Below the pieces are notes generated by a model. The model worked only from the letters and a program-made list of their open reading frames with translations. It ran no database searches and was not told the DNA's origin. From Mesobacillus sp. AQ2 (GTDB taxonomy: Bacteria; Bacillota; Bacilli; Bacillales; Cytobacillaceae), in contig NZ_CP126080.1 of NCBI RefSeq assembly GCF_030122805.1, positions 2,237,001 through 2,301,000 of the forward strand: DNA of 64,000 nt, read 5' to 3'. The translations under genes and the position numbers were made by a program. How positions within the stretch are numbered: the first letter of the stretch is position 1; the number at the start of each line of letters is the position of its first letter. Shown here in pieces: positions 1 to 64,000 of this stretch.

Positions 1-2
1 AT

Positions 3-689
3 ATGCAGATTTTGAAAGGCAAATATGAGGTATCTGACAAAGAGGTGAACCAACGGCTGAGCGAAATAAAGGAACAGGTCGGAGATCAAGATCAGTATAC
101 AATGTTCCTGCAGAAACAGGGATTTAAAAACGAAGAAGAGTTAAAGGACCATATCGAACAATCCCTTTATTTCTTTAAAGCAACAACAGAAGGGGTGAAA
201 GTGTTAGATAAACAAATAAAAGATTACTATGAACAACATAAAAATGAATACACTGAGGCAAGAACCAGCCATATTCTCGTGGATAATGAGTCAACTGCTA
301 AAGAAATAGAAAAGGAACTAAAGAAAGGGACCGATTTTGCAGAACTAGCCAAGAAACAATCGACAGATAAAGTTACTTCAGTAGAAGGCGGAGATTTGGG
401 ATATCTTTCAGTGCGTAGCCAGGAGATGGATCCGACATTTCTTACAGCAGCTCTGAAATTGAAAAAAGGTGAAGTGAGTGAGCCAATCAAGACAGTATTT
501 GGTTATCACATCATTAAAGTAACAGATATAAAGGAGACTCCATTAAGTCAGGTGAAAGATCAAATTAAACAAGCACTACTAAGTAAAGAAGCAAAACCGA
601 TTCAGGAAATCTTAAACAATTTGAATAAAGAGATTGTGATAGAAGAAGATGTTTTTAGAGATGCATTTAAGGAGATAGATTCAAAATAA
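3..689 (+). CDS. PrsA-like foldase (peptidyl-prolyl isomerase), C-terminal part
   Basis: The gene runs in from outside the window, so the first ATG seen is probably internal and the lipoprotein signal is missing. The visible 228 residues hold a SurA/PrsA-type helical part (about 1-80) and then a parvulin domain (about 85-175) with the SHILV entry motif at 89-93, GGDLGYL at 129-135 and GYHIIKV at 167-173. Members of this family are membrane-anchored lipoproteins that help exported proteins fold outside the membrane by cis-trans isomerisation of prolyl bonds. The following hairpin at 799-837 closes the transcript. The exact member (PrsA or another parvulin lipoprotein) cannot be fixed without the N-terminus. 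Confidence 0.85.
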   Translation: MQILKGKYEVSDKEVNQRLSEIKEQVGDQDQYTMFLQKQGFKNEEELKDHIEQSLYFFKATTEGVKVLDKQIKDYYEQHKNEYTEARTSHILVDNESTAKEIEKELKKGTDFAELAKKQSTDKVTSVEGGDLGYLSVRSQEMDPTFLTAALKLKKGEVSEPIKTVFGYHIIKVTDIKETPLSQVKDQIKQALLSKEAKPIQEILNNLNKEIVIEEDVFRDAFKEIDSK

Positions 690-798
690 CCATCCGCCTC
701 AAGGTTAAATGTTCAGTTCTAGCAGTTGGGTTTATTATCATTGTACTTTACTCCAAATACATAATTTTTACTTTGTGCCCTTTTTTGGATGAAAGGTG

Positions 799-837
799 AA
801 AAAGAGTTAGAGAACAATATGTTTTCTAACTCTTTTT
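799..837. terminator. Bidirectional rho-independent terminator
   Basis: A perfect 13-bp stem (799-811 with 825-837) has A-tracts on its left arm and T-tracts on its right, so it can end both the foldase gene from the left and the padR-type gene from the right. The last codons of the padR-type gene lie in the right arm. Confidence 0.85.
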
Positions 838-1332
838 GAGGCTCAATAATAAGTCTTTTAACCATTTGAGATAAAGTTTGTTTGTATCTGTATAGTGTCT
901 GTTAATCAGTTGAGGCAATCCCGAAGGATATTCAGTCTCAACTGAAACTTCTTCCTGCAGTTCAATAATCCATTGCTGAATCAAATTCTTTATTTCATCA
1001 ACATTTGATGAATGGATGAATAGGGTGGCGGGATAAAGAGAACGCGGCTCCTTCAGCCGTTGTTCAAATACGAGCTGAATTTCTATGGAAAGTTGAACTC
1101 TGCCTTCATCAGTAATGCGATAGACAGTCCTGTTAGGGCGATTATTGACTTGTTCTTCTTTTACACTCTCTACCCAGTCATTCTTTTCAAGCTTTCTAAT
1201 CGCATGATAAATGTTCCCATCCGTCACCGGAAAGAGGTGGTCCCATTTATTTTCAATAATTGTTTTCTTCATTTCATATGGGTGATAGGATTTCTCCTGC
1301 AGTAAACCTAAAAGGACAATCTGGATGGACAT
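826..1332 (-). CDS. PadR family transcriptional regulator
   Basis: A 168-aa protein with a PadR winged helix (about residues 1-85: short N-terminal helix, recognition helix around GNIYHAIRKLE, beta wing around NRTVYRITDEG) and a C-terminal helical dimerisation part. PadR proteins are usually ligand-responsive repressors of transport or detoxification genes. The frame is open 26 codons further upstream, but that stretch is unlike the family. The start at 1332 gives the usual MSIQIVLLGLL beginning and follows a GAAAGAAGTG ribosome site. The target is unknown. The ABC exporter at 3.4-5.5 kb is a plausible but unproven one. Confidence 0.85.
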   Translation of the reverse strand: MSIQIVLLGLLQEKSYHPYEMKKTIIENKWDHLFPVTDGNIYHAIRKLEKNDWVESVKEEQVNNRPNRTVYRITDEGRVQLSIEIQLVFEQRLKEPRSLYPATLFIHSSNVDEIKNLIQQWIIELQEEVSVETEYPSGLPQLINRHYTDTNKLYLKWLKDLLLSLKKS

Positions 1333-1422
1333 GGTTTCACTTCTTTCGTTTGGACTAGAAATACAATATACCATTAAAGCTGAAAAAGGGTCGTGAAAAT
1401 AGCTTTCCAAAAAAGAAAGGCA

Positions 1423-1884
1423 TTATAGTTTTAGCTTTAAACCTTCATGGGTTGCAGTAAAGCCTAACTTTTCATAAAACCTTAATGCATCTGGTCTTTG
1501 TTTATCCGTTGTCAGCTGCACTAAATGACAGCCCCGTTCTTCGGCACGTTTAATAGCCCATTTGATCAGTTCACTGCCTACACCCATTCCTCTAACTCGA
1601 GAGGAAGTTCTGACTCCCTCAATAGTTGCTCTCCATCCGCCTTGATGTGTGATGTAGGGGGTGAAAGTAATCTGCTGTACTCCAATCACTTCATTTCCTT
1701 CACAAGCAACGATTAATTCATTATTTGGATCCGACGCAATTGCCTTAAATGCGTCCAGATAACTTTGGGGAAGTGGCTGCTCATAACGCTCACGCTGACT
1801 TCCTAGAACATCATCAGCTAGCATTTCAACGATCAAGTCTAAGTCTTTTTCTTCAGCTATTCTAAACTCCAATTTAGCATCCAT
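1423..1884 (-). CDS. GNAT family N-acetyltransferase
   Basis: A 153-aa single-domain GNAT protein that would transfer an acetyl group from acetyl-CoA to an amine. The acetyl-CoA binding segment R-x-x-G-x-G is seen as VRGMGVGSELI (about residues 100-110), followed by the typical LTTDKQRPDALRFYEKLGF C-terminal strand-helix. I chose the ATG at 1884 because GAGGCG precedes it at proper spacing. The ATG at 1908 has no ribosome site. It is close to many stand-alone Bacillus acetyltransferases, and its substrate cannot be told from sequence. It is separated by only about 90 bp from the padR-type gene and may be co-transcribed with it. Confidence 0.85.
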   Translation of the reverse strand: MDAKLEFRIAEEKDLDLIVEMLADDVLGSQRERYEQPLPQSYLDAFKAIASDPNNELIVACEGNEVIGVQQITFTPYITHQGGWRATIEGVRTSSRVRGMGVGSELIKWAIKRAEERGCHLVQLTTDKQRPDALRFYEKLGFTATHEGLKLKL

Positions 1885-2020
1885 TCTTAATCGCCTCATC
1901 TCATTCATCTATTTGTTTCTATGCTAACTGATTTATACACATAAGTGAATGATGTAATTTTAATGAGATGTTATAAGGTCTCCTTATGTTAGCGAGGAAG
2001 TGGGGGAGAAGAACTCAAAA

Positions 2021-2053
2021 ATGAAAACAGACTAAACCATATGGCTTAGTCTG
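2021..2053 (-). terminator. Terminator of the SDR gene
   Basis: CAGACTAA (2028-2035) pairs with TTAGTCTG (2046-2053) around a CCATATGG core. On the minus strand the stem is followed by a T-rich run. It sits just past the end of the SDR gene. Confidence 0.7.
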
Positions 2054-2069
2054 CTATATAGGGAACATA

Positions 2070-2804
2070 TTATTGCGCAGAAAAACCGCCGTCAATGACT
2101 AGTTCGGCACCAGTGATGTAAGCTGCATCATCAGAAGCCAAGAACAATACGGCACGTGCCACATCATCTGCTTGTCCAAGTCGCTGCAAAGGAGTAGCCA
2201 TAATCAAACGCTGCAAGACCTCACTAGATTCTGACAAGTTTGCCGTCATAGGTGTTTGGATGACACCTGGGAACACAGCATTTACTCGGATACCAAACCT
2301 GCCATATGCAGTGCTTGCTGCACGTGAAATGGATCGAACAGCACCTTTTGAAGCGGTGTACGTATTCACACCCATACCAACCATAGCAGTATAACTAGAA
2401 ATATTGACAACAGCCCCTTTGTTTTGCTTTACCATATGAGGCAGTACATGCTTCATACCGGCAAATGGACCAAAACCATTAATACGCATCATCAAATCCC
2501 AATCTTCAATTGTTGTTTCATTTATGTCCTTTTCAGTTGCAATTCCAGCGTTATTGATCAGGATATCGATTCTTCCATGATCAGCGATGATCTCATCGAC
2601 AGCCTTTTTCCAATCTTCCTCAGACATCACATTCAACAACTTGCCTTCAATGGAATCATGCTGACTGACAACATCAAGCAATTCCTTATTGATATCAGCC
2701 GCAATGACATAAGCGCCTTCCTCAACAAAAAGCTCAGACATTCTTTTCCCCATACCTGAAGCTCCACCTGTAATTAGAACGATTTTATTATCAAATTTCC
2801 CCAT
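2070..2804 (-). CDS. SDR family NAD(P)-dependent oxidoreductase
   Basis: A 244-aa classical short-chain dehydrogenase. The nucleotide-binding TGGASGMG motif is near the N-terminus, NNAG follows in the middle, and the catalytic Ser...Tyr-x-x-x-Lys is seen as NISSYTAM and YTASK. The C-terminus ends with the usual ITGAELVIDGGFSAQ. The start at 2804 is set by an AAGGGAGG ribosome site 9-10 nt upstream, and the ten codons in front of it only spell that site. The product is probably a cytosolic alcohol or keto-acyl dehydrogenase with unknown substrate. A promoter with an overlapping palindrome lies directly upstream, so the gene is probably regulated as a single unit. Confidence 0.9.
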   Translation of the reverse strand: MGKFDNKIVLITGGASGMGKRMSELFVEEGAYVIAADINKELLDVVSQHDSIEGKLLNVMSEEDWKKAVDEIIADHGRIDILINNAGIATEKDINETTIEDWDLMMRINGFGPFAGMKHVLPHMVKQNKGAVVNISSYTAMVGMGVNTYTASKGAVRSISRAASTAYGRFGIRVNAVFPGVIQTPMTANLSESSEVLQRLIMATPLQRLGQADDVARAVLFLASDDAAYITGAELVIDGGFSAQ

Positions 2805-2838
2805 CGTACAACATCCTCCCTTTGGTTTGTTCAATCAT

Positions 2839-2870
2839 ATTATATCCCGATTAATACTTTGTGCAAAGTA
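2839..2870 (-). promoter_or_regulatory. Promoter and candidate operator of the SDR gene
   Basis: Reading the minus strand, TTTGCA (2862-2867) and TATAAT (2839-2844) are separated by 17 bp and lie about 35 bp ahead of the SDR start. The -35 box is inside a dyad, TACTTTG-N2-CAAAGTA (2855-2870), with perfect 7-bp arms. The dyad position suggests a repressor that blocks RNA polymerase. Its identity is unknown. Confidence 0.6.
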
Positions 2871-3149
2871 ATATGTTTTTCATATTTAGCAATAAACTGG
2901 TGCGGATGGAAGAAGATGCACTAAGTGCTGGATGGCAACCACTCAAGACACTTTTACAGTGTTGAATTAGCGGCGATATTTTAAATTTGTATAGATTCTA
3001 TGGTCATAGCGAAACGATTCTTACCGGTTAATGAACCGACTCTTATTCTATTACTCACATCAGTTTTGGGAATCAATTCTGAGAAAAGGAATTGATCACC
3101 TTTTACTAGAATATGTATAAGAATTAAAAATCGAGGAGCTGTACAGAAA

Positions 3150-3407
3150 ATGAAATTATTCTTACAAGCCACCAGCGTTTCTTTCATAATCCATTTGCTT
3201 TATTTGGCTGGTGGAATGTTAGTTGGCTATATCAAAACGAGAAACTATGAACCCAATGTTGCAGGTGCCTGGGACCAGACCGATATACTGCAAACACAAG
3301 TAACATTCGGATACACGGGTTCACCTTTTATGTTTTTATTTACCTTTTTAGCAGTCGCGCTGGTTTCTGGAATAATAATATCTTCATACAAAAAATTCAC
3401 ACGCTAG
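3150..3407 (+). CDS. Small membrane protein of unknown function
   Basis: An 85-aa protein with two predicted membrane segments (about residues 6-28 and 58-79) and a short polar loop between them. I do not recognise the family. The ATG is preceded by GAGGAG at about 11 nt, and the gene lies 42 bp ahead of the ABC exporter genes on the same strand. Co-transcription with the exporter is therefore likely, and it may be an accessory or immunity-like protein, but nothing in the sequence shows this. Confidence 0.6.
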   Translation: MKLFLQATSVSFIIHLLYLAGGMLVGYIKTRNYEPNVAGAWDQTDILQTQVTFGYTGSPFMFLFTFLAVALVSGIIISSYKKFTR

Positions 3408-3449
3408 TGTTTCTTTTAAAGAAATACTTATCAAACTTGGAGGCTTGCT

Positions 3450-4376
3450 ATGCACAATGACATCATCGTCGATGTAAAAGGAGTTAAAAAACGATATGGT
3501 TCCTTTACCGCTGTTAAGGGAGTATCCTTTCAGGTGAAAAAAGGAGAAATTTTTGGTCTGCTTGGTCCGAATGGAGCAGGCAAGTCGACTACCATTGAAA
3601 TGCTGGTCGGCCTGAGAAAGCCAGATGAAGGGACCGCAATCCTATCAGGCTACGATGTGATCAAAGAAGTGAACAAAGTCAAAGAGGTGATTGGGGTACA
3701 GCTTCAGTCCACCTCTCTGTTTGAATTGTTAAAAGTAGAAGAAATCTTGCATTTGTATGGAAGCTTTTATCCGACTCATGTGGACATCAATGGACTAATC
3801 GAAGATATGCTGTTGACAGAGAAGCGGAATGACAGGATCAAAGGATTATCTGGCGGCCAAAAGCAGCGTCTTGCAATTGCCCTTGCGCTGATCCACGACC
3901 CAGACATTGTGTTCCTAGATGAGCCAACTACCGGACTTGATCCGCAGGCAAGAAGGACTCTTTGGGATATCGTCCTCCGATTGAAAGAGCGAGGAAAAAC
4001 CATCATTCTCTCGACGCATTATATGGACGAAGCCCATGTACTCTGTGACAGAATCGGAATCATGGACCAGGGAGAACTGATTACCCTTGATACACCAATG
4101 AATCTCGTAAAAAAACTGCAGTCTACAAGTTCGGTCGAATTCCATTTGAGCAACCCTCCAGAGCAAGACTGGTTTTTGAAAATGGAGGGAGTAGATGAAG
4201 TGTCGATTAAAGATAACTTTGTCCAGTTATATACGGATGATGTTCAAGTCACACTGACCTCCTTGATCCGTGCATCTGCAGAACATCAGTTCAAAATAGA
4301 GGATTTACAGACTCGATCAGCGACATTAGAGGATGTATTCATCCATATGACTGGAAGGAGCATCAGGGAATCATGA
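3450..4376 (+). CDS. ABC-2 type exporter, ATP-binding protein
   Basis: A 308-aa ABC ATPase with Walker A GPNGAGKST (39-47), ABC signature LSGGQKQR (133-140), Walker B and D-loop region DEPTTGLDP (157-165) and the switch histidine in STHYMDEA. The C-terminal 70 residues are the extension typical of DrrA/NatA-type drug or antibiotic exporters. The stop overlaps the start of the permease gene (ATGA), so the two are translated together and should form an exporter in the cytoplasmic membrane. The substrate is unknown. The class often handles drugs, bacteriocins or sodium. Confidence 0.92.
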   Translation: MHNDIIVDVKGVKKRYGSFTAVKGVSFQVKKGEIFGLLGPNGAGKSTTIEMLVGLRKPDEGTAILSGYDVIKEVNKVKEVIGVQLQSTSLFELLKVEEILHLYGSFYPTHVDINGLIEDMLLTEKRNDRIKGLSGGQKQRLAIALALIHDPDIVFLDEPTTGLDPQARRTLWDIVLRLKERGKTIILSTHYMDEAHVLCDRIGIMDQGELITLDTPMNLVKKLQSTSSVEFHLSNPPEQDWFLKMEGVDEVSIKDNFVQLYTDDVQVTLTSLIRASAEHQFKIEDLQTRSATLEDVFIHMTGRSIRES

Positions 4377-5464
4377 GGGCTTATTGGCAATTAACACTGG
4401 CACAATTACGTATTTTTGCACGAAATAAACAGGTCTTGTTTTTCACCTTGCTTTTTCCAATCATTCTGATGCTCGCCCTTGGAACTTTTGCCGGCAATGA
4501 TAGCAATCTATCCTTATCAGTAGGGCTGATCGACCTCGATCAAACAACTGCTTCAAATAACTTAACAGAACGCTTTTACAAAAATGAGGGCCTTGAGGCT
4601 AAAAAATTCAAAAGTATTAAAGGCGGGAAAGAAGCCCTGAAAAATGGAGACATCCAGCTGTTCATGGAGATTCCAAAAGGATATGAAGCAAAACTGGAGG
4701 AGCAGAAAGAGCCCTCTAAACTTCCAGTCTATTATAATGAAAAAAATCTCACGACGTCAGAGCTTGGCCTCACTGTTGTGAACGGAATCATTGATCAGTA
4801 CAGCAAGGAACTTACAGACTACAAGCCTGTCGTAACGATTGAGAAAGTGGGAATTAAAGCACTGACCATCCGATATGTGGACTTCCTGGTTCCAGGGATC
4901 GTCGCGATGATGATCATGAGCAACAATATGAACGGAGTTGCAGGCCAAATCTCCGCCTGGCGTGAAAGAGGCATTTTACGAAGAATGCAAGGAACGAGAC
5001 TAAGGGCCTCTACCTTCATCGCTGCACAAATCACAGCACGTCTGCTGCTTAATGGAACCCAGGCACTGCTTGTCGTCCTTATCGCTCATTTCATCTTTAA
5101 CATCCATGTCGCAGGTTCATGGCTTGCCTTGATCTTCTTCATCATCCTTGGCACACTTGCCTTCATGGCACTCGGTTTCATTATCGCGGGAATCGCGAAA
5201 AACCCAGAAAGTGCAGGGCCGATTGCCGGATTCATCTCCTTCCCGATGCTGTTCCTTGGAGGAGTGTTCTTTCCGATTAACAACATGCCAGACATCATCC
5301 AGCCAATCGTGAAAATCCTGCCAATCGCCCATTTGAGCTCCGCATTGAGGGAGACGATGAACCTCGGTACACCATTCCTCCAATTAGGGACAGAAACACT
5401 TATACTCGGTAGTTGGTTAATTGGCGGGTTTATTGTCGCAAGTTATGTGTTTAAGTGGGAGTAG
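4373..5464 (+). CDS. ABC-2 type exporter, permease protein
   Basis: A 363-aa ABC-2 (YhgE/Pip-DrrB-like) permease. There is an N-terminal membrane segment at about residues 20-42, a large extracellular domain to about residue 165, and then five membrane segments in the C-terminal half. The conserved loop around FISFPMLFLGGVFFPINNMP is typical of this family. It starts inside the stop codon of the ATPase gene. A diverged relic of the 3' end of a related gene occurs 1 kb downstream (6427-6499). No clear strong terminator follows, only a small GCAGTT/AACTGC hairpin at 5581-5595. Confidence 0.92.
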   Translation: MRAYWQLTLAQLRIFARNKQVLFFTLLFPIILMLALGTFAGNDSNLSLSVGLIDLDQTTASNNLTERFYKNEGLEAKKFKSIKGGKEALKNGDIQLFMEIPKGYEAKLEEQKEPSKLPVYYNEKNLTTSELGLTVVNGIIDQYSKELTDYKPVVTIEKVGIKALTIRYVDFLVPGIVAMMIMSNNMNGVAGQISAWRERGILRRMQGTRLRASTFIAAQITARLLLNGTQALLVVLIAHFIFNIHVAGSWLALIFFIILGTLAFMALGFIIAGIAKNPESAGPIAGFISFPMLFLGGVFFPINNMPDIIQPIVKILPIAHLSSALRETMNLGTPFLQLGTETLILGSWLIGGFIVASYVFKWE

Positions 5465-5729
5465 AGAAGAGAGGGGAAGAATGCGTCCGACATCATAAAA
5501 CAACCAGGCAACTGCTTGTCTCACTGAACAGTGAAAATCATAATTTGCTTTCTTGGAAAAATAATATTTAAAGTTGTGCGGCAGTTAGAAACTGCAGCTT
5601 TTCTATGTTAGCTTTAAAATTTCAATGATTGAAATGACTCGATTCGCGAATGAAATACATTAAGCGTCCCTGTGTCACTTTTTGAAGTGAAAAATAATTT
5701 GATAAAATACGCCTATTGTCAATCCAGTA

Positions 5730-5817
5730 TGTTATACTTGAAACAAACCTTTTTATCTTTAAACCTTTTTACATTACCGGTTCCATCTCCCTGCTCAAAT
5801 CTTGAGCAGGGTTTTTT
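5730..5817 (+). ncRNA. Candidate small RNA of about 70 nt
   Basis: An extended -10 box, TGTTATACT (5730-5738), is followed about 50 bp later by a strong terminator with no open frame worth translating in between. The predicted transcript would begin near 5745 and end at about 5817. No known RNA family was recognised, and no clear -35 box is present. Confidence 0.3.
5789..5817 (+). terminator. Strong rho-independent terminator without a gene in front
   Basis: CCCTGCTCAA (5789-5798) pairs perfectly with TTGAGCAGGG (5802-5811) over a 3-nt loop and is followed by six T. The nearest upstream gene ends 325 bp earlier. Confidence 0.85.
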
Positions 5818-5841
5818 ATTGAGAATTATTTTAGGGAATAG

Positions 5842-5871
5842 AAAAAACAGGCTCTAAATAAAGAGCCTGTT
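5842..5871 (-). terminator. Terminator of the cold shock gene
   Basis: The ten-base arms AACAGGCTCT and AGAGCCTGTT (5846-5855 and 5862-5871) form a stem that on the minus strand runs into TTTTTTC. It lies 19 bp past the stop codon of the cold shock gene. Confidence 0.9.
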
Positions 5872-5889
5872 CGAATAAATGATTTTAGA

Positions 5890-6090
5890 TTAAGCTTTTT
5901 GAACGTTAGCAGCTTGAGCTCCACGAGCACCTTGCTCAACGTCAAATGTAACTTTTTGACCTTCGTCTAAAGATTTGAAACCTTCACTTTGGATAGCTGA
6001 GAAGTGTACGAATACATCGTCTCCACCTTCGCGCTCGATGAATCCGAAGCCTTTTTCTGCATTAAACCATTTAACTGTACCTTGTTCCAT
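5890..6090 (-). CDS. Cold shock protein, CspA family
   Basis: A 66-aa single cold-shock domain. The RNP1 motif KGFGFIER (about residues 13-20) and RNP2 motif DVFVHFSAI (about 25-33) are intact, and the acidic C-terminal half ends in ANVQKA. These proteins bind single-stranded RNA and DNA, melt RNA secondary structure and act as chaperones for mRNA in the cold and in stationary phase. The length and sequence equal those of Bacillus CspB/CspC/CspD. Which paralogue it is cannot be said. It has its own promoter, a leader of about 115 nt and its own terminator. Confidence 0.95.
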
Positions 6091-6103
6091 TTTTGTTGCC
6101 TCC

Positions 6104-6118
6104 TAGTGCGTTATCGCA
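6104..6118 (-). promoter_or_regulatory. Hairpin next to the ribosome site of the cold shock gene
   Basis: On the minus strand GTGCGATAACGCAC forms a short stem directly before AGGAGG of the cold shock gene. Structured leaders that control access to the ribosome site are common in cold shock mRNAs, so a temperature-dependent role is plausible but inferred. Confidence 0.4.
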
Positions 6119-6210
6119 CAACGTATTACTATCCTTGCCCAAAGTGATCATCAAGACGAAAAGTTGACACTTATACTATCCTTTACACCGAACAAAAATA
6201 ATTCTTATTC

Positions 6211-6239
6211 ATCATAACAGGAAACATAAAATATAGCAA
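6211..6239 (-). promoter_or_regulatory. Promoter of the cold shock gene
   Basis: On the minus strand TTGCTA (6234-6239) and TATGAT (6211-6216) are 17 bp apart. Transcription would start near 6204, which gives a leader of about 115 nt, a length usual for cold shock mRNAs. Confidence 0.6.
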
Positions 6240-6426
6240 ATCAACTCTCACTCAACTTGAATAGTACACTATTAAAGTTGATCAAGCTAGGCTGCTTTAA
6301 TGGTTCTTGGACGAACAGATATTTTAAACTAGGAAGGATTAACATTTTTTGTAGATTATCTTTTTAAAATAAGTAGTAGAAAAGTTGAAGAAGAATTAAT
6401 TTTAAAATGCTATAAAAAGAGAATAA

Positions 6427-6499
6427 TGAAACACTTATACTTTGTGGTTGTTAAATTGGCGGCTTTATTGTGGCAAGTTATGTTTTTAAATGGGAGTAG
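6427..6499 (+). pseudogene. Relic of an ABC-2 permease gene (3' end)
   Basis: This 73-bp stretch matches the last 73 bp of the permease gene at 5392-5464. The final 14 codons read IGGFIVASYVFKWE and stop, identical in protein to the intact permease although several third codon positions differ. An in-frame TAA lies just upstream of these codons and nothing recognisable precedes 6427. The silent differences mean it comes from an old functional paralogue and not from a fresh local duplication. Confidence 0.8.
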
Positions 6500-6638
6500 G
6501 ACAGTGAACTGGTGAAAAGAAAATAGAAGAGGTCGAACAAAATGCGGAATACATAAATGTATTGCTAAGAGAAATAGAAGAAATAAAGATCATTAATAAA
6601 AAGAACATAAAATCCTAATAGAATGGAGAGTCCCCCTT

Positions 6639-6740
6639 ATGGATTCATTGGAGTTTATTGACCGCAGGGTCTCCCGGCTCATTAATGAGTATAATGATGA
6701 GATTGAGATGGAAATTCTTAAATATCAGCATCATTATTAA
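6639..6740 (+). CDS. Possible small protein, 33 aa
   Basis: A short frame (MDSLEFIDRR... ending in HHY) starts with ATG about 8 nt after GGAGAG and is acidic and helix-prone. After its TAA stop the same frame stays open for another 21 codons, and a neighbouring frame is open to about 6884. This may therefore be the remains of a longer gene. No family is recognised. Confidence 0.3.
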   Translation: MDSLEFIDRRVSRLINEYNDEIEMEILKYQHHY

Positions 6741-6978
6741 GTATTCGTAACAATATGCCAGGAAGAACCGCCTTATAGAAATTTTTATCGGGGTGGGGAC
6801 AGATAAAAGGAGTGCGAGGAGAGCGGCTAGGAAGGCTTTAAAAGGAGTATATTTGGAGGCATATGGTGAGGAAGAGGATCACTAACTAATTTAAATTAAT
6901 GACAACCAAATTATTATTTGTTTGCTACACACCCTACACATATAGAAAGTAGGTCGGAACATTTTACTCATGAATGAT

Positions 6979-7006
6979 AAGCCTTACCCCTTGGACAAGG
7001 CTTTTT
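6979..7006 (+). terminator. Rho-independent terminator at the island edge
   Basis: AAGCCTT (6979-6985) pairs with AAGGCTT (6997-7003), followed by TTT. It isolates the defence operon from upstream transcription. Confidence 0.6.
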
Positions 7007-7395
7007 AGTTGCGAAATTTAACTAATTATTATAATTCGATACTTGAATGATAGATACACCAGCGGAACCTTCCTTGCGTCTCCGGAGTTTATACAAAAAC
7101 TACGAATCTATTAATTTACTGAGTACTCACACCTCCAAAATGAATAATTAAGTTATTATAGAAGATATTAAAACTATATATAGCTATGATATATTATAAG
7201 GGAATTGTATAAAATAATTTTTAAAAGATTATATTCACATAATTGGAAATTCCATGTAAAATAAATGGTAATAATGTCAGTTTTGCCTGATACTTACTAA
7301 ATGATAAAAGTTTTGATTTATAAGGAAGGTTAAAAATCCTAATATTTAAACCTCTTATATACATGGCAATTTCTTAAATATTGGGAGGAGTAACA

Positions 7396-8475
7396 TTGTC
7401 ATATAATTTAGTTTCTTTATTTTCAGGAGCCGGTTTTTTAGATATTGGTTTCGTAGAATCGGGTTTTTCAATCCTCAAAGGGTATGAATTAAACTCTGAA
7501 TTTGCAAGAGCACATAATCACAATTTTTCTAGACGCTATAATGATGAAAAATTAGTGGAAGTAATAGATATAACAAAAGTTCCTGCTAAGTCATTGCCTT
7601 TATGTGAAGGAATTATTGGAGGCCCACCATGTCAGGATTTCTCAGCGGGAAATTCTAATAATACCGGTGTAGAAGGGGAACGAGGTAAATTAGTTTGGGA
7701 TTTTTTAAAGAAAATTAAATACCGACGACCAAATTTTTTTGTCTTTGAAAATGTTGCAACATTATATACTAGAAAAAAACATAGAACTCAAGCATTAGAA
7801 CCTCTCTTAAAAGAATTTGATAAGCTTGGTTACCAAACCTATTTTAAAGTTTTAAATTCACTTCATTATGGTATTCCACAAGACAGGTCCAGAGTTTTTA
7901 TTGTTGCCTTCAAGAAAAAGATTATAAAAAAGTTAGAAAAAAATGGCCTCCAAGTATTCACTTGGCCTGAAGAACAATTCAATAACCCTAAGAAAGCGTT
8001 CGATTGGTCAAAGGTACACCCATTCGGTAGCAGCTTGGAAGAAGAGAGAATTATAGAGGAACTAGGAGATTTTTATCCTCTAACTGTACACAGTAGAATC
8101 TACAACAATTTTGACGGAACTACTTTAAAGAATAATGTCTCATTTAATCCTAAGTCTTCTAAATTCCAAATTATTTCTGAAGGAGACGATAGAAGAAAAT
8201 CGTTTAAGCGGTTACATAGATTTCGCTACAGTCCAACAGTGGCGTATGGAAATAACGAAGTACATCTCCACCCTACCTTACCTAGAAGACTTACAGTGAG
8301 GGAAGCTTTAAGACTCCAGTCAGTTCCGGACTGGTATTACTTTCCTGAAGATATGACTTTACAAAGTATGTTTAAAATGGTTAGCAATGGAGTTCCAGTA
8401 GAATTATCAATTAAACTAGCTGTTCAAGTAAAGAAGGTATTAGATGATTATTACGGAATCATAGAGCCAGAATAA
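7396..8475 (+). CDS. DNA (cytosine-5-)-methyltransferase
   Basis: A 359-aa C5-cytosine methyltransferase that would transfer a methyl group from S-adenosylmethionine to cytosine in DNA. Motif I is LFSGAGFLDIGF (8-19), motif IV is GGPPCQ (75-80) with catalytic Cys79, motif VI is ENV (118-120), motif VIII is QDRSR (162-166) and motif X contains SNGVPVELS near the C-terminus. The variable region between motifs VIII and IX (about 170-290) should set the target sequence. The TTG start at 7396 is chosen because GGGAGGAG lies 5-12 nt upstream. It is the first gene of the restriction cassette and would protect host DNA. Confidence 0.93.
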   Translation: MSYNLVSLFSGAGFLDIGFVESGFSILKGYELNSEFARAHNHNFSRRYNDEKLVEVIDITKVPAKSLPLCEGIIGGPPCQDFSAGNSNNTGVEGERGKLVWDFLKKIKYRRPNFFVFENVATLYTRKKHRTQALEPLLKEFDKLGYQTYFKVLNSLHYGIPQDRSRVFIVAFKKKIIKKLEKNGLQVFTWPEEQFNNPKKAFDWSKVHPFGSSLEEERIIEELGDFYPLTVHSRIYNNFDGTTLKNNVSFNPKSSKFQIISEGDDRRKSFKRLHRFRYSPTVAYGNNEVHLHPTLPRRLTVREALRLQSVPDWYYFPEDMTLQSMFKMVSNGVPVELSIKLAVQVKKVLDDYYGIIEPE

Positions 8476-8501
8476 ACCACCATGTTAGGAGTTGGCAATA
8501 A

Positions 8502-11072
8502 ATGGAGAATAGGATTGATTATGATATTATTGAGCAAGTAGAATCGGTAAATGTAAACCCAGATCCCCGGATTTTAGTGGCTATTACAAACAACCCAATA
8601 AAACCTATAGATGCGCTCTGCGAGTTAATTGATAATTCAATTGATAGTTTTATTGCAGCAGAAAAAGCAGGAACTCCCATTTTAAATCCAATAATACAAA
8701 TCTCAATTCCTAGAAATGCAGATATTAATAGGGGTGAAGGTGAGTTAATAATACTTGATAATGGTTTAGGAATGAGTCTTGAGCAATTAGTTAATGCATT
8801 AAAAGCAGGATATACTGATAAAAACCCATTTGATCGCCTTGGTCTATTTGGCTTAGGATTTAATATCTCTTCAGGGAAATTAGGGAAGAGGACAGTGGTT
8901 GCCTCAAGTAGAGAACATGATAACAAGCTTGTTGAAATCACTATTGATTTAGAAAGAATGGTAAATGAAAATACCTATAACGTCCCTAAAAACTTGAAAG
9001 AAAAGCAGTATGAGAACCAACGAGGGACTTACGTTAAGATAGATAGTTGGTGGGAGGAAGGCTCACAAAACTTTGGTTTTGTATCCAAATTAGCCAAGCT
9101 AGGAATCCCCCAAATTACAAAAGAGATTGGCAGACGTTATTCAACCTTCATACGAGATAATAATTTAAAGATAGTGATAAATGACGTTGAGTGCCAATCC
9201 TTTGAACATTGTGTTTGGGCTGACCATAGAGCAGTTAAACACAATAGAAGAGGGTTAATCCCAGCAGTTTATCGTTTTGATGAGGTTCTTAAAATTGAGA
9301 GGCGTTGTACTACTTGTTATAAACCGATAGTAGAAGGAAACTGTTTGTCTTGTGGAGAAAAAACTCAAACAAAGACAATAGAACATAGGGTAACTGGTTG
9401 GGTAGGAATTCAAAGGTTCGATGATGCAAATGAGTATGGAATTGACTTGATTAGAAACGGGCGGGTGATTAGGAAATCTGAAAAGGACGCTTTCTTTATG
9501 TGGACAGATAGCTTAGGTAATACTATTAAAGATTATCCTATTGATAGTGGGTACGGAAGAATAGTAGGTGAAATCCACTTAAATCATGTTCCCACAGATT
9601 TTTTAAAACAGGACTTTCAAAGAACATCTGCCGAATGGGAAGAGGCAATAAAATTTCTAAGAGGAAACACCTCATTACAGCCAGAAAAGGCAGCTGAGAG
9701 CGGGGAAGAAAACAAAAGTTATATATTTATGTTATATCAAGGATTCCGTAGAGTAAGGGACTTCGGAGCCAAAGATATGTATATGGGCTATTGGGAGCCT
9801 GGAGTAGATAAGCCTAAAAGAATAACTCGTGAAGTAGAAAAAGAATACTACCAGAAGTTTCTTGATAAAATACCTGGTTATTATGATGATGAAAACTGGT
9901 GGAAATTAGTTGAGGATGCTGATAAAAAGCCCATAGATGACATGATCGAATGTCCGGATTGTGGTACCCAATGTATTTCCACTAGTGAAGTATGTCCCGG
10001 TTGTGATTATATTCTAAAAGGTAAAGAGTGCATTAACTCAGAGTGTAAAAAACAAATAATTAAATCATCACAACACTGTAATCACTGTGGGGCCTCACAA
10101 TCACCTGCAGCTAGGGAAACATGGAAATGTTCCTTTTGTTCTAAAAATAACTCACCTGAAACTTCATATTGTAGGTATTGTAATAGGAACAAAGGAGAAC
10201 AGAATACATTTAACATTGATTATTTGTTAGAAAACTCAGTGAAGAACGAAGAGTTATCTATTAAGACCTTTGCAATATCTCTCCCTGGTGGGGCTAATAT
10301 GGCCACAACCGCGATAAATGTCTATACGATTAAATATGGTATTGCTTTAGAAAGAGATGGTAAATCAACTCCTTTGATTTTTCATAAGGGAGAATCACTT
10401 AACATATTTATTGATAATAGACACCCTATACTTACGCAGTATCAAGTAAGACCGCATGATTTAATTGCTGTTGAAATATCGAAGTGGATACAAGATCAGA
10501 ACAGCAGATTTATGTCAGGAGACGGAGTGCACCTATGGTCTATAAGCAGCTTATATTGGGAAGTTTTTAGAGGCTCGGTATGGAATGCTACATTAGCAAT
10601 AGATGCAAACGAAACTAGGAATAAAATAGAAGCATTTTTTAATAGGATGAAAGAGGAGGTTACATTGTTATTACATAGCGAAGCGGAAGATATAGAAAAT
10701 AATATGCTTCCTGAAGAAAAACACGACCTCCATATATCATTGGTTAGTAATGGATTTGACCCTTCACAAATTTCGGAAGTTATTCGTGAAGGGAATTTTC
10801 TGGGATATCTTTCAAATAGAATGTTAGTAAAACTATTTGTTCAGTATCCTGATAAATTCTTTGATGGGAAGTTCTGGAGCGATTCTTTTGAACATATGGA
10901 TTCTGCTATCTTTGGCCAATCAACTGTATCAGAAATAAGAAATCACATTAAGGGAAAGTATAGAAACTTTTTGGAAGATATTCTTGGATACTATGAAAAC
11001 CGAAGTCCAGATGAAGGTTATACAAAACGTGTAAATCAAACACTTGAACTATTATATAGGAAATTAATATAG
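8502..11072 (+). CDS. GHKL (MORC-type) ATPase with zinc ribbons
   Basis: An 856-aa protein. The N-terminal Bergerat ATPase fold shows motif N1 ELIDNS (41-46), motif N2 DNGLGM (86-91) and the lid motif GLFGLGF (114-120). An S5-like second domain (about 190-385) carries an inserted CxxC-x8-CxxC zinc knuckle (Cys269, 272, 281, 284). Three more cysteine quartets follow (484/487/498/501, 510/515/526/529 and 543/546/557/560), and the C-terminal 280 residues are not recognised. Prokaryotic MORC ATPases of this type are known next to C5-methylases and helicase-nucleases in restriction systems. They probably act as ATP-gated clamps on DNA. The neighbours here fit that exactly. Confidence 0.85.
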   Translation: MENRIDYDIIEQVESVNVNPDPRILVAITNNPIKPIDALCELIDNSIDSFIAAEKAGTPILNPIIQISIPRNADINRGEGELIILDNGLGMSLEQLVNALKAGYTDKNPFDRLGLFGLGFNISSGKLGKRTVVASSREHDNKLVEITIDLERMVNENTYNVPKNLKEKQYENQRGTYVKIDSWWEEGSQNFGFVSKLAKLGIPQITKEIGRRYSTFIRDNNLKIVINDVECQSFEHCVWADHRAVKHNRRGLIPAVYRFDEVLKIERRCTTCYKPIVEGNCLSCGEKTQTKTIEHRVTGWVGIQRFDDANEYGIDLIRNGRVIRKSEKDAFFMWTDSLGNTIKDYPIDSGYGRIVGEIHLNHVPTDFLKQDFQRTSAEWEEAIKFLRGNTSLQPEKAAESGEENKSYIFMLYQGFRRVRDFGAKDMYMGYWEPGVDKPKRITREVEKEYYQKFLDKIPGYYDDENWWKLVEDADKKPIDDMIECPDCGTQCISTSEVCPGCDYILKGKECINSECKKQIIKSSQHCNHCGASQSPAARETWKCSFCSKNNSPETSYCRYCNRNKGEQNTFNIDYLLENSVKNEELSIKTFAISLPGGANMATTAINVYTIKYGIALERDGKSTPLIFHKGESLNIFIDNRHPILTQYQVRPHDLIAVEISKWIQDQNSRFMSGDGVHLWSISSLYWEVFRGSVWNATLAIDANETRNKIEAFFNRMKEEVTLLLHSEAEDIENNMLPEEKHDLHISLVSNGFDPSQISEVIREGNFLGYLSNRMLVKLFVQYPDKFFDGKFWSDSFEHMDSAIFGQSTVSEIRNHIKGKYRNFLEDILGYYENRSPDEGYTKRVNQTLELLYRKLI

Positions 11073-11083
11073 GATGTGTATAA

Positions 11084-12799
11084 ATGTCATTTATTAATGA
11101 TACTTTATTAAGTATTGGTCCTTGGCAGGCTCTTGAAAGAAATGTTGCTCGCTTAATGCAACACGCAGGTTGGGAAGACGTAAGAATTGTGGGACAAAGT
11201 AATGATAGGGGAGCCGATATAATAGGTCACCGTAAAGGGAAACGGTGGCTTGTGCAAGTGAAATTTCGTAGGAATGGTAATGTGGGCATAGACGTTGTCG
11301 ATAAAACAATTGAAGCTGCACATTTTTATAACGCAGATTTTCCAGTTATAGCAACAAATCAAATGTTTACTGATGAAGTCATAAAAAAACAAAGCATTTT
11401 ATTAGCAAGTCAGATAAAACTACAATTGTGGGATAAATATAAATTAAAAAGAGATTGGGACAGGTTAACAGAGATAAGTTCCTCTCTCAAACAATCAAGA
11501 AAGTACCAAGAAAACCCCATTAATCAAGTAATAAATGCCTACAATTCAACAAATAAAGCTTTAATAGTTTTAGCAACTGGACTAGGGAAAACTTTTGTTG
11601 CTGCGGAGTCTACTCGAAAAATATTAAATTTACCTAATCCTCCAAAGAAAGTTTTAGTTTTAGCTCATACAAACGAGTTGGTATACCAGTTAGAGAAATC
11701 ATTCTGGCCCTTTATGACCAAAAATATTACTTCTACTGTGTGGAACGGGTATGAAAAAGGATACCCTAAAGAGACCAATTTCACTTTTGCATGTGTAGAT
11801 TCCATTGTAGAACATATTAGGAGAAACGGTGATTTACCAACTAATTATGATATGATTATTATAGATGAATGTCACCATGCTGGTTCTATGTCGTATAAAA
11901 CTGTTCTTGAAGCAACCAGAGCTGGTAAAAATAATGGAGCATTTTTATTAGGAATGACTGCTACTCCTTGGAGGAGTGATGATAAAAATATAGAAGAAAT
12001 ATTTGGAGAAAAGTTAGTGAATTTAAATATTGTTGATGGTTTAAGAAATGGTTATCTCTCCAATATAGATTATAGAATGTATGTAGATAATATAAATTGG
12101 GAAAGGTTATCGGAATTGCATGAATTAACACCAAGAAAGTTAAATCGAACCCTTTTTATTCGCGAATGGGACGATGCAGTTATTTATAAATTAAAAGAGA
12201 CATGGAACGAAGTTGAAAAACCAAGAGTAATAGTCTTTTGTTCAACAATTGATCATGCAATGACAATGAGAGATAAGATAAACAGTCTAGGAATTGGTAG
12301 AGCAGAAGCTATTTATTCAGGAAATTATTCTGGGCATAGGTTAACATCAGCTGATAGAAATAGGTTATTGGCTGATTTCCACAATGGTTATATTCAAGTC
12401 ATGTGTGCGGTAGATATCTTTAATGAAGGTGTAGATGTACCTGATGTTAATATTATTGTGTTTCAGCGTGTAACACATAGCAGAAGAATTTTTATTCAAC
12501 AACTAGGGAGGGGTTTGAGAGTAAGTCCTGGTAAGGAAAAAGTAATTGTCCTTGACTTCGTTTCAGATATAAGAAGGTTTGCTGCTGGATTGGAATTAAA
12601 AAATTCGCTAGAAGGATCACCGATTTATTTAAACTTAGGTAACCCAGTAAAATTCATGAATGTAGTAGGTGAAGATAAGGCAGCAGAAAGCTTTTTGAAA
12701 GAATGGCTTGAAGATGTCAGTCAAATTCAAGATGCAAAAGAGGAGGACCACATTCTTAAATTCCCTCCGGCACTTACTGACAGACAAAAAATTAGGTGA
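11084..12799 (+). CDS. Mrr-type nuclease / superfamily 2 helicase fusion
   Basis: A 571-aa protein. Residues 10-120 form a restriction-endonuclease-fold (Mrr-like) domain with the catalytic pattern Asp45 ... Gln58-x-Lys60 (GADIIG, VQVKF). The rest is a SF2 helicase with Walker A ATGLGKT (164-170), DECH box (261-264), motif III TAT (292-294) and motif VI QQLGRGLR (472-479). It should translocate on DNA with ATP and cut unmodified or foreign DNA. It follows the ATPase gene by 11 bp and is followed after 5 bp by a small unknown gene, so the four genes look like one operon. Confidence 0.92.
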   Translation: MSFINDTLLSIGPWQALERNVARLMQHAGWEDVRIVGQSNDRGADIIGHRKGKRWLVQVKFRRNGNVGIDVVDKTIEAAHFYNADFPVIATNQMFTDEVIKKQSILLASQIKLQLWDKYKLKRDWDRLTEISSSLKQSRKYQENPINQVINAYNSTNKALIVLATGLGKTFVAAESTRKILNLPNPPKKVLVLAHTNELVYQLEKSFWPFMTKNITSTVWNGYEKGYPKETNFTFACVDSIVEHIRRNGDLPTNYDMIIIDECHHAGSMSYKTVLEATRAGKNNGAFLLGMTATPWRSDDKNIEEIFGEKLVNLNIVDGLRNGYLSNIDYRMYVDNINWERLSELHELTPRKLNRTLFIREWDDAVIYKLKETWNEVEKPRVIVFCSTIDHAMTMRDKINSLGIGRAEAIYSGNYSGHRLTSADRNRLLADFHNGYIQVMCAVDIFNEGVDVPDVNIIVFQRVTHSRRIFIQQLGRGLRVSPGKEKVIVLDFVSDIRRFAAGLELKNSLEGSPIYLNLGNPVKFMNVVGEDKAAESFLKEWLEDVSQIQDAKEEDHILKFPPALTDRQKIR

Positions 12800-12804
12800 T
12801 ATTA

Positions 12805-13572
12805 ATGAATTATTATAGTGTACTTAAGGATTTAAATAAAATGAAAAATATCCCCCTACAATCCATAAATCCCGGAGCAGAAGTAGTTATATTAGAGATA
12901 AATGATTCCAATATAATTATACAAAGCTCATCTGGTAAAATCGTTAAAAGACCACTTGCTGAAATTAAAAAGCTTGTTAAATCATTAACATCTAAAAAAC
13001 CTATTCATGTTGATACAGTATTAGGAGGAAGTGGATCTAGTAGAAATCAACCTGAAACCGTTTTAGCAAATTTACCATATGTCGAATGGCTTAGAATTAA
13101 AAGAAAAAAGCATATAGTGTGGGTAGATGAAAATACTCATATTTTTGGTACTAATAAAGAAATGGATTCAGTTAGAGCTGCACTTGTGAAAACTCAGCTA
13201 CATTCAGAAAGTGTTCTACACGAAGAGAAAAAAAACTTGTTAAATGTAACAGTCGTTTTTTGCGATAATCTTCAAGAAGCAAGTTATATATACAAGTCTA
13301 TCTTAAAAAAAGAACCAGAGTTAATTGAAAAAGATCAAATAATTTTTTCGATTGATAAAACAGTAATAATTTTAAAAAGAAATGTTTATGATCTTCCCGA
13401 CGGGTCATCGGCACCTATAATTCCAGTAGATAACTTAGATTCCAGATGTGCCGAACTAGATTCTCTCTTTACAAAAATAATTAAAATTCCGGCTAACGAA
13501 AAATTCCCATCCCACGCAATAATAATTGGAAATAATAATTATATAATTATACTCAGTGAAGCTCTTTTATAA
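12805..13572 (+). CDS. Unrecognised protein, fourth gene of the restriction cassette
   Basis: A 255-aa soluble protein I do not recognise. The first 60 residues look like a small beta-barrel (alternating hydrophobic strands around AEVVILEINDSNIIIQ and GKIVKRPLAEIKKL). A linker with GGSGSSRNQPET follows, and then an alpha/beta part with WLRIKRKKHIVWV. The ATG at 12805 follows AGGTGA. A GTG at 12796 is the alternative. The gene starts directly after the helicase stop and ends before the operon terminator, so it very likely belongs to the same defence system. A role in DNA binding or specificity is only a guess. Confidence 0.7.
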   Translation: MNYYSVLKDLNKMKNIPLQSINPGAEVVILEINDSNIIIQSSSGKIVKRPLAEIKKLVKSLTSKKPIHVDTVLGGSGSSRNQPETVLANLPYVEWLRIKRKKHIVWVDENTHIFGTNKEMDSVRAALVKTQLHSESVLHEEKKNLLNVTVVFCDNLQEASYIYKSILKKEPELIEKDQIIFSIDKTVIILKRNVYDLPDGSSAPIIPVDNLDSRCAELDSLFTKIIKIPANEKFPSHAIIIGNNNYIIILSEALL

Positions 13573-13620
13573 TGAGTATTTTTATTGTATTTGTATAGTG
13601 GAATTAAATAACCTTAACTT

Positions 13621-13647
13621 AAAGAGGGCTTCTGGCTCTCTTTTTTT
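13621..13647 (+). terminator. Terminator of the restriction cassette
   Basis: AAAGAGGGC (13621-13629) pairs with GCTCTCTTT (13635-13643) with one G-T pair and is followed by a T run. It separates the four-gene cassette from the mcrB-type gene. Confidence 0.75.
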
Positions 13648-13932
13648 CCATATGTATATAGAATGGTTACTTAGGAGTGATAATATGCTTGATACTTTAA
13701 TTATCGAGCTGGTAAATTCTTTGAAGGAGATAAAGATATTAAAAACAAAGAAAGTAATCAGAATCATTGATCGGGGAGAAAAGGGAATATATATAGCTAA
13801 ACCACCTACATTAAATAGTATGTTCAAAGCGAATTTATATCATACGATATAATAAAAAGTAGTTGGAGGTATTTCCTAGAAAGAAGAAGATTAAGCGAAA
13901 ATGATTTACTAAAGAATCAAAGCATTCTTTTT

Positions 13933-15348
13933 ATGTCTATATTTTCATTATTCCCTTTCGTAGAAGTATCAGATTTTAACAATAATATAACACTTTGTTT
14001 AAAAGAATACTATACAGATGATATACCAAATGATAATTATGAAGAACTTAAAAGATTTCTTACAGATTTAGTTGAAGAAAAGGTTAACCCAAAATTATTA
14101 AATATGGACTACAAGGGCAATGAATATAGAATTAAGAGTAAAAGTAGACAGGATGCTAGAATATTAGGAATCATCAATGAAAATAATGAACCTAACATCA
14201 CTCTTTTAAGTACTTACTCAGAAGCAAAGAATAAAGAAACTTTTGTAAAGAACCTTTTGGAAAATCAAGGTTATTTTAAAATTGTAATTTTTTGTCTGGA
14301 TCTCTTAAGAAATGTTACAAAAAAAGAAAGAAGGAATCAAATAGAGGAACTAGGAAGAATAATTATTCGGAATTCTAGAGGTAATAACTTAATGGTAGAA
14401 TCAGTTGCTAAAGAACGAAGTTATTATCTCCTTTTATGGTTGGAAAAAAACGGTACTATAAATGAAGAATGGATACCTTGTGATAATTTTTTTATAAAAA
14501 GGGAGAAGATAATGTCAAGTAATCTTAGTAATAGTTTAACCCAATTAATGAATGAGTACCTAAAAAGCAAGGAGGAAAGTGTTGGTGTAACTCCGCAAAT
14601 GGGGTATTTAGTAAGAAATGATATTCCAATGCAGATTTATAACCTAGACTTTATTGCATCTAATCAATATATTGTTACTGGATCAGTAGGTGTAGGTAGA
14701 TGGGCTTCTGTTCCTTGGATAGCAATAATGAACCGAATCATTACCACGTCGACTAAAAAAGGTTACTATATTGTTTATCTTTTTAGTGAAGATATGAAGA
14801 GTGTTTATCTGACTATTGGTTTAGGAGTAGAAAAGACACAAAGGGAAGAAATAATAAGAATCAAGGAAGAAATACGCAGTACTATTCCGCAATATAGTAA
14901 ATTTCTAATCGATGATCTAATAAATTTAGGGACAGGTACTAAGGCAAAAGAATATGCATTTTCTACCGCTGCATATATTAAATATGATCATGGACAGTTT
15001 CCTAATGAAATTGAATTAATAAATGATTTAAAAGATATGATAAAAATTTATGAAAACTATATTAAGATTAAAACAGGTGCCTCTCCTATTAGTTATGATT
15101 CAGGTGGAAGAACCAAGAAAAGTAAAGATCTAGTTAGAGAAAAAATTGAATATTTATCTTATAACAATTTAATCTCGCATATATTTACGTTCATTAAAGG
15201 GAAAGGTTTTTTTTATGGAGAGGATGAAATTAATAATCTCTTCTTATCTCTAAAAACAAAACCATTCGTGATCATCTCAGGTATTTCCGGTACAGGAAAA
15301 ACCAAAATTGTTCAATGGTTTGCTGAAAGCGTAGGGGCGACAGAATAG
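13933..15348 (+). CDS. McrB-like protein, N-terminal fragment
   Basis: The longest ATG-started piece of the broken mcrB gene, 471 aa. Residues 1-193 are not recognised. From about 194 (a second ATG at 14512 with GGGAGAAG in front) there is an MrcB N-terminal/DUF3578 domain with the motif GSVGVGRWASVPWIAI and the strand segment GYYIVYLFSED, which in this family is linked to recognition of modified DNA. The AAA+ domain begins at about 430 and reaches Walker A (450-457) before the TAG codon. On its own it lacks Walker B and cannot hydrolyse GTP. It is AT-rich like the preceding cassette. Confidence 0.55.
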   Translation: MSIFSLFPFVEVSDFNNNITLCLKEYYTDDIPNDNYEELKRFLTDLVEEKVNPKLLNMDYKGNEYRIKSKSRQDARILGIINENNEPNITLLSTYSEAKNKETFVKNLLENQGYFKIVIFCLDLLRNVTKKERRNQIEELGRIIIRNSRGNNLMVESVAKERSYYLLLWLEKNGTINEEWIPCDNFFIKREKIMSSNLSNSLTQLMNEYLKSKEESVGVTPQMGYLVRNDIPMQIYNLDFIASNQYIVTGSVGVGRWASVPWIAIMNRIITTSTKKGYYIVYLFSEDMKSVYLTIGLGVEKTQREEIIRIKEEIRSTIPQYSKFLIDDLINLGTGTKAKEYAFSTAAYIKYDHGQFPNEIELINDLKDMIKIYENYIKIKTGASPISYDSGGRTKKSKDLVREKIEYLSYNNLISHIFTFIKGKGFFYGEDEINNLFLSLKTKPFVIISGISGTGKTKIVQWFAESVGATE

Positions 15349-15363
15349 AATGGGCAATTTAGT

Positions 15364-16242
15364 TTGATCGCGATCCGTCCTGATTGGAATGATGGATCTG
15401 ATCTGCTTGGCTATGTTGATATAAAGGGTGAGTTTAAAGAGGGGCCTTTAACTAAGGTAATCAAGAACGCCCACCAGAATCCCGATCTGCCTTATTTTGT
15501 TCTTCTGGATGAGATGAACCTGGCGCGTGTTGAGTATTATTTTAGTGATATTTTAAGTGTGATGGAAAGCCGTAAGTGGGAGAATGATGTAGTAGTTTCT
15601 TCAACTCTTCTCTCTAGTGATGTGTTTGGGAAGGACCTTACTCTTCCAAACAATCTTTATATTATCGGGACGGTTAATATGGATGAAACGACGCATCCGT
15701 TCAGCAGAAAAGTATTGGATCGAGCAAATACGATTGAATTTAATCGTGTTAATCTTGGTAACCTGGCCTTTTTAACTGAGCTTGAAGAAGTGGAGCCGAA
15801 GGTCATCAGTCAGGATCGGTTTGCTTCTAAGTATCTTCATTTGAAAGATGTATATAAAGAAAATAAAGAATTAGTGGCCAGGGCTACGGATGAACTTGTT
15901 AGGATCAATGAATCACTTCAGTTGATTAATGCACATGTTGGTTACCGTGTTCGCGATGAGATCTGTTTTTATCTAGCCTACAATGAAGAATCTAATTTAA
16001 TGAAATTCGAAAATGCATTTGACCACTGCATCTTGCAAAAGATTCTCCCCCGAATTGCTGGCAGCGACACAAGAGTGGAACAATTGCTGAGGGGACTCTA
16101 TACTCAATTTACGAATCAAGAGTATGAAGAGGATGGACAAATTGATATACAGAATGCCAAATATCCGCGAAGCGTAGCCAAAGTTGCTGAAATGCTTGGG
16201 AGGTTAAGAAACGATGGCTTTACTTCCTTCTGGATCTCGTGA
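15364..16242 (+). CDS. McrB-like protein, C-terminal AAA+ fragment
   Basis: Continuation of the mcrB reading frame after the amber codon, 292 aa from a TTG that has no ribosome site, so separate translation is doubtful. It carries RPDWNDGSDLLGY, Walker B LLDEMN (47-52), the GTP-specificity/sensor segment TVNMDETTHPFSRKVLDRA region and the C-terminal helical part of McrB. Codon and base use is GC-richer than in the N-terminal half and matches the McrC-like gene that follows and overlaps it by 29 bp. Confidence 0.6.
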   Translation: MIAIRPDWNDGSDLLGYVDIKGEFKEGPLTKVIKNAHQNPDLPYFVLLDEMNLARVEYYFSDILSVMESRKWENDVVVSSTLLSSDVFGKDLTLPNNLYIIGTVNMDETTHPFSRKVLDRANTIEFNRVNLGNLAFLTELEEVEPKVISQDRFASKYLHLKDVYKENKELVARATDELVRINESLQLINAHVGYRVRDEICFYLAYNEESNLMKFENAFDHCILQKILPRIAGSDTRVEQLLRGLYTQFTNQEYEEDGQIDIQNAKYPRSVAKVAEMLGRLRNDGFTSFWIS

Positions 16243-18703
16243 TGATGTTGAATTAGTAAAAATAGAGACTGAGGCTCTTTCATTAGTGATAAAGGGAAAA
16301 CCTTATCACGAAAGGTATGAAGGATTACGGCAATATAAGGCTATGGACCGTCATGATGTGATGGATTTTACAGTGGATGGAGATGGCATTCAGGAGATTA
16401 AGGTATATGATATCGCCAATCAAGAGCTGGTCACTCCTTCTGAGCAAAGGCCGATCTTCTTTGAAAATGGGGTATATCAGCTGATCGTCGTTCCGAAGGA
16501 CGGTCGGGAGTTCACTTTTTATCACGAATATCCTCTTATCAGACAAGCCGTCTCACCGATGCCAATTGGGAGCCAACCTATTTTAATGGGAAATCTGCAG
16601 TTTCAAAATGAGGTTGGTTTTACAACATTCGAAATAAGGGCGGATGGTAAGGCGATCCTTGAAGTCACGCTGGAGATATTTCCTGTGAAACTTGATTATA
16701 AAAAGGATTATCAAAAGCTTTTAGATGAAGTAAATGATGAAATCTATAACCTGGCTTTCCATTTTATCCGGAAAACGTATTTGGGTGCTAGGTTAAGGCT
16801 GGAGGGAAATCCGTCGAAAGCGGAATTTTACCGCTTGATCAGTGAGCATTTTCATCAATTTCTTCAGGCTGTTGCGAGAATTGAATTCCAACCTCACCAT
16901 AAATTGGATAAGACCTATGAGAAAGCACGAGGGGACCAGTTGCGGAAGCAAGACCCTGTCAGCAGAAACTTTTTACGAAAACGTGCGAACGTCTTTGTCG
17001 ATGTATCAAAGGGGATTGATGTTCATGGCAGGACGGTGATGCCTACAGAAGGGTTAAAAATCAAAAAAGAGCTTACATATGATAATTTGGAGAACCGCTA
17101 TGTTAAGTGGATGATTGAGCGGATCAAACAAAAGCTGGATGATTTGTTGGACTCTATAGTGAGCAAAAACAGGTGGACCAGAGAGAAGCCGGACTATGAC
17201 CTAGTTGAGAAAATTGAATTGATGTCCAAACAGTTAAAGTCGAAGCTGAGCAGTCCTTTTTGGAAGTCTATTGGCAAGCTGGATCGTTCGGTAATGGGTC
17301 TGGTATTGCAAATGGCACCTGGTTATCGAGACGCTTTTCAAATCTATTTAACTGTTTCAAAAGGATTGATGCTACAGGGGAAGCTGTACCGAATGTCGGT
17401 GAAGGATGTTGCCACTCTCTATGAATATTGGACTTTCTTGAAGCTCGGACAGATTCTTGACCGAAGGTATAAGCTTATCAGCCAGGATATAGTTCAGGTT
17501 AACAGGGAAGGTTTGTTTGTAAATCTGGAAGCAAATAAAACAGCGAGGAGAATATTCAGGCACCCTGTCACAAATGAAGAAATCATTTTAGCGTATCAAA
17601 AACGGGAAGGCAGCTTGCCGACTGTTTCACAAATACCTGATACGATGCTGAGCATTGAGAAAAAGGGAAAGGGCTACAAATACCATTATATTTTTGATGC
17701 TAAGTATCGGATCGACTATGCCCAGGAAGACAGCTATTATCGAAAACGGTATAAAACACCCGGTCCGATGGAGGATGACATTAATACAATGCATCGCTAT
17801 CGGGATTCGATTGTTGCGACAAGTGGGGGGCCATTTGAGAGAACCGCTTTTGGAGCTTATGTTTTATTTCCGTGGTTTGACGAAACCGTATATGAAAAGC
17901 ACCATTTTTATGAGAGTATCGATAAAGTGAATATTGGCGGGTTGCCTTTCCTGCCGAATGCCACGAATATGGTTGAACGTTTTGTAGAAAGATTGATTGA
18001 TAAAAGCCCTGAGGAGATTCAAAGGGAGGGCATCCTGCCAAAAGGTGCCAATGAAGAATGGAAGTCGAGCTTGGATCATAGGGTGATGGTTGGGCTTGTT
18101 TCCGATCAAGAGAGCTACGATCAATTCATCAAGGGAGCCTTTTATCAAATTCCTGTAAAGCAATTAAGGAAAGGCTGGCAGGAAGCTGAGTATGTAGCTT
18201 TGTATGTAAAAAATAGCTTAAATACTGATAATGGCGTTCAGCTTTATGCAAAGGTTAAAGATGTCAGACCTTATTTTAATGGTGATGATGATTACATGCG
18301 TTTTAATGTTGCCGCCTGGTCTAGACTGAAGCAGAACATAAGACCCGTTAATTACGGCATATCAAGAAGCTATGTGATGACAACCTTAAAAGCTTTAAAG
18401 GAAGCGCGGGAACTTCCTGAATTATTCATGAAATCTAAGGGAGAGAAAACCATTTGGCGAATGCTTAGAAGGGTATCTGATCAAATTAGGGTTGAACTGG
18501 ACCAAGAAAATCTTGATCGTGCTTCTAGTATATCAGAGTATAAGATTAAAGATATTAAAGTGACCATGGATATGCAGGAAAGGGAAATCCGATTTATCGA
18601 AAATAACTCAGAAGAAGCAGTTTCGATTGAACAATTAGAGAAAAATCCTTCAGGGGTTTTTAAGAAATTGGTGGAGATGCTTCAACAATCAAAGGCAGAC
18701 TAA
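16214..18703 (+). CDS. McrC-like DUF2357 nuclease subunit
   Basis: An 829-aa protein. The N-terminal half (about 100-340) is a DUF2357 region. The C-terminal half has a PD-(D/E)xK nuclease fold with PD at 475-476, Asp495-x-Lys497 (IFDAKYR) and the upstream LYEYWTF motif (402-408). In McrBC-type type IV restriction the GTPase McrB moves along DNA and the nuclease subunit cuts when two complexes meet. This one is intact, has GGGAGG before its ATG and overlaps the end of mcrB. Without working McrB it may be idle or may work with another motor. Confidence 0.85.
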   Translation: MALLPSGSRDDVELVKIETEALSLVIKGKPYHERYEGLRQYKAMDRHDVMDFTVDGDGIQEIKVYDIANQELVTPSEQRPIFFENGVYQLIVVPKDGREFTFYHEYPLIRQAVSPMPIGSQPILMGNLQFQNEVGFTTFEIRADGKAILEVTLEIFPVKLDYKKDYQKLLDEVNDEIYNLAFHFIRKTYLGARLRLEGNPSKAEFYRLISEHFHQFLQAVARIEFQPHHKLDKTYEKARGDQLRKQDPVSRNFLRKRANVFVDVSKGIDVHGRTVMPTEGLKIKKELTYDNLENRYVKWMIERIKQKLDDLLDSIVSKNRWTREKPDYDLVEKIELMSKQLKSKLSSPFWKSIGKLDRSVMGLVLQMAPGYRDAFQIYLTVSKGLMLQGKLYRMSVKDVATLYEYWTFLKLGQILDRRYKLISQDIVQVNREGLFVNLEANKTARRIFRHPVTNEEIILAYQKREGSLPTVSQIPDTMLSIEKKGKGYKYHYIFDAKYRIDYAQEDSYYRKRYKTPGPMEDDINTMHRYRDSIVATSGGPFERTAFGAYVLFPWFDETVYEKHHFYESIDKVNIGGLPFLPNATNMVERFVERLIDKSPEEIQREGILPKGANEEWKSSLDHRVMVGLVSDQESYDQFIKGAFYQIPVKQLRKGWQEAEYVALYVKNSLNTDNGVQLYAKVKDVRPYFNGDDDYMRFNVAAWSRLKQNIRPVNYGISRSYVMTTLKALKEARELPELFMKSKGEKTIWRMLRRVSDQIRVELDQENLDRASSISEYKIKDIKVTMDMQEREIRFIENNSEEAVSIEQLEKNPSGVFKKLVEMLQQSKAD

Positions 18704-18717
18704 TGGGTCTGCCTTTT
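18691..18717 (+). terminator. Terminator overlapping the end of the nuclease gene
   Basis: AAAGGCAGAC (18691-18700) pairs perfectly with GTCTGCCTTT (18707-18716), followed by T. The stop codon of the nuclease gene sits in the loop. Confidence 0.9.
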
Positions 18718-18743
18718 TGTGTTACATTAAATTTTGGTGCGTT

Positions 18744-18980
18744 TTATTCATTGATTGGTTTGCACACTTTGCAAGGCTTAACAGATGGATCGTTCAACTT
18801 TTCAACATGTTCCAAAGGGCGATAGTAGCCGTTCTTCTCCTGATTAATGATCACTTTCAGATCAAAATTCTTTTTTGTAATATAGGAGCAGTTTGTCTTA
18901 TGAAGCTTGTTTCCATTAGCGGTGTCATAAACGATCACATACGGATATTTCAGGATTTCAGCAAACATCTTTATAGCCAT
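18744..18980 (-). CDS. Small protein with an Ada-like metal-binding motif
   Basis: A 78-aa protein. The pattern H-x3-C ... PC-x2-C-xP is seen as LHKTNCSYI followed by VKPCKVCKP, which is like the zinc-binding knuckle of the Ada N-terminus and of several small nuclease-associated modules. The His/Cys set could bind one metal ion. The start at 18980 follows GGGAG at 8 nt. It stands alone between convergent neighbours. Function is unknown. Confidence 0.6.
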   Translation of the reverse strand: MAIKMFAEILKYPYVIVYDTANGNKLHKTNCSYITKKNFDLKVIINQEKNGYYRPLEHVEKLNDPSVKPCKVCKPINE

Positions 18981-19072
18981 AAATAACACTCCCTTTTTCT
19001 ATGAATATATCACTTAGAATAGCTAAATGGTATAATTTAACTAAAGTATATTCTGAATAGAGGGAAAAAGAC

Positions 19073-19915
19073 ATGGCATCTTTTACTCAGGAGAAATTTG
19101 AATTGCCAAGTAACTTACGAGGCAGAAGTATTCATCTTAATGTCATCCCAACTGTGTCCAACTTGAAAAATATGATTGATAAACTGATTGTAGTTGATGG
19201 AGATATAAGTCAGTTAAAGCAATGGGAAAAAAGGAGTTATGCAGCATATCAGATTAGTAAAATCAAAAGAGAAGTAATGAATGCGCCCACAAAGGATAGC
19301 AGAACAAATCTTGTGAAACAGCATATTTTAAACCAGGATCCTAATGAATTAGGTGCAAGTTGTATTGATATTTATTTAGTTGCGTATGTTGCCGAGAACG
19401 TTAAACCTGGGAAACAAGCATTTATAGAATATGTGATGAATCACGGGATCACGGATAAGCCGAACTCTGCTCAGGCCATTTGGCAGGTAGGAAAAGGGGA
19501 TGGAACCTATCTGGGAGTTCTATATGAAGATGGGTCTGTCAGGGACTGGGTATTCTTTAGGAAGTGGGTTAATGGCCTAAGTATGGGCAAGCCAAAAGTG
19601 TATAACAAGTTAGTCCGAGATCGTATCCCTGAGATCATCCACCAGACAGGAAAATCATTTAACACTAGAAAATTAGAACATCAGGATTATATCAAAGAGC
19701 TGAAGAATAAAGCATTTGAAGAACTGAATGAATACGCTAAAAGTAATAGCAGTCTCGAAGCAGCTGAAGAACTGGCGGATTTATTAGAAGTAATGCATTC
19801 ATTAGCAGAAGTTCATGGTTATACCTTTAATCAGATTGAGGAAATACGACAACGGAAGGCAGAGGATAGAGGCGGGTTTAAGGAAAGAATTTATTTGATT
19901 GATGTTGAGAAGTAG
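19073..19915 (+). CDS. Two-domain protein with a C-terminal MazG-like NTP pyrophosphohydrolase
   Basis: A 280-aa protein. From about residue 177 it is a phosphoribosyl-ATP/MazG-like pyrophosphohydrolase of the 'YNKLVRDRIPEII' type, with the acidic helices FEELNEY and AAEELADLLEVM that should hold Mg2+. Enzymes of this kind remove odd or excess nucleoside triphosphates. The first 175 residues are not recognised (note GDGTYLGVLYEDGSVRDWVF). Translation starts at an ATG with AGAGGGAAA in front. It is followed after 23 bp by another unknown gene. Confidence 0.75.
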   Translation: MASFTQEKFELPSNLRGRSIHLNVIPTVSNLKNMIDKLIVVDGDISQLKQWEKRSYAAYQISKIKREVMNAPTKDSRTNLVKQHILNQDPNELGASCIDIYLVAYVAENVKPGKQAFIEYVMNHGITDKPNSAQAIWQVGKGDGTYLGVLYEDGSVRDWVFFRKWVNGLSMGKPKVYNKLVRDRIPEIIHQTGKSFNTRKLEHQDYIKELKNKAFEELNEYAKSNSSLEAAEELADLLEVMHSLAEVHGYTFNQIEEIRQRKAEDRGGFKERIYLIDVEK

Positions 19916-19938
19916 AAAAAGATAACTAGGGAGAATAG

Positions 19939-20424
19939 ATGATGGATAAGAAGACATTTAAGATAACTTTTAATAGATTGCTGGAATCGTCAGTGGATGG
20001 ACTGACAAATGAACAAAAGATCAAGTATATGAAGAAATGGATTAGAGATTACGAGAAGATGGAAGAAACCACAACAAACAAATTAATTACACTGCCTAAC
20101 TCTTTACCTGTTGATAGCACTGAGAAGATAGGAGAATTGGTAAGAGTAAAATTAGCACATATAATACGCAACCACTTACTAAGTCCAGAAAAAGTGCGAG
20201 TTTTACAGGATGCAAAACACTGCAAGAATTTATTTGACATTAATTATCCGATGCTTAAAAAGGTAACATATGACAGTCCATTAATTGAACAAAGAACAGT
20301 GAATGGATATTTCCGGTATTGGTCAAAGCCAGTTACCATACATAATGAAAATTATCTTGTGTGTAATGATTGGTATGAGAGGAATAGAACAAAGTTTATA
20401 ACATGGGTTCAGAGTTTGAGTTAA
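19939..20424 (+). CDS. Hypothetical protein
   Basis: A 161-aa soluble protein that I do not recognise. It is helical and basic, with a C-terminal half rich in aromatic residues (YFRYWSKP, VCNDWYERNR, ITWVQSL). A GGGAGAA site precedes the ATG. It lies 23 bp behind the MazG-like gene and is probably co-transcribed with it. Confidence 0.65.
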   Translation: MMDKKTFKITFNRLLESSVDGLTNEQKIKYMKKWIRDYEKMEETTTNKLITLPNSLPVDSTEKIGELVRVKLAHIIRNHLLSPEKVRVLQDAKHCKNLFDINYPMLKKVTYDSPLIEQRTVNGYFRYWSKPVTIHNENYLVCNDWYERNRTKFITWVQSLS

Positions 20425-20481
20425 TGTTTTTCTTTCTAAGAAGGACTTTAATACATAATGCTTTTATAAGGGGCTTTTTAA

Positions 20482-20664
20482 GTGAAACAATTAATTGCGG
20501 CAATCTATTTATCTTTCGGTTTTTTGTTTTATTTGCTAAACAACTTCGGGGAATTCCATGCTACGCACACCTATAACTTTATTGTTTTTGGATTCATTCT
20601 AACTGGTATTGCCTATTTGTTTAACGACTTAGCAGATTCTAATAAGAAGAAAAACAATAAGTAA
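20482..20664 (+). CDS. Small two-span membrane protein
   Basis: A 60-aa protein with two hydrophobic segments (about residues 4-20 and 31-48) and a basic tail ending in KKKNNK. It starts with GTG after a weak AAGGGG site. No function is recognised. Confidence 0.5.
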   Translation: MKQLIAAIYLSFGFLFYLLNNFGEFHATHTYNFIVFGFILTGIAYLFNDLADSNKKKNNK

Positions 20665-20809
20665 GAAGGAACATTTGCAGCAGAAAAAACAAAGCAAAAC
20701 GAATCAGCAACTAAGGGAACACATTCATCTTTTATTTGCTGACTATTTCTTCAGAGTGTTAGAAACTTAAATTTAATTTTCTAATCACCAGTAAATGAGG
20801 AGGACTAAA

Positions 20810-21589
20810 ATGACCAGTCTAAAAGGCAAAATTGCAATAGTAACCGGCGCAAGCCGTTCAAAGGGAATAGGGGCAGCAATTTGCCGCTCATTTGCGAATG
20901 CTGGGGCAGATGTATTTTTTACACATTGGTCTCCATTTGATGAGGTTAGCGGAAATGGATCAGATGAAGATTTTCAAAATATGTTATGTGAAGAGTTAAG
21001 ACAAATGGGAGTTAATGCTGCGCATATGGAGGTTGACTTGAGTAGGAATGAGTCAACAGGCCTTATCATGGACAAGGTTGAAGAAACGTTGGGGACACCA
21101 AGTATATTAGTGAACAATGCTACCTTTGAATCACCAGCTAATTTTCGTACTTTGAATAGAGAGATTCTGGACATGCATTACAAAGTGAATAATAGTGGGA
21201 CTTTAATGCTGTCTATGGAATTTGCGAAAAGATATGAAAAGGCATTTCCTGAAGGGAAAGATGGCCGAATCATTAATATGGTATCTAAAGGACCTGATCC
21301 TAACAATCTGGCCTACATAGCAACTAAAGGTATGATCATCGCGATAACCGAACCTTTATCAGTTGGATTAGCCCCGATTGGTATCACCGTAAATTCTGTC
21401 GATCCTGGTCCTACTGATTCCGGTTGGATAAATGATGAATTAAGAAAACAGCTGCTGCCACTTTTTCCAACTGGAAGAATAGGTGTACCGGAAGATGCTG
21501 CGCGATTAATAACGTTCCTAGCCAGTGATGATTCTGGCTGGATTACTGGACAAACGATAAAATCTGAGGGGGGATTTTTGGGGAAATAG
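20810..21589 (+). CDS. SDR family oxidoreductase
   Basis: A 259-aa short-chain dehydrogenase. The dinucleotide-binding loop is TGASRSKGIGAAI, slightly longer than in classical members and like that of FabG/FabI-related enzymes. NNAT replaces the usual NNAG. The catalytic Ser/Tyr/Lys are represented by MVSKG and YIATK, and the C-terminus ends with WITGQTIKSEGGF. The start at 20810 is chosen because GAGGAGG lies inside the upstream codons. It is a stand-alone gene followed by a strong terminator. The substrate is unknown. Confidence 0.85.
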   Translation: MTSLKGKIAIVTGASRSKGIGAAICRSFANAGADVFFTHWSPFDEVSGNGSDEDFQNMLCEELRQMGVNAAHMEVDLSRNESTGLIMDKVEETLGTPSILVNNATFESPANFRTLNREILDMHYKVNNSGTLMLSMEFAKRYEKAFPEGKDGRIINMVSKGPDPNNLAYIATKGMIIAITEPLSVGLAPIGITVNSVDPGPTDSGWINDELRKQLLPLFPTGRIGVPEDAARLITFLASDDSGWITGQTIKSEGGFLGK

Positions 21590-21613
21590 TTAAGTTTATT
21601 CTGGAAGATATAG

Positions 21614-21654
21614 AAGCCTGATTCCTTGCTGAATATGAAGGAAACAGGCTTTTG
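21614..21654 (+). terminator. Terminator of the SDR gene
   Basis: AAGCCTG-a-TTCCTT (21614-21627) pairs with AAGGAA-a-CAGGCTT (21638-21651) and is followed by TTG TT. It lies 25 bp past the stop codon. Confidence 0.8.
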
Positions 21655-21705
21655 TTATATGGCTTCGTCCATTAAAACCTGAGGATTTTGCCTGTTTACA
21701 AGTGA

Positions 21706-21856
21706 TTGTTGAAATAGGATCCGTTTTTTAATAATTGGATAGTAGAAGAAGGAGTGGAAATGAGAACTACCCTCGCTGCGTTCTAGACATAGTTTATCTT
21801 AGGACAAATGTTAACAAAAACCAATGCCGCTAACATTGAGCGGCGTTGGTTTTTTT
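21706..21856 (+). ncRNA. Candidate short transcript with an 8-codon frame
   Basis: A promoter-like pair TTGTTG (21706-21711) and TAATAA (21729-21734) with 17-bp spacing is followed by AAGGAG, a frame reading MRTTLAAF and stop (21760-21786), and a very strong terminator (21816-21856). It could be a small RNA, a leader-peptide transcript, or what is left of a deleted gene. Confidence 0.3.
21816..21856 (+). terminator. Strong rho-independent terminator
   Basis: AACCAATGCCGCT pairs with AGCGGCGTTGGTT (one G-T pair) and is followed by seven T. No ordinary gene lies directly upstream. Confidence 0.85.
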
Positions 21857-22105
21857 GTAAAAAATAATCTTGTAAATAACTAGACATGATATTGAGTGAA
21901 AATTACTATTTTTCCCAAATGAAACTCAAGTAGCTAAAAGCTAATACAATTTAATACCTTTCATTCATGAAAATTTTTTCATAAAAAAGTTTTATCAATA
22001 TACCATTAAATGCTTACAACAATTAGACTTTTCTCTTCGAAACTACCACTTAGTTTTACTGAAATAACTTCAAAAATTTAATTAATTATGAATATAAGAA
22101 ATAGT
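21857..22105. other. AT-rich non-coding stretch
   Basis: About 250 bp of AT-rich sequence between the terminator and the TRAP operon promoter. I see no gene or clear signal in it. Confidence 0.5.
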
Positions 22106-22135
22106 TTGACAACTAAAATATTCTCCAGTTACAAT
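22106..22135 (+). promoter_or_regulatory. Promoter of the first TRAP operon
   Basis: A perfect TTGACA (22106-22111) and TACAAT (22130-22135) with an 18-bp spacer. Transcription would start near 22142, giving a leader of about 185 nt in front of dctP. Confidence 0.75.
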
Positions 22136-22143
22136 ACAAATAA

Positions 22144-22180
22144 GTTCATGAATACAGAACGGCGTTTTATAATGTAAAAC
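22144..22180 (+). promoter_or_regulatory. Tandem palindromic operators of the first TRAP operon
   Basis: Two 17-bp dyads, GTTCATGAATACAGAAC (22144-22160) and GTTTTATAATGTAAAAC (22164-22180), are placed 20 bp centre to centre just after the predicted transcription start. Their arms follow GTTYWW-N5-YARAAC. A close relative precedes the second TRAP operon. The IclR-type regulator encoded at 31973 is the likely binder (inferred). Confidence 0.6.
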
Positions 22181-22224
22181 AAATGAAAGGGTGGTACATA
22201 TTAAGTAAAAATTTTTATCTATAT

Positions 22225-22240
22225 ATGAAAGCGTTTTATT
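22225..22240 (+). promoter_or_regulatory. Possible CcpA (cre) site
   Basis: ATGAAAGCGTTTTATT fits the catabolite-responsive element consensus except at two positions in the right half. It lies about 85 bp downstream of the predicted start, where CcpA acts as a road-block. Catabolite repression would suit a sugar-acid operon. Confidence 0.4.
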
Positions 22241-22326
22241 TCATTAAAAAAGACTCAAGTGAACTTCGGATGATAGCGCAAAAATAGATTAATCTATCAT
22301 TTAAAAATAATTGAGGGGGAGAATTA

Positions 22327-23379
22327 ATGAAGAAACTGTCTATTTTATTTCTAAGTATCATGATGATCAGCTCAATGGTTTTAGCAGCATGCGGAGGGAA
22401 CTCAAGCTCGACAGGTTCAGCGGAAAATGGTTCTTCTGACAGTGCGGGTGGCAAAGGCGAAAAGCGCACGCTCAGGGTTAGTATCGGTGTTAATGATAAG
22501 CATCCTGAATATGAAGCAGCTCAGAAGTTTAAAGAGTTGGTTGAAGCTGAATCAGATGAATTAACTGTTGAGGTTTATCATTCCGGGCAAATTGCAGATG
22601 ATCGTTCGGCAATTGAAATGCTTCAATTTGGTACGCTGGATATTACGATTCCTTCAACATCTCCGCTTGTAAACTTTATCCCTGAGTTTGGTGTATTCGA
22701 CCTTCCATTCACTGTTCCGAATGAAGAGGTTGCAGACAAGGTATTGGATGGTCCGTTTGGTGACAAGATGCTTGACTTGGTTGATAAGCAGGGGCTTGTT
22801 GGTCTTGCCTGGTGGGAAAATGGTTTCCGTAACTTAACGAACGATGTAAAGCCTGTCGCAAAGATGGAAGATGTTAAAGGGTTAAAAATCCGTACAATGG
22901 AAAACGAAATTCACCTTGACGCCTGGAAGGCACTTGGTGCGAACCCTACTCCAATGGCATTCACTGAATTGTTCACAGCATTGCAGCAAGGCACGATTGA
23001 TGGGCAGGAAAATCCATACCCAACTATTTTGCTAAGTAAGTATCCTGAAGTACAGAAACATATTTCAAACACAAACCATGTATACACACCATTCATTTTC
23101 TTGTTCAGCAAGAAAATTTGGGAAGAGCTTTCTCCGGAACAGCAGGAAATTATCTCAAAGGCATCTGTAGAGGCAGGCAAGTTTAACCGTCAGCGGACTC
23201 GTGAAGTAGCGGCGGAATCTCTTGAAACGTTAAAGAAGGAAATGACTTTTACAGAAGTAGCAGACGGGGAATTTGAAAAGTTCCAGGAAGCTGTTAAACC
23301 GGTTGTTGAAAAATATAAATCTAAAATCGGTGAAGATATTGTAGATGAATTCATGTCTGAGATTGATAAGGCAAAATAA
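22327..23379 (+). CDS. dctP: TRAP transporter substrate-binding protein, DctP family
   Basis: A 350-aa lipoprotein. The signal peptide has a lipobox LAAC with Cys near residue 22, followed by a Ser/Gly-rich linker and the DctP fold. Family marks are the strand RVSIGVNDKHPEYEAA, the conserved arginine in GLKIRTMEN that binds the substrate carboxylate, and the segment ALQQGTIDGQENPY. It would capture an organic or sugar acid outside the membrane and hand it to the DctQM permease encoded next. It belongs to the TAXI-free DctP/UxuP/YiaO branch, many of whose members bind uronates and aldonates. Confidence 0.92.
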   Translation: MKKLSILFLSIMMISSMVLAACGGNSSSTGSAENGSSDSAGGKGEKRTLRVSIGVNDKHPEYEAAQKFKELVEAESDELTVEVYHSGQIADDRSAIEMLQFGTLDITIPSTSPLVNFIPEFGVFDLPFTVPNEEVADKVLDGPFGDKMLDLVDKQGLVGLAWWENGFRNLTNDVKPVAKMEDVKGLKIRTMENEIHLDAWKALGANPTPMAFTELFTALQQGTIDGQENPYPTILLSKYPEVQKHISNTNHVYTPFIFLFSKKIWEELSPEQQEIISKASVEAGKFNRQRTREVAAESLETLKKEMTFTEVADGEFEKFQEAVKPVVEKYKSKIGEDIVDEFMSEIDKAK

Positions 23380-23385
23380 TTTTTG

Positions 23386-23426
23386 AAAAGAGCAGCCGGT
23401 TGTCGCCCGATGGCCGGCCTCTTTTT
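23386..23426 (+). terminator. Intercistronic hairpin between dctP and dctQ
   Basis: AAAAGAG-CA-GCCGG pairs with CCGGC-CTCTTTT, followed by T. Between genes of one operon such a structure probably lowers read-through or protects the dctP mRNA, so that binding protein exceeds permease. Confidence 0.65.
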
Positions 23427-23446
23427 AAACGAAGAGGTGATCCAGA

Positions 23447-23980
23447 ATGTTAAAACCTTTAAAATGGCTTGATGAGAACCTGGAGAAATACATAATATTC
23501 CTTTTGTCGACAGTCATGGTCGTCGTTATCTTTATCCAGGTATTTATGCGCTATGTGATGTCCAACTCTTTGTCCTGGTCAGAGGAACTGGCTCGATATT
23601 GCTTTATTTGGCTGATATATATAGGAATAAGCTATGCGGTCAAGCATCATCGTCACATCAAAGTAGATGCTGCACTACTTCTTTTTAAAGATAAAACAAA
23701 AATTTATTTTGCACTCATCTCAAATATCCTCTTTCTCATTTTCTGTGTGTATGTTGTGATCTATGGTTATGGAATCGCATCCCAATTACTATCATTTGGA
23801 CAGACAACACCAGCACTTCAAATTCCAACTGGTATCGTATATCTAGCTCCTCCCGTTGGTATGGGCCTTGCGGGAATAAGGTTAATTCAAAATATTATTG
23901 GTAACTTTATATCTATCAAAAACTTTGATAAAACTCAGGAACTACCAGAAGATGTTGGGCAGAACATTAACGTTATCTAG
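23447..23980 (+). CDS. dctQ: TRAP transporter small permease, DctQ family
   Basis: A 177-aa membrane protein with four hydrophobic segments (about 15-38, 50-65, 88-112, 130-155) and the DctQ marks FMRYVMSNSLSWSEELARY and HRHIKVDAALLL. DctQ couples the binding protein to the large DctM channel of sodium-driven TRAP transporters in the cytoplasmic membrane. The ribosome site GAAGAGGTGAT is proper. It lies 67 bp after dctP and 25 bp before dctM. Confidence 0.93.
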   Translation: MLKPLKWLDENLEKYIIFLLSTVMVVVIFIQVFMRYVMSNSLSWSEELARYCFIWLIYIGISYAVKHHRHIKVDAALLLFKDKTKIYFALISNILFLIFCVYVVIYGYGIASQLLSFGQTTPALQIPTGIVYLAPPVGMGLAGIRLIQNIIGNFISIKNFDKTQELPEDVGQNINVI

Positions 23981-24005
23981 TAGATGTTGAAGGAGGTCCT
24001 TTTAA

Positions 24006-25271
24006 ATGGCAGGCGTATTATTCGGTTCATTCGCAGTATTCCTATTTTTCACCGTTCCAATAGGAATTGCAATTGGATTAGCTGTCTTATTCACCATTTT
24101 ATATACAGGTGGAATGCCAGTAGAATTCCTGATGAAGGAATTAACCAACTCTGTTGATTCTTTTCCGCTTTTGGCTGTTCCATATTTTATTATCGCAGGC
24201 GAAATTATGGGGAAAGGCGGAATTTCCAAACGTCTTTTTAATGTCGCTGATTCAATGGTCGGAAATAAAACTGGCGGCATTGCGATGGCAACAATCATCA
24301 CCTGTATGTTTTTCGCTGCCATCTCCGGTTCAGGTCCTGCAACAGTAGCAGCAATCGGAGGTATAATGATTCCGGCCATGGTTCAGAAAGGATATGATAA
24401 GCGCTTCGCAACTGCCGTTGTTGCATCGGCAGGTTCAATCGGCGTTATTATTCCTCCAAGTATTCCAATGGTTATATACGGTGTATCTGGCAGTGTTTCA
24501 ATTGGAGATATGTTCATAGCAGGGATTATCCCAGGTATTCTCGTTGGAATTGGCCTTATGATTTATTCATATATTCATTCGAAGAAAATGGGATATACCG
24601 GTACGGACCATAAAACCACCGTTAAAGGCATTCTCACAGCAATCTGGGATGCCAAATGGGCCCTCATGATTCCTATGGTTATTTTAGGCGGAATTTACGG
24701 CGGGGTTTTTACACCGACAGAAGCAGCGGTTGTTGCTGTTGTATTTGGCTTAATTGTTAGTGTTTTCGTTTACAAAGAGTTGAAATTTAAAGATTTGCCG
24801 CAGATTTTTGTAGATTCTGGTTTAACGACAGCGACCGTTTTAGTAATTGTAGGAGCAGCTACTGCTTTTGGGCGCTTGCTGACCATTGAACAAATACCAA
24901 ATCAGATTGCCCAGGCGATGCTCTCTCTTTCCAGCGAACCGCTGATCATTATGATGCTGATTACATTGTTGCTGTTAATAGTTGGCTGCTTTATGGATAC
25001 GATTGCCGCAATTATTATCTTGACGCCAATCCTGCTTCCTGTTGCAACTCAGATTGGCTATGATCCAATACACTTTGGGATCATTATGATTGTCAATCTC
25101 TCTATTGGATTCATAACACCTCCTCTTGGTGTAAACCTGTTCGTCGGTGCTGGTATCTCGGGCTTGTCGCTTGAGCAGTTATCAAAAGCGATTGTCCCTT
25201 TCTTTTTCGCAATGGTTATCACATTGCTCTTAATCATCGTGGTTCCACAATTGTCACTGCTATTTTTATAA
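24006..25271 (+). CDS. dctM: TRAP transporter large permease, DctM family
   Basis: A 421-aa integral membrane protein with about 12 spans, the elevator-type transport subunit of the TRAP complex. The family motifs AAISGSGPATVAAIG (first substrate/Na+ site), GVIIPPSIPMVIYG and the second half FITPPLGVNLFVGAG are intact. A good AAGGAGG site precedes the ATG. Together with the two preceding genes it makes a full uptake system. The operon ends at a hairpin 27 bp later. Confidence 0.95.
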   Translation: MAGVLFGSFAVFLFFTVPIGIAIGLAVLFTILYTGGMPVEFLMKELTNSVDSFPLLAVPYFIIAGEIMGKGGISKRLFNVADSMVGNKTGGIAMATIITCMFFAAISGSGPATVAAIGGIMIPAMVQKGYDKRFATAVVASAGSIGVIIPPSIPMVIYGVSGSVSIGDMFIAGIIPGILVGIGLMIYSYIHSKKMGYTGTDHKTTVKGILTAIWDAKWALMIPMVILGGIYGGVFTPTEAAVVAVVFGLIVSVFVYKELKFKDLPQIFVDSGLTTATVLVIVGAATAFGRLLTIEQIPNQIAQAMLSLSSEPLIIMMLITLLLLIVGCFMDTIAAIIILTPILLPVATQIGYDPIHFGIIMIVNLSIGFITPPLGVNLFVGAGISGLSLEQLSKAIVPFFFAMVITLLLIIVVPQLSLLFL

Positions 25272-25297
25272 TTTTATTCGACGATAATATTTCAGGT

Positions 25298-25336
25298 TAA
25301 ACAGCATTAAGTCAGAAAAAATGCTGTTTCCTTTTA
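25298..25336 (+). terminator. Terminator of the first TRAP operon
   Basis: AAACAGCAT (25298-25306) pairs with ATGCTGTTT (25321-25329), followed by CCTTTT. Confidence 0.7.
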
Positions 25337-25345
25337 GGGATATTA

Positions 25346-25371
25346 CAAAACAGAGTTTTACATTATAGAAC
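25346..25371 (+). promoter_or_regulatory. Operator in front of the second TRAP operon
   Basis: GTTTTACATTATAGAAC (25355-25371) is nearly the reverse complement of the second operator at 22164-22180. A half-site CAAAAC (25346-25351) sits exactly 20 bp before the same half of the full site, repeating the tandem spacing of the first operon. This points to one shared regulator. Confidence 0.55.
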
Positions 25372-25421
25372 AAAAATCAACATAAGAGATTAGCAACGAA
25401 AAAAATAAAGGGGAGATGCAC

Positions 25422-26450
25422 ATGAAGAAGAAAAAGGTTTTCGGGCTGGCAGTTACAGTGATGGCAAGCTTTTTATTCCTGGCAGGCTGTGGAGGAGAAG
25501 AGGCAGGAGGTGAAACCGGGGGTGGAAAGAAGAAAGTTATTAAAGTAGCAAACTACTTTGCGGAAGATCACCCTCAGAATGTTGCATTAAGGGAAAAGTT
25601 TAAAAAAATGGTTGAAGAAGAAAGCAAAGGAGAGCTGGAGGTCCAAATATTCCCGAACAGCACGCTTGGTGCAGAAAAGGAATTTTATGACGGAGTCCGG
25701 AATGGCACGATTGAAATGGGGCTTCCTGGCTTGATTATGCAGGCTGACATTCCAAAAATGGCAGCACCAGAATGGCCGTTCCTATTCAAGGATTTTGAAC
25801 ATGCCAAAACTGTTCTGAATGGACCAATTGGAGAAGAGTTGACTGAAGACCTTGAATCTAAGCATGGGGTTAAGCCGCTGGCATGGAGTGCGAATGGTTT
25901 CCGGATGTTCTCATCCAATCAAACAATTGCCAGTCTAGAAGATTTTAATGGGCTGCGCCTAAGAATGCCGAATATACCAAACTATATTGAACTTGGAAAA
26001 TTGCTGGGTGCCAATATTACGCCGCTCCCAATCTCTGAAGTTTTCACAGCCCTTGAGCAAAAAGTAGTTGACGGGCAGGATAACCCAATTGCTACCGTGC
26101 GTGCGTCAGGCTGGTATGAGGTCCAAAGTGACATTCTGGAATCTAAGCATATGTTCAGCCCAAACTTGTATATTATCAACAGCAAATTCTGGAATGGCTT
26201 AACAAAAGAACAACAGAAAATTATTGAAAAGGCTGCAAAGGAATCTGCAGATTATGAGTTTGAACTTCTCGAAAAGAGCTACGAAGAAGACAAGAAGTTC
26301 CTTCAGGATAATGGTCTTAAATTCACAACACCTTCAGAAGAGTTTTCAGCAGAAATGGAAGAAGCAGCCCAGCCGCTATATGAAAAAATCTACAGTGAAT
26401 TTGATTGGGCTAAGGATTTAGCTGACCGTATCCGCGACGAAGCTAAGTAA
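25422..26450 (+). CDS. dctP: TRAP transporter substrate-binding protein, DctP family (second system)
   Basis: A 342-aa lipoprotein with lipobox LAGC and a Glu/Gly-rich linker, followed by the DctP fold (VIKVANYFAEDHPQNVAL, GLRLRMPN with the carboxylate-binding Arg, ALEQKVVDGQDNP). It is only distantly similar to the first DctP in this window, so the substrate may differ. The ATG at 25422 is favoured over the one at 25416, which lies inside the GGGGAG ribosome site. It is the first gene of a run that continues into the catabolic genes. Confidence 0.92.
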   Translation: MKKKKVFGLAVTVMASFLFLAGCGGEEAGGETGGGKKKVIKVANYFAEDHPQNVALREKFKKMVEEESKGELEVQIFPNSTLGAEKEFYDGVRNGTIEMGLPGLIMQADIPKMAAPEWPFLFKDFEHAKTVLNGPIGEELTEDLESKHGVKPLAWSANGFRMFSSNQTIASLEDFNGLRLRMPNIPNYIELGKLLGANITPLPISEVFTALEQKVVDGQDNPIATVRASGWYEVQSDILESKHMFSPNLYIINSKFWNGLTKEQQKIIEKAAKESADYEFELLEKSYEEDKKFLQDNGLKFTTPSEEFSAEMEEAAQPLYEKIYSEFDWAKDLADRIRDEAK

Positions 26451-26461
26451 TACGATAAAAC

Positions 26462-26498
26462 GCCAGGAGGAATAAATTTTCTGTTCCTCCTCGGCTTT
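26462..26498 (+). terminator. Intercistronic hairpin after the second dctP
   Basis: GCC-AGGAGGAA pairs with TTCCTCCT-c-GGC and is followed by TTT. As after the first dctP, it probably sets the ratio of binding protein to permease. Confidence 0.55.
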
Positions 26499-26524
26499 AA
26501 AAAGCAGGTAGGAAGGAGAAAGCC

Positions 26525-27070
26525 GTGTTTAGCAAAATCAGCTCTTTTTCTAATAAACTTTTAAACATTGCGATTGCCTTTTCACTGGCCGCCATGTCCT
26601 TCGCCGTCTTTGGAAATGTCGTGCTGAGATATGTATTTAATTCAGGTCTAACCTGGTCAGAAGAAATATCCCGCTACCTATTCGTCTGGATGGTATTCCT
26701 GGGTGCCATTGCGGCATTAAAGGATAAAATGCACCTTGGCGTGGACATTGTCGTCAACGCCCTTCCTAAGAAACTTCAAAAGCTAGTCTTCCTGATCAGC
26801 AATGCCATTGTCCTGTATCTATTGTGGCTTGTCCTGCAAGGAAGCTGGAAAATGACTATTCTTAATATGAACAGTACGGGCCCGGCAACGGGTATGCCCT
26901 TATCCTATTTATATGGAATCGGGATAGTATCAAGCATATGGATGATGCTCCTTGTGATTGCGAGCCTTTTGAAAGCAATCAGAGGGAAGACAGAAAATAT
27001 GACGATAATCCAATCTTCAAATGACGTTTTATCGGAAGTTTCACAGGAAGATAAGTTCATAGCAAAATAG
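26525..27070 (+). CDS. dctQ: TRAP transporter small permease, DctQ family (second system)
   Basis: A 181-aa membrane protein with four spans and the DctQ marks VVLRYVFNSGLTWSEEISRYLF and KDKMHLGVDIVV. It starts with GTG at 26525 after AAGGAGAAAGCC. It is the small membrane subunit of the second TRAP system, encoded between its binding protein and large permease. Confidence 0.92.
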   Translation: MFSKISSFSNKLLNIAIAFSLAAMSFAVFGNVVLRYVFNSGLTWSEEISRYLFVWMVFLGAIAALKDKMHLGVDIVVNALPKKLQKLVFLISNAIVLYLLWLVLQGSWKMTILNMNSTGPATGMPLSYLYGIGIVSSIWMMLLVIASLLKAIRGKTENMTIIQSSNDVLSEVSQEDKFIAK

Positions 27071-27100
27071 CGGCGGCATGAAAGGAGGCCTAAATTCGTC

Positions 27101-28378
27101 ATGATAGGAGTTTTCTTAGGATCATTGTTTGGATCCCTGGCATTAGGGGTGCCAATAGCATTTGCACTCCTTGCGAGCGGGGTAATGCTGATGTTCGTCA
27201 TGGGCACTTTTGATAGCCAAATCGTTGCCCAGAACTTAATTAACGGGGCCAATAACTTTTCGTTGATGGCCATTCCGTTCTTTGTCCTTGCTGGCGAATT
27301 AATGAATGCCGGGGGGATATCCAAGCGCATTGTTGAATTTTCCATGGCACTTGTCGGCCATATAAGAGGCGGACTTGGGTTTGTAGCCATCATTGCCAGC
27401 ATATTATTTGCGGGGTTATCGGGATCCGCCGTTGCTGATACAGCAGCACTTGGCGCGATATTAATCCCGATGATGATTGCCAAAGGTTATAATGTGAACA
27501 CTTCAACAGGCATTATTTGTGCATCCGGTATTATTGCTCCAGTTATTCCTCCAAGCATTCCAATGATTTTATTTGGTGTAACAGCAGGAGTATCCATTAC
27601 GGATCTCTTCATGGGAGGCATTATTCCTGGCGTTATGATGGGAGTCGGGCTGATGATTGGCTGGTTCTTCATGTCACGGAAGGACACAAGTGAACTTCCA
27701 CCGCGAAAATCAGCCAAAGAAATTTTGGAAGCAGTTAAGCAGGCCAGTTTTGCTTTAATGCTTCCAGTCATCATTATTGGCGGTCTCCGCGGCGGTGTGT
27801 TTACACCAACAGAAGCTGCAGTAGTGGCTGCATTTTATGCACTGTTTGTAGGCTTATTCATTTATCGTGAGCTGAAGCTCGAGGAATTGTATCATGTATT
27901 AATTGCTTCGGCAAAAACAACCAGTGTTGTGATGTTTGTCGCTGCTGCGGCCATGGTATCAGCCTGGCTCATTACGGTGGCTAATGTACCGGCAGAAATT
28001 GCAGGTTATATGGGTTCGCTTGTTAGCAGTCCACTGCTGTTAATGACAGTAATCATGATTTTCTTGCTATTGATCGGACTTGTCATGGACCTTACACCGG
28101 CTATCCTGATCTTTACACCGGTTTTGCTGCCGCTTGTTAAAATGGCCGGAATCGATCCAGTCTACTTTGGAATCGTCATGGTTATCAATCTGTGTATTGG
28201 ATTGATTACTCCTCCGGTTGGCACTGTTTTATATGTGGGGTGCGGAATAAGCAAAATCAGTCTGGCAGAATTGACGAAAGGCATCTGGCCATTTTTGGTG
28301 GTCCATACAACCGTGCTGGCGCTGCTGATTCTATTCCCGGAAATTATTACAGTACCGCTTAGTTGGCTGTCAGAGTGA
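27101..28378 (+). CDS. dctM: TRAP transporter large permease, DctM family (second system)
   Basis: A 425-aa protein with about 12 spans. The conserved ILFAGLSGSAVADTAALG, PVIPPSIPMILFG and LITPPVGTVLYVG segments are present. An AAGGAGG site lies about 12 nt before the ATG. It is the transport subunit of the second system. Its stop is 22 bp from the LarA-type gene, so uptake and the first catabolic steps are co-expressed. Confidence 0.94.
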   Translation: MIGVFLGSLFGSLALGVPIAFALLASGVMLMFVMGTFDSQIVAQNLINGANNFSLMAIPFFVLAGELMNAGGISKRIVEFSMALVGHIRGGLGFVAIIASILFAGLSGSAVADTAALGAILIPMMIAKGYNVNTSTGIICASGIIAPVIPPSIPMILFGVTAGVSITDLFMGGIIPGVMMGVGLMIGWFFMSRKDTSELPPRKSAKEILEAVKQASFALMLPVIIIGGLRGGVFTPTEAAVVAAFYALFVGLFIYRELKLEELYHVLIASAKTTSVVMFVAAAAMVSAWLITVANVPAEIAGYMGSLVSSPLLLMTVIMIFLLLIGLVMDLTPAILIFTPVLLPLVKMAGIDPVYFGIVMVINLCIGLITPPVGTVLYVGCGISKISLAELTKGIWPFLVVHTTVLALLILFPEIITVPLSWLSE

Positions 28379-28400
28379 GGATTATGAAGGAGATAAGGAT

Positions 28401-29651
28401 ATGGACATCATAAAAGAAATGTTAATAGATATCCCCATTCCCAAAATGGTTAAAGTAAAGCAAAAATTTCATGCACCCCAGCTTGTTGATGTGGGGGCTG
28501 AGGTCCGGAAAACACTGAATGAAACGAATGTGCTGACTAAAATTAGCGAAGGAGACTCCGTTGCGATTGCAGTTGGAAGCAGGGGCCTGGCAGATTTGCC
28601 TGTTCTGGTGCGTGAAACTGTCAGGGAAATTAAGCGTGTCGGAGGGCTGCCATTTATTGTACCGGCAATGGGAAGCCATGGCGGGGCAACAGCGGAAGGC
28701 CAGATTGATGTGCTTCACCAATTGGGCGTGACGGAAGGTGCTGTCGAGGCACCGATTAAATCCTCTATGGAAGTTTTCAAGATTGGTGAACTTCCAAATG
28801 GGCTTCCGGTCTATATTGACCGAAACGCTTACGAAGCTGACAAAATTGTTGTCATAAACCGTATTAAGCCTCATACGGCATTCCGCGGACCGGTAGAAAG
28901 CGGTCTTATGAAAATGATTACAATCGGGCTTGGAAAGCAAAAAGGAGCTGAAGCTGCCCATGCCTACAGCTTTAAATACATGGCAGAGCATGTACCGGAA
29001 ATGGCCAAAATTTCATTGTCAGAAGCGCCGATCATTTTCGGCCTTGCCTCTCTCGAAAATGCTTACGACAAGGTAGCAAAGATTATTGCTGTCCCGGCAG
29101 AAGACCTTGAGACTGCCGAGCCGGAGCTTTTGAAGGAAGCAAAGTCTTTAATGCCTAAAATTCATTTTGATGAGTTTGATGTCCTGATTGTCGACGAGCT
29201 CGGAAAAGACATTTCGGGCGATGGGATGGACCCGAATATTACTGGGAATTTCGCTACGCCATATGCAACAGGGGGACCGGATATCAAAAGAACTGTGGTG
29301 CTGGGCCTGACTGAAAAGACACATGGAAACGCAAACGGCATTGGCATGGCAGATATGACGACCAAAGCCGTAGTGGATGAAATCATATGGGAAAAGGGCT
29401 ATGCAAATGCACTGACAAGTACCGTCATTGAGGTTATTAAGCTTCCAATGGTGCTGGAAACAAAAGAACTTGCGGTCAAGGCGGCTATTAAAACTTGTAA
29501 TGCCTTTGATCTGAACAAAGCAAGAGTGGTTCGTATCAAAAATACATTAGACATCGGAGAAATCTGGATTTCAGAAAGCATGGTGCCTGAAGCGAAACAA
29601 AACAGCAGTCTAGAAGTTATTTCAGAGCTTGAAGAATTGATACTCGATTAA
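28401..29651 (+). CDS. LarA-family nickel-pincer hydroxyacid racemase/epimerase
   Basis: A 416-aa protein of the lactate racemase N-terminal (DUF2088) family. Members use a nickel-pincer nucleotide to racemise or epimerise 2-hydroxyacids by hydride transfer. His93 (GSHGGA), His158 (IKPHTAF), Lys171 (LMKM) and His187 (AAHA) match the order and nearly the spacing of the catalytic and cofactor-binding His108, His174, Lys184 and His200 of the Lactobacillus enzyme. The genome carries the cofactor genes 15 kb downstream (larB, larC1, larC2, larE). Its place between a TRAP system and a sugar-acid dehydratase suggests C2-epimerisation of an aldonate rather than of lactate (inferred). Confidence 0.85.
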   Translation: MDIIKEMLIDIPIPKMVKVKQKFHAPQLVDVGAEVRKTLNETNVLTKISEGDSVAIAVGSRGLADLPVLVRETVREIKRVGGLPFIVPAMGSHGGATAEGQIDVLHQLGVTEGAVEAPIKSSMEVFKIGELPNGLPVYIDRNAYEADKIVVINRIKPHTAFRGPVESGLMKMITIGLGKQKGAEAAHAYSFKYMAEHVPEMAKISLSEAPIIFGLASLENAYDKVAKIIAVPAEDLETAEPELLKEAKSLMPKIHFDEFDVLIVDELGKDISGDGMDPNITGNFATPYATGGPDIKRTVVLGLTEKTHGNANGIGMADMTTKAVVDEIIWEKGYANALTSTVIEVIKLPMVLETKELAVKAAIKTCNAFDLNKARVVRIKNTLDIGEIWISESMVPEAKQNSSLEVISELEELILD

Positions 29652-29707
29652 TCCGAAAAAAAGCTGCAAAACCAATACTTGCAGATAAATAGGTAAGGAG
29701 TGATCCC

Positions 29708-31912
29708 ATGACACAATTATACCCGCTCATTGATAATCCTGTGAATCCATATCGAGACAATGTACAGGGGAAGGCAAATGAACCAATTACAGTAGCCGGT
29801 CTTTTGGATCGGGCAAAACAGACACTCGGTTCTTCCTACGAAGGCGGAAAGCCGGATTGGACACTTGAAGAAATCTATAACCGACTGGAAATGAATGCCC
29901 CGCGTATAGCGATTATCGGAGGATCATCAGATCACCCGGCCCATATTATGGATTACCAGACGTCTGCCAGGGCAGCCATCCGCATTTGGCAAAATGGAGG
30001 AGTTCCTTTTTATTTTTCCACCCCGGTTATGTGTGACGGTACTGCGCAAAGCAATCAGGGGATGAGCTACTCACTTCAAAGCCGGAATGCGGTTGCCCAA
30101 ATGGTAGTCAATCAGCTTGAGGCTCATAGTTATCACGGTGCCTTTGTTATCCAGGGGTGCGATAAGCAGCCGCTTGGTGTTGTAAGCGCATTGGCACATG
30201 TTGACAGGGTAAGGAGAAGCCGTGGTGAGGCTCCGTTTTTTGCAACATTTGCTCCAGCTCATGTTCTTGAAGGAGGCTCTATACCAGATGATGTGATCAC
30301 CGAGCTGGAAGACCTGGCGAAAAAAGCAGAAGCGGAAGGTGCTTCAGATGTGGCACTTGATTTGCGCGACACAATGGCTTACATTTTGCAATGCTCATCA
30401 AATACTGCCTTTCAGGGCGTTTTCGAGCGTGCCTGCGAAAGGGGGATTTTAACAAAAGAACAGCATAAATATTTTGAAATGAGGCTGGCTGTTGCAACCT
30501 GTGACGGTCAGGGCGGTGTTTGTGCCTTTAATGGTACCGGCAATAGCTCCAGACATTTAGTGGCCGGATTTGGCCTGGTTCATCCAGCTGTAGAGATGCT
30601 GACAGACCCGCCGACACAAAGGCAGATCAATTCTGTGCTAGATAGTTTTGCCACCATGATTAATGAAGAGAAATATGGAGTCTCCAATATCGTAGCAGCA
30701 AACATTAAAAATGCCATCCGGATTCACAGTGCTTCAGGAGGCTCGACCAACCTGATGATGCATATTGTGGCAGGAATGATCTATGGTGGTTATAAATTCA
30801 GTCTATGGGATTTGGACCGCATCCATCATGAATATCCGATTCCGGATCTATTTGATTACAGTCTGACAGAGGGCCGTGACATTTACTCGCTTGCTATGCA
30901 GTGCTGCAGCGGTACTAGCCGGGGAATGGAAACACTCTTCTTTCAACTCCTTGAAAACGGCGTACCGATGGATCAGGATGCACCGACAGTTGCTGCTAGA
31001 ACATGGAGAGAGCGACTTGCCATTACACGGAGTCTCCAGGCAGCCAATGTAAAAGAAAACCCTGTTATCTTATCAACACCGCGCCGAGCATTTAGCGGAG
31101 TGGATGTTCTGCAAGGGAATTTCTTCGAAAGTGCTGTAGTAAAAATAAGCGGAATGCCGACATCGCAGCTTGATCAGTTCGATGATAAGCTGGCATTTGT
31201 CCTTTATTTTGAGAATGAAGATGATGCAAACAGAAGCCTTTTGGACTCAAGTCTCCTTAACAGGCTTAAAATGGATAAATTATTTGATCATAATCTGCTG
31301 CTTGAAACACTTAAATATAACAATAAACAGGAATATGAACGCCTAAAAGGAGAAACATACGAAAAATTATTTGACGAGATGGCTGAAAAGGGCATCCTTA
31401 AAATTTCAGTTGTCATATCAGGACAGGGCCCGGTAGCATTCGGAATGCCGGAAATGTTCACACCAATGCAGCATATCAATGCCAACCGCGTGATGAAAAA
31501 GCTGGCAACCATCATCAGTGATGGACGCTATTCCGGGGTTACATATGGGGCAGCCATTGGCCATATGACACCTGAAGCTTATGAAGGCGGCGGAGTTGGT
31601 TTCCTTCAGACAGGAGATGTGGTCCATCTGCAGCTTAGAAGGCGCCGAATTGATTTTGTAGATCGAGCCCAGCTATTCGCAGGCAATGTTGTCCATGCTT
31701 TTTCAGACACCTTAAAAGATGATAGACAATTACTCGCGGAAGAAAGAAAACAGCTAATGAAAGCACGACAGAAACTTGTTGCGGCTAGCAATCGCATGTA
31801 TGGCCATACTGATGCGGCAAATGGGGTTGTTCCGCTGGCAGTAGCGGAGGATGCAGTGCTTGACTATAAAAAAGATATTTCACTGAATGAAACAAGTGCG
31901 ATAGCAAAATAA
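29708..31912 (+). CDS. IlvD/Edd family sugar-acid dehydratase (YjhG/YagF-like)
   Basis: A 734-aa dehydratase, longer than the 570-650 residues usual in the family. Likely iron-sulphur ligands are Cys109 (PVMCDG), Cys151 (GCDKQ) and Cys229 (LQCSSNTAFQ). The C-terminal half carries DGRYSG, typical of IlvD/Edd enzymes. The closest type I recognise is YjhG/YagF, the D-xylonate dehydratases that make 2-keto-3-deoxy acids from aldonates. It stands 56 bp after the LarA-type gene with a good AAGGAG site. The precise aldonate cannot be told from sequence. Confidence 0.88.
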   Translation: MTQLYPLIDNPVNPYRDNVQGKANEPITVAGLLDRAKQTLGSSYEGGKPDWTLEEIYNRLEMNAPRIAIIGGSSDHPAHIMDYQTSARAAIRIWQNGGVPFYFSTPVMCDGTAQSNQGMSYSLQSRNAVAQMVVNQLEAHSYHGAFVIQGCDKQPLGVVSALAHVDRVRRSRGEAPFFATFAPAHVLEGGSIPDDVITELEDLAKKAEAEGASDVALDLRDTMAYILQCSSNTAFQGVFERACERGILTKEQHKYFEMRLAVATCDGQGGVCAFNGTGNSSRHLVAGFGLVHPAVEMLTDPPTQRQINSVLDSFATMINEEKYGVSNIVAANIKNAIRIHSASGGSTNLMMHIVAGMIYGGYKFSLWDLDRIHHEYPIPDLFDYSLTEGRDIYSLAMQCCSGTSRGMETLFFQLLENGVPMDQDAPTVAARTWRERLAITRSLQAANVKENPVILSTPRRAFSGVDVLQGNFFESAVVKISGMPTSQLDQFDDKLAFVLYFENEDDANRSLLDSSLLNRLKMDKLFDHNLLLETLKYNNKQEYERLKGETYEKLFDEMAEKGILKISVVISGQGPVAFGMPEMFTPMQHINANRVMKKLATIISDGRYSGVTYGAAIGHMTPEAYEGGGVGFLQTGDVVHLQLRRRRIDFVDRAQLFAGNVVHAFSDTLKDDRQLLAEERKQLMKARQKLVAASNRMYGHTDAANGVVPLAVAEDAVLDYKKDISLNETSAIAK

Positions 31913-31972
31913 GGCAAGCTCGTCAAAAATCCTGTAAAATTAGGCTAAATAGAACTAGGAGAGTGAGCAAAA

Positions 31973-32740
31973 ATGCCTATCATACAATCAGTGGAAAGAG
32001 CATTAAAAATAATGGATTTATTTGACGAGCGGGAGAGAGAATTATCCATTACTGAAATCAGCAAAAGAATGAATCTGCATAAAAGCACGGTTCATTCCCT
32101 TTTAAAAACCTTACAGGAACAAAGGTATATCTCTCAAAATGAAGAAAATGGGAAATACCGTTTGGGGCTAAAGCTTTTTGAGCGCGGGAACATGGTCCTA
32201 AGCGATCTTGATTTGCGAAAAGTTGCAAGGTACCACCTTGAAAAACTGTCGTCTACAACTAACTTAACGGTCCATCTTGTGATTCTTGATGGTCAGGAAG
32301 GTATTTATATCGATAAAGTTGAAGGCAGCGGAGTCACCGTACTATATTCCCGAATTGGCCGCCGTGTTCCCGTTCATACAAGCGCGGTTGGAAAGTCGCT
32401 GATCTCTATGAAAAACGAAGCTGAATTGGACCAGTTTCTTGAAAACTATCAGTACACAAAGCAAACACCGAAATCAATTTCTTCAAAAGAAGAACTGCTG
32501 GAGGAAATTGATCATGTTCGGTCGGCTGGATATTCTGTAGATAATGAAGAGAATGAACCTGGTATTTTTTGCCTGGCGGTTCCAATCAAAAATTACTCTG
32601 GCAAAGTTGTTGCAGGCATCAGCATGTCCATGCCGGCTGCAAAAGTAACAGAAGAAATCCGCGAACAGTACGTTGGGCTCCTAAAAGAGTGCAGTACTAG
32701 CATTTCAAAAGAGCTGGGCTATGAGTATCAAAAAATATAA
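31973..32740 (+). CDS. IclR family transcriptional regulator
   Basis: A 255-aa regulator with an N-terminal winged helix (about 5-65; SITEISKRMNLHKSTVHSLLKTL is the helix-turn-helix) and a C-terminal GAF-like effector domain (about 80-250; GRRVPVHTSAVGKS and NEENEPGIFCLAVPI). IclR proteins that control sugar-acid genes, such as KdgR types, release DNA when they bind the pathway intermediate. An AGGAGAGTG site precedes the ATG. It is the only local regulator of the island and the best candidate for the 17-bp dyads before both TRAP operons. Confidence 0.92.
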   Translation: MPIIQSVERALKIMDLFDERERELSITEISKRMNLHKSTVHSLLKTLQEQRYISQNEENGKYRLGLKLFERGNMVLSDLDLRKVARYHLEKLSSTTNLTVHLVILDGQEGIYIDKVEGSGVTVLYSRIGRRVPVHTSAVGKSLISMKNEAELDQFLENYQYTKQTPKSISSKEELLEEIDHVRSAGYSVDNEENEPGIFCLAVPIKNYSGKVVAGISMSMPAAKVTEEIREQYVGLLKECSTSISKELGYEYQKI

Positions 32741-32927
32741 CTCTTTTTAACTTTTCTGTTGATTGGGTTATAAAAAATTGCTTTAAGTCTTCAGATGGGA
32801 GTCTCCCTTGCGATTTCGGTTTGTGGTGTCTCCCTATGTTCGATAATTTCTTTAAATAATACTTTACTCACTAGTGTAGGGTAAATTAACGAAATATTTG
32901 AAATATGATAAATTCAGGAGGATTAAA
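32741..32927. other. Gap between regulator gene and second catabolic gene set
   Basis: About 190 bp. It contains GGGAGtCTCCC and a related GTCTCCC copy but no T-tailed hairpin, and no convincing promoter or copy of the GTTTTA dyad. Confidence 0.4.
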
Positions 32928-33824
32928 ATGAGAATTATCCGCTATCTAAAGGGAAATGAAAAACAGCTTGCGGCAGTAACCAATGAAAATGAAGTAGCAG
33001 ACCTTCCATTCGGCGACTTTTTATCCTTGATTGCTGAAGCACGAAAAAATAATAGAACAGCATTTGACATTATAAAACAAGTTGTAGGTGAAGTGGAGAA
33101 ACAGCCATTGGAGGGTCTTCAGTTAACCACTCCAATCGATGCACCTGAAGTATGGGCATCAGGCGTTACCTACAAAAAAAGCAAGGAAGCACGAAATTAT
33201 GAAGCAACACAGGGAAAGCTTGACCGGGAAACATTCTATGACAAAGTGTATGATGCTGTCCGCCCTGAAATATTTTTTAAATCAACAGCGGCAAGAACGG
33301 TAGGACCGAATGATCCTGTTTATCTCCGATCAGATTCCAACTGGCAAATTCCAGAGCCGGAGCTGGGCCTGGTTATTGATAGTGAAGGCAATGTGCTTGG
33401 TTATACGGCTGGAAACGATATGAGCTGCCGGGACATTGAGGGGGAAAACCCGCTCTATCTTCCACAGGCTAAGGTCTGGAAGAATTCCTGCTCCATCGGT
33501 CCGGCGATTGTATTGGCTGAAACTGTTTCAGATCCTTATGAATTTAAAATTATTTGCCGTATCTACCGTGATGAAGAGCTTGTCTTTTATGGGGATGCGC
33601 AGGTCAATCAGCTGAAGCGCACTTTGGATGAACTTGTCCACTATTTGGTCCTTGATAATGAAATCTTTGATGGAACGGTGCTGCTAACTGGCACATGCGT
33701 TGTACCGCCAAACGAATTTACATTAGCAGAAAATGACCGGATTGAAATCGAAGTTCCTGGCATCGGAATCCTGAACAACCCGGTTATCCAAAGTGAAAAA
33801 GCGAAGCAAGCCGCTAAGGGGTGA
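32928..33824 (+). CDS. FAH-family 2-keto-3-deoxy sugar acid dehydratase (XylX/KdaD-like)
   Basis: A 298-aa protein of the fumarylacetoacetate hydrolase fold. The segments VWASGVTYKKSKEAR, VYDAVRPEIFFK and GYTAGNDMSCRDIEGENPLYLPQAK are those of the XylX/KdaD branch. That branch does not hydrolyse C-C bonds but dehydrates 2-keto-3-deoxy-pentonates to 2-oxoglutarate semialdehyde. The metal ligands would be the Glu residues in PEPELGL and the Asp in GNDMS. The next-but-two gene encodes a matching aldehyde dehydrogenase. The ATG at 32928 has AGGAGG at 6 nt and is preferred over the upstream in-frame ATG. Confidence 0.8.
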   Translation: MRIIRYLKGNEKQLAAVTNENEVADLPFGDFLSLIAEARKNNRTAFDIIKQVVGEVEKQPLEGLQLTTPIDAPEVWASGVTYKKSKEARNYEATQGKLDRETFYDKVYDAVRPEIFFKSTAARTVGPNDPVYLRSDSNWQIPEPELGLVIDSEGNVLGYTAGNDMSCRDIEGENPLYLPQAKVWKNSCSIGPAIVLAETVSDPYEFKIICRIYRDEELVFYGDAQVNQLKRTLDELVHYLVLDNEIFDGTVLLTGTCVVPPNEFTLAENDRIEIEVPGIGILNNPVIQSEKAKQAAKG

Positions 33825-33828
33825 GGAA

Positions 33829-34125
33829 ATGAGCGAGTACAAAACACTATATTTAAATAACAAGGATAGTGTGGCTATTGCTTTATCCGAGATACCTGCC
33901 GGGGCGCAAGTGACTGTAAAAACAGATGATAGAGAATTTAAGGTGGAGATTCTTGAACCAATCCGATTTGGCCATAAATTTGCAGTCCGGGCGATTCCAC
34001 AGGGGGATGACATTATTAAATATGGAGAGGTGATCGGGGCGGCAGTTTGCCCGATTGATGCCGGAGAACACGTGCATGTCCACAATCTGGAAGGTAAAAG
34101 AGGAAGAGGTGACAAGGTTGTTTAA
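33829..34125 (+). CDS. UxaA-type dehydratase, small (SAF domain) subunit
   Basis: A 98-aa SAF-domain protein. The family marks are the N-terminal DSVAIAL and the C-terminal YGEVIGAAVCPIDAGEHVHVHNL. Together with the next gene it makes a split altronate-dehydratase-type (UxaA/GarD/SuyAB superfamily) enzyme. These are iron-dependent lyases that remove water, or sulfite in SuyAB, from hydroxyacids. The start at 33829 follows GGTGAGGAA and overlaps the stop region of the FAH gene. The end overlaps the start of the large-subunit gene. Confidence 0.85.
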   Translation: MSEYKTLYLNNKDSVAIALSEIPAGAQVTVKTDDREFKVEILEPIRFGHKFAVRAIPQGDDIIKYGEVIGAAVCPIDAGEHVHVHNLEGKRGRGDKVV

Positions 34126-35290
34126 CGAAAAACTTCAATTTTGGGGTTATCGCCGTCCCGATGGGCGTGTAGGGGTTAGAAATCATGTGCTTATCCTGCC
34201 AACGATTACTTGTGCTACTCAAACTGCCCAGCGGGTGACAGAGCTGGTCAGCGGAACCGTTACTTTTATTCACCAGCATGGATGTGCTCAGGTCGGCACG
34301 GATTATGACCAGACAGCCAGAACCTATGCAGGAATGGGGATGAACCCAAATGTTTTCGGTGTGATTGTCCTGGGCCTTGGCTGTGAAACTCATCAGGCGC
34401 ACCGAATCGGCGATGAAATTGCCAAATGCGGCAAGCCTGTGCAAACAGTTTCCATCCAGGAACATGGCGGAACGCTTCAAACTATAGCCGAGGTGGCAAA
34501 AATAGCTGTGAAAATGGTTCAGGATGCTTCCATGGTCCAGCGTGAACTATGTGATTTCAGCGAATTAATCGTAGGTACAGAATGCGGCGGTTCTGATGCA
34601 TGTTCCGGCCTTTCGGCAAACCCTGCCGTTGGCCGCACAAGTGACATGCTTGTTGAACAGGGAGGAACCGCCATTCTAGCCGAGACAACAGAATTAATTG
34701 GCGCGGAACACTTGCTAGCCAACCGTGCTGCTAATGACTCAGTCGCCAAAAAAGCATATGCCGTCATCAAAATGATGGAAAACAGGTCAATCCAAATGGG
34801 AGTTGACATCCGTACCGGGAATCCAAGTCCGGGCAATATTGAAGGCGGCCTGAGCTCACTCGAAGAAAAGTCGCTTGGGGCAGCAACAAAGTCGGGTACA
34901 TCTCGGTTGGAAGAAGTAATTGATTATGCACAGAGACCGACCAAAAAAGGGTTGGTTTGGATGGATACGCCGGGACATGATATTGAGCAGCTGACTGGCA
35001 TGGTCGCTGGCGGAGCGCAGATCGTCCTTTTCACCAGCGGGCGTGGAACTCCTACTGGATCGCCAATTGCCCCTGTTATTAAAATCTCAACAAATACCCC
35101 AATGTTCGAACGCATGAACGAAAACATGGACTTAGATGCAGGAACCATCGTTCACGGGAAAGAAACCGTCGGGGAAGTCGGCGGTCGTATCATGAAGGAA
35201 ATCCAGGCAGTAGCTAATGGCAAACTGACAAAAGCTGAAATATTGAAACAGCATGACTTTGGAATTTGGCGTATTGGTCCGACATTCTAA
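34118..35290 (+). CDS. UxaA-type dehydratase, large subunit
   Basis: A protein of about 390 aa matching the C-terminal catalytic part of altronate/galactarate dehydratases: FWGYRRPDGRVGVRNHVLILPT at the N-terminus, HQHGCAQ with metal-binding residues, GTECGGSDACSGLSANPA and MDTPGHD. The start codon is unclear. TTG at 34118 follows AAGAGGTGA, and GTG at 34109 is possible too. Both overlap the small-subunit gene, so translation is coupled. The substrate is probably an altronate- or galactarate-like sugar acid. Sulfolactate lyase is a less likely reading in this context. Confidence 0.85.
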   Translation: MFNEKLQFWGYRRPDGRVGVRNHVLILPTITCATQTAQRVTELVSGTVTFIHQHGCAQVGTDYDQTARTYAGMGMNPNVFGVIVLGLGCETHQAHRIGDEIAKCGKPVQTVSIQEHGGTLQTIAEVAKIAVKMVQDASMVQRELCDFSELIVGTECGGSDACSGLSANPAVGRTSDMLVEQGGTAILAETTELIGAEHLLANRAANDSVAKKAYAVIKMMENRSIQMGVDIRTGNPSPGNIEGGLSSLEEKSLGAATKSGTSRLEEVIDYAQRPTKKGLVWMDTPGHDIEQLTGMVAGGAQIVLFTSGRGTPTGSPIAPVIKISTNTPMFERMNENMDLDAGTIVHGKETVGEVGGRIMKEIQAVANGKLTKAEILKQHDFGIWRIGPTF

Positions 35291-35309
35291 TAAGAAGGAG
35301 ACTGGATAA

Positions 35310-36776
35310 ATGAAAACTACCATTGAAACAAAAACATACAGCAACTTTATTAATAATGAATGGAAAGAATCTGCATCCGGAAATGTCATTGAAAGCATTA
35401 ACCCGGCTACAAAGGAAGCAGTTGGCTATGTGCAAAAGTCCACTCAAGAAGAGCTGGATCAGGCTGTAGAGGCAGCATTCAATGCGAAGAAAGCATGGCG
35501 CAAGCTTGGCCAGGCAGCGAGAGGCCAGCTATTATTCCAAACAGCAAACATCCTTGAATCAAGGCTTGATGAAATTGCTAAAAGCATGACAAGCGAAATG
35601 GGAAAGACCCTTCCTGAAGCAAAAGGAGAAACAGCCAGAGGCATTGCGATCCTCCGCTATTATGCAGGTGAAGGTATGCGCAAAGATGGCGATGTCATTC
35701 CATCAACAGATAAAGATGCCCTAATGTTTACAAAGCGAGCTCCCCTTGGAGTTGTTGGTGTCATTACTCCATGGAATTTCCCGGTTGCGATTCCAATCTG
35801 GAAAATCGCTCCTGCTCTTGTGTACGGAAATACAGTTGTATTCAAGCCTGCCAGTGAAGCGGCTGTCACAGCTGCAAAAGTGGTTGAATGCTTTGCAGAA
35901 GCTGGTTTCCCTGAAGGAGTATTGAACTTTGTTACGGGATCTGGTTCTGTTATCGGCCAGGGGTTGATCGAACATCCCAAATTGAATGCGATTACCTTTA
36001 CCGGATCAGAAAGTGTTGGTCAAAGTGTAGCGAAAGCAGCTGCAGCTCGCGGCATCAAGTTCCAGCTTGAAATGGGCGGGAAAAACCCGGTTATCGTTAC
36101 GAAAAATGCCAATCTTGATCAGGCTGTTGAAGCGGTCATCAGCGGCGGATTTCGATCCTCAGGTCAAAAATGCACGGCTTCAAGCCGCGTAATCGTAGAA
36201 TCCGAAGTCTATAACGAGTTTAAGCAAAAGCTGGTTGAAGCTTCCGAAAAAATCACAGTCGGCAACGGGCTTGAGGAAGGCATCTGGATGGGACCTTGTG
36301 CAAGCGAAAGCCAATTCAACACATTCAACAAGTATATTGAAATTGGTAAAAACGAAGGAGCCAGACTGGTTCATGGCGGCGAAGTTCTGACAGGCGGGGA
36401 ATATGATAAGGGCTTCTTCGTAAAACCGGCAATTTTTGAAGAAGTGACAACTGACATGGCGATTGCCCAGGAAGAGATTTTTGGGCCGGTCATTGCGCTG
36501 ATCAGAGCAGTTGATCTGGAAGAAGCGATTGACCTGGCAAACAATACAAAATATGGATTGAGCGCATCCATCTTTACATCAGATATCACATCGATTCTGG
36601 AGTTCATCGATGAAATTGAAGCAGGCCTTGTCCGAATTAATGCAGAAAGCGCTGGAGTGGAACTTCAGGCCCCATTCGGCGGCATGAAATCATCCAGCAC
36701 AGGATCTCGCGAACAGGGAGAAGCAGCGAAGGAGTTTTATACAGCTATTAAAACGGTTTTCATCAAGGGCTCCTAA
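35310..36776 (+). CDS. Aldehyde dehydrogenase, probably 2-oxoglutarate semialdehyde dehydrogenase
   Basis: A 488-aa NAD(P)-dependent aldehyde dehydrogenase. Asn156 (PWNFP), Glu254 (LEMGGKNP) and nucleophile Cys288 (GQKCTASSR) are all present, as is the cofactor motif FTGSESVG (230-237). Together with the XylX/KdaD-like dehydratase it would finish a Weimberg-type route by oxidising 2-oxoglutarate semialdehyde to 2-oxoglutarate. This assignment comes from context. It lies 19 bp after the UxaA-type large subunit and is followed by a strong hairpin. Confidence 0.88.
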
Positions 36777-36799
36777 AATACGAAGTGAAAATCAGAAAA

Positions 36800-36840
36800 A
36801 ATAAAAAGGAGATTTTTATAATAGAAATCTCCTTTTTATT
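36800..36840 (+). terminator. Terminator after the aldehyde dehydrogenase gene
   Basis: A perfect 16-bp stem (36800-36815 with 36825-36840) around a 9-nt loop has CTCCTTTTTATT in its right arm. It stands only 20 bp before the galactonate dehydratase start, so the following genes depend on read-through or an unseen promoter. Confidence 0.8.
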
Positions 36841-36861
36841 CTAATGGCAGGAGGTGCCCAT

Positions 36862-38010
36862 ATGAAAATCACGAAACTTTCATTGTATAAAGTTCCGCCT
36901 CGCTGGCTGTTTTTAAAGATTGAAACAGATGAAGGCATATCCGGCTGGGGAGAGCCGGTTGTTGAAGGGCGTGCAGAAACAGTAAAGGCAGCAGTCACTG
37001 AACTGTCAGATTACATCATAGGCCGTAATCCCAATGACATTGAGGACATCTGGCAAACACTGTACCGCGGCGGATTTTACCGGGGCGGTCCGATTCTGAT
37101 GAGTGCCATCTCCGGCATTGAACAGGCCCTCTGGGATATAAAAGGCAGGTATTATAAAATACCAGTCTATGAAATGCTTGGCGGCAAGGCTCGCCAAAAA
37201 ATCAAAGTATATTCCTGGATTGGAGGAGACCGTCCGGCTGATGTCGCTGCTGCAGCAAAAGAAAAGCAGGAACAGGGCTTTCAGGCAATTAAAATGAACG
37301 CCTCCGAAGAAATGAACTACATAGACAGCTTTTCAAAAATTGACTCGGTAATTGAGCGGGTTGCATCGATTCGCGAAGCACTCGGCAAGGATTTTGGCAT
37401 CGGAATAGACTTTCATGGCAGGATTCATAAAACCATGGCCAAATCCCTTGTGAAGGAGCTTGAACCTTACCGCCCGATGTTTATTGAAGAGCCGGTGCTA
37501 CCGGAGAACAATGAGGCGCTGCGGGAAATCGCGCTCCACACATCCTGCCCGATTGCAACCGGGGAAAGAATGTACACGCGCTGGGGTTTTAAGCAGCTTC
37601 TGCAGGACGGATATGTAGATATTATCCAGCCTGATCTGTCACACACAGGCGGTATTCTCGAAGGCAAGAAAATTGCTGCGATGGCTGAAGCATATGATGT
37701 TTCCATTGCACCGCATTGTCCCCTTGGGCCGATGACGCTTGCTTCATCAGTTCATCTGGATGCTTCTACCCCTAATTTCATCATCCAGGAACAAAGCCTG
37801 GGGATTCATTATAATCAGGGCATGGATATTCTCGATTATATCAATAACCCAGAAGTATTTGCCTATAAAGATGGCTATGTGAGCATTCCTGACCAGCCGG
37901 GCCTGGGTATTGAGATTAATGAAGAAAAAGTGAAACAGGCAGCGGAAGTCGGACATGATTGGAAAAACCCTATTTGGCGCCATGCAGACGGCAGTATTGC
38001 CGAATGGTAA
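36862..38010 (+). CDS. dgoD: D-galactonate dehydratase
   Basis: A 382-aa enolase-superfamily enzyme (mandelate racemase branch) that removes water from D-galactonate to give 2-keto-3-deoxy-galactonate. The length equals that of Escherichia coli DgoD, and the key residues fall on the same numbers: Asp183 and His185 (DFHGR), Glu209 (FIEEP), Glu235 (TGER), His285 (APHCPLG). The start at 36862 follows AGGAGGTGCC. The kinase and aldolase needed to finish the De Ley-Doudoroff route are encoded 4-5 kb downstream. Confidence 0.9.
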
Positions 38011-38023
38011 AGGAGGAGAAAGA

Positions 38024-38935
38024 ATGAGCTTTAAAGGAATTATTCCCCCGGTTGTCACCTTGTTTGATGAGGCAGGAAATTTGGATCTGGATTTGAATAG
38101 AAAGTATCTTGATAAGCTGATTTCACAGAAAATTCATGGTATTTTGCTGATGGGCAGTTCTGGAGAGTTTTCTTCACTTACCATTGAAGAACGGAAGCTT
38201 TATGTCAGGGAAATGCTTAAACATATCAATGGCCGCGTAAAAGTAATGGTTGGTGTAGGCCATACCGCGCTCAAGGAGGTGCATGAACTAACCTCTTATG
38301 CAGAAGAATTTGGAGCAGATGGTGTGCTGGTTGTCAGCCCGTATTACTGGAAACTCTCAGATGAGCAGCTTTACCGCTTTTATTCAAGTGTTGCGAGCAA
38401 TACTGAGCTGCCCGTATTTATTTATAATATCCCGCAATTAACCGGACAAAATTTGCCGGTTGAGTTAATCATAAAATTGGCTAAAGATCATTCGAATATT
38501 GCAGGGATTAAAGTAACTGTCGGTGATTTCGGTCATATACGCCAGGTAATCTCAAAGGTAAAGGAAGTTCGTCCTGATTTCCTTGTTTTCTCTGCATTTG
38601 ATGAGCATATGCTTCCTGCGCTGATGATCGGTGCAGATGGAAGCATTAATGGCAGCTCTGTTTTTGCACCGGAAGTGTCAGTAAACCTGTATGAAGCCTA
38701 TCAAAGAGGTGTTTTGGCAGAAGCGGAGAGAAACCATCAGATAATCTCCAGACTTATGGATGTTTACACCTATTGCCCGACGTTTTTTACAACCATGAAG
38801 GAGGCAGTTCACGTGCGATGGTTTGATACAGCAGCGGGACACCGTACCCCTTTTGATGTATATCCTGCGGATTTACGTGAGCAAGTTCAAAATCTATTAA
38901 AAACTATTGAATCGAAAGAAGGCGTCCAATTATGA
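38024..38935 (+). CDS. DHDPS/NAL-family 2-keto-3-deoxy sugar acid aldolase (YagE/YjhH-like)
   Basis: A 303-aa class I aldolase of the dihydrodipicolinate synthase family. The Schiff-base lysine is in AGIKVT, the catalytic tyrosine in FIYNIPQLTGQ, and the loop MGSSGEFSSL replaces the GTTGE of DapA. The N-terminal GIIPPVVTLF and the segment SPYYWKLS are those of YagE/YjhH, aldolases that split 2-keto-3-deoxy-gluconate or -xylonate into pyruvate and an aldehyde. YagE/YjhH partner YagF/YjhG dehydratases in E. coli, and the same pair occurs here. The start at 38024 has AAGGAGGAG in front. Confidence 0.85.
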   Translation: MSFKGIIPPVVTLFDEAGNLDLDLNRKYLDKLISQKIHGILLMGSSGEFSSLTIEERKLYVREMLKHINGRVKVMVGVGHTALKEVHELTSYAEEFGADGVLVVSPYYWKLSDEQLYRFYSSVASNTELPVFIYNIPQLTGQNLPVELIIKLAKDHSNIAGIKVTVGDFGHIRQVISKVKEVRPDFLVFSAFDEHMLPALMIGADGSINGSSVFAPEVSVNLYEAYQRGVLAEAERNHQIISRLMDVYTYCPTFFTTMKEAVHVRWFDTAAGHRTPFDVYPADLREQVQNLLKTIESKEGVQL

Positions 38936-39879
38936 AGGAATCACGCGATTTGCTTGAACAGTTAGGCTATCCATCCAGCGATTATCAAGAGTTGCCAACC
39001 TCTAACAAGAGATTCCCGGACGGTGCACAATACCGGATTGAGATACCAAGCGTTGAAGGGCCTGAAGCTTTAAAAGCCACGCTTGAAGAAATTGACCGTC
39101 TCGGATTAACGATTCACCGCGTCTCACAGGGGAGCGGTATTATGCTTCAAACAGATGAGGAAATCAAAGAAATGTGTGAGTTGACTGCAGAACGCGGTAT
39201 GGAGCTAAGCTTATTCGTGGGTCCAAGGGGCACATGGGATATCAGTGCCTCATCTTTTACAACTGCAGGCAAATCGCAGGCTCTTCGCCATGAAGGGGCC
39301 GATCAGCTTGTATACGCAATGGAAGATCTAAAACGTGGTGCAGCACTTGGCTTAAGAGGCGCGCTTGTGGCTGATGAAGGACTTCTTCTTTTAACCAAAG
39401 AAATGAAAAAGAGAGGCCAGCTTCCGGAAGACTTTGTTGTAAAGGTATCTGTTCAAATGGGTTCGGCAAACCCTGTATCTATAAAGCTCATGCAGGATAT
39501 TGGCGCCAATACCTATAATGTTCCTTCCGCATTGCCGCTTGCAAAGCTTGCAGCGATCCGGCAGGCCATTGATATCCCAATCGATCTTTATGTAGAGGTT
39601 CCAGATAATTTCGGGGGATTCCTGCGCTATTACGAAATTCCGGAAATCATTCGAGTGCTCGCTCCCGTTTATATTAAGTTTGGCCTTCGCAATCATCCGG
39701 ATGTGTACCCTTCAGGAAAGCAATGGGAAAGCACGAATATCTCACTGGTAAAGGAACGTGTGCGCCGTGCCTCCATTGGCATTCAAATGATTGAACGCTA
39801 CTATCCTGAAGCGGTAACTTCAAAGCTTGGTGCAGAAGGACTTGGTATTCCAAAGGCAGAAAAAACGTTAGCAAAATAG
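38932..39879 (+). CDS. Unassigned barrel protein, possibly U32-peptidase-like
   Basis: A 315-aa soluble protein whose first codons overlap the aldolase gene by 4 bp. Regular beta-alpha units (for example VKVSVQMGSANPVSIKLMQDIGANTYNVPSA and IPIDLYVEVPDNFGGFLRYY regions) suggest a TIM barrel. Similar proteins are sometimes labelled U32 family peptidase, which I cannot confirm. Translational coupling to the aldolase and the presence of glycine-rich phosphate-like loops make a role in sugar-acid metabolism more likely than proteolysis. Confidence 0.6.
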   Translation: MKESRDLLEQLGYPSSDYQELPTSNKRFPDGAQYRIEIPSVEGPEALKATLEEIDRLGLTIHRVSQGSGIMLQTDEEIKEMCELTAERGMELSLFVGPRGTWDISASSFTTAGKSQALRHEGADQLVYAMEDLKRGAALGLRGALVADEGLLLLTKEMKKRGQLPEDFVVKVSVQMGSANPVSIKLMQDIGANTYNVPSALPLAKLAAIRQAIDIPIDLYVEVPDNFGGFLRYYEIPEIIRVLAPVYIKFGLRNHPDVYPSGKQWESTNISLVKERVRRASIGIQMIERYYPEAVTSKLGAEGLGIPKAEKTLAK

Positions 39880-39948
39880 TATTTCAATCCCTGAAGCGGT
39901 TTTTTATTTAGTTCTGGGGATTTCTTCATATAATCGAGGGGTGAAAAA

Positions 39949-40908
39949 ATGGCATTTACAGTACTTTTAACAGACTATGAATTTGATAATTTGAAATACG
40001 AGGAAGACGTTTTTGCAGAGAGCGGACTTGATATTGAATTCATTAAAGCCCAGTGCAAAACAGAAGAACAGGTCATCGAGCAGGCCAGACAGGCTGACGC
40101 CATCTTAAATCAATATGCGCCCATATCACGCCGTGTAATCGAATCGCTTGAAAACGCCAGGGTGATTTCCCGCTACGGCGTGGGGATCAACACGATTGAT
40201 CTGGAGGCTGCCACTGAAAAAGGGATTACCGTTGCCAATGTTCCGGATTACGGGATGGAAGAAGTTTCGAACCATACATTGGCCCTTTTATTGTCATGGG
40301 CACGGAAAGTACCGCTATTAAATAATGAAGTAAAAAAAGGCAACTGGGACTTTAAAGCGTGTGTACCCATCCATCGTTTTAATGAACAGACAGTAGGAGT
40401 TCTAGGTTTCGGCCGAATTCCCCGCAGGTTCATTGAAAAGGTTAACCCTCTTGGCTTTAAACTGGCAGCATATGACCCATTCGTTTCTGCAGAGGATATG
40501 GCTGCAGTCGGAGTGAGAAAAATGGAGCTCGATGAGATTATCCGGGAAGCGGATTATTTATCTGTGCATGTACCGCTTGTCAAAGATACCTTCCATCTAT
40601 TAAATGCTGTAAGGTTCAGCCAAATGAAGAAAACTGCTGTCATTATTAATACTGCCCGCGGTCCGATTATAGATGAAAAGGCACTAATCGAAGCGCTCGA
40701 AACAGGGATCATTGCAGGTGCTGCTCTTGATGTGACTGAAGAGGAGCCAATCAGCATCGATAGCCCTCTTCTTAATATGGACAATGTCATCATTACTCCG
40801 CACAGTGCCTGGTATTCCGAGGAAGCCATGGTAGAGCTAAGGCAAAAAGCTGCAAGAAATATCGTTCAGGTTCTAAAAGGTGAAAAAACACCTTATGCCC
40901 TAACGTAA
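39949..40908 (+). CDS. D-2-hydroxyacid dehydrogenase family (CtBP-like)
   Basis: A 319-aa NAD-dependent dehydrogenase of the D-isomer-specific 2-hydroxyacid family. There is a Rossmann motif VLGFGRIPRRF (GxGxxx with an unusual Ile-Pro after the second Gly), the substrate-binding Arg in INTARGP, the catalytic Glu in VTEEEP and the catalytic His in ITPHSAWYS. The pattern is that of C-terminal-binding-protein-like dehydrogenases. It would interconvert a 2-keto acid and the D-hydroxyacid in the sugar-acid pathway. A GAGGGGTGA site precedes the ATG. Confidence 0.88.
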   Translation: MAFTVLLTDYEFDNLKYEEDVFAESGLDIEFIKAQCKTEEQVIEQARQADAILNQYAPISRRVIESLENARVISRYGVGINTIDLEAATEKGITVANVPDYGMEEVSNHTLALLLSWARKVPLLNNEVKKGNWDFKACVPIHRFNEQTVGVLGFGRIPRRFIEKVNPLGFKLAAYDPFVSAEDMAAVGVRKMELDEIIREADYLSVHVPLVKDTFHLLNAVRFSQMKKTAVIINTARGPIIDEKALIEALETGIIAGAALDVTEEEPISIDSPLLNMDNVIITPHSAWYSEEAMVELRQKAARNIVQVLKGEKTPYALT

Positions 40909-40924
40909 GAAAGGATTGAAACTG

Positions 40925-41809
40925 ATGAAACTAGCTGCTTTTTCCTTTCAATCTGAACACCATATTGGCGTCATTCAAGGTGAGAACGCCATTAGTTTAA
41001 CCTTGCTCGGGGAAGATCTATTTCCAAAGTGTTTGAAAACCTTTATAGAGAAAAGCGATGAGCTGCTTCCGCTTGCAGGAAGGCTCATTGAACAAAATGA
41101 AAATCGCGACGCCGTTTTTCCGGTATCTGAAGTAAAAATTCTTCCGCCAATCCCAACCCCGGAAAAAATCATTTGTGTCGGTCTGAATTATATAGATCAT
41201 TGCAGGGAAACCGGAATGGAGCCCCCAGCTTCGCCAGTGATTTTTTCAAAATATGCAAATGCAATTGTTGGGCACAATGACGCTGTGGAAATCCCCATTA
41301 ATTCAAATGAGGTGGATTTTGAAGCAGAGCTGGCCGTTGTGATTGGCAAAGAGGCAAAGTGGATATCGGAAGAAGAGGCAGAGGAATATGTTTTTGGTTA
41401 TACGATCATGAACGACATTAGTGCACGTGATTTGCAATTCAAAGATGGGCAGTGGTCCAGAGGGAAGACAGCTGACACATTTGCACCAACAGGCCCTCTG
41501 ATCGTCACTAAAGAGGAAGCCGGTGATCCTCACAACCTTGCAATCTCTTTGGAACTGAATGGCGAAGTCATGCAAAATTCAAATACTTCCAACTTAATAT
41601 TTTCCGTGCCGCAAATCATTTCATTCTTGTCGCAGTCTATGACGTTAAAGCCTGGCGATATAATTGCTACTGGAACTCCTCCAGGGGTCGGCATGGGCCG
41701 TACTCCCAAGGTTTGGTTAAAAGATGGAGACAGAATGAGTATTACCATTGAAAACATCGGGACATTATCCAATTACGTAATAGCTAATTCACAGAAAGAG
41801 GGCTGTTAG
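40925..41809 (+). CDS. Fumarylacetoacetate hydrolase family protein
   Basis: A 294-aa protein of the FAH fold, of the common YcgM/HpaG-like type and clearly different from the XylX-like protein upstream. The metal site is shown by EVDFEAELAVVIG, and the active-site signature is YTIMNDISARDLQ, followed by GDIIATGTPPGVGMG. Family members hydrolyse, decarboxylate or isomerise 3-acylpyruvate-like 2,4-diketo acids. In rhamnonate-type pathways they split 2,4-diketo-3-deoxy acids, which would fit beside the dehydrogenase gene. The ATG at 40925 follows GAAAGGA. Confidence 0.85.
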   Translation: MKLAAFSFQSEHHIGVIQGENAISLTLLGEDLFPKCLKTFIEKSDELLPLAGRLIEQNENRDAVFPVSEVKILPPIPTPEKIICVGLNYIDHCRETGMEPPASPVIFSKYANAIVGHNDAVEIPINSNEVDFEAELAVVIGKEAKWISEEEAEEYVFGYTIMNDISARDLQFKDGQWSRGKTADTFAPTGPLIVTKEEAGDPHNLAISLELNGEVMQNSNTSNLIFSVPQIISFLSQSMTLKPGDIIATGTPPGVGMGRTPKVWLKDGDRMSITIENIGTLSNYVIANSQKEGC

Positions 41810-41811
41810 AT

Positions 41812-42768
41812 ATGGATGTCGTAACAATCGGGGAAACGATGGCACTATTTACACCGAATGAAGAGGGCATGCTTCGACATGCCCTTTCTTTTTCAATGAA
41901 ATTTGGCGGGGCAGAGTCAAATATTGCCATTGGATTGAGTCGTCTAGGACATCGTTCCAGATGGATCAGCCGTCTTGGAGAGGATGAGTTCGGAGATGCG
42001 ATGCTGTCATTCATCCGCGGCGAAGGAGTGGATGTTTCCTTTGTAACACGCGATCAAAGTGCTTCTACTGGAGTGTTTTTCAAGGAATTTAGACGACTGA
42101 ATGATACGCGTGTCTATTACTATAGAAAAGACTCAGCCGCCAGCAGAATGGGTGCCGAATGGCTGGAAGAGGACTCCATTTCAGATGCTAAATATCTTCA
42201 TATTACAGGCATTACACCAGCCCTCAGCATCTCATGCCGGGAAATGCTTGAAAAAGCAATCCTCATAGCAAAAGGTAATGGAACAAAAATCGTTTTTGAT
42301 CCCAATCTTCGTCTGAAAATTTGGCGAGATGAGGAGGAAGCTCGCCAGGTTATAAAGAAATTTGCTTCTGAAAGCAATCTGGTACTTCCGGGGATTTCCG
42401 AAGCAGAATTTTTGTTTGGTAGGCTTACCCCAGAGGAATACGTTGAAAAATTTCATGATCTTGGCATTGAAACAGTCATTATGAAGTTGGGTAAACAGGG
42501 AGCACTCATTTCTTCTCCCTCTGTTCCAATGACGAGAATCCCGGGCTTTCTGGTCGAACGCGTCGTTGATCCAGTTGGGGCAGGTGACGCCTTTGCAGCT
42601 GGTGTTCTTTCAGGGCTTCTGGATGGAATTTCGCTTGAGGAAGCCGTGCTGCGGGGCAATGCGATGGGGGCGATGGTCACAATGGTGAATGGCGATGCAG
42701 AAGGCTTGCCCACTCGATCTGATCTTTCTTCCTTTTTGTCTGGCTGCCTGGATGATGTTACGAGATAA
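41812..42768 (+). CDS. kdgK: 2-keto-3-deoxygluconate/galactonate kinase (PfkB family)
   Basis: A 318-aa ribokinase-family sugar kinase. The N-terminal GGAESNIAIGLSRLG is the substrate-binding glycine motif, and the C-terminal DPVGAGDAFAAGVLSGLL carries the catalytic Asp and the anion hole. KDG kinases phosphorylate 2-keto-3-deoxy acids at C6 with ATP. The next gene encodes the aldolase for this product. The start is 3 bp after the FAH gene, with a weak AGAGGG site, so coupling is probable. Confidence 0.9.
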   Translation: MDVVTIGETMALFTPNEEGMLRHALSFSMKFGGAESNIAIGLSRLGHRSRWISRLGEDEFGDAMLSFIRGEGVDVSFVTRDQSASTGVFFKEFRRLNDTRVYYYRKDSAASRMGAEWLEEDSISDAKYLHITGITPALSISCREMLEKAILIAKGNGTKIVFDPNLRLKIWRDEEEARQVIKKFASESNLVLPGISEAEFLFGRLTPEEYVEKFHDLGIETVIMKLGKQGALISSPSVPMTRIPGFLVERVVDPVGAGDAFAAGVLSGLLDGISLEEAVLRGNAMGAMVTMVNGDAEGLPTRSDLSSFLSGCLDDVTR

Positions 42769-42783
42769 AAGGGAGGAAGATCA

Positions 42784-43413
42784 ATGAGCAGGCTAGAAGA
42801 ATTGAAAAAAAGCAAGATTGTAGCTGTTATTCGCGGTGCACGTCCTGATCAGATTTTGCCTATCGCATATGCACTAAAGTCAGGGGGTATCAGCGCATTT
42901 GAAATTACAGTCGAGACACCCAAGGTTTGCGCGTTAATTGAAAAAGTAAAAGAAGAGTTTGGAAATGAGGTCATTGTCGGGGCGGGAACGGTACTAGATG
43001 CCGAAACAGCACGTTCAGTAATCCTGTCAGGAGCTGAATTCATCTTTTCGCCAACAGTGAATGCTGAAACGATTAAGATGGCGAAGCGGTACGGTGTTCT
43101 CAGTATTCCAGGGGCTTTTACGCCAACCGAAATTCTTACTGCATATGAAAATGGAGGGGACATCATCAAGGTGTTTCCGGCGGATGTGCTGGGTGTTTCC
43201 TATTTTAAAAGTCTGAAAGGACCTCTTCCCCATATCCCATTGATGCCAACAGGAGGCATAAACGCCGAAAATATCCATGACTATTTTAGAGCAGGTGCTG
43301 TTGCGGCAGGTGTTGGAGGATCGTTAGTCAACCCTAAAAAGCTTAAATCTGAAAAGGATTATTCAGACCTTACAGAAAAAGCGAAACAATATTCCAACCT
43401 GGCGGTGTTTTAA
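42784..43413 (+). CDS. eda: KDPG/KDPGal aldolase
   Basis: A 209-aa class I aldolase that splits 2-keto-3-deoxy-6-phospho-gluconate (or -galactonate) into pyruvate and glyceraldehyde 3-phosphate. The catalytic Glu is in FEITVETP, and the Schiff-base lysine is in IIKVFPAD. The phosphate site PTGGINAENI is intact. An AAAGGGAGG site precedes the ATG. It completes the route from galactonate with DgoD and the kinase. The gene ends 12 bp before the convergent larC2 gene. Confidence 0.93.
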   Translation: MSRLEELKKSKIVAVIRGARPDQILPIAYALKSGGISAFEITVETPKVCALIEKVKEEFGNEVIVGAGTVLDAETARSVILSGAEFIFSPTVNAETIKMAKRYGVLSIPGAFTPTEILTAYENGGDIIKVFPADVLGVSYFKSLKGPLPHIPLMPTGGINAENIHDYFRAGAVAAGVGGSLVNPKKLKSEKDYSDLTEKAKQYSNLAVF

Positions 43414-43424
43414 ATGGGAAGCTA

Positions 43425-43880
43425 CTAATTTAATTGTTTCCACACCTCCTGAAAAACTAGTTTTAAAGGAATGCCGTGTTTGTCGGATATTGCTTTGCAA
43501 TCGCTATATTCAGGGGCCTGCTGCACAACTTCACCCTGCAGTATACCCTGTTTCACAGAGACCGATCCCCAAGGTGTCTGAACCTCTTTAAATTGCCGGC
43601 CAAGCCGTTTTACAGAGAGTGGATAATATCTTACGCCAAGTGTGGTAGTCTCCCTGAAAATAATATCCATCATCTCAAACTTTTGATTATCCTGACACAA
43701 AACCTGAAGCATGGTGCCTGGCCGATTTTTTTTCATGTATATAGGAACATAAAAGACGTCATTTGCTCCAGCATCCAGCAATAAATCCATAACATGTCCC
43801 AGCCATTCACCAGGTATGTCATCCAGGTTCACTTCAATTTTAATCATTTCATGATCGATATGTTCTTGACCATGCTGCAT
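43425..43880 (-). CDS. larC2: Nickel-pincer cofactor biosynthesis protein LarC2
   Basis: A 151-aa protein equal to the C-terminal domain of LarC (DUF111): IEVNLDDIPGEWLGHVMD, LLDAGANDVFYVPIYMKKNRPG, RETTTLGVRYY and QAPEYSDC. In Lactiplantibacillus LarC is made from larC1 and larC2 by programmed frameshifting and inserts nickel into the pincer nucleotide using CTP. Here this half is a separate gene on the strand opposite to larB-larC1-larE, with its own AAGGAGG site, so a fused product cannot be made. The two halves must meet as separate proteins. It diverges from larB over a gap of only 62 bp. Confidence 0.88.
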   Translation of the reverse strand: MQHGQEHIDHEMIKIEVNLDDIPGEWLGHVMDLLLDAGANDVFYVPIYMKKNRPGTMLQVLCQDNQKFEMMDIIFRETTTLGVRYYPLSVKRLGRQFKEVQTPWGSVSVKQGILQGEVVQQAPEYSDCKAISDKHGIPLKLVFQEVWKQLN

Positions 43881-43942
43881 CTTTTACAGGCCTCCTTGGA
43901 TTGAATTTTCCGAGATTAAGAGATAAAGAAAGGACGAAAGGA

Positions 43943-44683
43943 ATGCAATCGTATACTACACATATTTTAACACAATTAAAAAATGGCTATCTTTCAATTG
44001 AGGAAGCAGAAGAACAATTACAGGGTTTTACAGATTACGGCTTCGCTAAAGTGGATGATGAACGTGAATTCAGACAAGGATTTCCTGAGGTCATATATGG
44101 AGCCGGAAAAACACCGGAGCAAATAGTACAAATTTTTAGGCACTTAGTGAATAAGGGTAAGACGGTTCTTGCTACAAGGGTGGCTGAGGGTGCTGCCGAA
44201 AAAGTCTGCAGGGAAGTTGAAGGGGCAGTCTACGATTCAGCGGGCAAAACACTCCTATACAAACCTGAGGACTACGAGCTGAAAACGGAAAAGAAAATTG
44301 GTGTCATTTGTGCAGGAACTTCTGATATTCCGGTGGCCAGGGAAGCTGAAGTGACGATTGAGGCTATGGGCCATCAATATTCAAGTTTTTATGATATAGG
44401 AGTAGCGGGAATCCACCGGCTGTTTGCTCAGCTGGAGGAAATAAAAAAGTGTGATGTTTTAATTGTTGTCGCAGGAATGGAAGGCGCATTGCCCAGTGTC
44501 GTAGGCGGGCTTGTTTCAACCCCTGTTATTGCTGTACCAACCAGTATAGGCTATGGTGCGCATTTAAACGGTATAACATCATTACTAAGTATGCTTAACA
44601 CATGTGCTTCTGGCGTTACTGTTGTCAACATTGATAACGGCTTTGGCGCAGGCTATTCAGCCTCCTTGATGCTCAGAATATAA
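43943..44683 (+). CDS. larB: Nickel-pincer cofactor biosynthesis protein LarB
   Basis: A 246-aa protein. LarB carboxylates the pyridinium ring of nicotinic acid adenine dinucleotide and splits the phosphoanhydride, the first step of the pincer cofactor. The C-terminal two thirds is a PurE/AIR-carboxylase-like domain: GVICAGTSDIPVAREA, YDIGVAGIHRL, VVAGMEGALPSVVGGLV and GFGAGYSASLM. The ATG at 43943 is chosen because AAAGGA lies 9 nt upstream. The TTG at 43901 has no site. It is the first gene of larB-larC1-larE. Confidence 0.92.
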   Translation: MQSYTTHILTQLKNGYLSIEEAEEQLQGFTDYGFAKVDDEREFRQGFPEVIYGAGKTPEQIVQIFRHLVNKGKTVLATRVAEGAAEKVCREVEGAVYDSAGKTLLYKPEDYELKTEKKIGVICAGTSDIPVAREAEVTIEAMGHQYSSFYDIGVAGIHRLFAQLEEIKKCDVLIVVAGMEGALPSVVGGLVSTPVIAVPTSIGYGAHLNGITSLLSMLNTCASGVTVVNIDNGFGAGYSASLMLRI

Positions 44684-44711
44684 AGATAGAAAACAAAGGC
44701 AGGTATTTAAG

Positions 44712-45434
44712 GTGAAAATATTATATATAGATTGCGGTATTTCAGGTATAGCCGGGGATATGTCTTTGGCAGCTTTTACTGAATTAGGCGTTGATTTATC
44801 AGTAGTGGAGAAGAAGCTAAGGTCTGTTATTCAGGAGGAATTCTCTCTCTCCACAAAAAAGGTTGTTAAGAAGGGGATTGCCAGTACGGAGCTGATTATC
44901 AATACAGAAGAGGAAAAACATTCACATCGTCACTATACACATATAAAAAAAGCGATTGAAGAATCTGAGCTTGATCAACCCGAAAAAGAAACAGCCTTAA
45001 AGATGTTTGAAGTTATAGGAAAGGCAGAAGCAAAAATTCATGACAGCACTCTGGAAAAGGTGCACTTCCATGAAGTTGGCGGAGTAGATTCTATGATTGA
45101 TATTATCGGAACTGCGATCGCTTATCATACTCTCAACATCGAAAAAGTAGTTTGCACACCTGTTGCTGCAGGTAACGGTTATATAAAGATTGCTCATGGC
45201 CTCTATCCTGTACCGGCACCGGCTACTTTGGAAATCCTAAAAGATATTCCGCTACGTGAAACAAATGTACAGACTGAATTAACAACACCTACAGGAGCCG
45301 CGATTGTCCGTACTCTCGCGAATGATTTCGGACCCATGCCTTCCATGAAGGTTAGGGAAATTGGGTATGGTGCAGGAACCAAAGATTTTATGTCACACCC
45401 AAATGTTGTTCGATTTGTTATTGGTGAACAATAA
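44712..45434 (+). CDS. larC1: Nickel-pincer cofactor biosynthesis protein LarC1
   Basis: A 240-aa protein equal to the N-terminal domain of LarC (DUF111): ILYIDCGISGIAGDM at the start, a His-rich segment EEEKHSHRHYTHIK (about residues 72-85) that fits nickel handling, EKVHFHEVGGVDSMIDIIG and GPMPSMKVREIGYGAGTKDF. It stops at the place where fused LarC proteins pass into the C2 domain. The C2 domain is encoded separately at 43425-43880. An AGGCAGGTA region precedes the ATG-type start (GTG/ATG at 44712). Confidence 0.9.
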   Translation: MKILYIDCGISGIAGDMSLAAFTELGVDLSVVEKKLRSVIQEEFSLSTKKVVKKGIASTELIINTEEEKHSHRHYTHIKKAIEESELDQPEKETALKMFEVIGKAEAKIHDSTLEKVHFHEVGGVDSMIDIIGTAIAYHTLNIEKVVCTPVAAGNGYIKIAHGLYPVPAPATLEILKDIPLRETNVQTELTTPTGAAIVRTLANDFGPMPSMKVREIGYGAGTKDFMSHPNVVRFVIGEQ

Positions 45435-45451
45435 AAGGAGGAAGCCGTCAA

Positions 45452-46282
45452 ATGGATATACATAACAGTCTAGTAAAAGAGGAAAAACTTAAAGAAATAT
45501 TAATAGAGATGGAAAGAATAATTATCGCTTTCTCAGGCGGAGTGGATAGCACTTATTTATTAAAGGTTGCTTTGGATACCCTCGGAAAGGAAAATGTTCT
45601 GGCTATTACAGCAGATTCTGAGTCTTTTCCTCCGTCAGAGTTGAAAGAAACCATTCGTATCGCAAAAGAAATCGATGCTCCCCATCAGATTATTAAAATG
45701 TCGGAGCTTGCCATTCCTGGGTACACCGAAAATGACTCAAATAGGTGTTATTACTGTAAAAAAGGACTATTTGAAAACCTTTATCCTATTATGGCCGAAA
45801 AAGGTTATTACAATTTAACTTATGGTCTCATAAAGGATGATCTCGGTGAACACCGACCTGGCGTAAAAGCAGCAATGGAAAAAGATGTGAGAGGGCCTCT
45901 GGCAGAAGCGGATATTACCAAAGAAGATATTAGGATCCGTTCGAAGGAGCTGGGTCTTGATACATGGGATAAGCCTTCACTTGCCTGTTTATCCTCAAGA
46001 ATCGCGTATGGTGAGAAAATCACTATTGAGAAGCTAAGAAAAGTTGATGAAGCGGAGCAATATATTAAAAGCTTCGGGATTAAACAGGTTCGTGTCAGAG
46101 TCCATAATGAGATTGCCAGAATAGAAGTGGATCCGTCAGATATGCAGCTTCTTCTTAAGTATAATGTTCTGGTCTCCGAGCAATTGAAGCTTATTGGCTA
46201 TAAATATGTTGCCTTAGACCTTACTGGGTATAAAAGCGGAAGTATGAATCAGATGCTGAAGGGTATAACTGTTGAAGCTTAA
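45452..46282 (+). CDS. larE: ATP-dependent sacrificial/iron-sulphur sulphur transferase LarE
   Basis: A 276-aa PP-loop ATPase. LarE activates the nicotinate carboxylates with AMP and puts in sulphur to form the thioacid arms of the pincer. The PP-loop SGGVDS is at 28-33. Three cysteines, Cys99 and Cys102 (NRCYYCK) and Cys179 (SLACLSS), are spaced as in LarE proteins that hold a [4Fe-4S] cluster. The classic Lactobacillus type uses one sacrificial cysteine at the third position. An AAAGGAGGAAG site precedes the ATG. A long hairpin ends the operon. Confidence 0.92.
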   Translation: MDIHNSLVKEEKLKEILIEMERIIIAFSGGVDSTYLLKVALDTLGKENVLAITADSESFPPSELKETIRIAKEIDAPHQIIKMSELAIPGYTENDSNRCYYCKKGLFENLYPIMAEKGYYNLTYGLIKDDLGEHRPGVKAAMEKDVRGPLAEADITKEDIRIRSKELGLDTWDKPSLACLSSRIAYGEKITIEKLRKVDEAEQYIKSFGIKQVRVRVHNEIARIEVDPSDMQLLLKYNVLVSEQLKLIGYKYVALDLTGYKSGSMNQMLKGITVEA

Positions 46283-46296
46283 ATATATTGGACTGT

Positions 46297-46357
46297 GGAA
46301 AAGGAGTATTGAAAAACAGACAGGACTTTTCTGCCTGTTTTTCAATACTCCTTTTCC
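46297..46357. terminator. Long bidirectional terminator hairpin
   Basis: A 27-bp stem with one mismatch (46297-46323 with 46331-46357) and a 7-nt loop lies between larE and the convergent HXXEE gene. The core CAGGCAG/CTGCCTG flanked by A and T runs acts in both directions. The outer GGAAAAGGAGTATTG arms are much longer than needed for a terminator. Confidence 0.8.
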
Positions 46358-46406
46358 AATGAACCGAACCTTTATCAGATGGATTCGATAATATGTCCAA
46401 AACCAG

Positions 46407-46946
46407 TCATCGAATAAAATTACGCCCTAAAAGATTGCCAACCAGGAAAACCATGATCATGACCAAACTAACCGGAAGACTGGTGAGTATTATTTGCCAG
46501 TCCAAGAGTCCATATTGAGCCAAAAAATAATAGGTAACGAGGCAGTAAGGGATAAGGAGGAACAGGGACGTTATGATCCCAGGTGTATAGGCCCTGAACT
46601 TAATGCTTTGAACGATATGCATGGATGCCTGTAAAACAAATAAATTAAGAATGGCTGTAAACATAAGAAAACCTTCTCCGTTAGATGCAAACTTAGCGGT
46701 CATAACTGCAGTGAAGGAGATAATCAATAAAATCCATGTAGCTGAAACAGCAAGCTCGGCAGCGGTGGACCCTAACTTTTTCCTCATTGTTAATGTCATC
46801 TCGACGAAGTTGGTTTTCGGATATTTGTTTGCAGCCATGGAAGATTCAATGGTTATGATTTCTTCTAGATCATGGAAAATGAAAATGATAGGAAATAACC
46901 AGATTAATGTTTTCAGATCTAAAAAATGGTGGAGCGCCTCTAGCAT
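46407..46946 (-). CDS. HXXEE domain membrane protein
   Basis: A 179-aa membrane protein with four to five spans. The family signature His-x-x-Glu-Glu is seen in FIFHDLEEI (about residues 23-31), next to a second conserved region around residues 85-115. The function of HXXEE proteins is unknown, and the buried charged residues suggest a metal site or transport role. An AAGGAGG site precedes the ATG. It lies alone between larE and the cyclase gene. Confidence 0.8.
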   Translation of the reverse strand: MLEALHHFLDLKTLIWLFPIIFIFHDLEEIITIESSMAANKYPKTNFVEMTLTMRKKLGSTAAELAVSATWILLIISFTAVMTAKFASNGEGFLMFTAILNLFVLQASMHIVQSIKFRAYTPGIITSLFLLIPYCLVTYYFLAQYGLLDWQIILTSLPVSLVMIMVFLVGNLLGRNFIR

Positions 46947-47040
46947 CTTTTTCGCAACCTCCTTGTACTGTCATCTATTGTGAATTTTATGGGACAGGAT
47001 TTAAGATTATGCCAAACAAGAGAGGTTATGAAAGTACGTG

Positions 47041-48927
47041 TTATTCACCAGTTAAGAGCTGTCCGCCAGCTATTTTTTGATAATGTGCCAAGGCAAGCAA
47101 TGGAAAAACATATTCATAACAATGGTAATTGATATAAAAAGAGCCTGCCATACCTCTTCCTTTTGGGTAGGTCGTCGTCCATTCTTTTTCCTTCCTACCC
47201 ACTAAAAAAGCTGCACCGTTTTCAATTTCAGGCGTAACTTCAGTGGCCGCGGAAATCAGTGTGTCAAGGGCCCATGCGGTATGCGTGCGGCTACTTTCGC
47301 CAAGAGGCACATAACGATTTTTGATATCACTTTTACACGATTCTCCCCATCCGCCATCGGGATTCTGGATTGACCGAAGCCAGGTTAACGCCTTTTGAAT
47401 GGCTGGATGCTTTTGAGAAACTCCAACTGCAATCATTCCCGTTACAGCCGCCCACGTACCATAAATATACACACCCCAACGCCCCACCCAGGAGCCATCA
47501 GAATTTTGATGCCGCAATAGCCAGCGGATCCCATCTTTAATCATCGGGTGGTGAAAATCCAAATTGGTATAGTTGCCGAAGAACTCCAAAGTCCTTCCTG
47601 TTAAATCAACCGTGGACGGGTCAATCAATAAATCCTTTCCACCTTCTATCGGTAACAAGGTCAATATTTTCTTATCCACATTCTTTTCAAATGCCGCCCA
47701 GCCTCCGTCATTGTTTTGCATGGAAACGAGCCAGTTTACTCCACGGTCCCATGCCTGCCTGTAATCCACTTTTTCTGTGGCCAAAGTACGAATTGCCCTC
47801 AGTGCAGCGGTTGTATCGTCAATATCCGGGTGGAATGTGTTTAAGTCCGCAAATCCCCAGCCTCCTGGTAACAGGTCTGGAGCATGAATGGCCCAATCCC
47901 CGTATTTGAGGTGCTGACGGGAGAGGATGTATTGATTTGCCTTTTGAACAGTGTTGGAAGAATAGGGAATACCCGATTCTTGCAGAGCATAATTTATCAG
48001 GGTCGTATTCCAAACTGTAGCCGTCGTGTACTGGCAGTGAAGTTGTCCGTCAATCCGGGTGGCCGTTGCTTTTAACCCTTGCACTGCACGGGTAATCACC
48101 GGATGTGTAGTATGATAACCTCTAGCCATTAAGGCAAAAATCATCAGGGTTGTACAGCTGAAATAATTCAAGAAGGTGCCGTCAGGTTCGAGTCGGTCGA
48201 GCATATATTTTTCGGCACGATATAATGCCAACTCTCGAAGGTTTCCATGGGATTTCAATCCCTTAATCCCTTGTTTAATCCAATTGATCAGCGAGCGCGC
48301 ATCTTCTTCTTGATCTTCTGTTAAAAAACGAACTTCTTTGTTTTGAAATAAATCGGAGAGATCGGGTGATCGTGGTGTTCGCTTACGGAAATTCGTATTG
48401 GCGAGTATCAAAAAAGGGATAAGGTTGGCTCTTCCGTATACGGAGAGGTCAAAAAGATTGATTGGGAAGGTGTCTGGTATAAGCATCACTTCAATATTAA
48501 TGGGGAGGTGGGGCCACTCACATTGTCCTGTCAGGGCCAGCATGATTTTTAAAAACAAATGGACTTCCGAGGCACCTCCGTTGGCCAAAATAAACTTCCT
48601 GGCGGCCTGTATATCCTTGTCTTTTTTATTCCTGTAACCAGAATAAAGGAGGGCATAATAAGCTTCCACAGTGGATGTCAGATTTCCTTTTTCCTGGTCG
48701 TGAAACAGCTTCCACGACCCATCTTCCTGCTGTTCTCCGGCGATCCGATCCACCAATTCTTTTATGAATTCTTCATCTTTTATCTCCAACGTCCGTAATA
48801 AGATAATCATACTGCAGTCCGTTTGGATCCCTGTCTCGAAAGGATAATGCCAGGCACCGTTGTCTGATTGGTCCTGGATCAACTGATCAGCGATTCTGTT
48901 CATTTCCTTATATACCCGATGCCTCAT
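47041..48927 (-). CDS. sqhC: Squalene-hopene cyclase / sporulenol synthase type
   Basis: A 628-aa terpene cyclase, close in length to Bacillus SqhC (632 aa). It has the catalytic DIDD (DxDD, residues 368-371) that protonates the substrate and many QW-type repeats such as QDQSDNGAWHYP, QEDGSWKL, QNNDGGWAAF, QNSDGSWVG and QNPDGGWGE. In Bacillus such enzymes turn tetraprenyl-beta-curcumene into sporulenes and squalene into hopene at the membrane. The ATG at 48927 follows GGAGAGGAG. The divergent DUF2515 gene next to it suggests a shared lipid or spore context. Confidence 0.92.
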   Translation of the reverse strand: MRHRVYKEMNRIADQLIQDQSDNGAWHYPFETGIQTDCSMIILLRTLEIKDEEFIKELVDRIAGEQQEDGSWKLFHDQEKGNLTSTVEAYYALLYSGYRNKKDKDIQAARKFILANGGASEVHLFLKIMLALTGQCEWPHLPINIEVMLIPDTFPINLFDLSVYGRANLIPFLILANTNFRKRTPRSPDLSDLFQNKEVRFLTEDQEEDARSLINWIKQGIKGLKSHGNLRELALYRAEKYMLDRLEPDGTFLNYFSCTTLMIFALMARGYHTTHPVITRAVQGLKATATRIDGQLHCQYTTATVWNTTLINYALQESGIPYSSNTVQKANQYILSRQHLKYGDWAIHAPDLLPGGWGFADLNTFHPDIDDTTAALRAIRTLATEKVDYRQAWDRGVNWLVSMQNNDGGWAAFEKNVDKKILTLLPIEGGKDLLIDPSTVDLTGRTLEFFGNYTNLDFHHPMIKDGIRWLLRHQNSDGSWVGRWGVYIYGTWAAVTGMIAVGVSQKHPAIQKALTWLRSIQNPDGGWGESCKSDIKNRYVPLGESSRTHTAWALDTLISAATEVTPEIENGAAFLVGRKEKEWTTTYPKGRGMAGSFYINYHCYEYVFPLLALAHYQKIAGGQLLTGE

Positions 48928-49040
48928 ATAACCGCTCCTCTCCTAAGTATTCATCTTTGTATTCATATTCCTTGTGCAAAATGAATATGCATTCCTTTGA
49001 TGGGAATGAATGATCCACACAAAATGAACGTTTATGAAGG

Positions 49041-50177
49041 ATGATGCCGTTCTTGCTTAAATCTTTCTCAGATGTAAAAAAAGAATTAAAGAAAAAGTCG
49101 AAAAAGAAAGCTTTCGGTCATCTGCCTGATTTATCAGAAAAAGATAAAGGATGGATTTATTTTATAAAAGAGCAGACGAGACAACTCAATCGAAACAATG
49201 TAACACGGACGCAGGCGTATTTTGATTTTTATCTTCAGCACCCTGAAATACATTGGGCATTTCTCGGACATATGGTATCGCGAAACGTCGGATGGAACAT
49301 GACGGATTTAAAAGGGGAGTTGCTGACAAAGCTTTTATCTGATAAGGATCAGAAAGACTTTTTTTCCTTTTTGGAGCGCGGCAGCTGGTTGATATTTCAA
49401 GATGTGTATCCTCAATTTTTGATCTATGACCTGAGTGTGAGAGGCAGAAAGGAAATGTTCCATCTTTTACGTTATTTTCATGTTTCCACCTTCATGGAAA
49501 CGATGTGGCGTTACTTTTGGAACAGTGGTGATCAAGCTGCATTGGCGTTTGCGATGGTGATCAATGAACAAAGCTATCTGGAAAAAAGATTGATCCAAAA
49601 CCAGCATTATAAAAAAATCGTAACAGGTACGGTCAGCTTTAAAATGTACGATTTTTTGAATTTCAACAATATCATTTTTCCCTGTTGTGCCGGGAACAAA
49701 AAGGTGAAAGCTTCACTTAATGGCGGCACGTTGCGCTACTTCACTTCGCTCCACGAGAGAATTTTATTCGGAAAAAAGTTGTATTCGCTTCTTTTTCAGC
49801 AAGAAAGAATTCTGGCTCGGGTCTTGAAATGGGCCCATGAACACCCTCACACGGGCTCAAGAAAAGATTATTGGCCACATTTGTTTAATGATATCAATGA
49901 ATCTTTTCCCCGTTCCCTTTATAAGCGACGGGTCAAGAATTGCGAGTTGAGAAAGGGGGCAGAGCGGCTATACAGCCCGCCCTTGAAATACGCCTGGCCG
50001 GATACCCCTCATGAAGAGGCAGAGAGCGGGGATTGGTTTGAGGATTGGCATGTACTCGATTATTTTCATAAGGAAGTCAGTGTGGATGGAGAGATTTTAA
50101 CTAATTATTGCAAAACCATTGAAAAAATTGAACTTGCAGTCATGGCGAAGGAAGCCATTCTATTGCGAGAAGAATAA
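49041..50177 (+). CDS. DUF2515 family protein (YppC-like)
   Basis: A 378-aa soluble protein of the Bacillus DUF2515 family. Marks I can see are the N-terminal IKEQTRQLNRNNVTRTQAYFDF, HPEIHWAFLGHMVSRNVGWNMTDL, and FPRSLYKRRVKN near the C-terminus. Function is unknown. The start is uncertain: 49041 and 49044 both lie inside or too close to AAGGATG. The gene is divergent from the cyclase with about 110 bp between, which must hold both promoters. A terminator follows. Confidence 0.75.
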   Translation: MMPFLLKSFSDVKKELKKKSKKKAFGHLPDLSEKDKGWIYFIKEQTRQLNRNNVTRTQAYFDFYLQHPEIHWAFLGHMVSRNVGWNMTDLKGELLTKLLSDKDQKDFFSFLERGSWLIFQDVYPQFLIYDLSVRGRKEMFHLLRYFHVSTFMETMWRYFWNSGDQAALAFAMVINEQSYLEKRLIQNQHYKKIVTGTVSFKMYDFLNFNNIIFPCCAGNKKVKASLNGGTLRYFTSLHERILFGKKLYSLLFQQERILARVLKWAHEHPHTGSRKDYWPHLFNDINESFPRSLYKRRVKNCELRKGAERLYSPPLKYAWPDTPHEEAESGDWFEDWHVLDYFHKEVSVDGEILTNYCKTIEKIELAVMAKEAILLREE

Positions 50178-50225
50178 TCAAACATGAGCAGTTTCTAAAC
50201 AATATTAGGATAGTCATAACTTTAA

Positions 50226-50260
50226 AATCAAAAGGCTATATTGATGTCTTTTGATTTTTT
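50226..50260 (+). terminator. Terminator of the DUF2515 gene
   Basis: AATCAAAAG (50226-50234) pairs with CTTTTGATT (50248-50256), followed by TTTT. Confidence 0.85.
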
Positions 50261-50382
50261 ATTTATGGTATCCTACTGCTTTTGACCCTTATTAAAATTT
50301 AATTTTAGATAATTTATCCAAATTCACACTTTTTTCGACATGAATTGTGTATAATTGAAACCAGCGGAAAATTTAATACATA

Positions 50383-50562
50383 AAGAATCTGGTGTCTGCT
50401 AGACGAATTTGAGTAGTTTAGAGACTTAATAGGGAAGTTGGTGAAATTCCAACGCGGTCCCGCCACTGTAACTGGGAGCTTCAAGCTTTATGCCACTGTA
50501 CTGTTTGTATGGGAAGGCGCTTGATAGCAATGACCAGAAGCCAGGAGACCTGCCTGATTCTT
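50383..50562 (+). ncRNA. Cobalamin riboswitch
   Basis: The outer stem P1 is AAGAATC (50383-50389) with GATTCTT (50556-50562). Inside it are the conserved GCCACTG (twice), GGGAAGGC and the B12 box GCCAGGAGACCTGCC (50540-50554). A TATAAT box lies at 50350-50355. It should sense adenosylcobalamin and shut off the following salvage operon when corrinoid is plentiful. Confidence 0.93.
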
Positions 50563-50632
50563 CGCTTCACAACCTACGAGGATAGGAGGTGTTTGGGAAC
50601 GATTCTGGCTTTTTATTAGAGGAACCGATACA

Positions 50633-50667
50633 AACATCTCCATGAGTAAAATGGAGGTGTTTTTTTA
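50633..50667 (+). terminator. Riboswitch-controlled terminator
   Basis: AACATCTCCAT (50633-50643) pairs with ATGGAGGTGTT (50651-50661) and is followed by T. GGAGGTGTTT at 50585-50594, just after the aptamer, can pair with the left arm instead (one G-U) and so form the antiterminator. Confidence 0.85.
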
Positions 50668-50746
50668 GTTTTATAGACCGATTTTTTTTGTTGTGCAAAA
50701 AGTTTGTTTTGAAAAAAATTGAGAAGATAATTCGGAGGAATGACAG

Positions 50747-51715
50747 ATGAAGAAATTGAATGCATTTTTATTCGCACTATTATTAACAATTGGCGCATTG
50801 GCAGGGTGTGGTAATGCTGAGCAGTCCAACGCGGGAAAGACAAATAAAACTGAAACGGTTCAACAGGAAGAAGCAAAGTTCCCAGTGAGCATAAAGGATG
50901 GAACTGGACAAGAAGTCACAATCGAATCGAAGCCTGAAAAAATTGTTTCCCTGATTCCAAGCAATACAGAAATTGCATACGGGTTAGGTCTTGATGATCA
51001 AATTATTGGAGTTTCTGATTTTGATAATTTCCCTGAAGAAGTGGCCGAGAAAGAGAAAATTGGCGGAATGGAATTTAATGTTGAGAAAATCATTTCTTTA
51101 AAGCCTGATCTGGTCCTTGCACATGCTTCAGGTGCACATACGTCTGGTGCTGGCCTCCAGCAGCTTAAGGATGCCGGAATCACTGTCCTGGTAGTCAACG
51201 ACGCAACGACATTCGATGCAGTCTATGAATCGATCAGCATGATTGGTACTGCCTTAGGTGAACAGGAAAAGGCCGATACTTTGATTGCAGACATGAAGAA
51301 AAAGATTGAAGAAATCAAAACACAAGCAAAGGAAATCAAAGAAGAAGACAGAAAGTCCGTATTTGTTGAAGTATCACCAACACCGGAAATTTATGCAGCT
51401 GGCAAGAAAACCTTCATTGACGAAATGCTGCAAATCATTAATGCGGATAACACTGTAAAAGAAGAAGGTTGGCCAAAGCTGGACCCAGAGGCCATCATTA
51501 AGAGTAATCCGGATGTGATCATCACGACGCATGGATACTATACCAATGAGCCGGTGAAAAATGTGATAAGCCGGAAAGGCTGGGACAAGATCACTGCAGT
51601 AAAGGAAAACCGCGTGGTTGATGTTCATTCCGATAAGGTGACAAGAACTGGGCCGAGATTGACAGAAGGAGTAGAGGAGCTTGCCAAAGCCGTTTACCCG
51701 GATGTTTTTAAATAA
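50747..51715 (+). CDS. btuF: Corrinoid-binding lipoprotein, BtuF family
   Basis: A 322-aa ABC-type binding protein with lipobox LAGC (Cys near residue 21), an Asn/Thr/Gln-rich linker and the two-lobed helical-backbone fold (PEKIVSLIPSNTEIAYGLG, VLAHASGAHTSGAGLQQL, VKNVISRKGWDKI). Being the first gene after a cobalamin riboswitch, it should capture cobalamin or cobinamide outside the membrane. No BtuC or BtuD gene follows. The permease and ATPase must be encoded elsewhere or were lost. The next gene overlaps its end. Confidence 0.9.
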   Translation: MKKLNAFLFALLLTIGALAGCGNAEQSNAGKTNKTETVQQEEAKFPVSIKDGTGQEVTIESKPEKIVSLIPSNTEIAYGLGLDDQIIGVSDFDNFPEEVAEKEKIGGMEFNVEKIISLKPDLVLAHASGAHTSGAGLQQLKDAGITVLVVNDATTFDAVYESISMIGTALGEQEKADTLIADMKKKIEEIKTQAKEIKEEDRKSVFVEVSPTPEIYAAGKKTFIDEMLQIINADNTVKEEGWPKLDPEAIIKSNPDVIITTHGYYTNEPVKNVISRKGWDKITAVKENRVVDVHSDKVTRTGPRLTEGVEELAKAVYPDVFK

Positions 51716-52484
51716 TTTGCAGAAGATCACAAAAAAGCTGGCACAGTCAATGGCTGCTGCGCAGGAAATAGGCTTGAATCCAGCAGGCTGCTCAGATGAA
51801 CCAGCACAAGTAAAAATAGGAGAAAATCATCTTAAGATGAAGCAAGATTACATTGTCTTGAATTCTCCACTCCCATTAAGAACGATGTCTTCAGGAGTTG
51901 TCGGAGCGGGAACCGGCTGGTACAGCACTTTTGTAAACCGGCATGTGGACAAAGGGTATGACTGCAGCGACCATAGGGAAGAAATGATCCAATATTTGAA
52001 GGAGCAGGGATTACAGCCTGAAGATACGGTCGGGATGATGACGGCAGTCATGCTAGAAGATGTATCCTATAAGCACTATCAGGCAGAAGGATTTTCAATC
52101 TTTATCGTTGTTACGGCAGGTGTTGGAAACGCTGTAGACGCCACGAAAAGCAGTGAGTATTATTCTTTTGATATGTCGCCTGGAACGATAAACATTTGGA
52201 TATTCGTCAGCGGAGAACTGACTGAGGAAGCTTTCATTCAGAGCATCATGACAGCTACTGAAGCGAAGACAAAGGCGCTTCACGATCTGGAAATAAGGGA
52301 TAAGCTATCAGGGTCAGTGGCAACAGGTACATCCACTGACAGCATCCTGGTTGCCTCAACACAGCAGGGGCAAAAAATTGACTACGCCGGCACGATTACT
52401 CCCCTGGGACGAATCATTGGCAGGGGAGTCCATGAATGTACCGTGGAAGCAATCAGGAACAGCAAGAAAAGGGTGAAGACATGA
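51702..52484 (+). CDS. cbiZ: Adenosylcobinamide amidohydrolase CbiZ
   Basis: A protein of about 260 aa. From residue 50 it is the CbiZ domain (MSSGVVGAGTGWYSTFVNRHV, MMTAVMLEDVSYK, VATGTSTDSILVAST, GRIIGRGVHECT), which cuts the amide of (pseudo)cobinamide-type corrinoids so that they can be rebuilt. The first 50 residues are not CbiZ-like. In some Bacillaceae CbiZ is fused behind the BtuD ATPase, so this could be a leftover linker. The start is uncertain: ATG at 51702 overlaps btuF and has no good site, and ATG at 51750 is the alternative. Confidence 0.85.
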   Translation: MFLNNLQKITKKLAQSMAAAQEIGLNPAGCSDEPAQVKIGENHLKMKQDYIVLNSPLPLRTMSSGVVGAGTGWYSTFVNRHVDKGYDCSDHREEMIQYLKEQGLQPEDTVGMMTAVMLEDVSYKHYQAEGFSIFIVVTAGVGNAVDATKSSEYYSFDMSPGTINIWIFVSGELTEEAFIQSIMTATEAKTKALHDLEIRDKLSGSVATGTSTDSILVASTQQGQKIDYAGTITPLGRIIGRGVHECTVEAIRNSKKRVKT

Positions 52485-53464
52485 TCTTTAATCACCTTAT
52501 CGCCGTGACACTGGCGGTCATTCTTGATTGGTATATTGGTGATCCGCCTGACTGGCCGCATCCGGTGAAATGGATGGGAACGCTTATTTACAAATTAGAC
52601 AGTAGAATGAATAGAGGCAGCGGCAGAAAAGCCAAAGGAATGGCAATGGTCGCTGCCGTCCTGTTAATTGTTGGAGGCATCGGTGTTCTGCTTACATCAT
52701 TCTTTTACTTCCTGCATCCCTTAGCAGGAATCCTGTTGGAAGCTGTGATGATTTCGACTGCAATTGCTCAAAAAAGCCTGATAGAAGCCGGATTATCGGT
52801 CTATTATCCACTTGCAGACCATGATTTGAAAGAGTCGAGGCATAAGCTATCCTGGATTGTTGGCCGTGATACAGAGCAGCTTGAAGAACCAGAAATTGTC
52901 CGGGCTGCTGTCGAGACGGTTGCCGAAAATACGAGCGATGGCATCACAGCCCCACTATTCTGTGCCGTAATTGGCGGTGCACCGCTTGCGCTTATGTATC
53001 GGGCAATTAATACCTGTGATTCGATGGTCGGATATAAAAATAATCAATACTTGGACTTTGGCTGGGCATCGGCAAAACTTGATGATTTGGTGAACTGGGT
53101 GCCAAGCAGGATTACTTCACTTTGTATGGTCATGATGAACCGCCCGCTTTACATCACAAGAATGGCAGCCTGGAAAATGGTCAGGCGCGATGCCAAGAAG
53201 CACCCGAGCCCAAACAGCGGCTGGGGCGAGGCAGCGGTGGCAGCCATATTGGGTGTCCAGCTCGGGGGCACAAATTATTATAAAGGGATTGTTTCAGAAC
53301 GCGCTGCGATGGGCGAAGCACTAGTTATATTAGAGAAAAATCATATTTTAGCAGCAAACAAAATAGTAACAGCGACTGTTCCGCTTTTTCTGGCAGTGCT
53401 GTGGCTTGGGGGGATTCTTGTTGAAATGGCCATCTCATGGTGCCAATCCACACTATTTATTTGA
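52481..53464 (+). CDS. cbiB: Adenosylcobinamide-phosphate synthase CbiB
   Basis: A 327-aa membrane enzyme that amidates cobyric acid with (R)-1-amino-2-propanol O-phosphate. Marks: DWYIGDPPDWPHPVKWMG at the N-terminus, VAENTSDGITAPLFCAVIGGAP, YRAINTCDSMVGYKN and NSGWGEAAVAAILGVQLGG. The start at 52481 overlaps the cbiZ stop (ATGA), with AAAGGGTGAA in front. Its end overlaps the cobD-like gene by 44 bp. Confidence 0.94.
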   Translation: MIFNHLIAVTLAVILDWYIGDPPDWPHPVKWMGTLIYKLDSRMNRGSGRKAKGMAMVAAVLLIVGGIGVLLTSFFYFLHPLAGILLEAVMISTAIAQKSLIEAGLSVYYPLADHDLKESRHKLSWIVGRDTEQLEEPEIVRAAVETVAENTSDGITAPLFCAVIGGAPLALMYRAINTCDSMVGYKNNQYLDFGWASAKLDDLVNWVPSRITSLCMVMMNRPLYITRMAAWKMVRRDAKKHPSPNSGWGEAAVAAILGVQLGGTNYYKGIVSERAAMGEALVILEKNHILAANKIVTATVPLFLAVLWLGGILVEMAISWCQSTLFI

Positions 53465-54497
53465 AGCAATGAATCTGCCGGTTCCAAAGGAAAAGCTGGA
53501 TTTCAGCGCCAACATTAATCCGCTTGGTCCGCCTCCTGTGTTAAAAGAGAATTGGTTTCGGCTTCTTGAGTCTGTTATGGAGTATCCAGATCCACATGGG
53601 ACGATTTTAAAAAGTAAGATTGCAAAAAAAGAAGGATTGCACGAAAGCCATGTCCTGCTTGGGAATGGTGGTGCTGAAATCATTTCGCTGATTGGCAGGA
53701 TGCTTGCTGGAAAGCGGGCGGTGATTGTCCAGCCTTCTTTTTCGGAATATGAAGAAGCTTGCAGGGTGAGTGGCTGCCATGTGCAGTATCACAAGCTAGA
53801 TGAGGGATGGGAATGGAGGGATGATAATTTAAATGCAAAGCTAAAGAGCGCAGATGCTTTATTTCTTTGCAATCCCAATAATCCAACTGGAGTGTATTAT
53901 TCAAGGTCCACTATCCTTTATTTGCTGGAGGAGTGCAGGAGGCATCAATGCTTGCTGATCTTAGATGAGGTGTTTTACGACTTCCTTGGAAAATACGAAT
54001 CTATCACACATAACATAAAGGAATATCCTAATCTGCTCATCATCCGTTCGATGACAAAAATGTTTGCAATACCTGGATTGAGGCTTGGCTACTTGCTTGC
54101 AGATCCAGTTGTCATTAGCAAGATAGCAGCATTCCAGCCGCATTGGAGCACAAATGCGATTGCCCTGAAAACAGGTGAATGGTGTCTCGACAGTGAATCA
54201 TACATAAAAGAAACGAGGGCCTTAATCGAGCAGGAAAGAACGCGGCTTTTCCATTTCTATCAGAAACATGGCCTGCTGGTGTCCCAATCCAGAGTGAATT
54301 TTTATCTGTTGAAGGATCCATCTCTTGAAGACCAGCATTCCTTCCTGCAATACCTGCTTCATAGAGGAATAATCCCAAGACATACTGTGAACTTTCCTGG
54401 GCTTGAAGGAAAATGGCTGCGATTTGCCATCAAGGGACCTGAAGCTAACGACAAATTGATGGGGGAGGTGGAAAAATGGCTGGACAGTCGTCTTTGA
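53421..54497 (+). CDS. cobD: L-threonine-O-3-phosphate decarboxylase (CobD-like aminotransferase)
   Basis: A 358-aa PLP enzyme of the histidinol-phosphate aminotransferase class. It starts in the usual way for CobD (WPSHGANPHYLFEA, FSANINPLGPP), has CNPNNPTG, the Asp in LILDEVFYDF and the PLP lysine in RSMTKMFAIPGLRLGY. CobD makes (R)-1-amino-2-propanol O-phosphate, the substrate of CbiB. It starts inside cbiB at one of two adjacent TTG codons (53418 or 53421) behind GGGGGGA. Confidence 0.9.
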   Translation: MKWPSHGANPHYLFEAMNLPVPKEKLDFSANINPLGPPPVLKENWFRLLESVMEYPDPHGTILKSKIAKKEGLHESHVLLGNGGAEIISLIGRMLAGKRAVIVQPSFSEYEEACRVSGCHVQYHKLDEGWEWRDDNLNAKLKSADALFLCNPNNPTGVYYSRSTILYLLEECRRHQCLLILDEVFYDFLGKYESITHNIKEYPNLLIIRSMTKMFAIPGLRLGYLLADPVVISKIAAFQPHWSTNAIALKTGEWCLDSESYIKETRALIEQERTRLFHFYQKHGLLVSQSRVNFYLLKDPSLEDQHSFLQYLLHRGIIPRHTVNFPGLEGKWLRFAIKGPEANDKLMGEVEKWLDSRL

Positions 54498-55057
54498 TTT
54501 TTATCAGCGGCGGTGTTCGCAGCGGCAAAAGCCGTTTTGCCGAGGTCCTTGCAGGAAGAATGGAAACCGAATATTCCGGACAGTTGCACTACGTCGCTGC
54601 AGGGCAGCCAGGTGATGTGGAAATGAGAGAGAGAATCATGCGGCATCAACAGGACCGTGAACTCAGCGGGCTGAAATGGAGAACATGGGAAATCCCAAGA
54701 AATCTATCTCCGCTTTCAACACTTCTGACTAAAAATGATATTGTCCTGCTGGATTGTCTAACCACGCTGTTGAATAATGAATTTTTTCATGAAGATGGGC
54801 AGTGGGAAAAAGCTGACTTCCCGAAAATGATTGTTACAAAGGTCATGAATGAACTGAGGCAAGTGGCCCAACAGGCAAGGACATTTATCGTTGTCAGTAA
54901 TGAGGTCTTAGGGGAAGCAATAGGCGATGGTCGGCTTGTCTTCACTTATGCTCAGGTCCTTGGCCAAATCCACCAAGCTCTTATAAAAGAGGCGGATTAT
55001 GCATATTTAGTTGAAGCTGGGCTGCCGATTTTAATGAAGGGAGAGGGTTCTCCATGA
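54476..55057 (+). CDS. cobU: Adenosylcobinamide kinase / guanylyltransferase CobU
   Basis: A 193-aa P-loop enzyme that phosphorylates adenosylcobinamide and moves GMP onto the product. P-loop GGVRSGKS is at about 12-19, followed by YVAAGQPGD, RIMRHQQDR (guanylylated His region), LLDCLTTLLNNEF and VVSNEVLGEAIGDGRLVFTYAQVLG. It overlaps the preceding gene by 22 bp with GGGGGAGG in front of the ATG. Confidence 0.93.
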   Translation: MAGQSSLIFISGGVRSGKSRFAEVLAGRMETEYSGQLHYVAAGQPGDVEMRERIMRHQQDRELSGLKWRTWEIPRNLSPLSTLLTKNDIVLLDCLTTLLNNEFFHEDGQWEKADFPKMIVTKVMNELRQVAQQARTFIVVSNEVLGEAIGDGRLVFTYAQVLGQIHQALIKEADYAYLVEAGLPILMKGEGSP

Positions 55058-56556
55058 AAGGGATTATGGTTCTGGGCACAGCATCTGATGTGGGGAAGAG
55101 CCTGATTGCCACCGCAATCTGCCGGGCCTATGCAAAAGAAGGCGTTCGAGTAGCGCCGTTCAAGTCGCAAAATATGTCCAACAACTCGTATGTCACCTTT
55201 GATGGAAAGGAGATCGGCAGAGCCCAGGGGATCCAGGCAGAAGCAGCAAGGACAGAGGCGACGGTATGGATGAACCCTATTCTCCTAAAGCCGAGGTCCG
55301 ACCAGGATGCTGAAGTAATCTTATTTGGTGAAGTGGCGAATACCTTATCCGGAAAGGCATACAGAGAGACTTTTTACGAACGGGGACTTGAAGCCATTTC
55401 TTTCGCTTTTGAAAAGCTTGACGAAGAGTATGAAATGATTGTGATGGAGGGTGCAGGCAGCCCGGTGGAAATTAATTTGAAGGACCGTGAGCTTGTTAAC
55501 ATGAAAGTCGCGGAAATCGCCGATGTTCCCGCTGTACTGGTAGCGGATATTGACAGGGGCGGGGTTTTTGCCAGCATTATCGGCACTTTGGAGCTCATGT
55601 CCCCCGAAGAAAAAGCGAGGGTAAAAGGCTTGATTATCAATAAATTCCGCGGAGACCGATCCTTGTTTGAAGACGGAATAAAATGGCTGGAATCCAGGAC
55701 AGGGATTCCTGTTCTCGGTGTTCTTCCATTTCTAGAATACCATATGATCGATGGCGAGGATTCTTTGTCGATTCCATCTCGCAAACACAGCTCAGGTCTT
55801 GATATTGCAGTGATTAAGCCGCCATATATATCAAACTATACTGATTTAGAGCCTTTTTATCTAGAAGAAGGTGTTTCGGTCCGTTGGGTCGATTCACTGG
55901 AAGAAATAGGAGTACCTGACGCCGTGATCTTGCCTGGCACAAAAAGCACTATCAAGGACCTTCAAAACTTTAAAAGAGCAGGGATTGACAACTGGCTCCG
56001 TGATTATGCAGATAGTGGCGGTTTTATCGTCGGGATTTGCGGGGGATATCAAATGCTTGGCGAGAAGCTCATTGACCCATTCGGCAGTGATACCGGTGCT
56101 GTTTTTTTCGTAGAGGATGGATTAGGTATTATACCAGCGGAGACTACTTTTTCCAGGGTAAAAACAACCTCCAGGGCAGAAGGAGTGATTCATCCCTTGA
56201 TAGGAACCGCACTTTCAGCAGCAGGTTACGAAATCCATTTAGGAGAAACTGAAATGACTTCAGCACACCAGCCACTATTGTTATTAGAAGAAGGCAGAGC
56301 GGAGGGATTCTATGGGAGTGATGGCCGAGTCATTGGCACATACCTTCACCATCTATTTCACAATGATGAATGGAGAAATCACTGGCTGAATTCGATCAGA
56401 AGTGCCAAGGGACTGCCAGTGCGAGATCCGGTCTATATCAGCAGGCAAAAGGAACAGAAGTATGATGAACTGGCTAGCCATCTTGTGAAACATCTTGACT
56501 GGAAGAAGCTGAAGGAAATATCTGAACAATGGAGAAGCAGACATGAAATGGTTTAA
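55054..56556 (+). CDS. cobQ: Cobyric acid synthase CobQ
   Basis: A 500-aa glutamine-dependent amidotransferase that amidates four side chains of adenosylcobyrinate diamide. The N-terminal ATPase domain shows VLGTASDVGKSLIATA (P-loop), PFKSQNMSNNSYVT, EGAGSPVEINL and DIDRGGVFASIIGT. The C-terminal glutaminase has the nucleophile Cys in GFIVGICGGYQMLG and the His in GTYLHHLFHN. It overlaps cobU by 4 bp and cobS by 14 bp. Because no corrin ring genes are here, it serves repair after CbiZ and salvage. Confidence 0.95.
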   Translation: MKGIMVLGTASDVGKSLIATAICRAYAKEGVRVAPFKSQNMSNNSYVTFDGKEIGRAQGIQAEAARTEATVWMNPILLKPRSDQDAEVILFGEVANTLSGKAYRETFYERGLEAISFAFEKLDEEYEMIVMEGAGSPVEINLKDRELVNMKVAEIADVPAVLVADIDRGGVFASIIGTLELMSPEEKARVKGLIINKFRGDRSLFEDGIKWLESRTGIPVLGVLPFLEYHMIDGEDSLSIPSRKHSSGLDIAVIKPPYISNYTDLEPFYLEEGVSVRWVDSLEEIGVPDAVILPGTKSTIKDLQNFKRAGIDNWLRDYADSGGFIVGICGGYQMLGEKLIDPFGSDTGAVFFVEDGLGIIPAETTFSRVKTTSRAEGVIHPLIGTALSAAGYEIHLGETEMTSAHQPLLLLEEGRAEGFYGSDGRVIGTYLHHLFHNDEWRNHWLNSIRSAKGLPVRDPVYISRQKEQKYDELASHLVKHLDWKKLKEISEQWRSRHEMV

Positions 56557-57328
56557 AGGGCTTCTGATCAACCTGCAGTTCTTCTCGACGATTCCAATTC
56601 CTGTGGAATTGCCGATGGACAAAAAGCATCTTGAGAGAGCAATACAGACATTTCCTCTGCTTGGGCTTTTGCAAGGTGCCGTTTATTCAGCTATTCTCTT
56701 TGCGATTGTAGAGTGGAGTCCGTTTTCGGATTTAGCGGGTGCCTTTGCAGTATGGCTGGCTTACAATATTTTAACCGGAGGAATCCATCTTGATGGGTGG
56801 ATCGATTCAAGTGATGCCTATTTTTCTTACCGCGATCAGGAAAAACGTTTAGAAATCATGAAAGATCCCAGGACAGGGGCGTTTGGTGTCTTGTCCGTAA
56901 TTATGCTTTTGAGTGCAAAGTTTTTCTTTATTTACGAAATTGCAGGTATGCTGCACAATGCTACTTATCTGCTAGCAATTGCTATTCCATTTCTCGCCCG
57001 GATCGTGATGGGGACCCTTCTCGTTACTGTCAGACCCGCCAAAAATGAGGGGCTTGGCGCATTATTTAATCATGCTTCTTCAAAAACAACGTTATGGATT
57101 TACCCTTTATATCTTTTTGGGTTTGTGGGAATCCTGCTTTTTTACGGATTATATATTGGCGCGGCCAGCTATTTCACTGCAGTCATTTTCATTGTGATGT
57201 TCCTTAAGAAGAAAATTATTGAGTGGTTTGGCGGAATGACTGGAGATACGCTTGGAGCCAGTGTCGAATTGACGGAGGTTTTGCTGTGGATGATATTGTG
57301 GCTATTGCATTATTTCGCCATGGGATGA
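56543..57328 (+). CDS. cobS: Adenosylcobinamide-GDP ribazoletransferase CobS
   Basis: A 261-aa membrane protein with six or so spans that joins the nucleotide loop to GDP-cobinamide. Marks: INLQFFSTIPIPVE at the N-terminus, NILTGGIHLDGWIDSSDAYFSYRD with the metal-binding Asp residues, DPRTGAFGVLSVI, and GGMTGDTLGASVELTE near the end. The following gene starts inside its last 43 bp. Confidence 0.95.
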   Translation: MKWFKGLLINLQFFSTIPIPVELPMDKKHLERAIQTFPLLGLLQGAVYSAILFAIVEWSPFSDLAGAFAVWLAYNILTGGIHLDGWIDSSDAYFSYRDQEKRLEIMKDPRTGAFGVLSVIMLLSAKFFFIYEIAGMLHNATYLLAIAIPFLARIVMGTLLVTVRPAKNEGLGALFNHASSKTTLWIYPLYLFGFVGILLFYGLYIGAASYFTAVIFIVMFLKKKIIEWFGGMTGDTLGASVELTEVLLWMILWLLHYFAMG

Positions 57329-57915
57329 CTTTGGAAAATAAACGTAAGGCGTACCTGGGATGGACGGATTCAACTCTGGTCCCGGGACAGGTTTTAACCA
57401 AGATTCCCGGGGTCTTTGATTGGATTTTTACCAGCGATCTTGGCAGATGCAGAGAAACAGCTAAAATCCTCTTTCCCAAAAATGAACCAGAGATTTCACC
57501 TGAGCTCCGGGAAATGAATTTCGGGGACTGGGAAGGAAAAACATTTGACCAGCTGAAGAAGGATGTCATGTACCAAAATTGGCTGGATGAACCTTTCAAG
57601 GTATCTCCTCCAAATGGTGAATCTTTTTCTGCTTTTACTCTGCGTGTAGAGAAAGGTTGGAACGAAATTACTAAAAGGTTCCTTGAAAATCGTATCCAAA
57701 CAGCTGCACTCGTCACTCATGGAGGAGTGATCCGTTATTTACTGACGCGGTATGCTACTGAAGAGAGAAAGTTTTGGGACTGGAACATTCCTTATGGCCA
57801 GGGCTATCGATTAACCTGGAGCAGAGAGGGTTTAAGGAGGGGAGAAAGGTGCATTTCGTTACAGGAGGTGCCTTCAATGGAAAATCAAAATGGGTCAGAG
57901 AACAATATCAGTTAG
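57286..57915 (+). CDS. Histidine phosphatase family protein (CobC-like)
   Basis: A 209-aa phosphoglycerate-mutase-type phosphatase. The catalytic RHG is in ALFRHGMT, followed by DLGRCRETA, EMNFGDWEGKTFDQL and the second His in LVTHGGVIRYL. It is one of two such genes in the operon and could remove phosphate from alpha-ribazole phosphate or adenosylcobalamin phosphate. The GTG at 57286 follows GGAGG at 7 nt and overlaps cobS. The end overlaps the next gene by 67 bp. Confidence 0.85.
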   Translation: MDDIVAIALFRHGMTLENKRKAYLGWTDSTLVPGQVLTKIPGVFDWIFTSDLGRCRETAKILFPKNEPEISPELREMNFGDWEGKTFDQLKKDVMYQNWLDEPFKVSPPNGESFSAFTLRVEKGWNEITKRFLENRIQTAALVTHGGVIRYLLTRYATEERKFWDWNIPYGQGYRLTWSREGLRRGERCISLQEVPSMENQNGSENNIS

Positions 57916-58277
57916 AGGACCTGGAACATACTTGGATTTCTGCTTACAAAGGGGAGAAAATCCCTGATCTTAATAGTAAGAAAATCATTGTTCTGGAAGG
58001 CATCGAAGTGTGGATTCGAGAAGTGACGCGAAGCATTTCGGCAGACTCAAGCCGGGAAAAATGGCAGTCACTTATTCAAGAGTGGATGAAGTGGGAAAGT
58101 ATGGACGACAAACGGAAACTGATACTGATTGGGAATGACATTTCAAAAGGAATCGTTCCCATTGCACCCGAAGAGCGATTGTGGCGCGACGCAACAGGAT
58201 GGGTTTACCAGGATCTTGTATCAGATGCTGAACGGGTTGATGTGATCTGGTATGGAATCAGTCAGAAACTAAAATAA
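57849..58277 (+). CDS. Short CobU-like P-loop protein
   Basis: A 142-aa protein with a P-loop GGAFNGKSKW at its start, IIVLEGIEVWIREVTRS as a Walker B-like strand, and LILIGNDISKGIVPIAPEERLWRD, which is the counterpart of the VSNEVG-GIVP motif in CobU kinases. It lacks the middle part of CobU that holds the guanylylated histidine. It may be a reduced kinase or a regulatory paralogue. The GTG at 57849 follows AAGGAGGGGAG. The upstream open frame is only overlap with the phosphatase gene. Confidence 0.75.
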   Translation: MHFVTGGAFNGKSKWVREQYQLEDLEHTWISAYKGEKIPDLNSKKIIVLEGIEVWIREVTRSISADSSREKWQSLIQEWMKWESMDDKRKLILIGNDISKGIVPIAPEERLWRDATGWVYQDLVSDAERVDVIWYGISQKLK

Positions 58278-58289
58278 AGGGGAATGGAT

Positions 58290-58886
58290 ATGAGACTATA
58301 TACGAGAACAGGCGATAAAGGAAAAACTAGCATTATCGGAGGCCGGGTGGAAAAAGATGATATTCGTGTAGAAGCTTACGGAACTGTCGATGAAGTAAAC
58401 TGCTTTGTTGGCCAGGCTATTACCCAGCTGAATCCTAAGCTTTTTGCTGATGTGCTTGAAGACCTCGAAAAGATCCAACATGAGCTGTTCGATTGCGGCG
58501 GGGATCTGGCAAATATAACAAAAAGCCGTGAGCTCAAGCTGACAAAGGAATCAGTAGAATACCTGGAAAAAAAAATCGATGAGCTGATTTTGGAAGCTCC
58601 AGAGCTTGAGAGATTCATATTGCCTGGAGGAGCTCCTGCTGCAGCTTCGGTCCACCTTGCCCGTACCGTCACAAGAAGGGCTGAAAGATTAGTTGTTTCA
58701 TTGTTGAAAGCTGATCCGGACGTTTCAGATACAGCTTTGCAATTCTTGAATCGATTGTCCGATTATTTCTTCGCTCTCGCCAGGGTGATTAATTTCAGGC
58801 TCAATCTGCAGGATGTCGAATACGTAAGAAGTGCGAAAGTGTTCAGGGAAGGAAAGCGCAGGGAGGAAAAGCAGGGTGAAAAATAA
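58290..58886 (+). CDS. Cob(I)alamin adenosyltransferase, PduO type
   Basis: A 198-aa PduO-family adenosyltransferase that attaches the upper adenosyl ligand to cob(I)alamin or cobinamide using ATP. RLYTRTGDKGKTS at the N-terminus binds ATP. EAYGTVDEVN, FILPGGAPAAASVHLARTVTRRAER and LQFLNRLSDYFFALAR carry the other conserved residues. The ATG at 58290 has AAAGGGG at proper spacing. The end overlaps the ECF gene. Confidence 0.94.
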   Translation: MRLYTRTGDKGKTSIIGGRVEKDDIRVEAYGTVDEVNCFVGQAITQLNPKLFADVLEDLEKIQHELFDCGGDLANITKSRELKLTKESVEYLEKKIDELILEAPELERFILPGGAPAAASVHLARTVTRRAERLVVSLLKADPDVSDTALQFLNRLSDYFFALARVINFRLNLQDVEYVRSAKVFREGKRREEKQGEK

Positions 58887-59367
58887 AAAACTTTCCTGGT
58901 TAGCCATGTTCATCGCCCTTTCCGCAGCGGGATCTTTCATCAAGATCCCGGCAGTGATAGGGAGTGTGGCATTCGATACCTTGCCTGCCCTTGTGGCTGC
59001 AGGAGTACTGGGAGGAACTGCAGGAGCAGCAGTGGGCGCAATCGGTCATCTGCTGTCTGCACTTGCTTCTGGGATGCCGCTGGGACCATTTCATTTCCTG
59101 ATTGCCGGTGAAATGGCCCTGCTGGTTTATTTTTTCGGCTTGTTAAAAAGGAGCGGCAAAAACTGGTCATCAGGCATACTATTTTTTCTGGGCAACACCT
59201 TCGCTGCACCGCTGCCGTTTATTCTGCTAATGGGAAAGTCTTTTTACTTAGCGATCGTTCCATCGTTGTTTATTGGCTCCATCCTGAATACAATCCTTGC
59301 TTTTCTCGTTTTGCCGAGAATTGCCAGAGTTTTTGGTCGCAGCCTTGCATTCTCAAGACAGGCTTAA
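58876..59367 (+). CDS. cblT: ECF transporter S component, probably alpha-ribazole transporter CblT
   Basis: A 163-aa membrane protein with five to six spans and the S-component look (AMFIALSAAGSFIKIP, VLGGTAGAAVGAIGHLLSAL, PFHFLIAGEMALLVYFFG). It would bind a small molecule and work with the shared energy-coupling module encoded elsewhere. In Listeria and Geobacillus the CblT transporter and CblS kinase salvage alpha-ribazole, and the next gene fits CblS, hence the assignment. The GTG at 58876 follows GGAGG. Confidence 0.8.
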   Translation: MKNKKLSWLAMFIALSAAGSFIKIPAVIGSVAFDTLPALVAAGVLGGTAGAAVGAIGHLLSALASGMPLGPFHFLIAGEMALLVYFFGLLKRSGKNWSSGILFFLGNTFAAPLPFILLMGKSFYLAIVPSLFIGSILNTILAFLVLPRIARVFGRSLAFSRQA

Positions 59368-59401
59368 ACCAACTTAAAACGGTGCAGGGAGGAAAAAGTT
59401 A

Positions 59402-60121
59402 GTGAGAGATATTTTAATCATTCCTTTATCAGAAGAGGAAAATCTGGTGATAGCCAGTGATAACAGCGGCAGTATTGGAATGAAGAACGATGATGCGGTT
59501 CAGGTTCGATATAAAATGGTTGCTTACTATTCATTCCGGGTGGCTGTCATGGAGTGCATAAGTGCGGCTGCAGCACCTTTTGCGGTCGTTATCCAGAACT
59601 TCTGCGGTAATAATACCTGGCATGAACTTTTAGAAGGTATTGAACAAGGAATAAGTGAGCTTGGAAAGCTAGACATCCAAATCACTGGCAGCACGGAAAC
59701 CAATTTCGTGATGAACCAATCGGCAGTTGGCCTAACTGTACTGGGAAAAAGAAGGGCAAACGTAAATAGTGATAAGCTGAAATACAATTCAGGAACAAGC
59801 ATAGCTGTCATTGGCTCCCCACTGGTCGGGCAAGAGCTTTTGGAAATGGAAGAACAGGTTGTGCCATTGTCGGTTTTTATGGAGGTTTGCGCCATCGAAG
59901 ACGTGGTAACGATTCCAGTCGGTTCGAGGGGAATCCTTCATGAGCTGAATGCTCTGTTTGACGGTACGCCATTCACTGAAGAAAATGTGGATTCAACAAT
60001 CCAACTAACGAAATCATCCGGTCCATCTACCTGCTTTGTTGCAGTTTGTCCGACAGAAAAACTAGATGAATTGAAATCGATTTCCGGCCGCTATTATCAT
60101 GAATTAATCTATTCGGGGTGA
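59402..60121 (+). CDS. cblS: Alpha-ribazole kinase CblS-like
   Basis: A 239-aa PurM/ThiL-like protein. The N-terminal DNSGSIGMKNDDAVQV matches the ATP/metal loop of the AIR-synthase superfamily, and GSTETNFVMNQSAVGLTVLG and GSPLVGQELL fit the second domain. CblS phosphorylates alpha-ribazole to alpha-ribazole phosphate for CobS. The order transporter, kinase, phosphatase supports this. The GTG at 59402 has GGGAGG upstream. Confidence 0.8.
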   Translation: MRDILIIPLSEEENLVIASDNSGSIGMKNDDAVQVRYKMVAYYSFRVAVMECISAAAAPFAVVIQNFCGNNTWHELLEGIEQGISELGKLDIQITGSTETNFVMNQSAVGLTVLGKRRANVNSDKLKYNSGTSIAVIGSPLVGQELLEMEEQVVPLSVFMEVCAIEDVVTIPVGSRGILHELNALFDGTPFTEENVDSTIQLTKSSGPSTCFVAVCPTEKLDELKSISGRYYHELIYSG

Positions 60122-60124
60122 AAA

Positions 60125-60733
60125 ATGCTTAATTTATATGTGATCAGACATGGAGAAACAGATTGGAATAAAGAAAAAAGAAGCCAGGGCCGTCTCGACT
60201 CTTCACTTACTGAAAAAGGAAAAGGAGATGCCCGCTTACTGGGAGCCAGGCTTCAGGATACAGAGTTCAACCAGATTATTTCGTCTCCAAGTGGAAGAAC
60301 ATTGGAAACAGCCAGGCTGGTAAGAGGAGAAAGGGGAATTCCCTTGGTAACCGACGAAAGGTTAATGGAAATCGATTTAGGGGAGTGGCAGGGAAAAACA
60401 GAGGAAGAAATCGAAACGATGTATCCCGATGAATTCCATTCTTACTGGAATGAGCCTGATAGCTATACTAGTGTTGGAGGGGAGACCTTTGTACAGGTCC
60501 AGCAAAGAATTGTGGATTTTTTAGAAAATCTTGAAAAGACAGTGACGAATGGCAATGTCCTGATTGTTACACATGGCGTAGTAATTAAAACTCTATACTT
60601 GCTATGCCGTAATTCTTCGTTAAAACGGTTATGGGACCCGCCATTCATTCATGGAACCAGCTTAACGATTTTAACCCTGGATGCTGGAAGAAAAGAACTT
60701 CTGCTTGAAGCCTGTGTTTCTCATGGTTCCTGA
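60125..60733 (+). CDS. cobC: Alpha-ribazole phosphatase / histidine phosphatase CobC
   Basis: A 202-aa histidine phosphatase with RHGETDWN at the start, SSPSGRTLETARL, EIDLGEWQGKTEEEIE and the second His in IVTHGVVIKTL. It is the better match of the two phosphatases to CobC, which removes phosphate at the end of the nucleotide-loop pathway. A GGGGTGAAAA site precedes the ATG, 3 bp after cblS. It is the last gene of the riboswitch operon. Confidence 0.87.
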   Translation: MLNLYVIRHGETDWNKEKRSQGRLDSSLTEKGKGDARLLGARLQDTEFNQIISSPSGRTLETARLVRGERGIPLVTDERLMEIDLGEWQGKTEEEIETMYPDEFHSYWNEPDSYTSVGGETFVQVQQRIVDFLENLEKTVTNGNVLIVTHGVVIKTLYLLCRNSSLKRLWDPPFIHGTSLTILTLDAGRKELLLEACVSHGS

Positions 60734-60805
60734 CCAGAAATTGAATGTAAAAATGCATCTAATGTTGGGTCTTTTCAAAAGCTTATCTTGTAGGATGCAT
60801 AATAA

Positions 60806-60837
60806 GTAAAGGCCCTGTAGTTATACAAGGCCTTTAC
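60806..60837 (-). terminator. Terminator of the amino-acid ABC operon
   Basis: GTAAAGGCC (60806-60814) pairs with GGCCTTTAC (60829-60837). On the minus strand it is followed by TTATTATG. It lies just past the ATPase gene stop and may also help end the cob operon. Confidence 0.65.
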
Positions 60838-60838
60838 A

Positions 60839-61585
60839 CTATCGTGCAGTTACTTTGTTTAAAAACTGCTGTGTACGCTTATTTTGTGATTGTTCAAATA
60901 CTTCTTGTGGTGTTCCTCTTTCGACAACAATACCGCCGTCCATGAAGATGACTTCGTCAGCGGCATCGTGGGCAAAGCTCATTTCATGGGTGACGATAAC
61001 CATCGTGATCTCTTCCCTGGCAAGGTCTTTCATTACCTTCAGTACTTCTCCGACGAGTTCCGGGTCAAGGGCTGATGTTGGTTCATCGAAGAGCAGAACC
61101 TGAGGGTCCATCGCCATTGCACGGGCAATTCCCACACGCTGCTGTTGACCGCCGGACAGCTGGTGGGGGTAATTATCGGCACGATCTTTCAGTCCTACCT
61201 TATCAAGGAGGGCCAGCGCCTTTTTCCTAGCTTCTTCTTTTGAACGCTTCAGCACAATCATCTGCCCTTCCATTACATTTTCAATCGCGGTCAGATGAGG
61301 GAAGAGGTTATAGTTCTGGAATACCATCCCGGTCTGCTTGCGGAAGGCTACCATTTCGGCCGTTTTAATTTTCGCATTATCCCCGAACTGGAGAGTTCTG
61401 CTGCCCAGCTCTATTTTTCCGGCATCAGGAGTTTCGAGCAGGTTCATGCAGCGTAGAAGGGTGGTTTTCCCTGAGCCTGAAGGGCCAATGATCACGGCCG
61501 TTTTACCGGTGGGGATCTCTAGGTCGATTCCTTTCAGTACTTCCAGTTCGCCGAATTTTTTATATAGCTTTTCAATCTTAATCAT
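60839..61585 (-). CDS. Polar amino-acid ABC transporter, ATP-binding protein
   Basis: A 248-aa ABC ATPase with Walker A GPSGSGKTT, Q-loop, signature LSGGQQQRVGIARAMAM, Walker B LLFDEPTSALDPE and switch His in VTHEMSFAHD. It belongs to the GlnQ/TcyC group that powers uptake of polar amino acids or cystine. It is the third gene of a binding-protein/permease/ATPase operon on the minus strand, and all sizes match B. subtilis TcyABC. A GGAGGTG site precedes the ATG. Confidence 0.93.
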   Translation of the reverse strand: MIKIEKLYKKFGELEVLKGIDLEIPTGKTAVIIGPSGSGKTTLLRCMNLLETPDAGKIELGSRTLQFGDNAKIKTAEMVAFRKQTGMVFQNYNLFPHLTAIENVMEGQMIVLKRSKEEARKKALALLDKVGLKDRADNYPHQLSGGQQQRVGIARAMAMDPQVLLFDEPTSALDPELVGEVLKVMKDLAREEITMVIVTHEMSFAHDAADEVIFMDGGIVVERGTPQEVFEQSQNKRTQQFLNKVTAR

Positions 61586-61598
61586 TCAGGCACCTCCA

Positions 61599-62279
61599 TC
61601 ATTTTGCAACACTTCTTCCAAAACGGTCTTCAAGGTAGTTCTGGAAATAAGAAAGGATTGTGCTGAAAATCAGATAAATAAATGCAACCTCGATATACAG
61701 CCAAAGCGGCTCATAAGTGGCTGCCGCAATCTGCTGTCCCTTTTGGAACATTTCCGTAACTGTGATGGTCGCTGCCAGGGATGTATCCTTAACCAGGCTG
61801 ATAAAGGAGTTCCCAAGAGGCGGGAGAGATACCCTGACTGCCTGGGGAACGATGATGCGCCTCATTGCCTGGCTCCGTGTCATCCCGATGGAAGAAGCCG
61901 CCTCCCATTGTCCCTTAGGAATTGAAAGAATCGCCGCGCGAATAATTTCCGAGCTGTATGCCCCTTTATTCAAGGTAAAGGCAATGACAGCTGCAGGGAA
62001 AGGATCCAATGTGACACCTAAACTTGGAAGCCCGAAGAACAGGATGAAAATCTGTACGAGCAATGGCGTTCCACGGAAAATCCATACATAGAACCGGGCA
62101 ATCGCTACCAGCGGTTTAATGTTGGATAGGCGGGCAAGTGCCACAAAAAACGCAAGGATCAATCCAAGAGTGAAAGTTATTAATGTGAGCGGGATAGTAA
62201 AATAAATCCCGGCTTTTAAAATAGGAAAAAAGGAATCGGTGAGGATTCCTATAATTCGTTCTGCACGTTCATCAAACAT
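61599..62279 (-). CDS. Polar amino-acid ABC transporter, permease
   Basis: A 226-aa membrane protein with about five spans of the HisM/GlnP family. The EAA loop is EAASSIGMTRSQAMRRIIVPQAVR (about residues 130-155), which contacts the ATPase. FRGTPLLVQIFILFFGLP is the typical N-terminal signature. It lies 14 bp after the binding-protein gene and 13 bp before the ATPase gene. Confidence 0.93.
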   Translation of the reverse strand: MFDERAERIIGILTDSFFPILKAGIYFTIPLTLITFTLGLILAFFVALARLSNIKPLVAIARFYVWIFRGTPLLVQIFILFFGLPSLGVTLDPFPAAVIAFTLNKGAYSSEIIRAAILSIPKGQWEAASSIGMTRSQAMRRIIVPQAVRVSLPPLGNSFISLVKDTSLAATITVTEMFQKGQQIAAATYEPLWLYIEVAFIYLIFSTILSYFQNYLEDRFGRSVAK

Positions 62280-62293
62280 CTATATCATATCCT

Positions 62294-63097
62294 TTATTTC
62301 GATACGTCTGAGTTGAACCATTTTTTTGAGATTTCCAGGTATGTTCCGTCTTCCTTCATGTCTGCAAGAGCGCCATTCACTGCCTCGACAAGTTCATCGC
62401 TGCCTTTACGGAAAAGGAAGGCATTACTTGTTGCATCATTTTCTTCATATACAGTCTTCACTGGAAGCTCAGGGCGCTGCTTCTTAAGGTCCAGGTAAGA
62501 AAGGCTGTCATTGATGGTTGCATCGATCCTGCCTGATGTAATCAAATCAATTGACTGATTGAAGCCTTCTACAACTGTGTTGGTTGCGCCATGCTCTTCG
62601 GCAATCTTACGATAGTTACTGTCCAAAGATTGTCCGACTTTTTTGCCGTCCAAGTCATCCAGTGTTTTGATTTCACTATTATCTTCGTGAACGATCAATA
62701 CCGCTTTTGAAACGATGTAAGGTTCTGACATATCATATTTTTCAAGGCGGTCTTCACGGATCGCTACTTCATTTGCAACCATGTCATAGCGTTTTGCATC
62801 AAGGCCGGCAATCATACCATCCCATTTTGTTTCAACAAATTTTGGTTTGATGTCAAGGCGCTTGAATACCTCTTCAGCAATTTCAATATCAAAGCCAGTC
62901 AATTTACCTTCCTTGTCATGATAAGTAAATGGGGCATAGGTTCCTTCCGTACCGATTGTAATTTCGCGTTTTTCCTTAATTTGATCATAAAGGCTTTGGT
63001 CCTTTGCAGTATCTTTGTCTTCACTGCTGCTGCTTCCGCATGCCGCAAGAGAAATCGCTAATACAAAAGAAAGTAAAATTAGTGCGTACTTCTTCAT
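62294..63097 (-). CDS. Polar amino-acid (cystine-type) ABC transporter, binding lipoprotein
   Basis: A 267-aa lipoprotein with lipobox LAAC, a Ser-rich linker and the family-3 solute-binding fold: EGTYAPFTYHDKEGKLTGFDIEIAEEV, the substrate-carboxylate Arg in VAIREDRLEKYDMSEPY, and RIDATINDSLSYL. It is similar in length and marks to TcyA (cystine). Other polar amino acids are possible. It is the first gene of the operon and has its own promoter upstream. Confidence 0.9.
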   Translation of the reverse strand: MKKYALILLSFVLAISLAACGSSSSEDKDTAKDQSLYDQIKEKREITIGTEGTYAPFTYHDKEGKLTGFDIEIAEEVFKRLDIKPKFVETKWDGMIAGLDAKRYDMVANEVAIREDRLEKYDMSEPYIVSKAVLIVHEDNSEIKTLDDLDGKKVGQSLDSNYRKIAEEHGATNTVVEGFNQSIDLITSGRIDATINDSLSYLDLKKQRPELPVKTVYEENDATSNAFLFRKGSDELVEAVNGALADMKEDGTYLEISKKWFNSDVSK

Positions 63098-63151
63098 GTC
63101 TTAATCCATCTCCTAGTATTTTTATCGGTTTAATATTGAATAACGTTTATT

Positions 63152-63180
63152 AGGATAATCCAGCCCTGATAAAAAGTCAA
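63152..63180 (-). promoter_or_regulatory. Promoter of the amino-acid ABC operon
   Basis: On the minus strand TTGACT (63175-63180) and TATCCT (63152-63157) are 17 bp apart, about 55 bp before the binding-protein start. No clear CymR or riboswitch motif was seen. Confidence 0.55.
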
Positions 63181-63308
63181 TATAAATTACTCGGTATCAA
63201 TATCAATCCCAATAACTACTCATTTCATGTATTGAATAGTCCATTTAATACCTTTTAAGCCAAGGTGCTTGCAATGAAGGACAGAAATAATGAAGAACAG
63301 GAACAAAG

Positions 63309-63376
63309 TGTCCGTCATCAAGCCCATGACGGACAGAAACTGTGAAAAAATAGGAAAAATTGTCCGTCATCAACCG
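63309..63376. repeat. GTCCGTCAT inverted and direct short repeats
   Basis: TGTCCGTCAT (63309-63318) and ATGACGGACA (63326-63335) are a perfect 10-bp dyad. TTGTCCGTCATCAA recurs about 50 bp further on, followed by a partial CCGTCATG copy. The flanking GGACAGAAA words also recur. This looks like a small interspersed repeat element. A 76-codon frame across it is not a credible gene. Confidence 0.6.
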
Positions 63377-63549
63377 TCATGTCAACAAGGGAAGGTGGTA
63401 GGCATTATAAATTCTACCCTATTAAATTCAGATAAACTTTTATTCAGATACAAAAAAGGAATCACTGCATGTTTCATAGAAATTAAACATAAACAAATTA
63501 TTCCAAGACTATTATGGTAGTGATAGCTCGTAATTAAGGAGATCATTTA

Positions 63550-63861
63550 ATGTCCTTCTGGAAAACGAAAATGATTAAAACTGCACGGGGAAATTTTGAG
63601 GTTTTTGTTAAAGTTGAGGGTAATCCCATTTGTGTCAAGCATCATTGTTCAGAGTTCAATCATACAGGTGGTTACTTTGCTGATTCTTTTACGGAAAATA
63701 ATAGGGAATACCTGGTGTATTTAAAAGGGGAAGGAAACACCAGCAGGGCTGATGAGGCTCATGAGCTGAGCATGTTTGATTCTTTTTACAATCCTGAAGA
63801 ATCCGCGAAGCATTATGTTATCCAAAATGGAGCTTTGCCGGCCATTCGACTGGAGGGATGA
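63550..63861 (+). CDS. Truncated alpha/beta-hydrolase-like protein
   Basis: A 103-aa protein. Residues 5-75 look like the beginning of a Bacillus alpha/beta hydrolase (MIKTARGNFEVFVKVEGNPICV, SEFNHTGGYFADSFT, EYLVYLKGEGNTSRADEAHELSM). After that the sequence turns into an unrelated tail (ESAKHYVIQNGALPAIRLEG) and stops long before the catalytic Ser motif. It is probably a gene remnant with an internal deletion. AAGGAGAT precedes the ATG. Confidence 0.5.
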   Translation: MSFWKTKMIKTARGNFEVFVKVEGNPICVKHHCSEFNHTGGYFADSFTENNREYLVYLKGEGNTSRADEAHELSMFDSFYNPEESAKHYVIQNGALPAIRLEG

Positions 63862-63915
63862 TAGGAGTTAACATTTTTCTGAGTCTATTTTTACATTGGA
63901 AGAGGTTTTAATTCT

Positions 63916-64000
63916 ATGATAATTATTGGAGTAGCAGCAGTGATAACAATTTTTTCAATTGAAGTTCAGTTGAGGAAATTAAATAAAACAAACCAAAAGA
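63916..64000 (+). CDS. Small membrane protein, start only
   Basis: An ATG at 63916 with GAAGAGG upstream opens a frame that runs off the window. It begins with a hydrophobic span (MIIIGVAAVITIFSI) and then a polar helix (EVQLRKLNKTNQK). This is the pattern of short single-span proteins common in Bacillus. Function is unknown. Confidence 0.4.
   Translation, partial: MIIIGVAAVITIFSIEVQLRKLNKTNQK

Follow-up and report, generated by a model that had tools for sequence, protein, structure and literature searches.

A Group 22 LarA Homologue in a Predicted Aldonate Breakdown Island of Mesobacillus sp. AQ2: A Putative Nickel-Dependent C2-Epimerase

Organization of the Locus

The window, a 64,000 bp stretch of the Mesobacillus sp. 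AQ2 genome (NZ_CP126080.1, positions 2,237,001 to 2,301,000), carries a long run of genes on the + strand (positions below are those of the window and refer to this strand unless stated). It includes the gene of a LarA homologue (28401–29651; intact ORF, 416 aa), which is followed after 56 bp by an intact 734-aa ORF coding for a dehydratase of the IlvD/Edd superfamily (29708–31912). Upstream from the run lies a promoter-like site (TTGACA-18-TACAAT; 22106–22135). It is a consensus match only, and the signal is weak, as 37 such sites were found against 28.2 (sd 5.1) in shuffled sequences.

The TRAP system that the initial annotation placed before larA is a pair of systems directly upstream (22327–28378). 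The first (DctP 22327–23379, DctQ 23447–23980, DctM 24006–25271) was recognized by sequence resemblance and has similar genes in relatives. The second (DctP 25416–26450, DctQ 26525–27070, DctM 27101–28378) ends 22 bp before the start of larA; it matches the dctP (219.6 bits, cut-off 175) and dctM (485.8 bits, cut-off 268) models, while its DctQ is assigned by resemblance.

The dehydratase gene is followed by an IclR-type regulator (31973–32740; sequence resemblance, with a similar gene in relatives), an ORF whose product scores 234 bits to PDB entry 2q18 and 71 bits to the next best (32928–33824), a UxaA/GarD N-terminal small subunit (33832–34125; resemblance and position) and the large part of a UxaA/GarD-superfamily dehydratase (34055–35290; family models, 251 bits to galactarate dehydratase 6u7l). 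Next are an alpha-ketoglutaric semialdehyde dehydrogenase (35310–36776; GucD model NF042993, 854 bits, cut-off 770), an enolase-superfamily D-galactonate dehydratase (36844–38010; DgoD model, 683 bits, cut-off 311), a DapA-family lyase or dehydratase (37955–38935; family models) and a peptidase-U32-like protein (38932–39879; 26.3 bits, cut-off 22.4), which is present at many related loci and found no match in NCBIfam or the PDB. The run continues with a member of the D-isomer-specific 2-hydroxyacid dehydrogenase family for which every model stays under its cut-off (39949–40908), a second FAH-fold protein (40916–41809; model/structure matches), a 2-dehydro-3-deoxy-gluconate/galactonate kinase-like protein (41812–42768; best model 222 bits, under its cut-off of 400) and the KDPG/KHG aldolase Eda (42784–43413; TIGR01182, 192.9 bits, cut-off 156). 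As judged from their sequences, the KdaD-like, semialdehyde dehydrogenase, UxaA/GarD, DgoD, KDG-kinase-like and Eda genes are genes of aldonate breakdown. Composition gives no clear sign of horizontal origin, the G+C content being 0.433 in the island, 0.436 in the downstream flank and 0.365 in the upstream flank.

The genes for the nickel-pincer (NPN) cofactor belong to the same island, as first proposed, and are found 14 kb downstream of larA. They are larC2 (43425–43880, on the − strand, opposite to larC1; 150.5 bits, cut-off 50), larB (43943–44683; 293.8 bits, cut-off 175), larC1 (44712–45434; 221.7 bits, cut-off 90) and larE (45452–46282; 344.4 bits, cut-off 150). LarC was present in all 20 genomes with close LarA relatives that were searched, out of the genomes of 63 related loci.

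The LarA Homologue and Its Conserved Residues

The 416-aa protein is the sole Lar_N match of the genome (Pfam, 40.3 bits, cut-off 23.3), which places it in the LarA superfamily of NPN-dependent 2-hydroxyacid isomerases; it also exceeds the Pfam cut-off for DUF362 (26.9 bits, cut-off 24). The NCBIfam model NF052515, “nickel pincer cofactor-dependent isomerase, group 22”, recognizes it with 560.5 bits (cut-off 400). This model names no substrate, and its name suggests that it is numbered after group 22 of Desguin. Of 299 genomes from the phylum to which the window belongs, 72 encode proteins over the cut-off of this model, as do 57 of 398 from the class. The protein stays far under the cut-off for lactate racemase proper (NF033504, 20.3 bits, cut-off 460), and the NCBIfam model of malate racemase LarAH6 reaches 36.6 bits for a cut-off of 500. 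Sequence search of the PDB found no relative, and profile search returned two insignificant rows, one of them a DUF2088 chain with E 0.65.

The four cofactor residues noted in the initial annotation (H93, H158, K171 and H187) are all in place. Together with R61, they align with LarA H108, H174, K184, H200 and R75, respectively, in a profile-profile alignment (probability 92.8), and each of the five is found in 137 of 137 group 22 sequences. By this alignment R61, K171 and H187 would be the equivalents of the NPN-binding R75, K184 and H200, and H93 and H158 those of the catalytic histidines H108 and H174. The alignment used was the local run with the 137 sequences; a global run with 40 close sequences gave a probability of 0.1. 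The 28 LarA-like proteins of the global alignment came from 30 loci (L149 and L158 were dropped); 25 of the proteins exceed the cut-off for lactate racemase and 3 fall below it. The 137 rows are those of the window (1), the related loci (63), further genomes (61) and plasmid records (12), with matches shorter than 300 residues and proteins no longer than 380 aa excluded; the group 22 tree was built on 107 of them.

Other parts of the active site are less alike. LarA D72 is aligned to a gap that precedes the GSR motif, and V is found three residues before the Arg in 109 of the 137 sequences. This absence of a D72 equivalent lowers the claim of a mechanism identical to that of LarA. LarA groups that lack other catalytic residues have been reported (PMC7583248). 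The profile alignment stops at I280; counting onward, K298 would correspond to A285, and no counterpart is evident. K269 is invariant in the group 22 alignment (n = 137), and R283 is found in 110 of 137 sequences with N in the subclade of the window protein. The protein has in common with Lactiplantibacillus plantarum LarA the Lar_N domain, the two catalytic histidines, the NPN lysine, the nickel-binding histidine and the supply by larB/C/E, but it has no F-F loop after the second histidine and its C-terminal half aligns only partly.

The Adjacent Dehydratase

The 734-aa protein has both ILVD_EDD domains (Pfam; N domain 114.5 bits, cut-off 27; C domain 94 bits, cut-off 27.7) and represents a separate subfamily. 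The YjhG/YagF identity first assigned to it is ruled out by a score of 112 bits against the TIGR03432 cut-off of 808; the score for biosynthetic dihydroxy-acid dehydratase, 165.6 bits, is also far under its cut-off of 618 (TIGR00110). It shares the IlvD/Edd superfamily with the Escherichia coli D-xylonate dehydratases YagF and YjhG, and the cysteines of its MCDG, GCDK and GVCAF motifs line up with YagF cysteines, yet its identity to YagF is only 27% over 596 aligned positions. We take these three cysteines to bind the cluster. A second IlvD-like frame (578 aa open) is found in the same genome at 3014830–3016251.

Linkage in Related Genomes

An IlvD-type gene is encoded on the same strand less than 3 kb downstream of larA at 48 of the 63 related loci (less than 150 bp downstream in 30 and less than 3 kb in a further 18); it is absent from 14. 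Among the 39 genomes with a dehydratase of the 734-aa type (counted at E up to 1e-100), 33 have a group 22 match and six have the dehydratase without LarA, while the match is found in 63 of the 398 genomes of the class overall (Fisher p ~9e-25, which is overstated because the genomes are kin). The pairing of larA with a dehydratase is therefore real, whatever the first naming of the latter. Within 8 kb of larA, a limit that leaves out the distal genes of operons as long as that in the window, the 63 loci feature TRAP genes (48), KdaD-like genes (46), UxaA/GarD genes (38), semialdehyde dehydrogenases (37), MR/MLE dehydratases (31, at several loci between larA and the IlvD-type gene), Eda (11) and KDG kinase (9).

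Phylum-wide, any of four dehydratase families was found within 8 kb at 13 of 60 group 22 loci, drawn from places over the cut-off with some genomes contributing more than one. The other 47 had none, so that the pairing belongs to the window's clade and not to the whole family. A sugar-acid dehydratase was found at 0 of 20 canonical LarA loci (p 0.031 versus 13/60) and a dehydratase at 1 of 20 random loci (p 0.17), group 22 loci being counted up to 8 kb from larA and controls over the whole 8–20 kb stretch, with some of both ending at contig ends. Across the whole of group 22, the association with dehydratases is weak. Ten dehydratases from eight distant loci comprise one true YjhG/YagF (at L120), five proteins over the biosynthetic IlvD cut-off and four that are neither; given these mixed identities, the YagF-like BLAST labels at 20 group 22 loci were left out of the evidence.

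A sister clade provides a different context. At one locus (L064) the gene order is 6-phosphogluconate dehydrogenase, glucuronate isomerase, the group 22 LarA (LarA22), mannonate oxidoreductase, larE, gluconokinase-like, larB, larC1 and larC2, and the genome has no match to uxuA. The glucuronate operon and the lack of uxuA suggest that mannonate-to-gluconate 2-epimerization is the missing step. Counting against this epimerase reading, uxuA is found elsewhere in the genome in five of the six sister-clade genomes searched. At locus L050, a glucarate dehydratase gene (842 bits, cut-off 829) is found two genes away from that of the relative.

Proposed Function and Alternatives

The LarA homologue is probably an NPN-dependent C2-epimerase of an imported aldonate. 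The TRAP importers would take up aldonates. By analogy to LarA, a hydride from aldonate C2 would pass to the NPN cofactor while H93 or H158 deprotonates the 2-OH, so that a 2-keto intermediate is formed; return of hydride and proton on the opposite face would yield the C2 epimer. An aldonate with the wrong C2 configuration could thus be converted to the form accepted by the adjacent dehydratase. In a five-carbon route the 2-keto-3-deoxy product would lead to 2-oxoglutarate via the KdaD-like dehydratase and the semialdehyde dehydrogenase, and in a six-carbon route to pyruvate and triose phosphate via the KDG-kinase-like protein and Eda. We infer the epimerase activity and the class of substrate from this context. 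The initial annotation had the same C2 flip precede a YjhG/YagF-type dehydratase: the flip is favoured by the linkage, the downstream routes and the sister-clade gap, and the dehydratase type has to be given up.

Because three dehydratase families are present in the island, context does not designate the substrate. Our first guess, a tentative one, is a D-pentonate pair, either D-lyxonate/D-xylonate or D-ribonate/D-arabinonate; D-pentonates would perhaps enter a Weimberg-type route. A more ambitious and rather unlikely proposal joins a D-pentonate funnel through LarA22 to a wider view in which group 22 would be a large family of sugar-acid epimerases that depend on nickel, with one clade taking the place of mannonate dehydratase in glucuronate breakdown. 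In such a funnel D-arabinonate (by the UxaA/GarD type) and D-xylonate (by the new IlvD subfamily) would be dehydrated directly and LarA22 would bring in D-ribonate and D-lyxonate, all four D-pentonates reaching 2-oxoglutarate through one pool of 2-keto-3-deoxy-D-pentonate.

A hexonate 2-epimerase, a sub-case of the aldonate epimerase, is possible though somewhat doubtful. It would act on D-talonate/D-galactonate, D-mannonate/D-gluconate or D-allonate/D-altronate, its product passing to DgoD or UxaA, then to the KDG-kinase-like protein and Eda. Genes of these types are in the island, the DgoD model scoring 683 bits for a cut-off of 311; MR/MLE dehydratases, at several loci inserted between larA and the IlvD-type gene, recur in the clade, and the sister clade suggests mannonate/gluconate. 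The five-carbon KdaD-like gene is nevertheless commoner (46/63) than MR/MLE (31/63), KDG kinase (9/63) or Eda (11/63).

It is improbable that the protein is another 2-hydroxyacid racemase, of broad or different specificity, or a hydride-transfer enzyme present in a catabolic island by chance. Group 22 is remote from the characterized groups (its best such model, malate racemase, gives the 36.6 bits cited above), significant PDB matches are lacking by sequence or profile, the D72 position is not conserved, a counterpart of K298 is not evident and 47 of the 60 phylum-wide members have no dehydratase neighbours. In some published cases, too, gene context failed to indicate the activity (PMC7583248). 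Against this stand the strong clade-level linkage to aldonate genes and the invariance of both catalytic histidines.

Least probable, and by a wide measure doubtful, is an aldarate 2-epimerase acting before the UxaA/GarD-type dehydratase (e.g., on glucarate/mannarate or galactarate/talarate), for which speak the GarD-like large part with its resemblance to 6u7l, the GucD-type semialdehyde dehydrogenase and the position of the L050 relative, while the commonest partners in the clade (IlvD-type, KdaD-like) suit monocarboxylic aldonates and we know of no IlvD-type enzymes for aldarates.

The aldonate epimerase reading, if true, would provide a further enzyme for the production of rare aldonates, and with the sister clade mannonate/gluconate 2-epimerization would appear for a second time, in another LarA group. 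For the large group 22 branch of the LarA superfamily, context narrows the candidates to a short list of substrates. A need for nickel in sugar-acid catabolism of soil bacilli is predicted.

Relation to Known Systems

The kind of enzyme is already known. GntE1 and GntE2 (LarAH19 and LarAH20) are D-gluconate 2-epimerases, GntE2 being placed in a route from mannonate (PMC7583248). Like them, the window protein would be a LarA-superfamily NPN enzyme that flips C2 of an aldonate. Unlike it, they belong to other LarA groups, and no IlvD or KdaD partner is described for them in the text consulted. The residues usual in GntEs after the second catalytic histidine are E and V (PMC11770544), while the window protein has T159 and A160. 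The literature searched, mostly from outside subscription journals, showed no tested group 22 enzyme and no LarA-family aldopentonate 2-epimerase.

In Herbaspirillum huttiense, a UxaA/GarD-type D-arabinonate dehydratase is clustered with an FAH-type D-KDP dehydratase leading to 2-oxoglutarate semialdehyde (PMC6336799). The island has candidates for both of these dehydratase types. No LarA homologue is described in the text consulted for that cluster, whereas the island adds the predicted epimerase and the IlvD-type dehydratase.

Family and Conserved Residues of the LarA Homologue

The LarA homologue encoded at positions 28401–29651 of the plus strand (416 aa) belongs to the NCBIfam family “NPN isomerase, group 22” (NF052515; NPN, nickel-pincer nucleotide), which it matches with 560 bits for a cut-off of 400. 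It does not fall in the NCBIfam lactate racemase family (20 bits versus a cut-off of 460). Residues R61, H93, H158, K171 and H187 are invariant across the 137 group-22 sequences collected. Profile-profile alignment (probability 92.8) to a set of 28 LarA-like proteins (25 score above the cut-off for lactate racemase) pairs these residues with LarA R75, H108, H174, K184 and H200, which are reported to bind NPN and to act in catalysis (PMC7583248). LarA Asp72 lies opposite a gap. The alignment stops at I280; by counting on, the LarA K298 stretch (YQTVK in L132, one of the loci fetched around LarA proteins) meets TGNFA, so that K298 has no evident counterpart in the window protein. In a solved LarA structure the substrate carboxylate is described as held by R73, Q295, K298, H107 and H173 (PMC11851776). 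K269, D277 and N336 are also invariant in the 137 sequences, while residue 283 is Arg in 110 of them and Asn in the window protein, 21 close relatives (22 close sequences in all) and one distant sequence. The two His-to-Asn LarA proteins with reported structures (PMC12611868) form part of another subfamily, whereas group 22 retains both histidines. The control genome of Haloferax volcanii, a species said to possibly possess a nickel-pincer enzyme (PMC8305020), has a group-22 match over the NF052515 cut-off.

The fold, the cofactor and the type of reaction are already known, as is aldonate 2-epimerisation by LarA homologues (GntE). What is new is that a clade within an uncharacterised LarA group is assigned to aldonate breakdown and is tightly partnered with an IlvD subfamily outside all NCBIfam equivalog models; a second appearance of mannonate/gluconate epimerisation is also predicted. 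No tested group-22 enzyme was found in the literature searched, and neither PMC7583248 nor PMC11770544 uses the name LarAH22 in its main text.

Linkage to an IlvD-Type Dehydratase

The initial annotation had inferred a C2-epimerase of an imported aldonate acting ahead of a YjhG/YagF-like dehydratase, the IlvD/Edd-superfamily protein encoded directly after larA (29708–31912, plus strand, 734 aa). For linkage, 63 loci were picked by similarity to the window LarA, which biases the sample towards its clade. In 30 of them the IlvD-type gene is on the larA strand within 150 bp downstream, and in a further 18 within 3 kb downstream; it lies 8.6 kb upstream in one locus and is absent in 14. Genes within 8 kb of larA in these loci include those of TRAP transporters (48), KdaD-like proteins (46), UxaA/GarD (38), semialdehyde dehydrogenase (37) and MR/MLE dehydratases (31). 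Class-wide, a group-22 match is present in 63 of 398 genomes (57 over the cut-off), the IlvD-type protein in 39 (E up to 1e-100) and both genes in 33 (p about 9e-25, not corrected for kinship). An intact LarA is encoded within 3 kb of the IlvD-type gene in 25 of the 39 genomes (coordinates read by eye). Only larA fragments adjoin the dehydratase gene in genomes G397 and G461, the latter with a stop in the dehydratase frame as well. LarA is missing from six genomes that have the dehydratase, and in two of these (G463 and G643) the dehydratase frame has a stop. The close relatives L031 and L039 (10001–11248), 71–72% identical, have none of the window catabolic genes within 10 kb; L031 neighbours are a gene resembling alcohol dehydrogenases and a tripartite-tricarboxylate-type transporter.

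Organization of the Island

Twenty genes, all in one direction, occupy positions 22327–43413 of the window, on a contig of 4,803,959 bases. The first half codes for two TRAP transporters, the LarA homologue, the IlvD/Edd-type dehydratase, an IclR regulator and a KdaD-like FAH protein. A two-part UxaA/GarD dehydratase, a semialdehyde dehydrogenase, a DgoD-type dehydratase, a DapA-family protein and a U32-like protein follow, and the run ends with a 2-hydroxyacid dehydrogenase, a second FAH protein, a KDG-kinase-like protein and Eda. The U32-peptidase-like protein (38932–39879), without PDB or NCBIfam match, recurs in the vicinity of LarA22 and the IlvD-type gene across many related loci.

Downstream of the run lie larC2 (43425–43880, minus strand), then larB, larC1 (44712–45434, plus strand) and larE. 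Only one Lar_N match occurs in the genome, so the window LarA is the sole LarA homologue that the NPN genes of the island can serve. LarC is described in L. plantarum as a frameshift fusion of larC1 and larC2. In 10 of 20 genomes with this LarA, one contig carries the LarC1 and LarC2 matches on opposite strands (read by eye; 18 kb apart in one of them), an arrangement in which such a fusion cannot occur. Judged by the LarA protein, the closest named relatives belong to Cytobacillus and related bacilli. In the window genus, 18 other genomes were searched and none has a group-22 match, so the island is sporadic; one of the 18 has LarC2, and the island does occur in named Cytobacillus genomes from a different collection.

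Group 22 and the Sister Clade

Any of four dehydratase families is encoded within 8 kb in 13 of 60 group-22 loci drawn from a phylum-wide list. The corresponding counts are 0 of 20 for canonical LarA loci (p 0.031) and 1 of 20 for stretches taken regardless of content (p 0.17). Genomes carry up to six group-22 copies. Members of group 22 therefore probably differ in function, and the association with dehydratases is a trait of the window's clade rather than a group-wide rule. Eleven plasmid records were fetched around group-22 genes, of which the Niallia record is unannotated. A UxaA-type gene adjoins the group-22 gene in four (Loktanella, Sporomusa, Sulfitobacter, Pseudosulfitobacter), an MR/MLE gene does so in Rubrobacter, with a UxaA-family gene 7 kb off, and MR/MLE genes lie within 4 kb in Halomarina. 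TRAP, KDGal-kinase and aldolase genes, with no dehydratase nearby, accompany it in Marinovum; no dehydratase of these types is found around it in Haloarcula and Halocatena. The Paenibacillus cellulositrophicus record has the glucuronate arrangement of the Bacillus aerolatus locus L064.

In a tree of 107 sequences (quick method, SH-aLRT support only) the window protein falls within a 34-row clade (support 100). A sister clade of nine rows (support 100), whose proteins are about 57% identical to it, includes that of L064. This locus codes for 6-phosphogluconate dehydrogenase (782 bits, cut-off 413), a regulator-like gene of opposite orientation, glucuronate isomerase (631, cut-off 387), the group-22 LarA (565, cut-off 400), mannonate oxidoreductase (288, cut-off 281), larE, a gluconokinase-like kinase (482, below the cut-off of 648), larB, larC1 and larC2. 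A genome search gave no uxuA match in the L064 genome; all five other sister-clade genomes searched have one elsewhere in the genome. The simplest reading of L064 is D-glucuronate breakdown with LarA22 as the mannonate-to-gluconate step: D-glucuronate would be converted to D-fructuronate, D-mannonate, D-gluconate (by LarA22) and 6-phosphogluconate. The same route has been proposed for Thermotoga with GntE (PMC7583248; PMC6978723), a LarA of another group. At 23 positions the window's clade (56 sequences) and the sister clade (13) differ while each is at least 90% conserved, among them A188/Q, S190/G, H308/E and A337/G (window's clade/sister).

Candidate Substrates

The KdaD-like protein and the GucD-type dehydrogenase make conversion of 2-keto-3-deoxy-D-pentonate to 2-oxoglutarate the best-supported exit of the pathway. 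A D-arabinonate dehydratase of the UxaA/GarD family was reported together with FAH-type D-KDP dehydratases (PMC6336799). We tentatively favour a pentonate as the substrate of the window LarA. A hexonate is a possible alternative, to which DgoD, the KDG-kinase-like protein and Eda of the island point as well. A substrate of some other kind is unlikely, and an aldarate is improbable. Were the IlvD-type enzyme to act on a pentonate other than D-arabinonate, a C2-epimerase would bring in the remaining epimers.

Other Features of the Window

The segment 7381–18703 is a probable defence island. The C5 DNA methyltransferase encoded there matches a type II methyltransferase of PADLOC with 408 bits, and a protein of 856 aa has no match in that database. 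The segment also encodes a helicase whose match is type IV restriction-like and a protein named McrB-like from resemblance, split over two ORFs (13933–15348 and 15364–16242) that both match PDC-M26A. Beyond the catabolic island are found a cobalamin-type biosynthesis cluster (50747–60733) and a squalene-hopene-cyclase-like gene (47041–48927, minus strand), both named from sequence resemblance.
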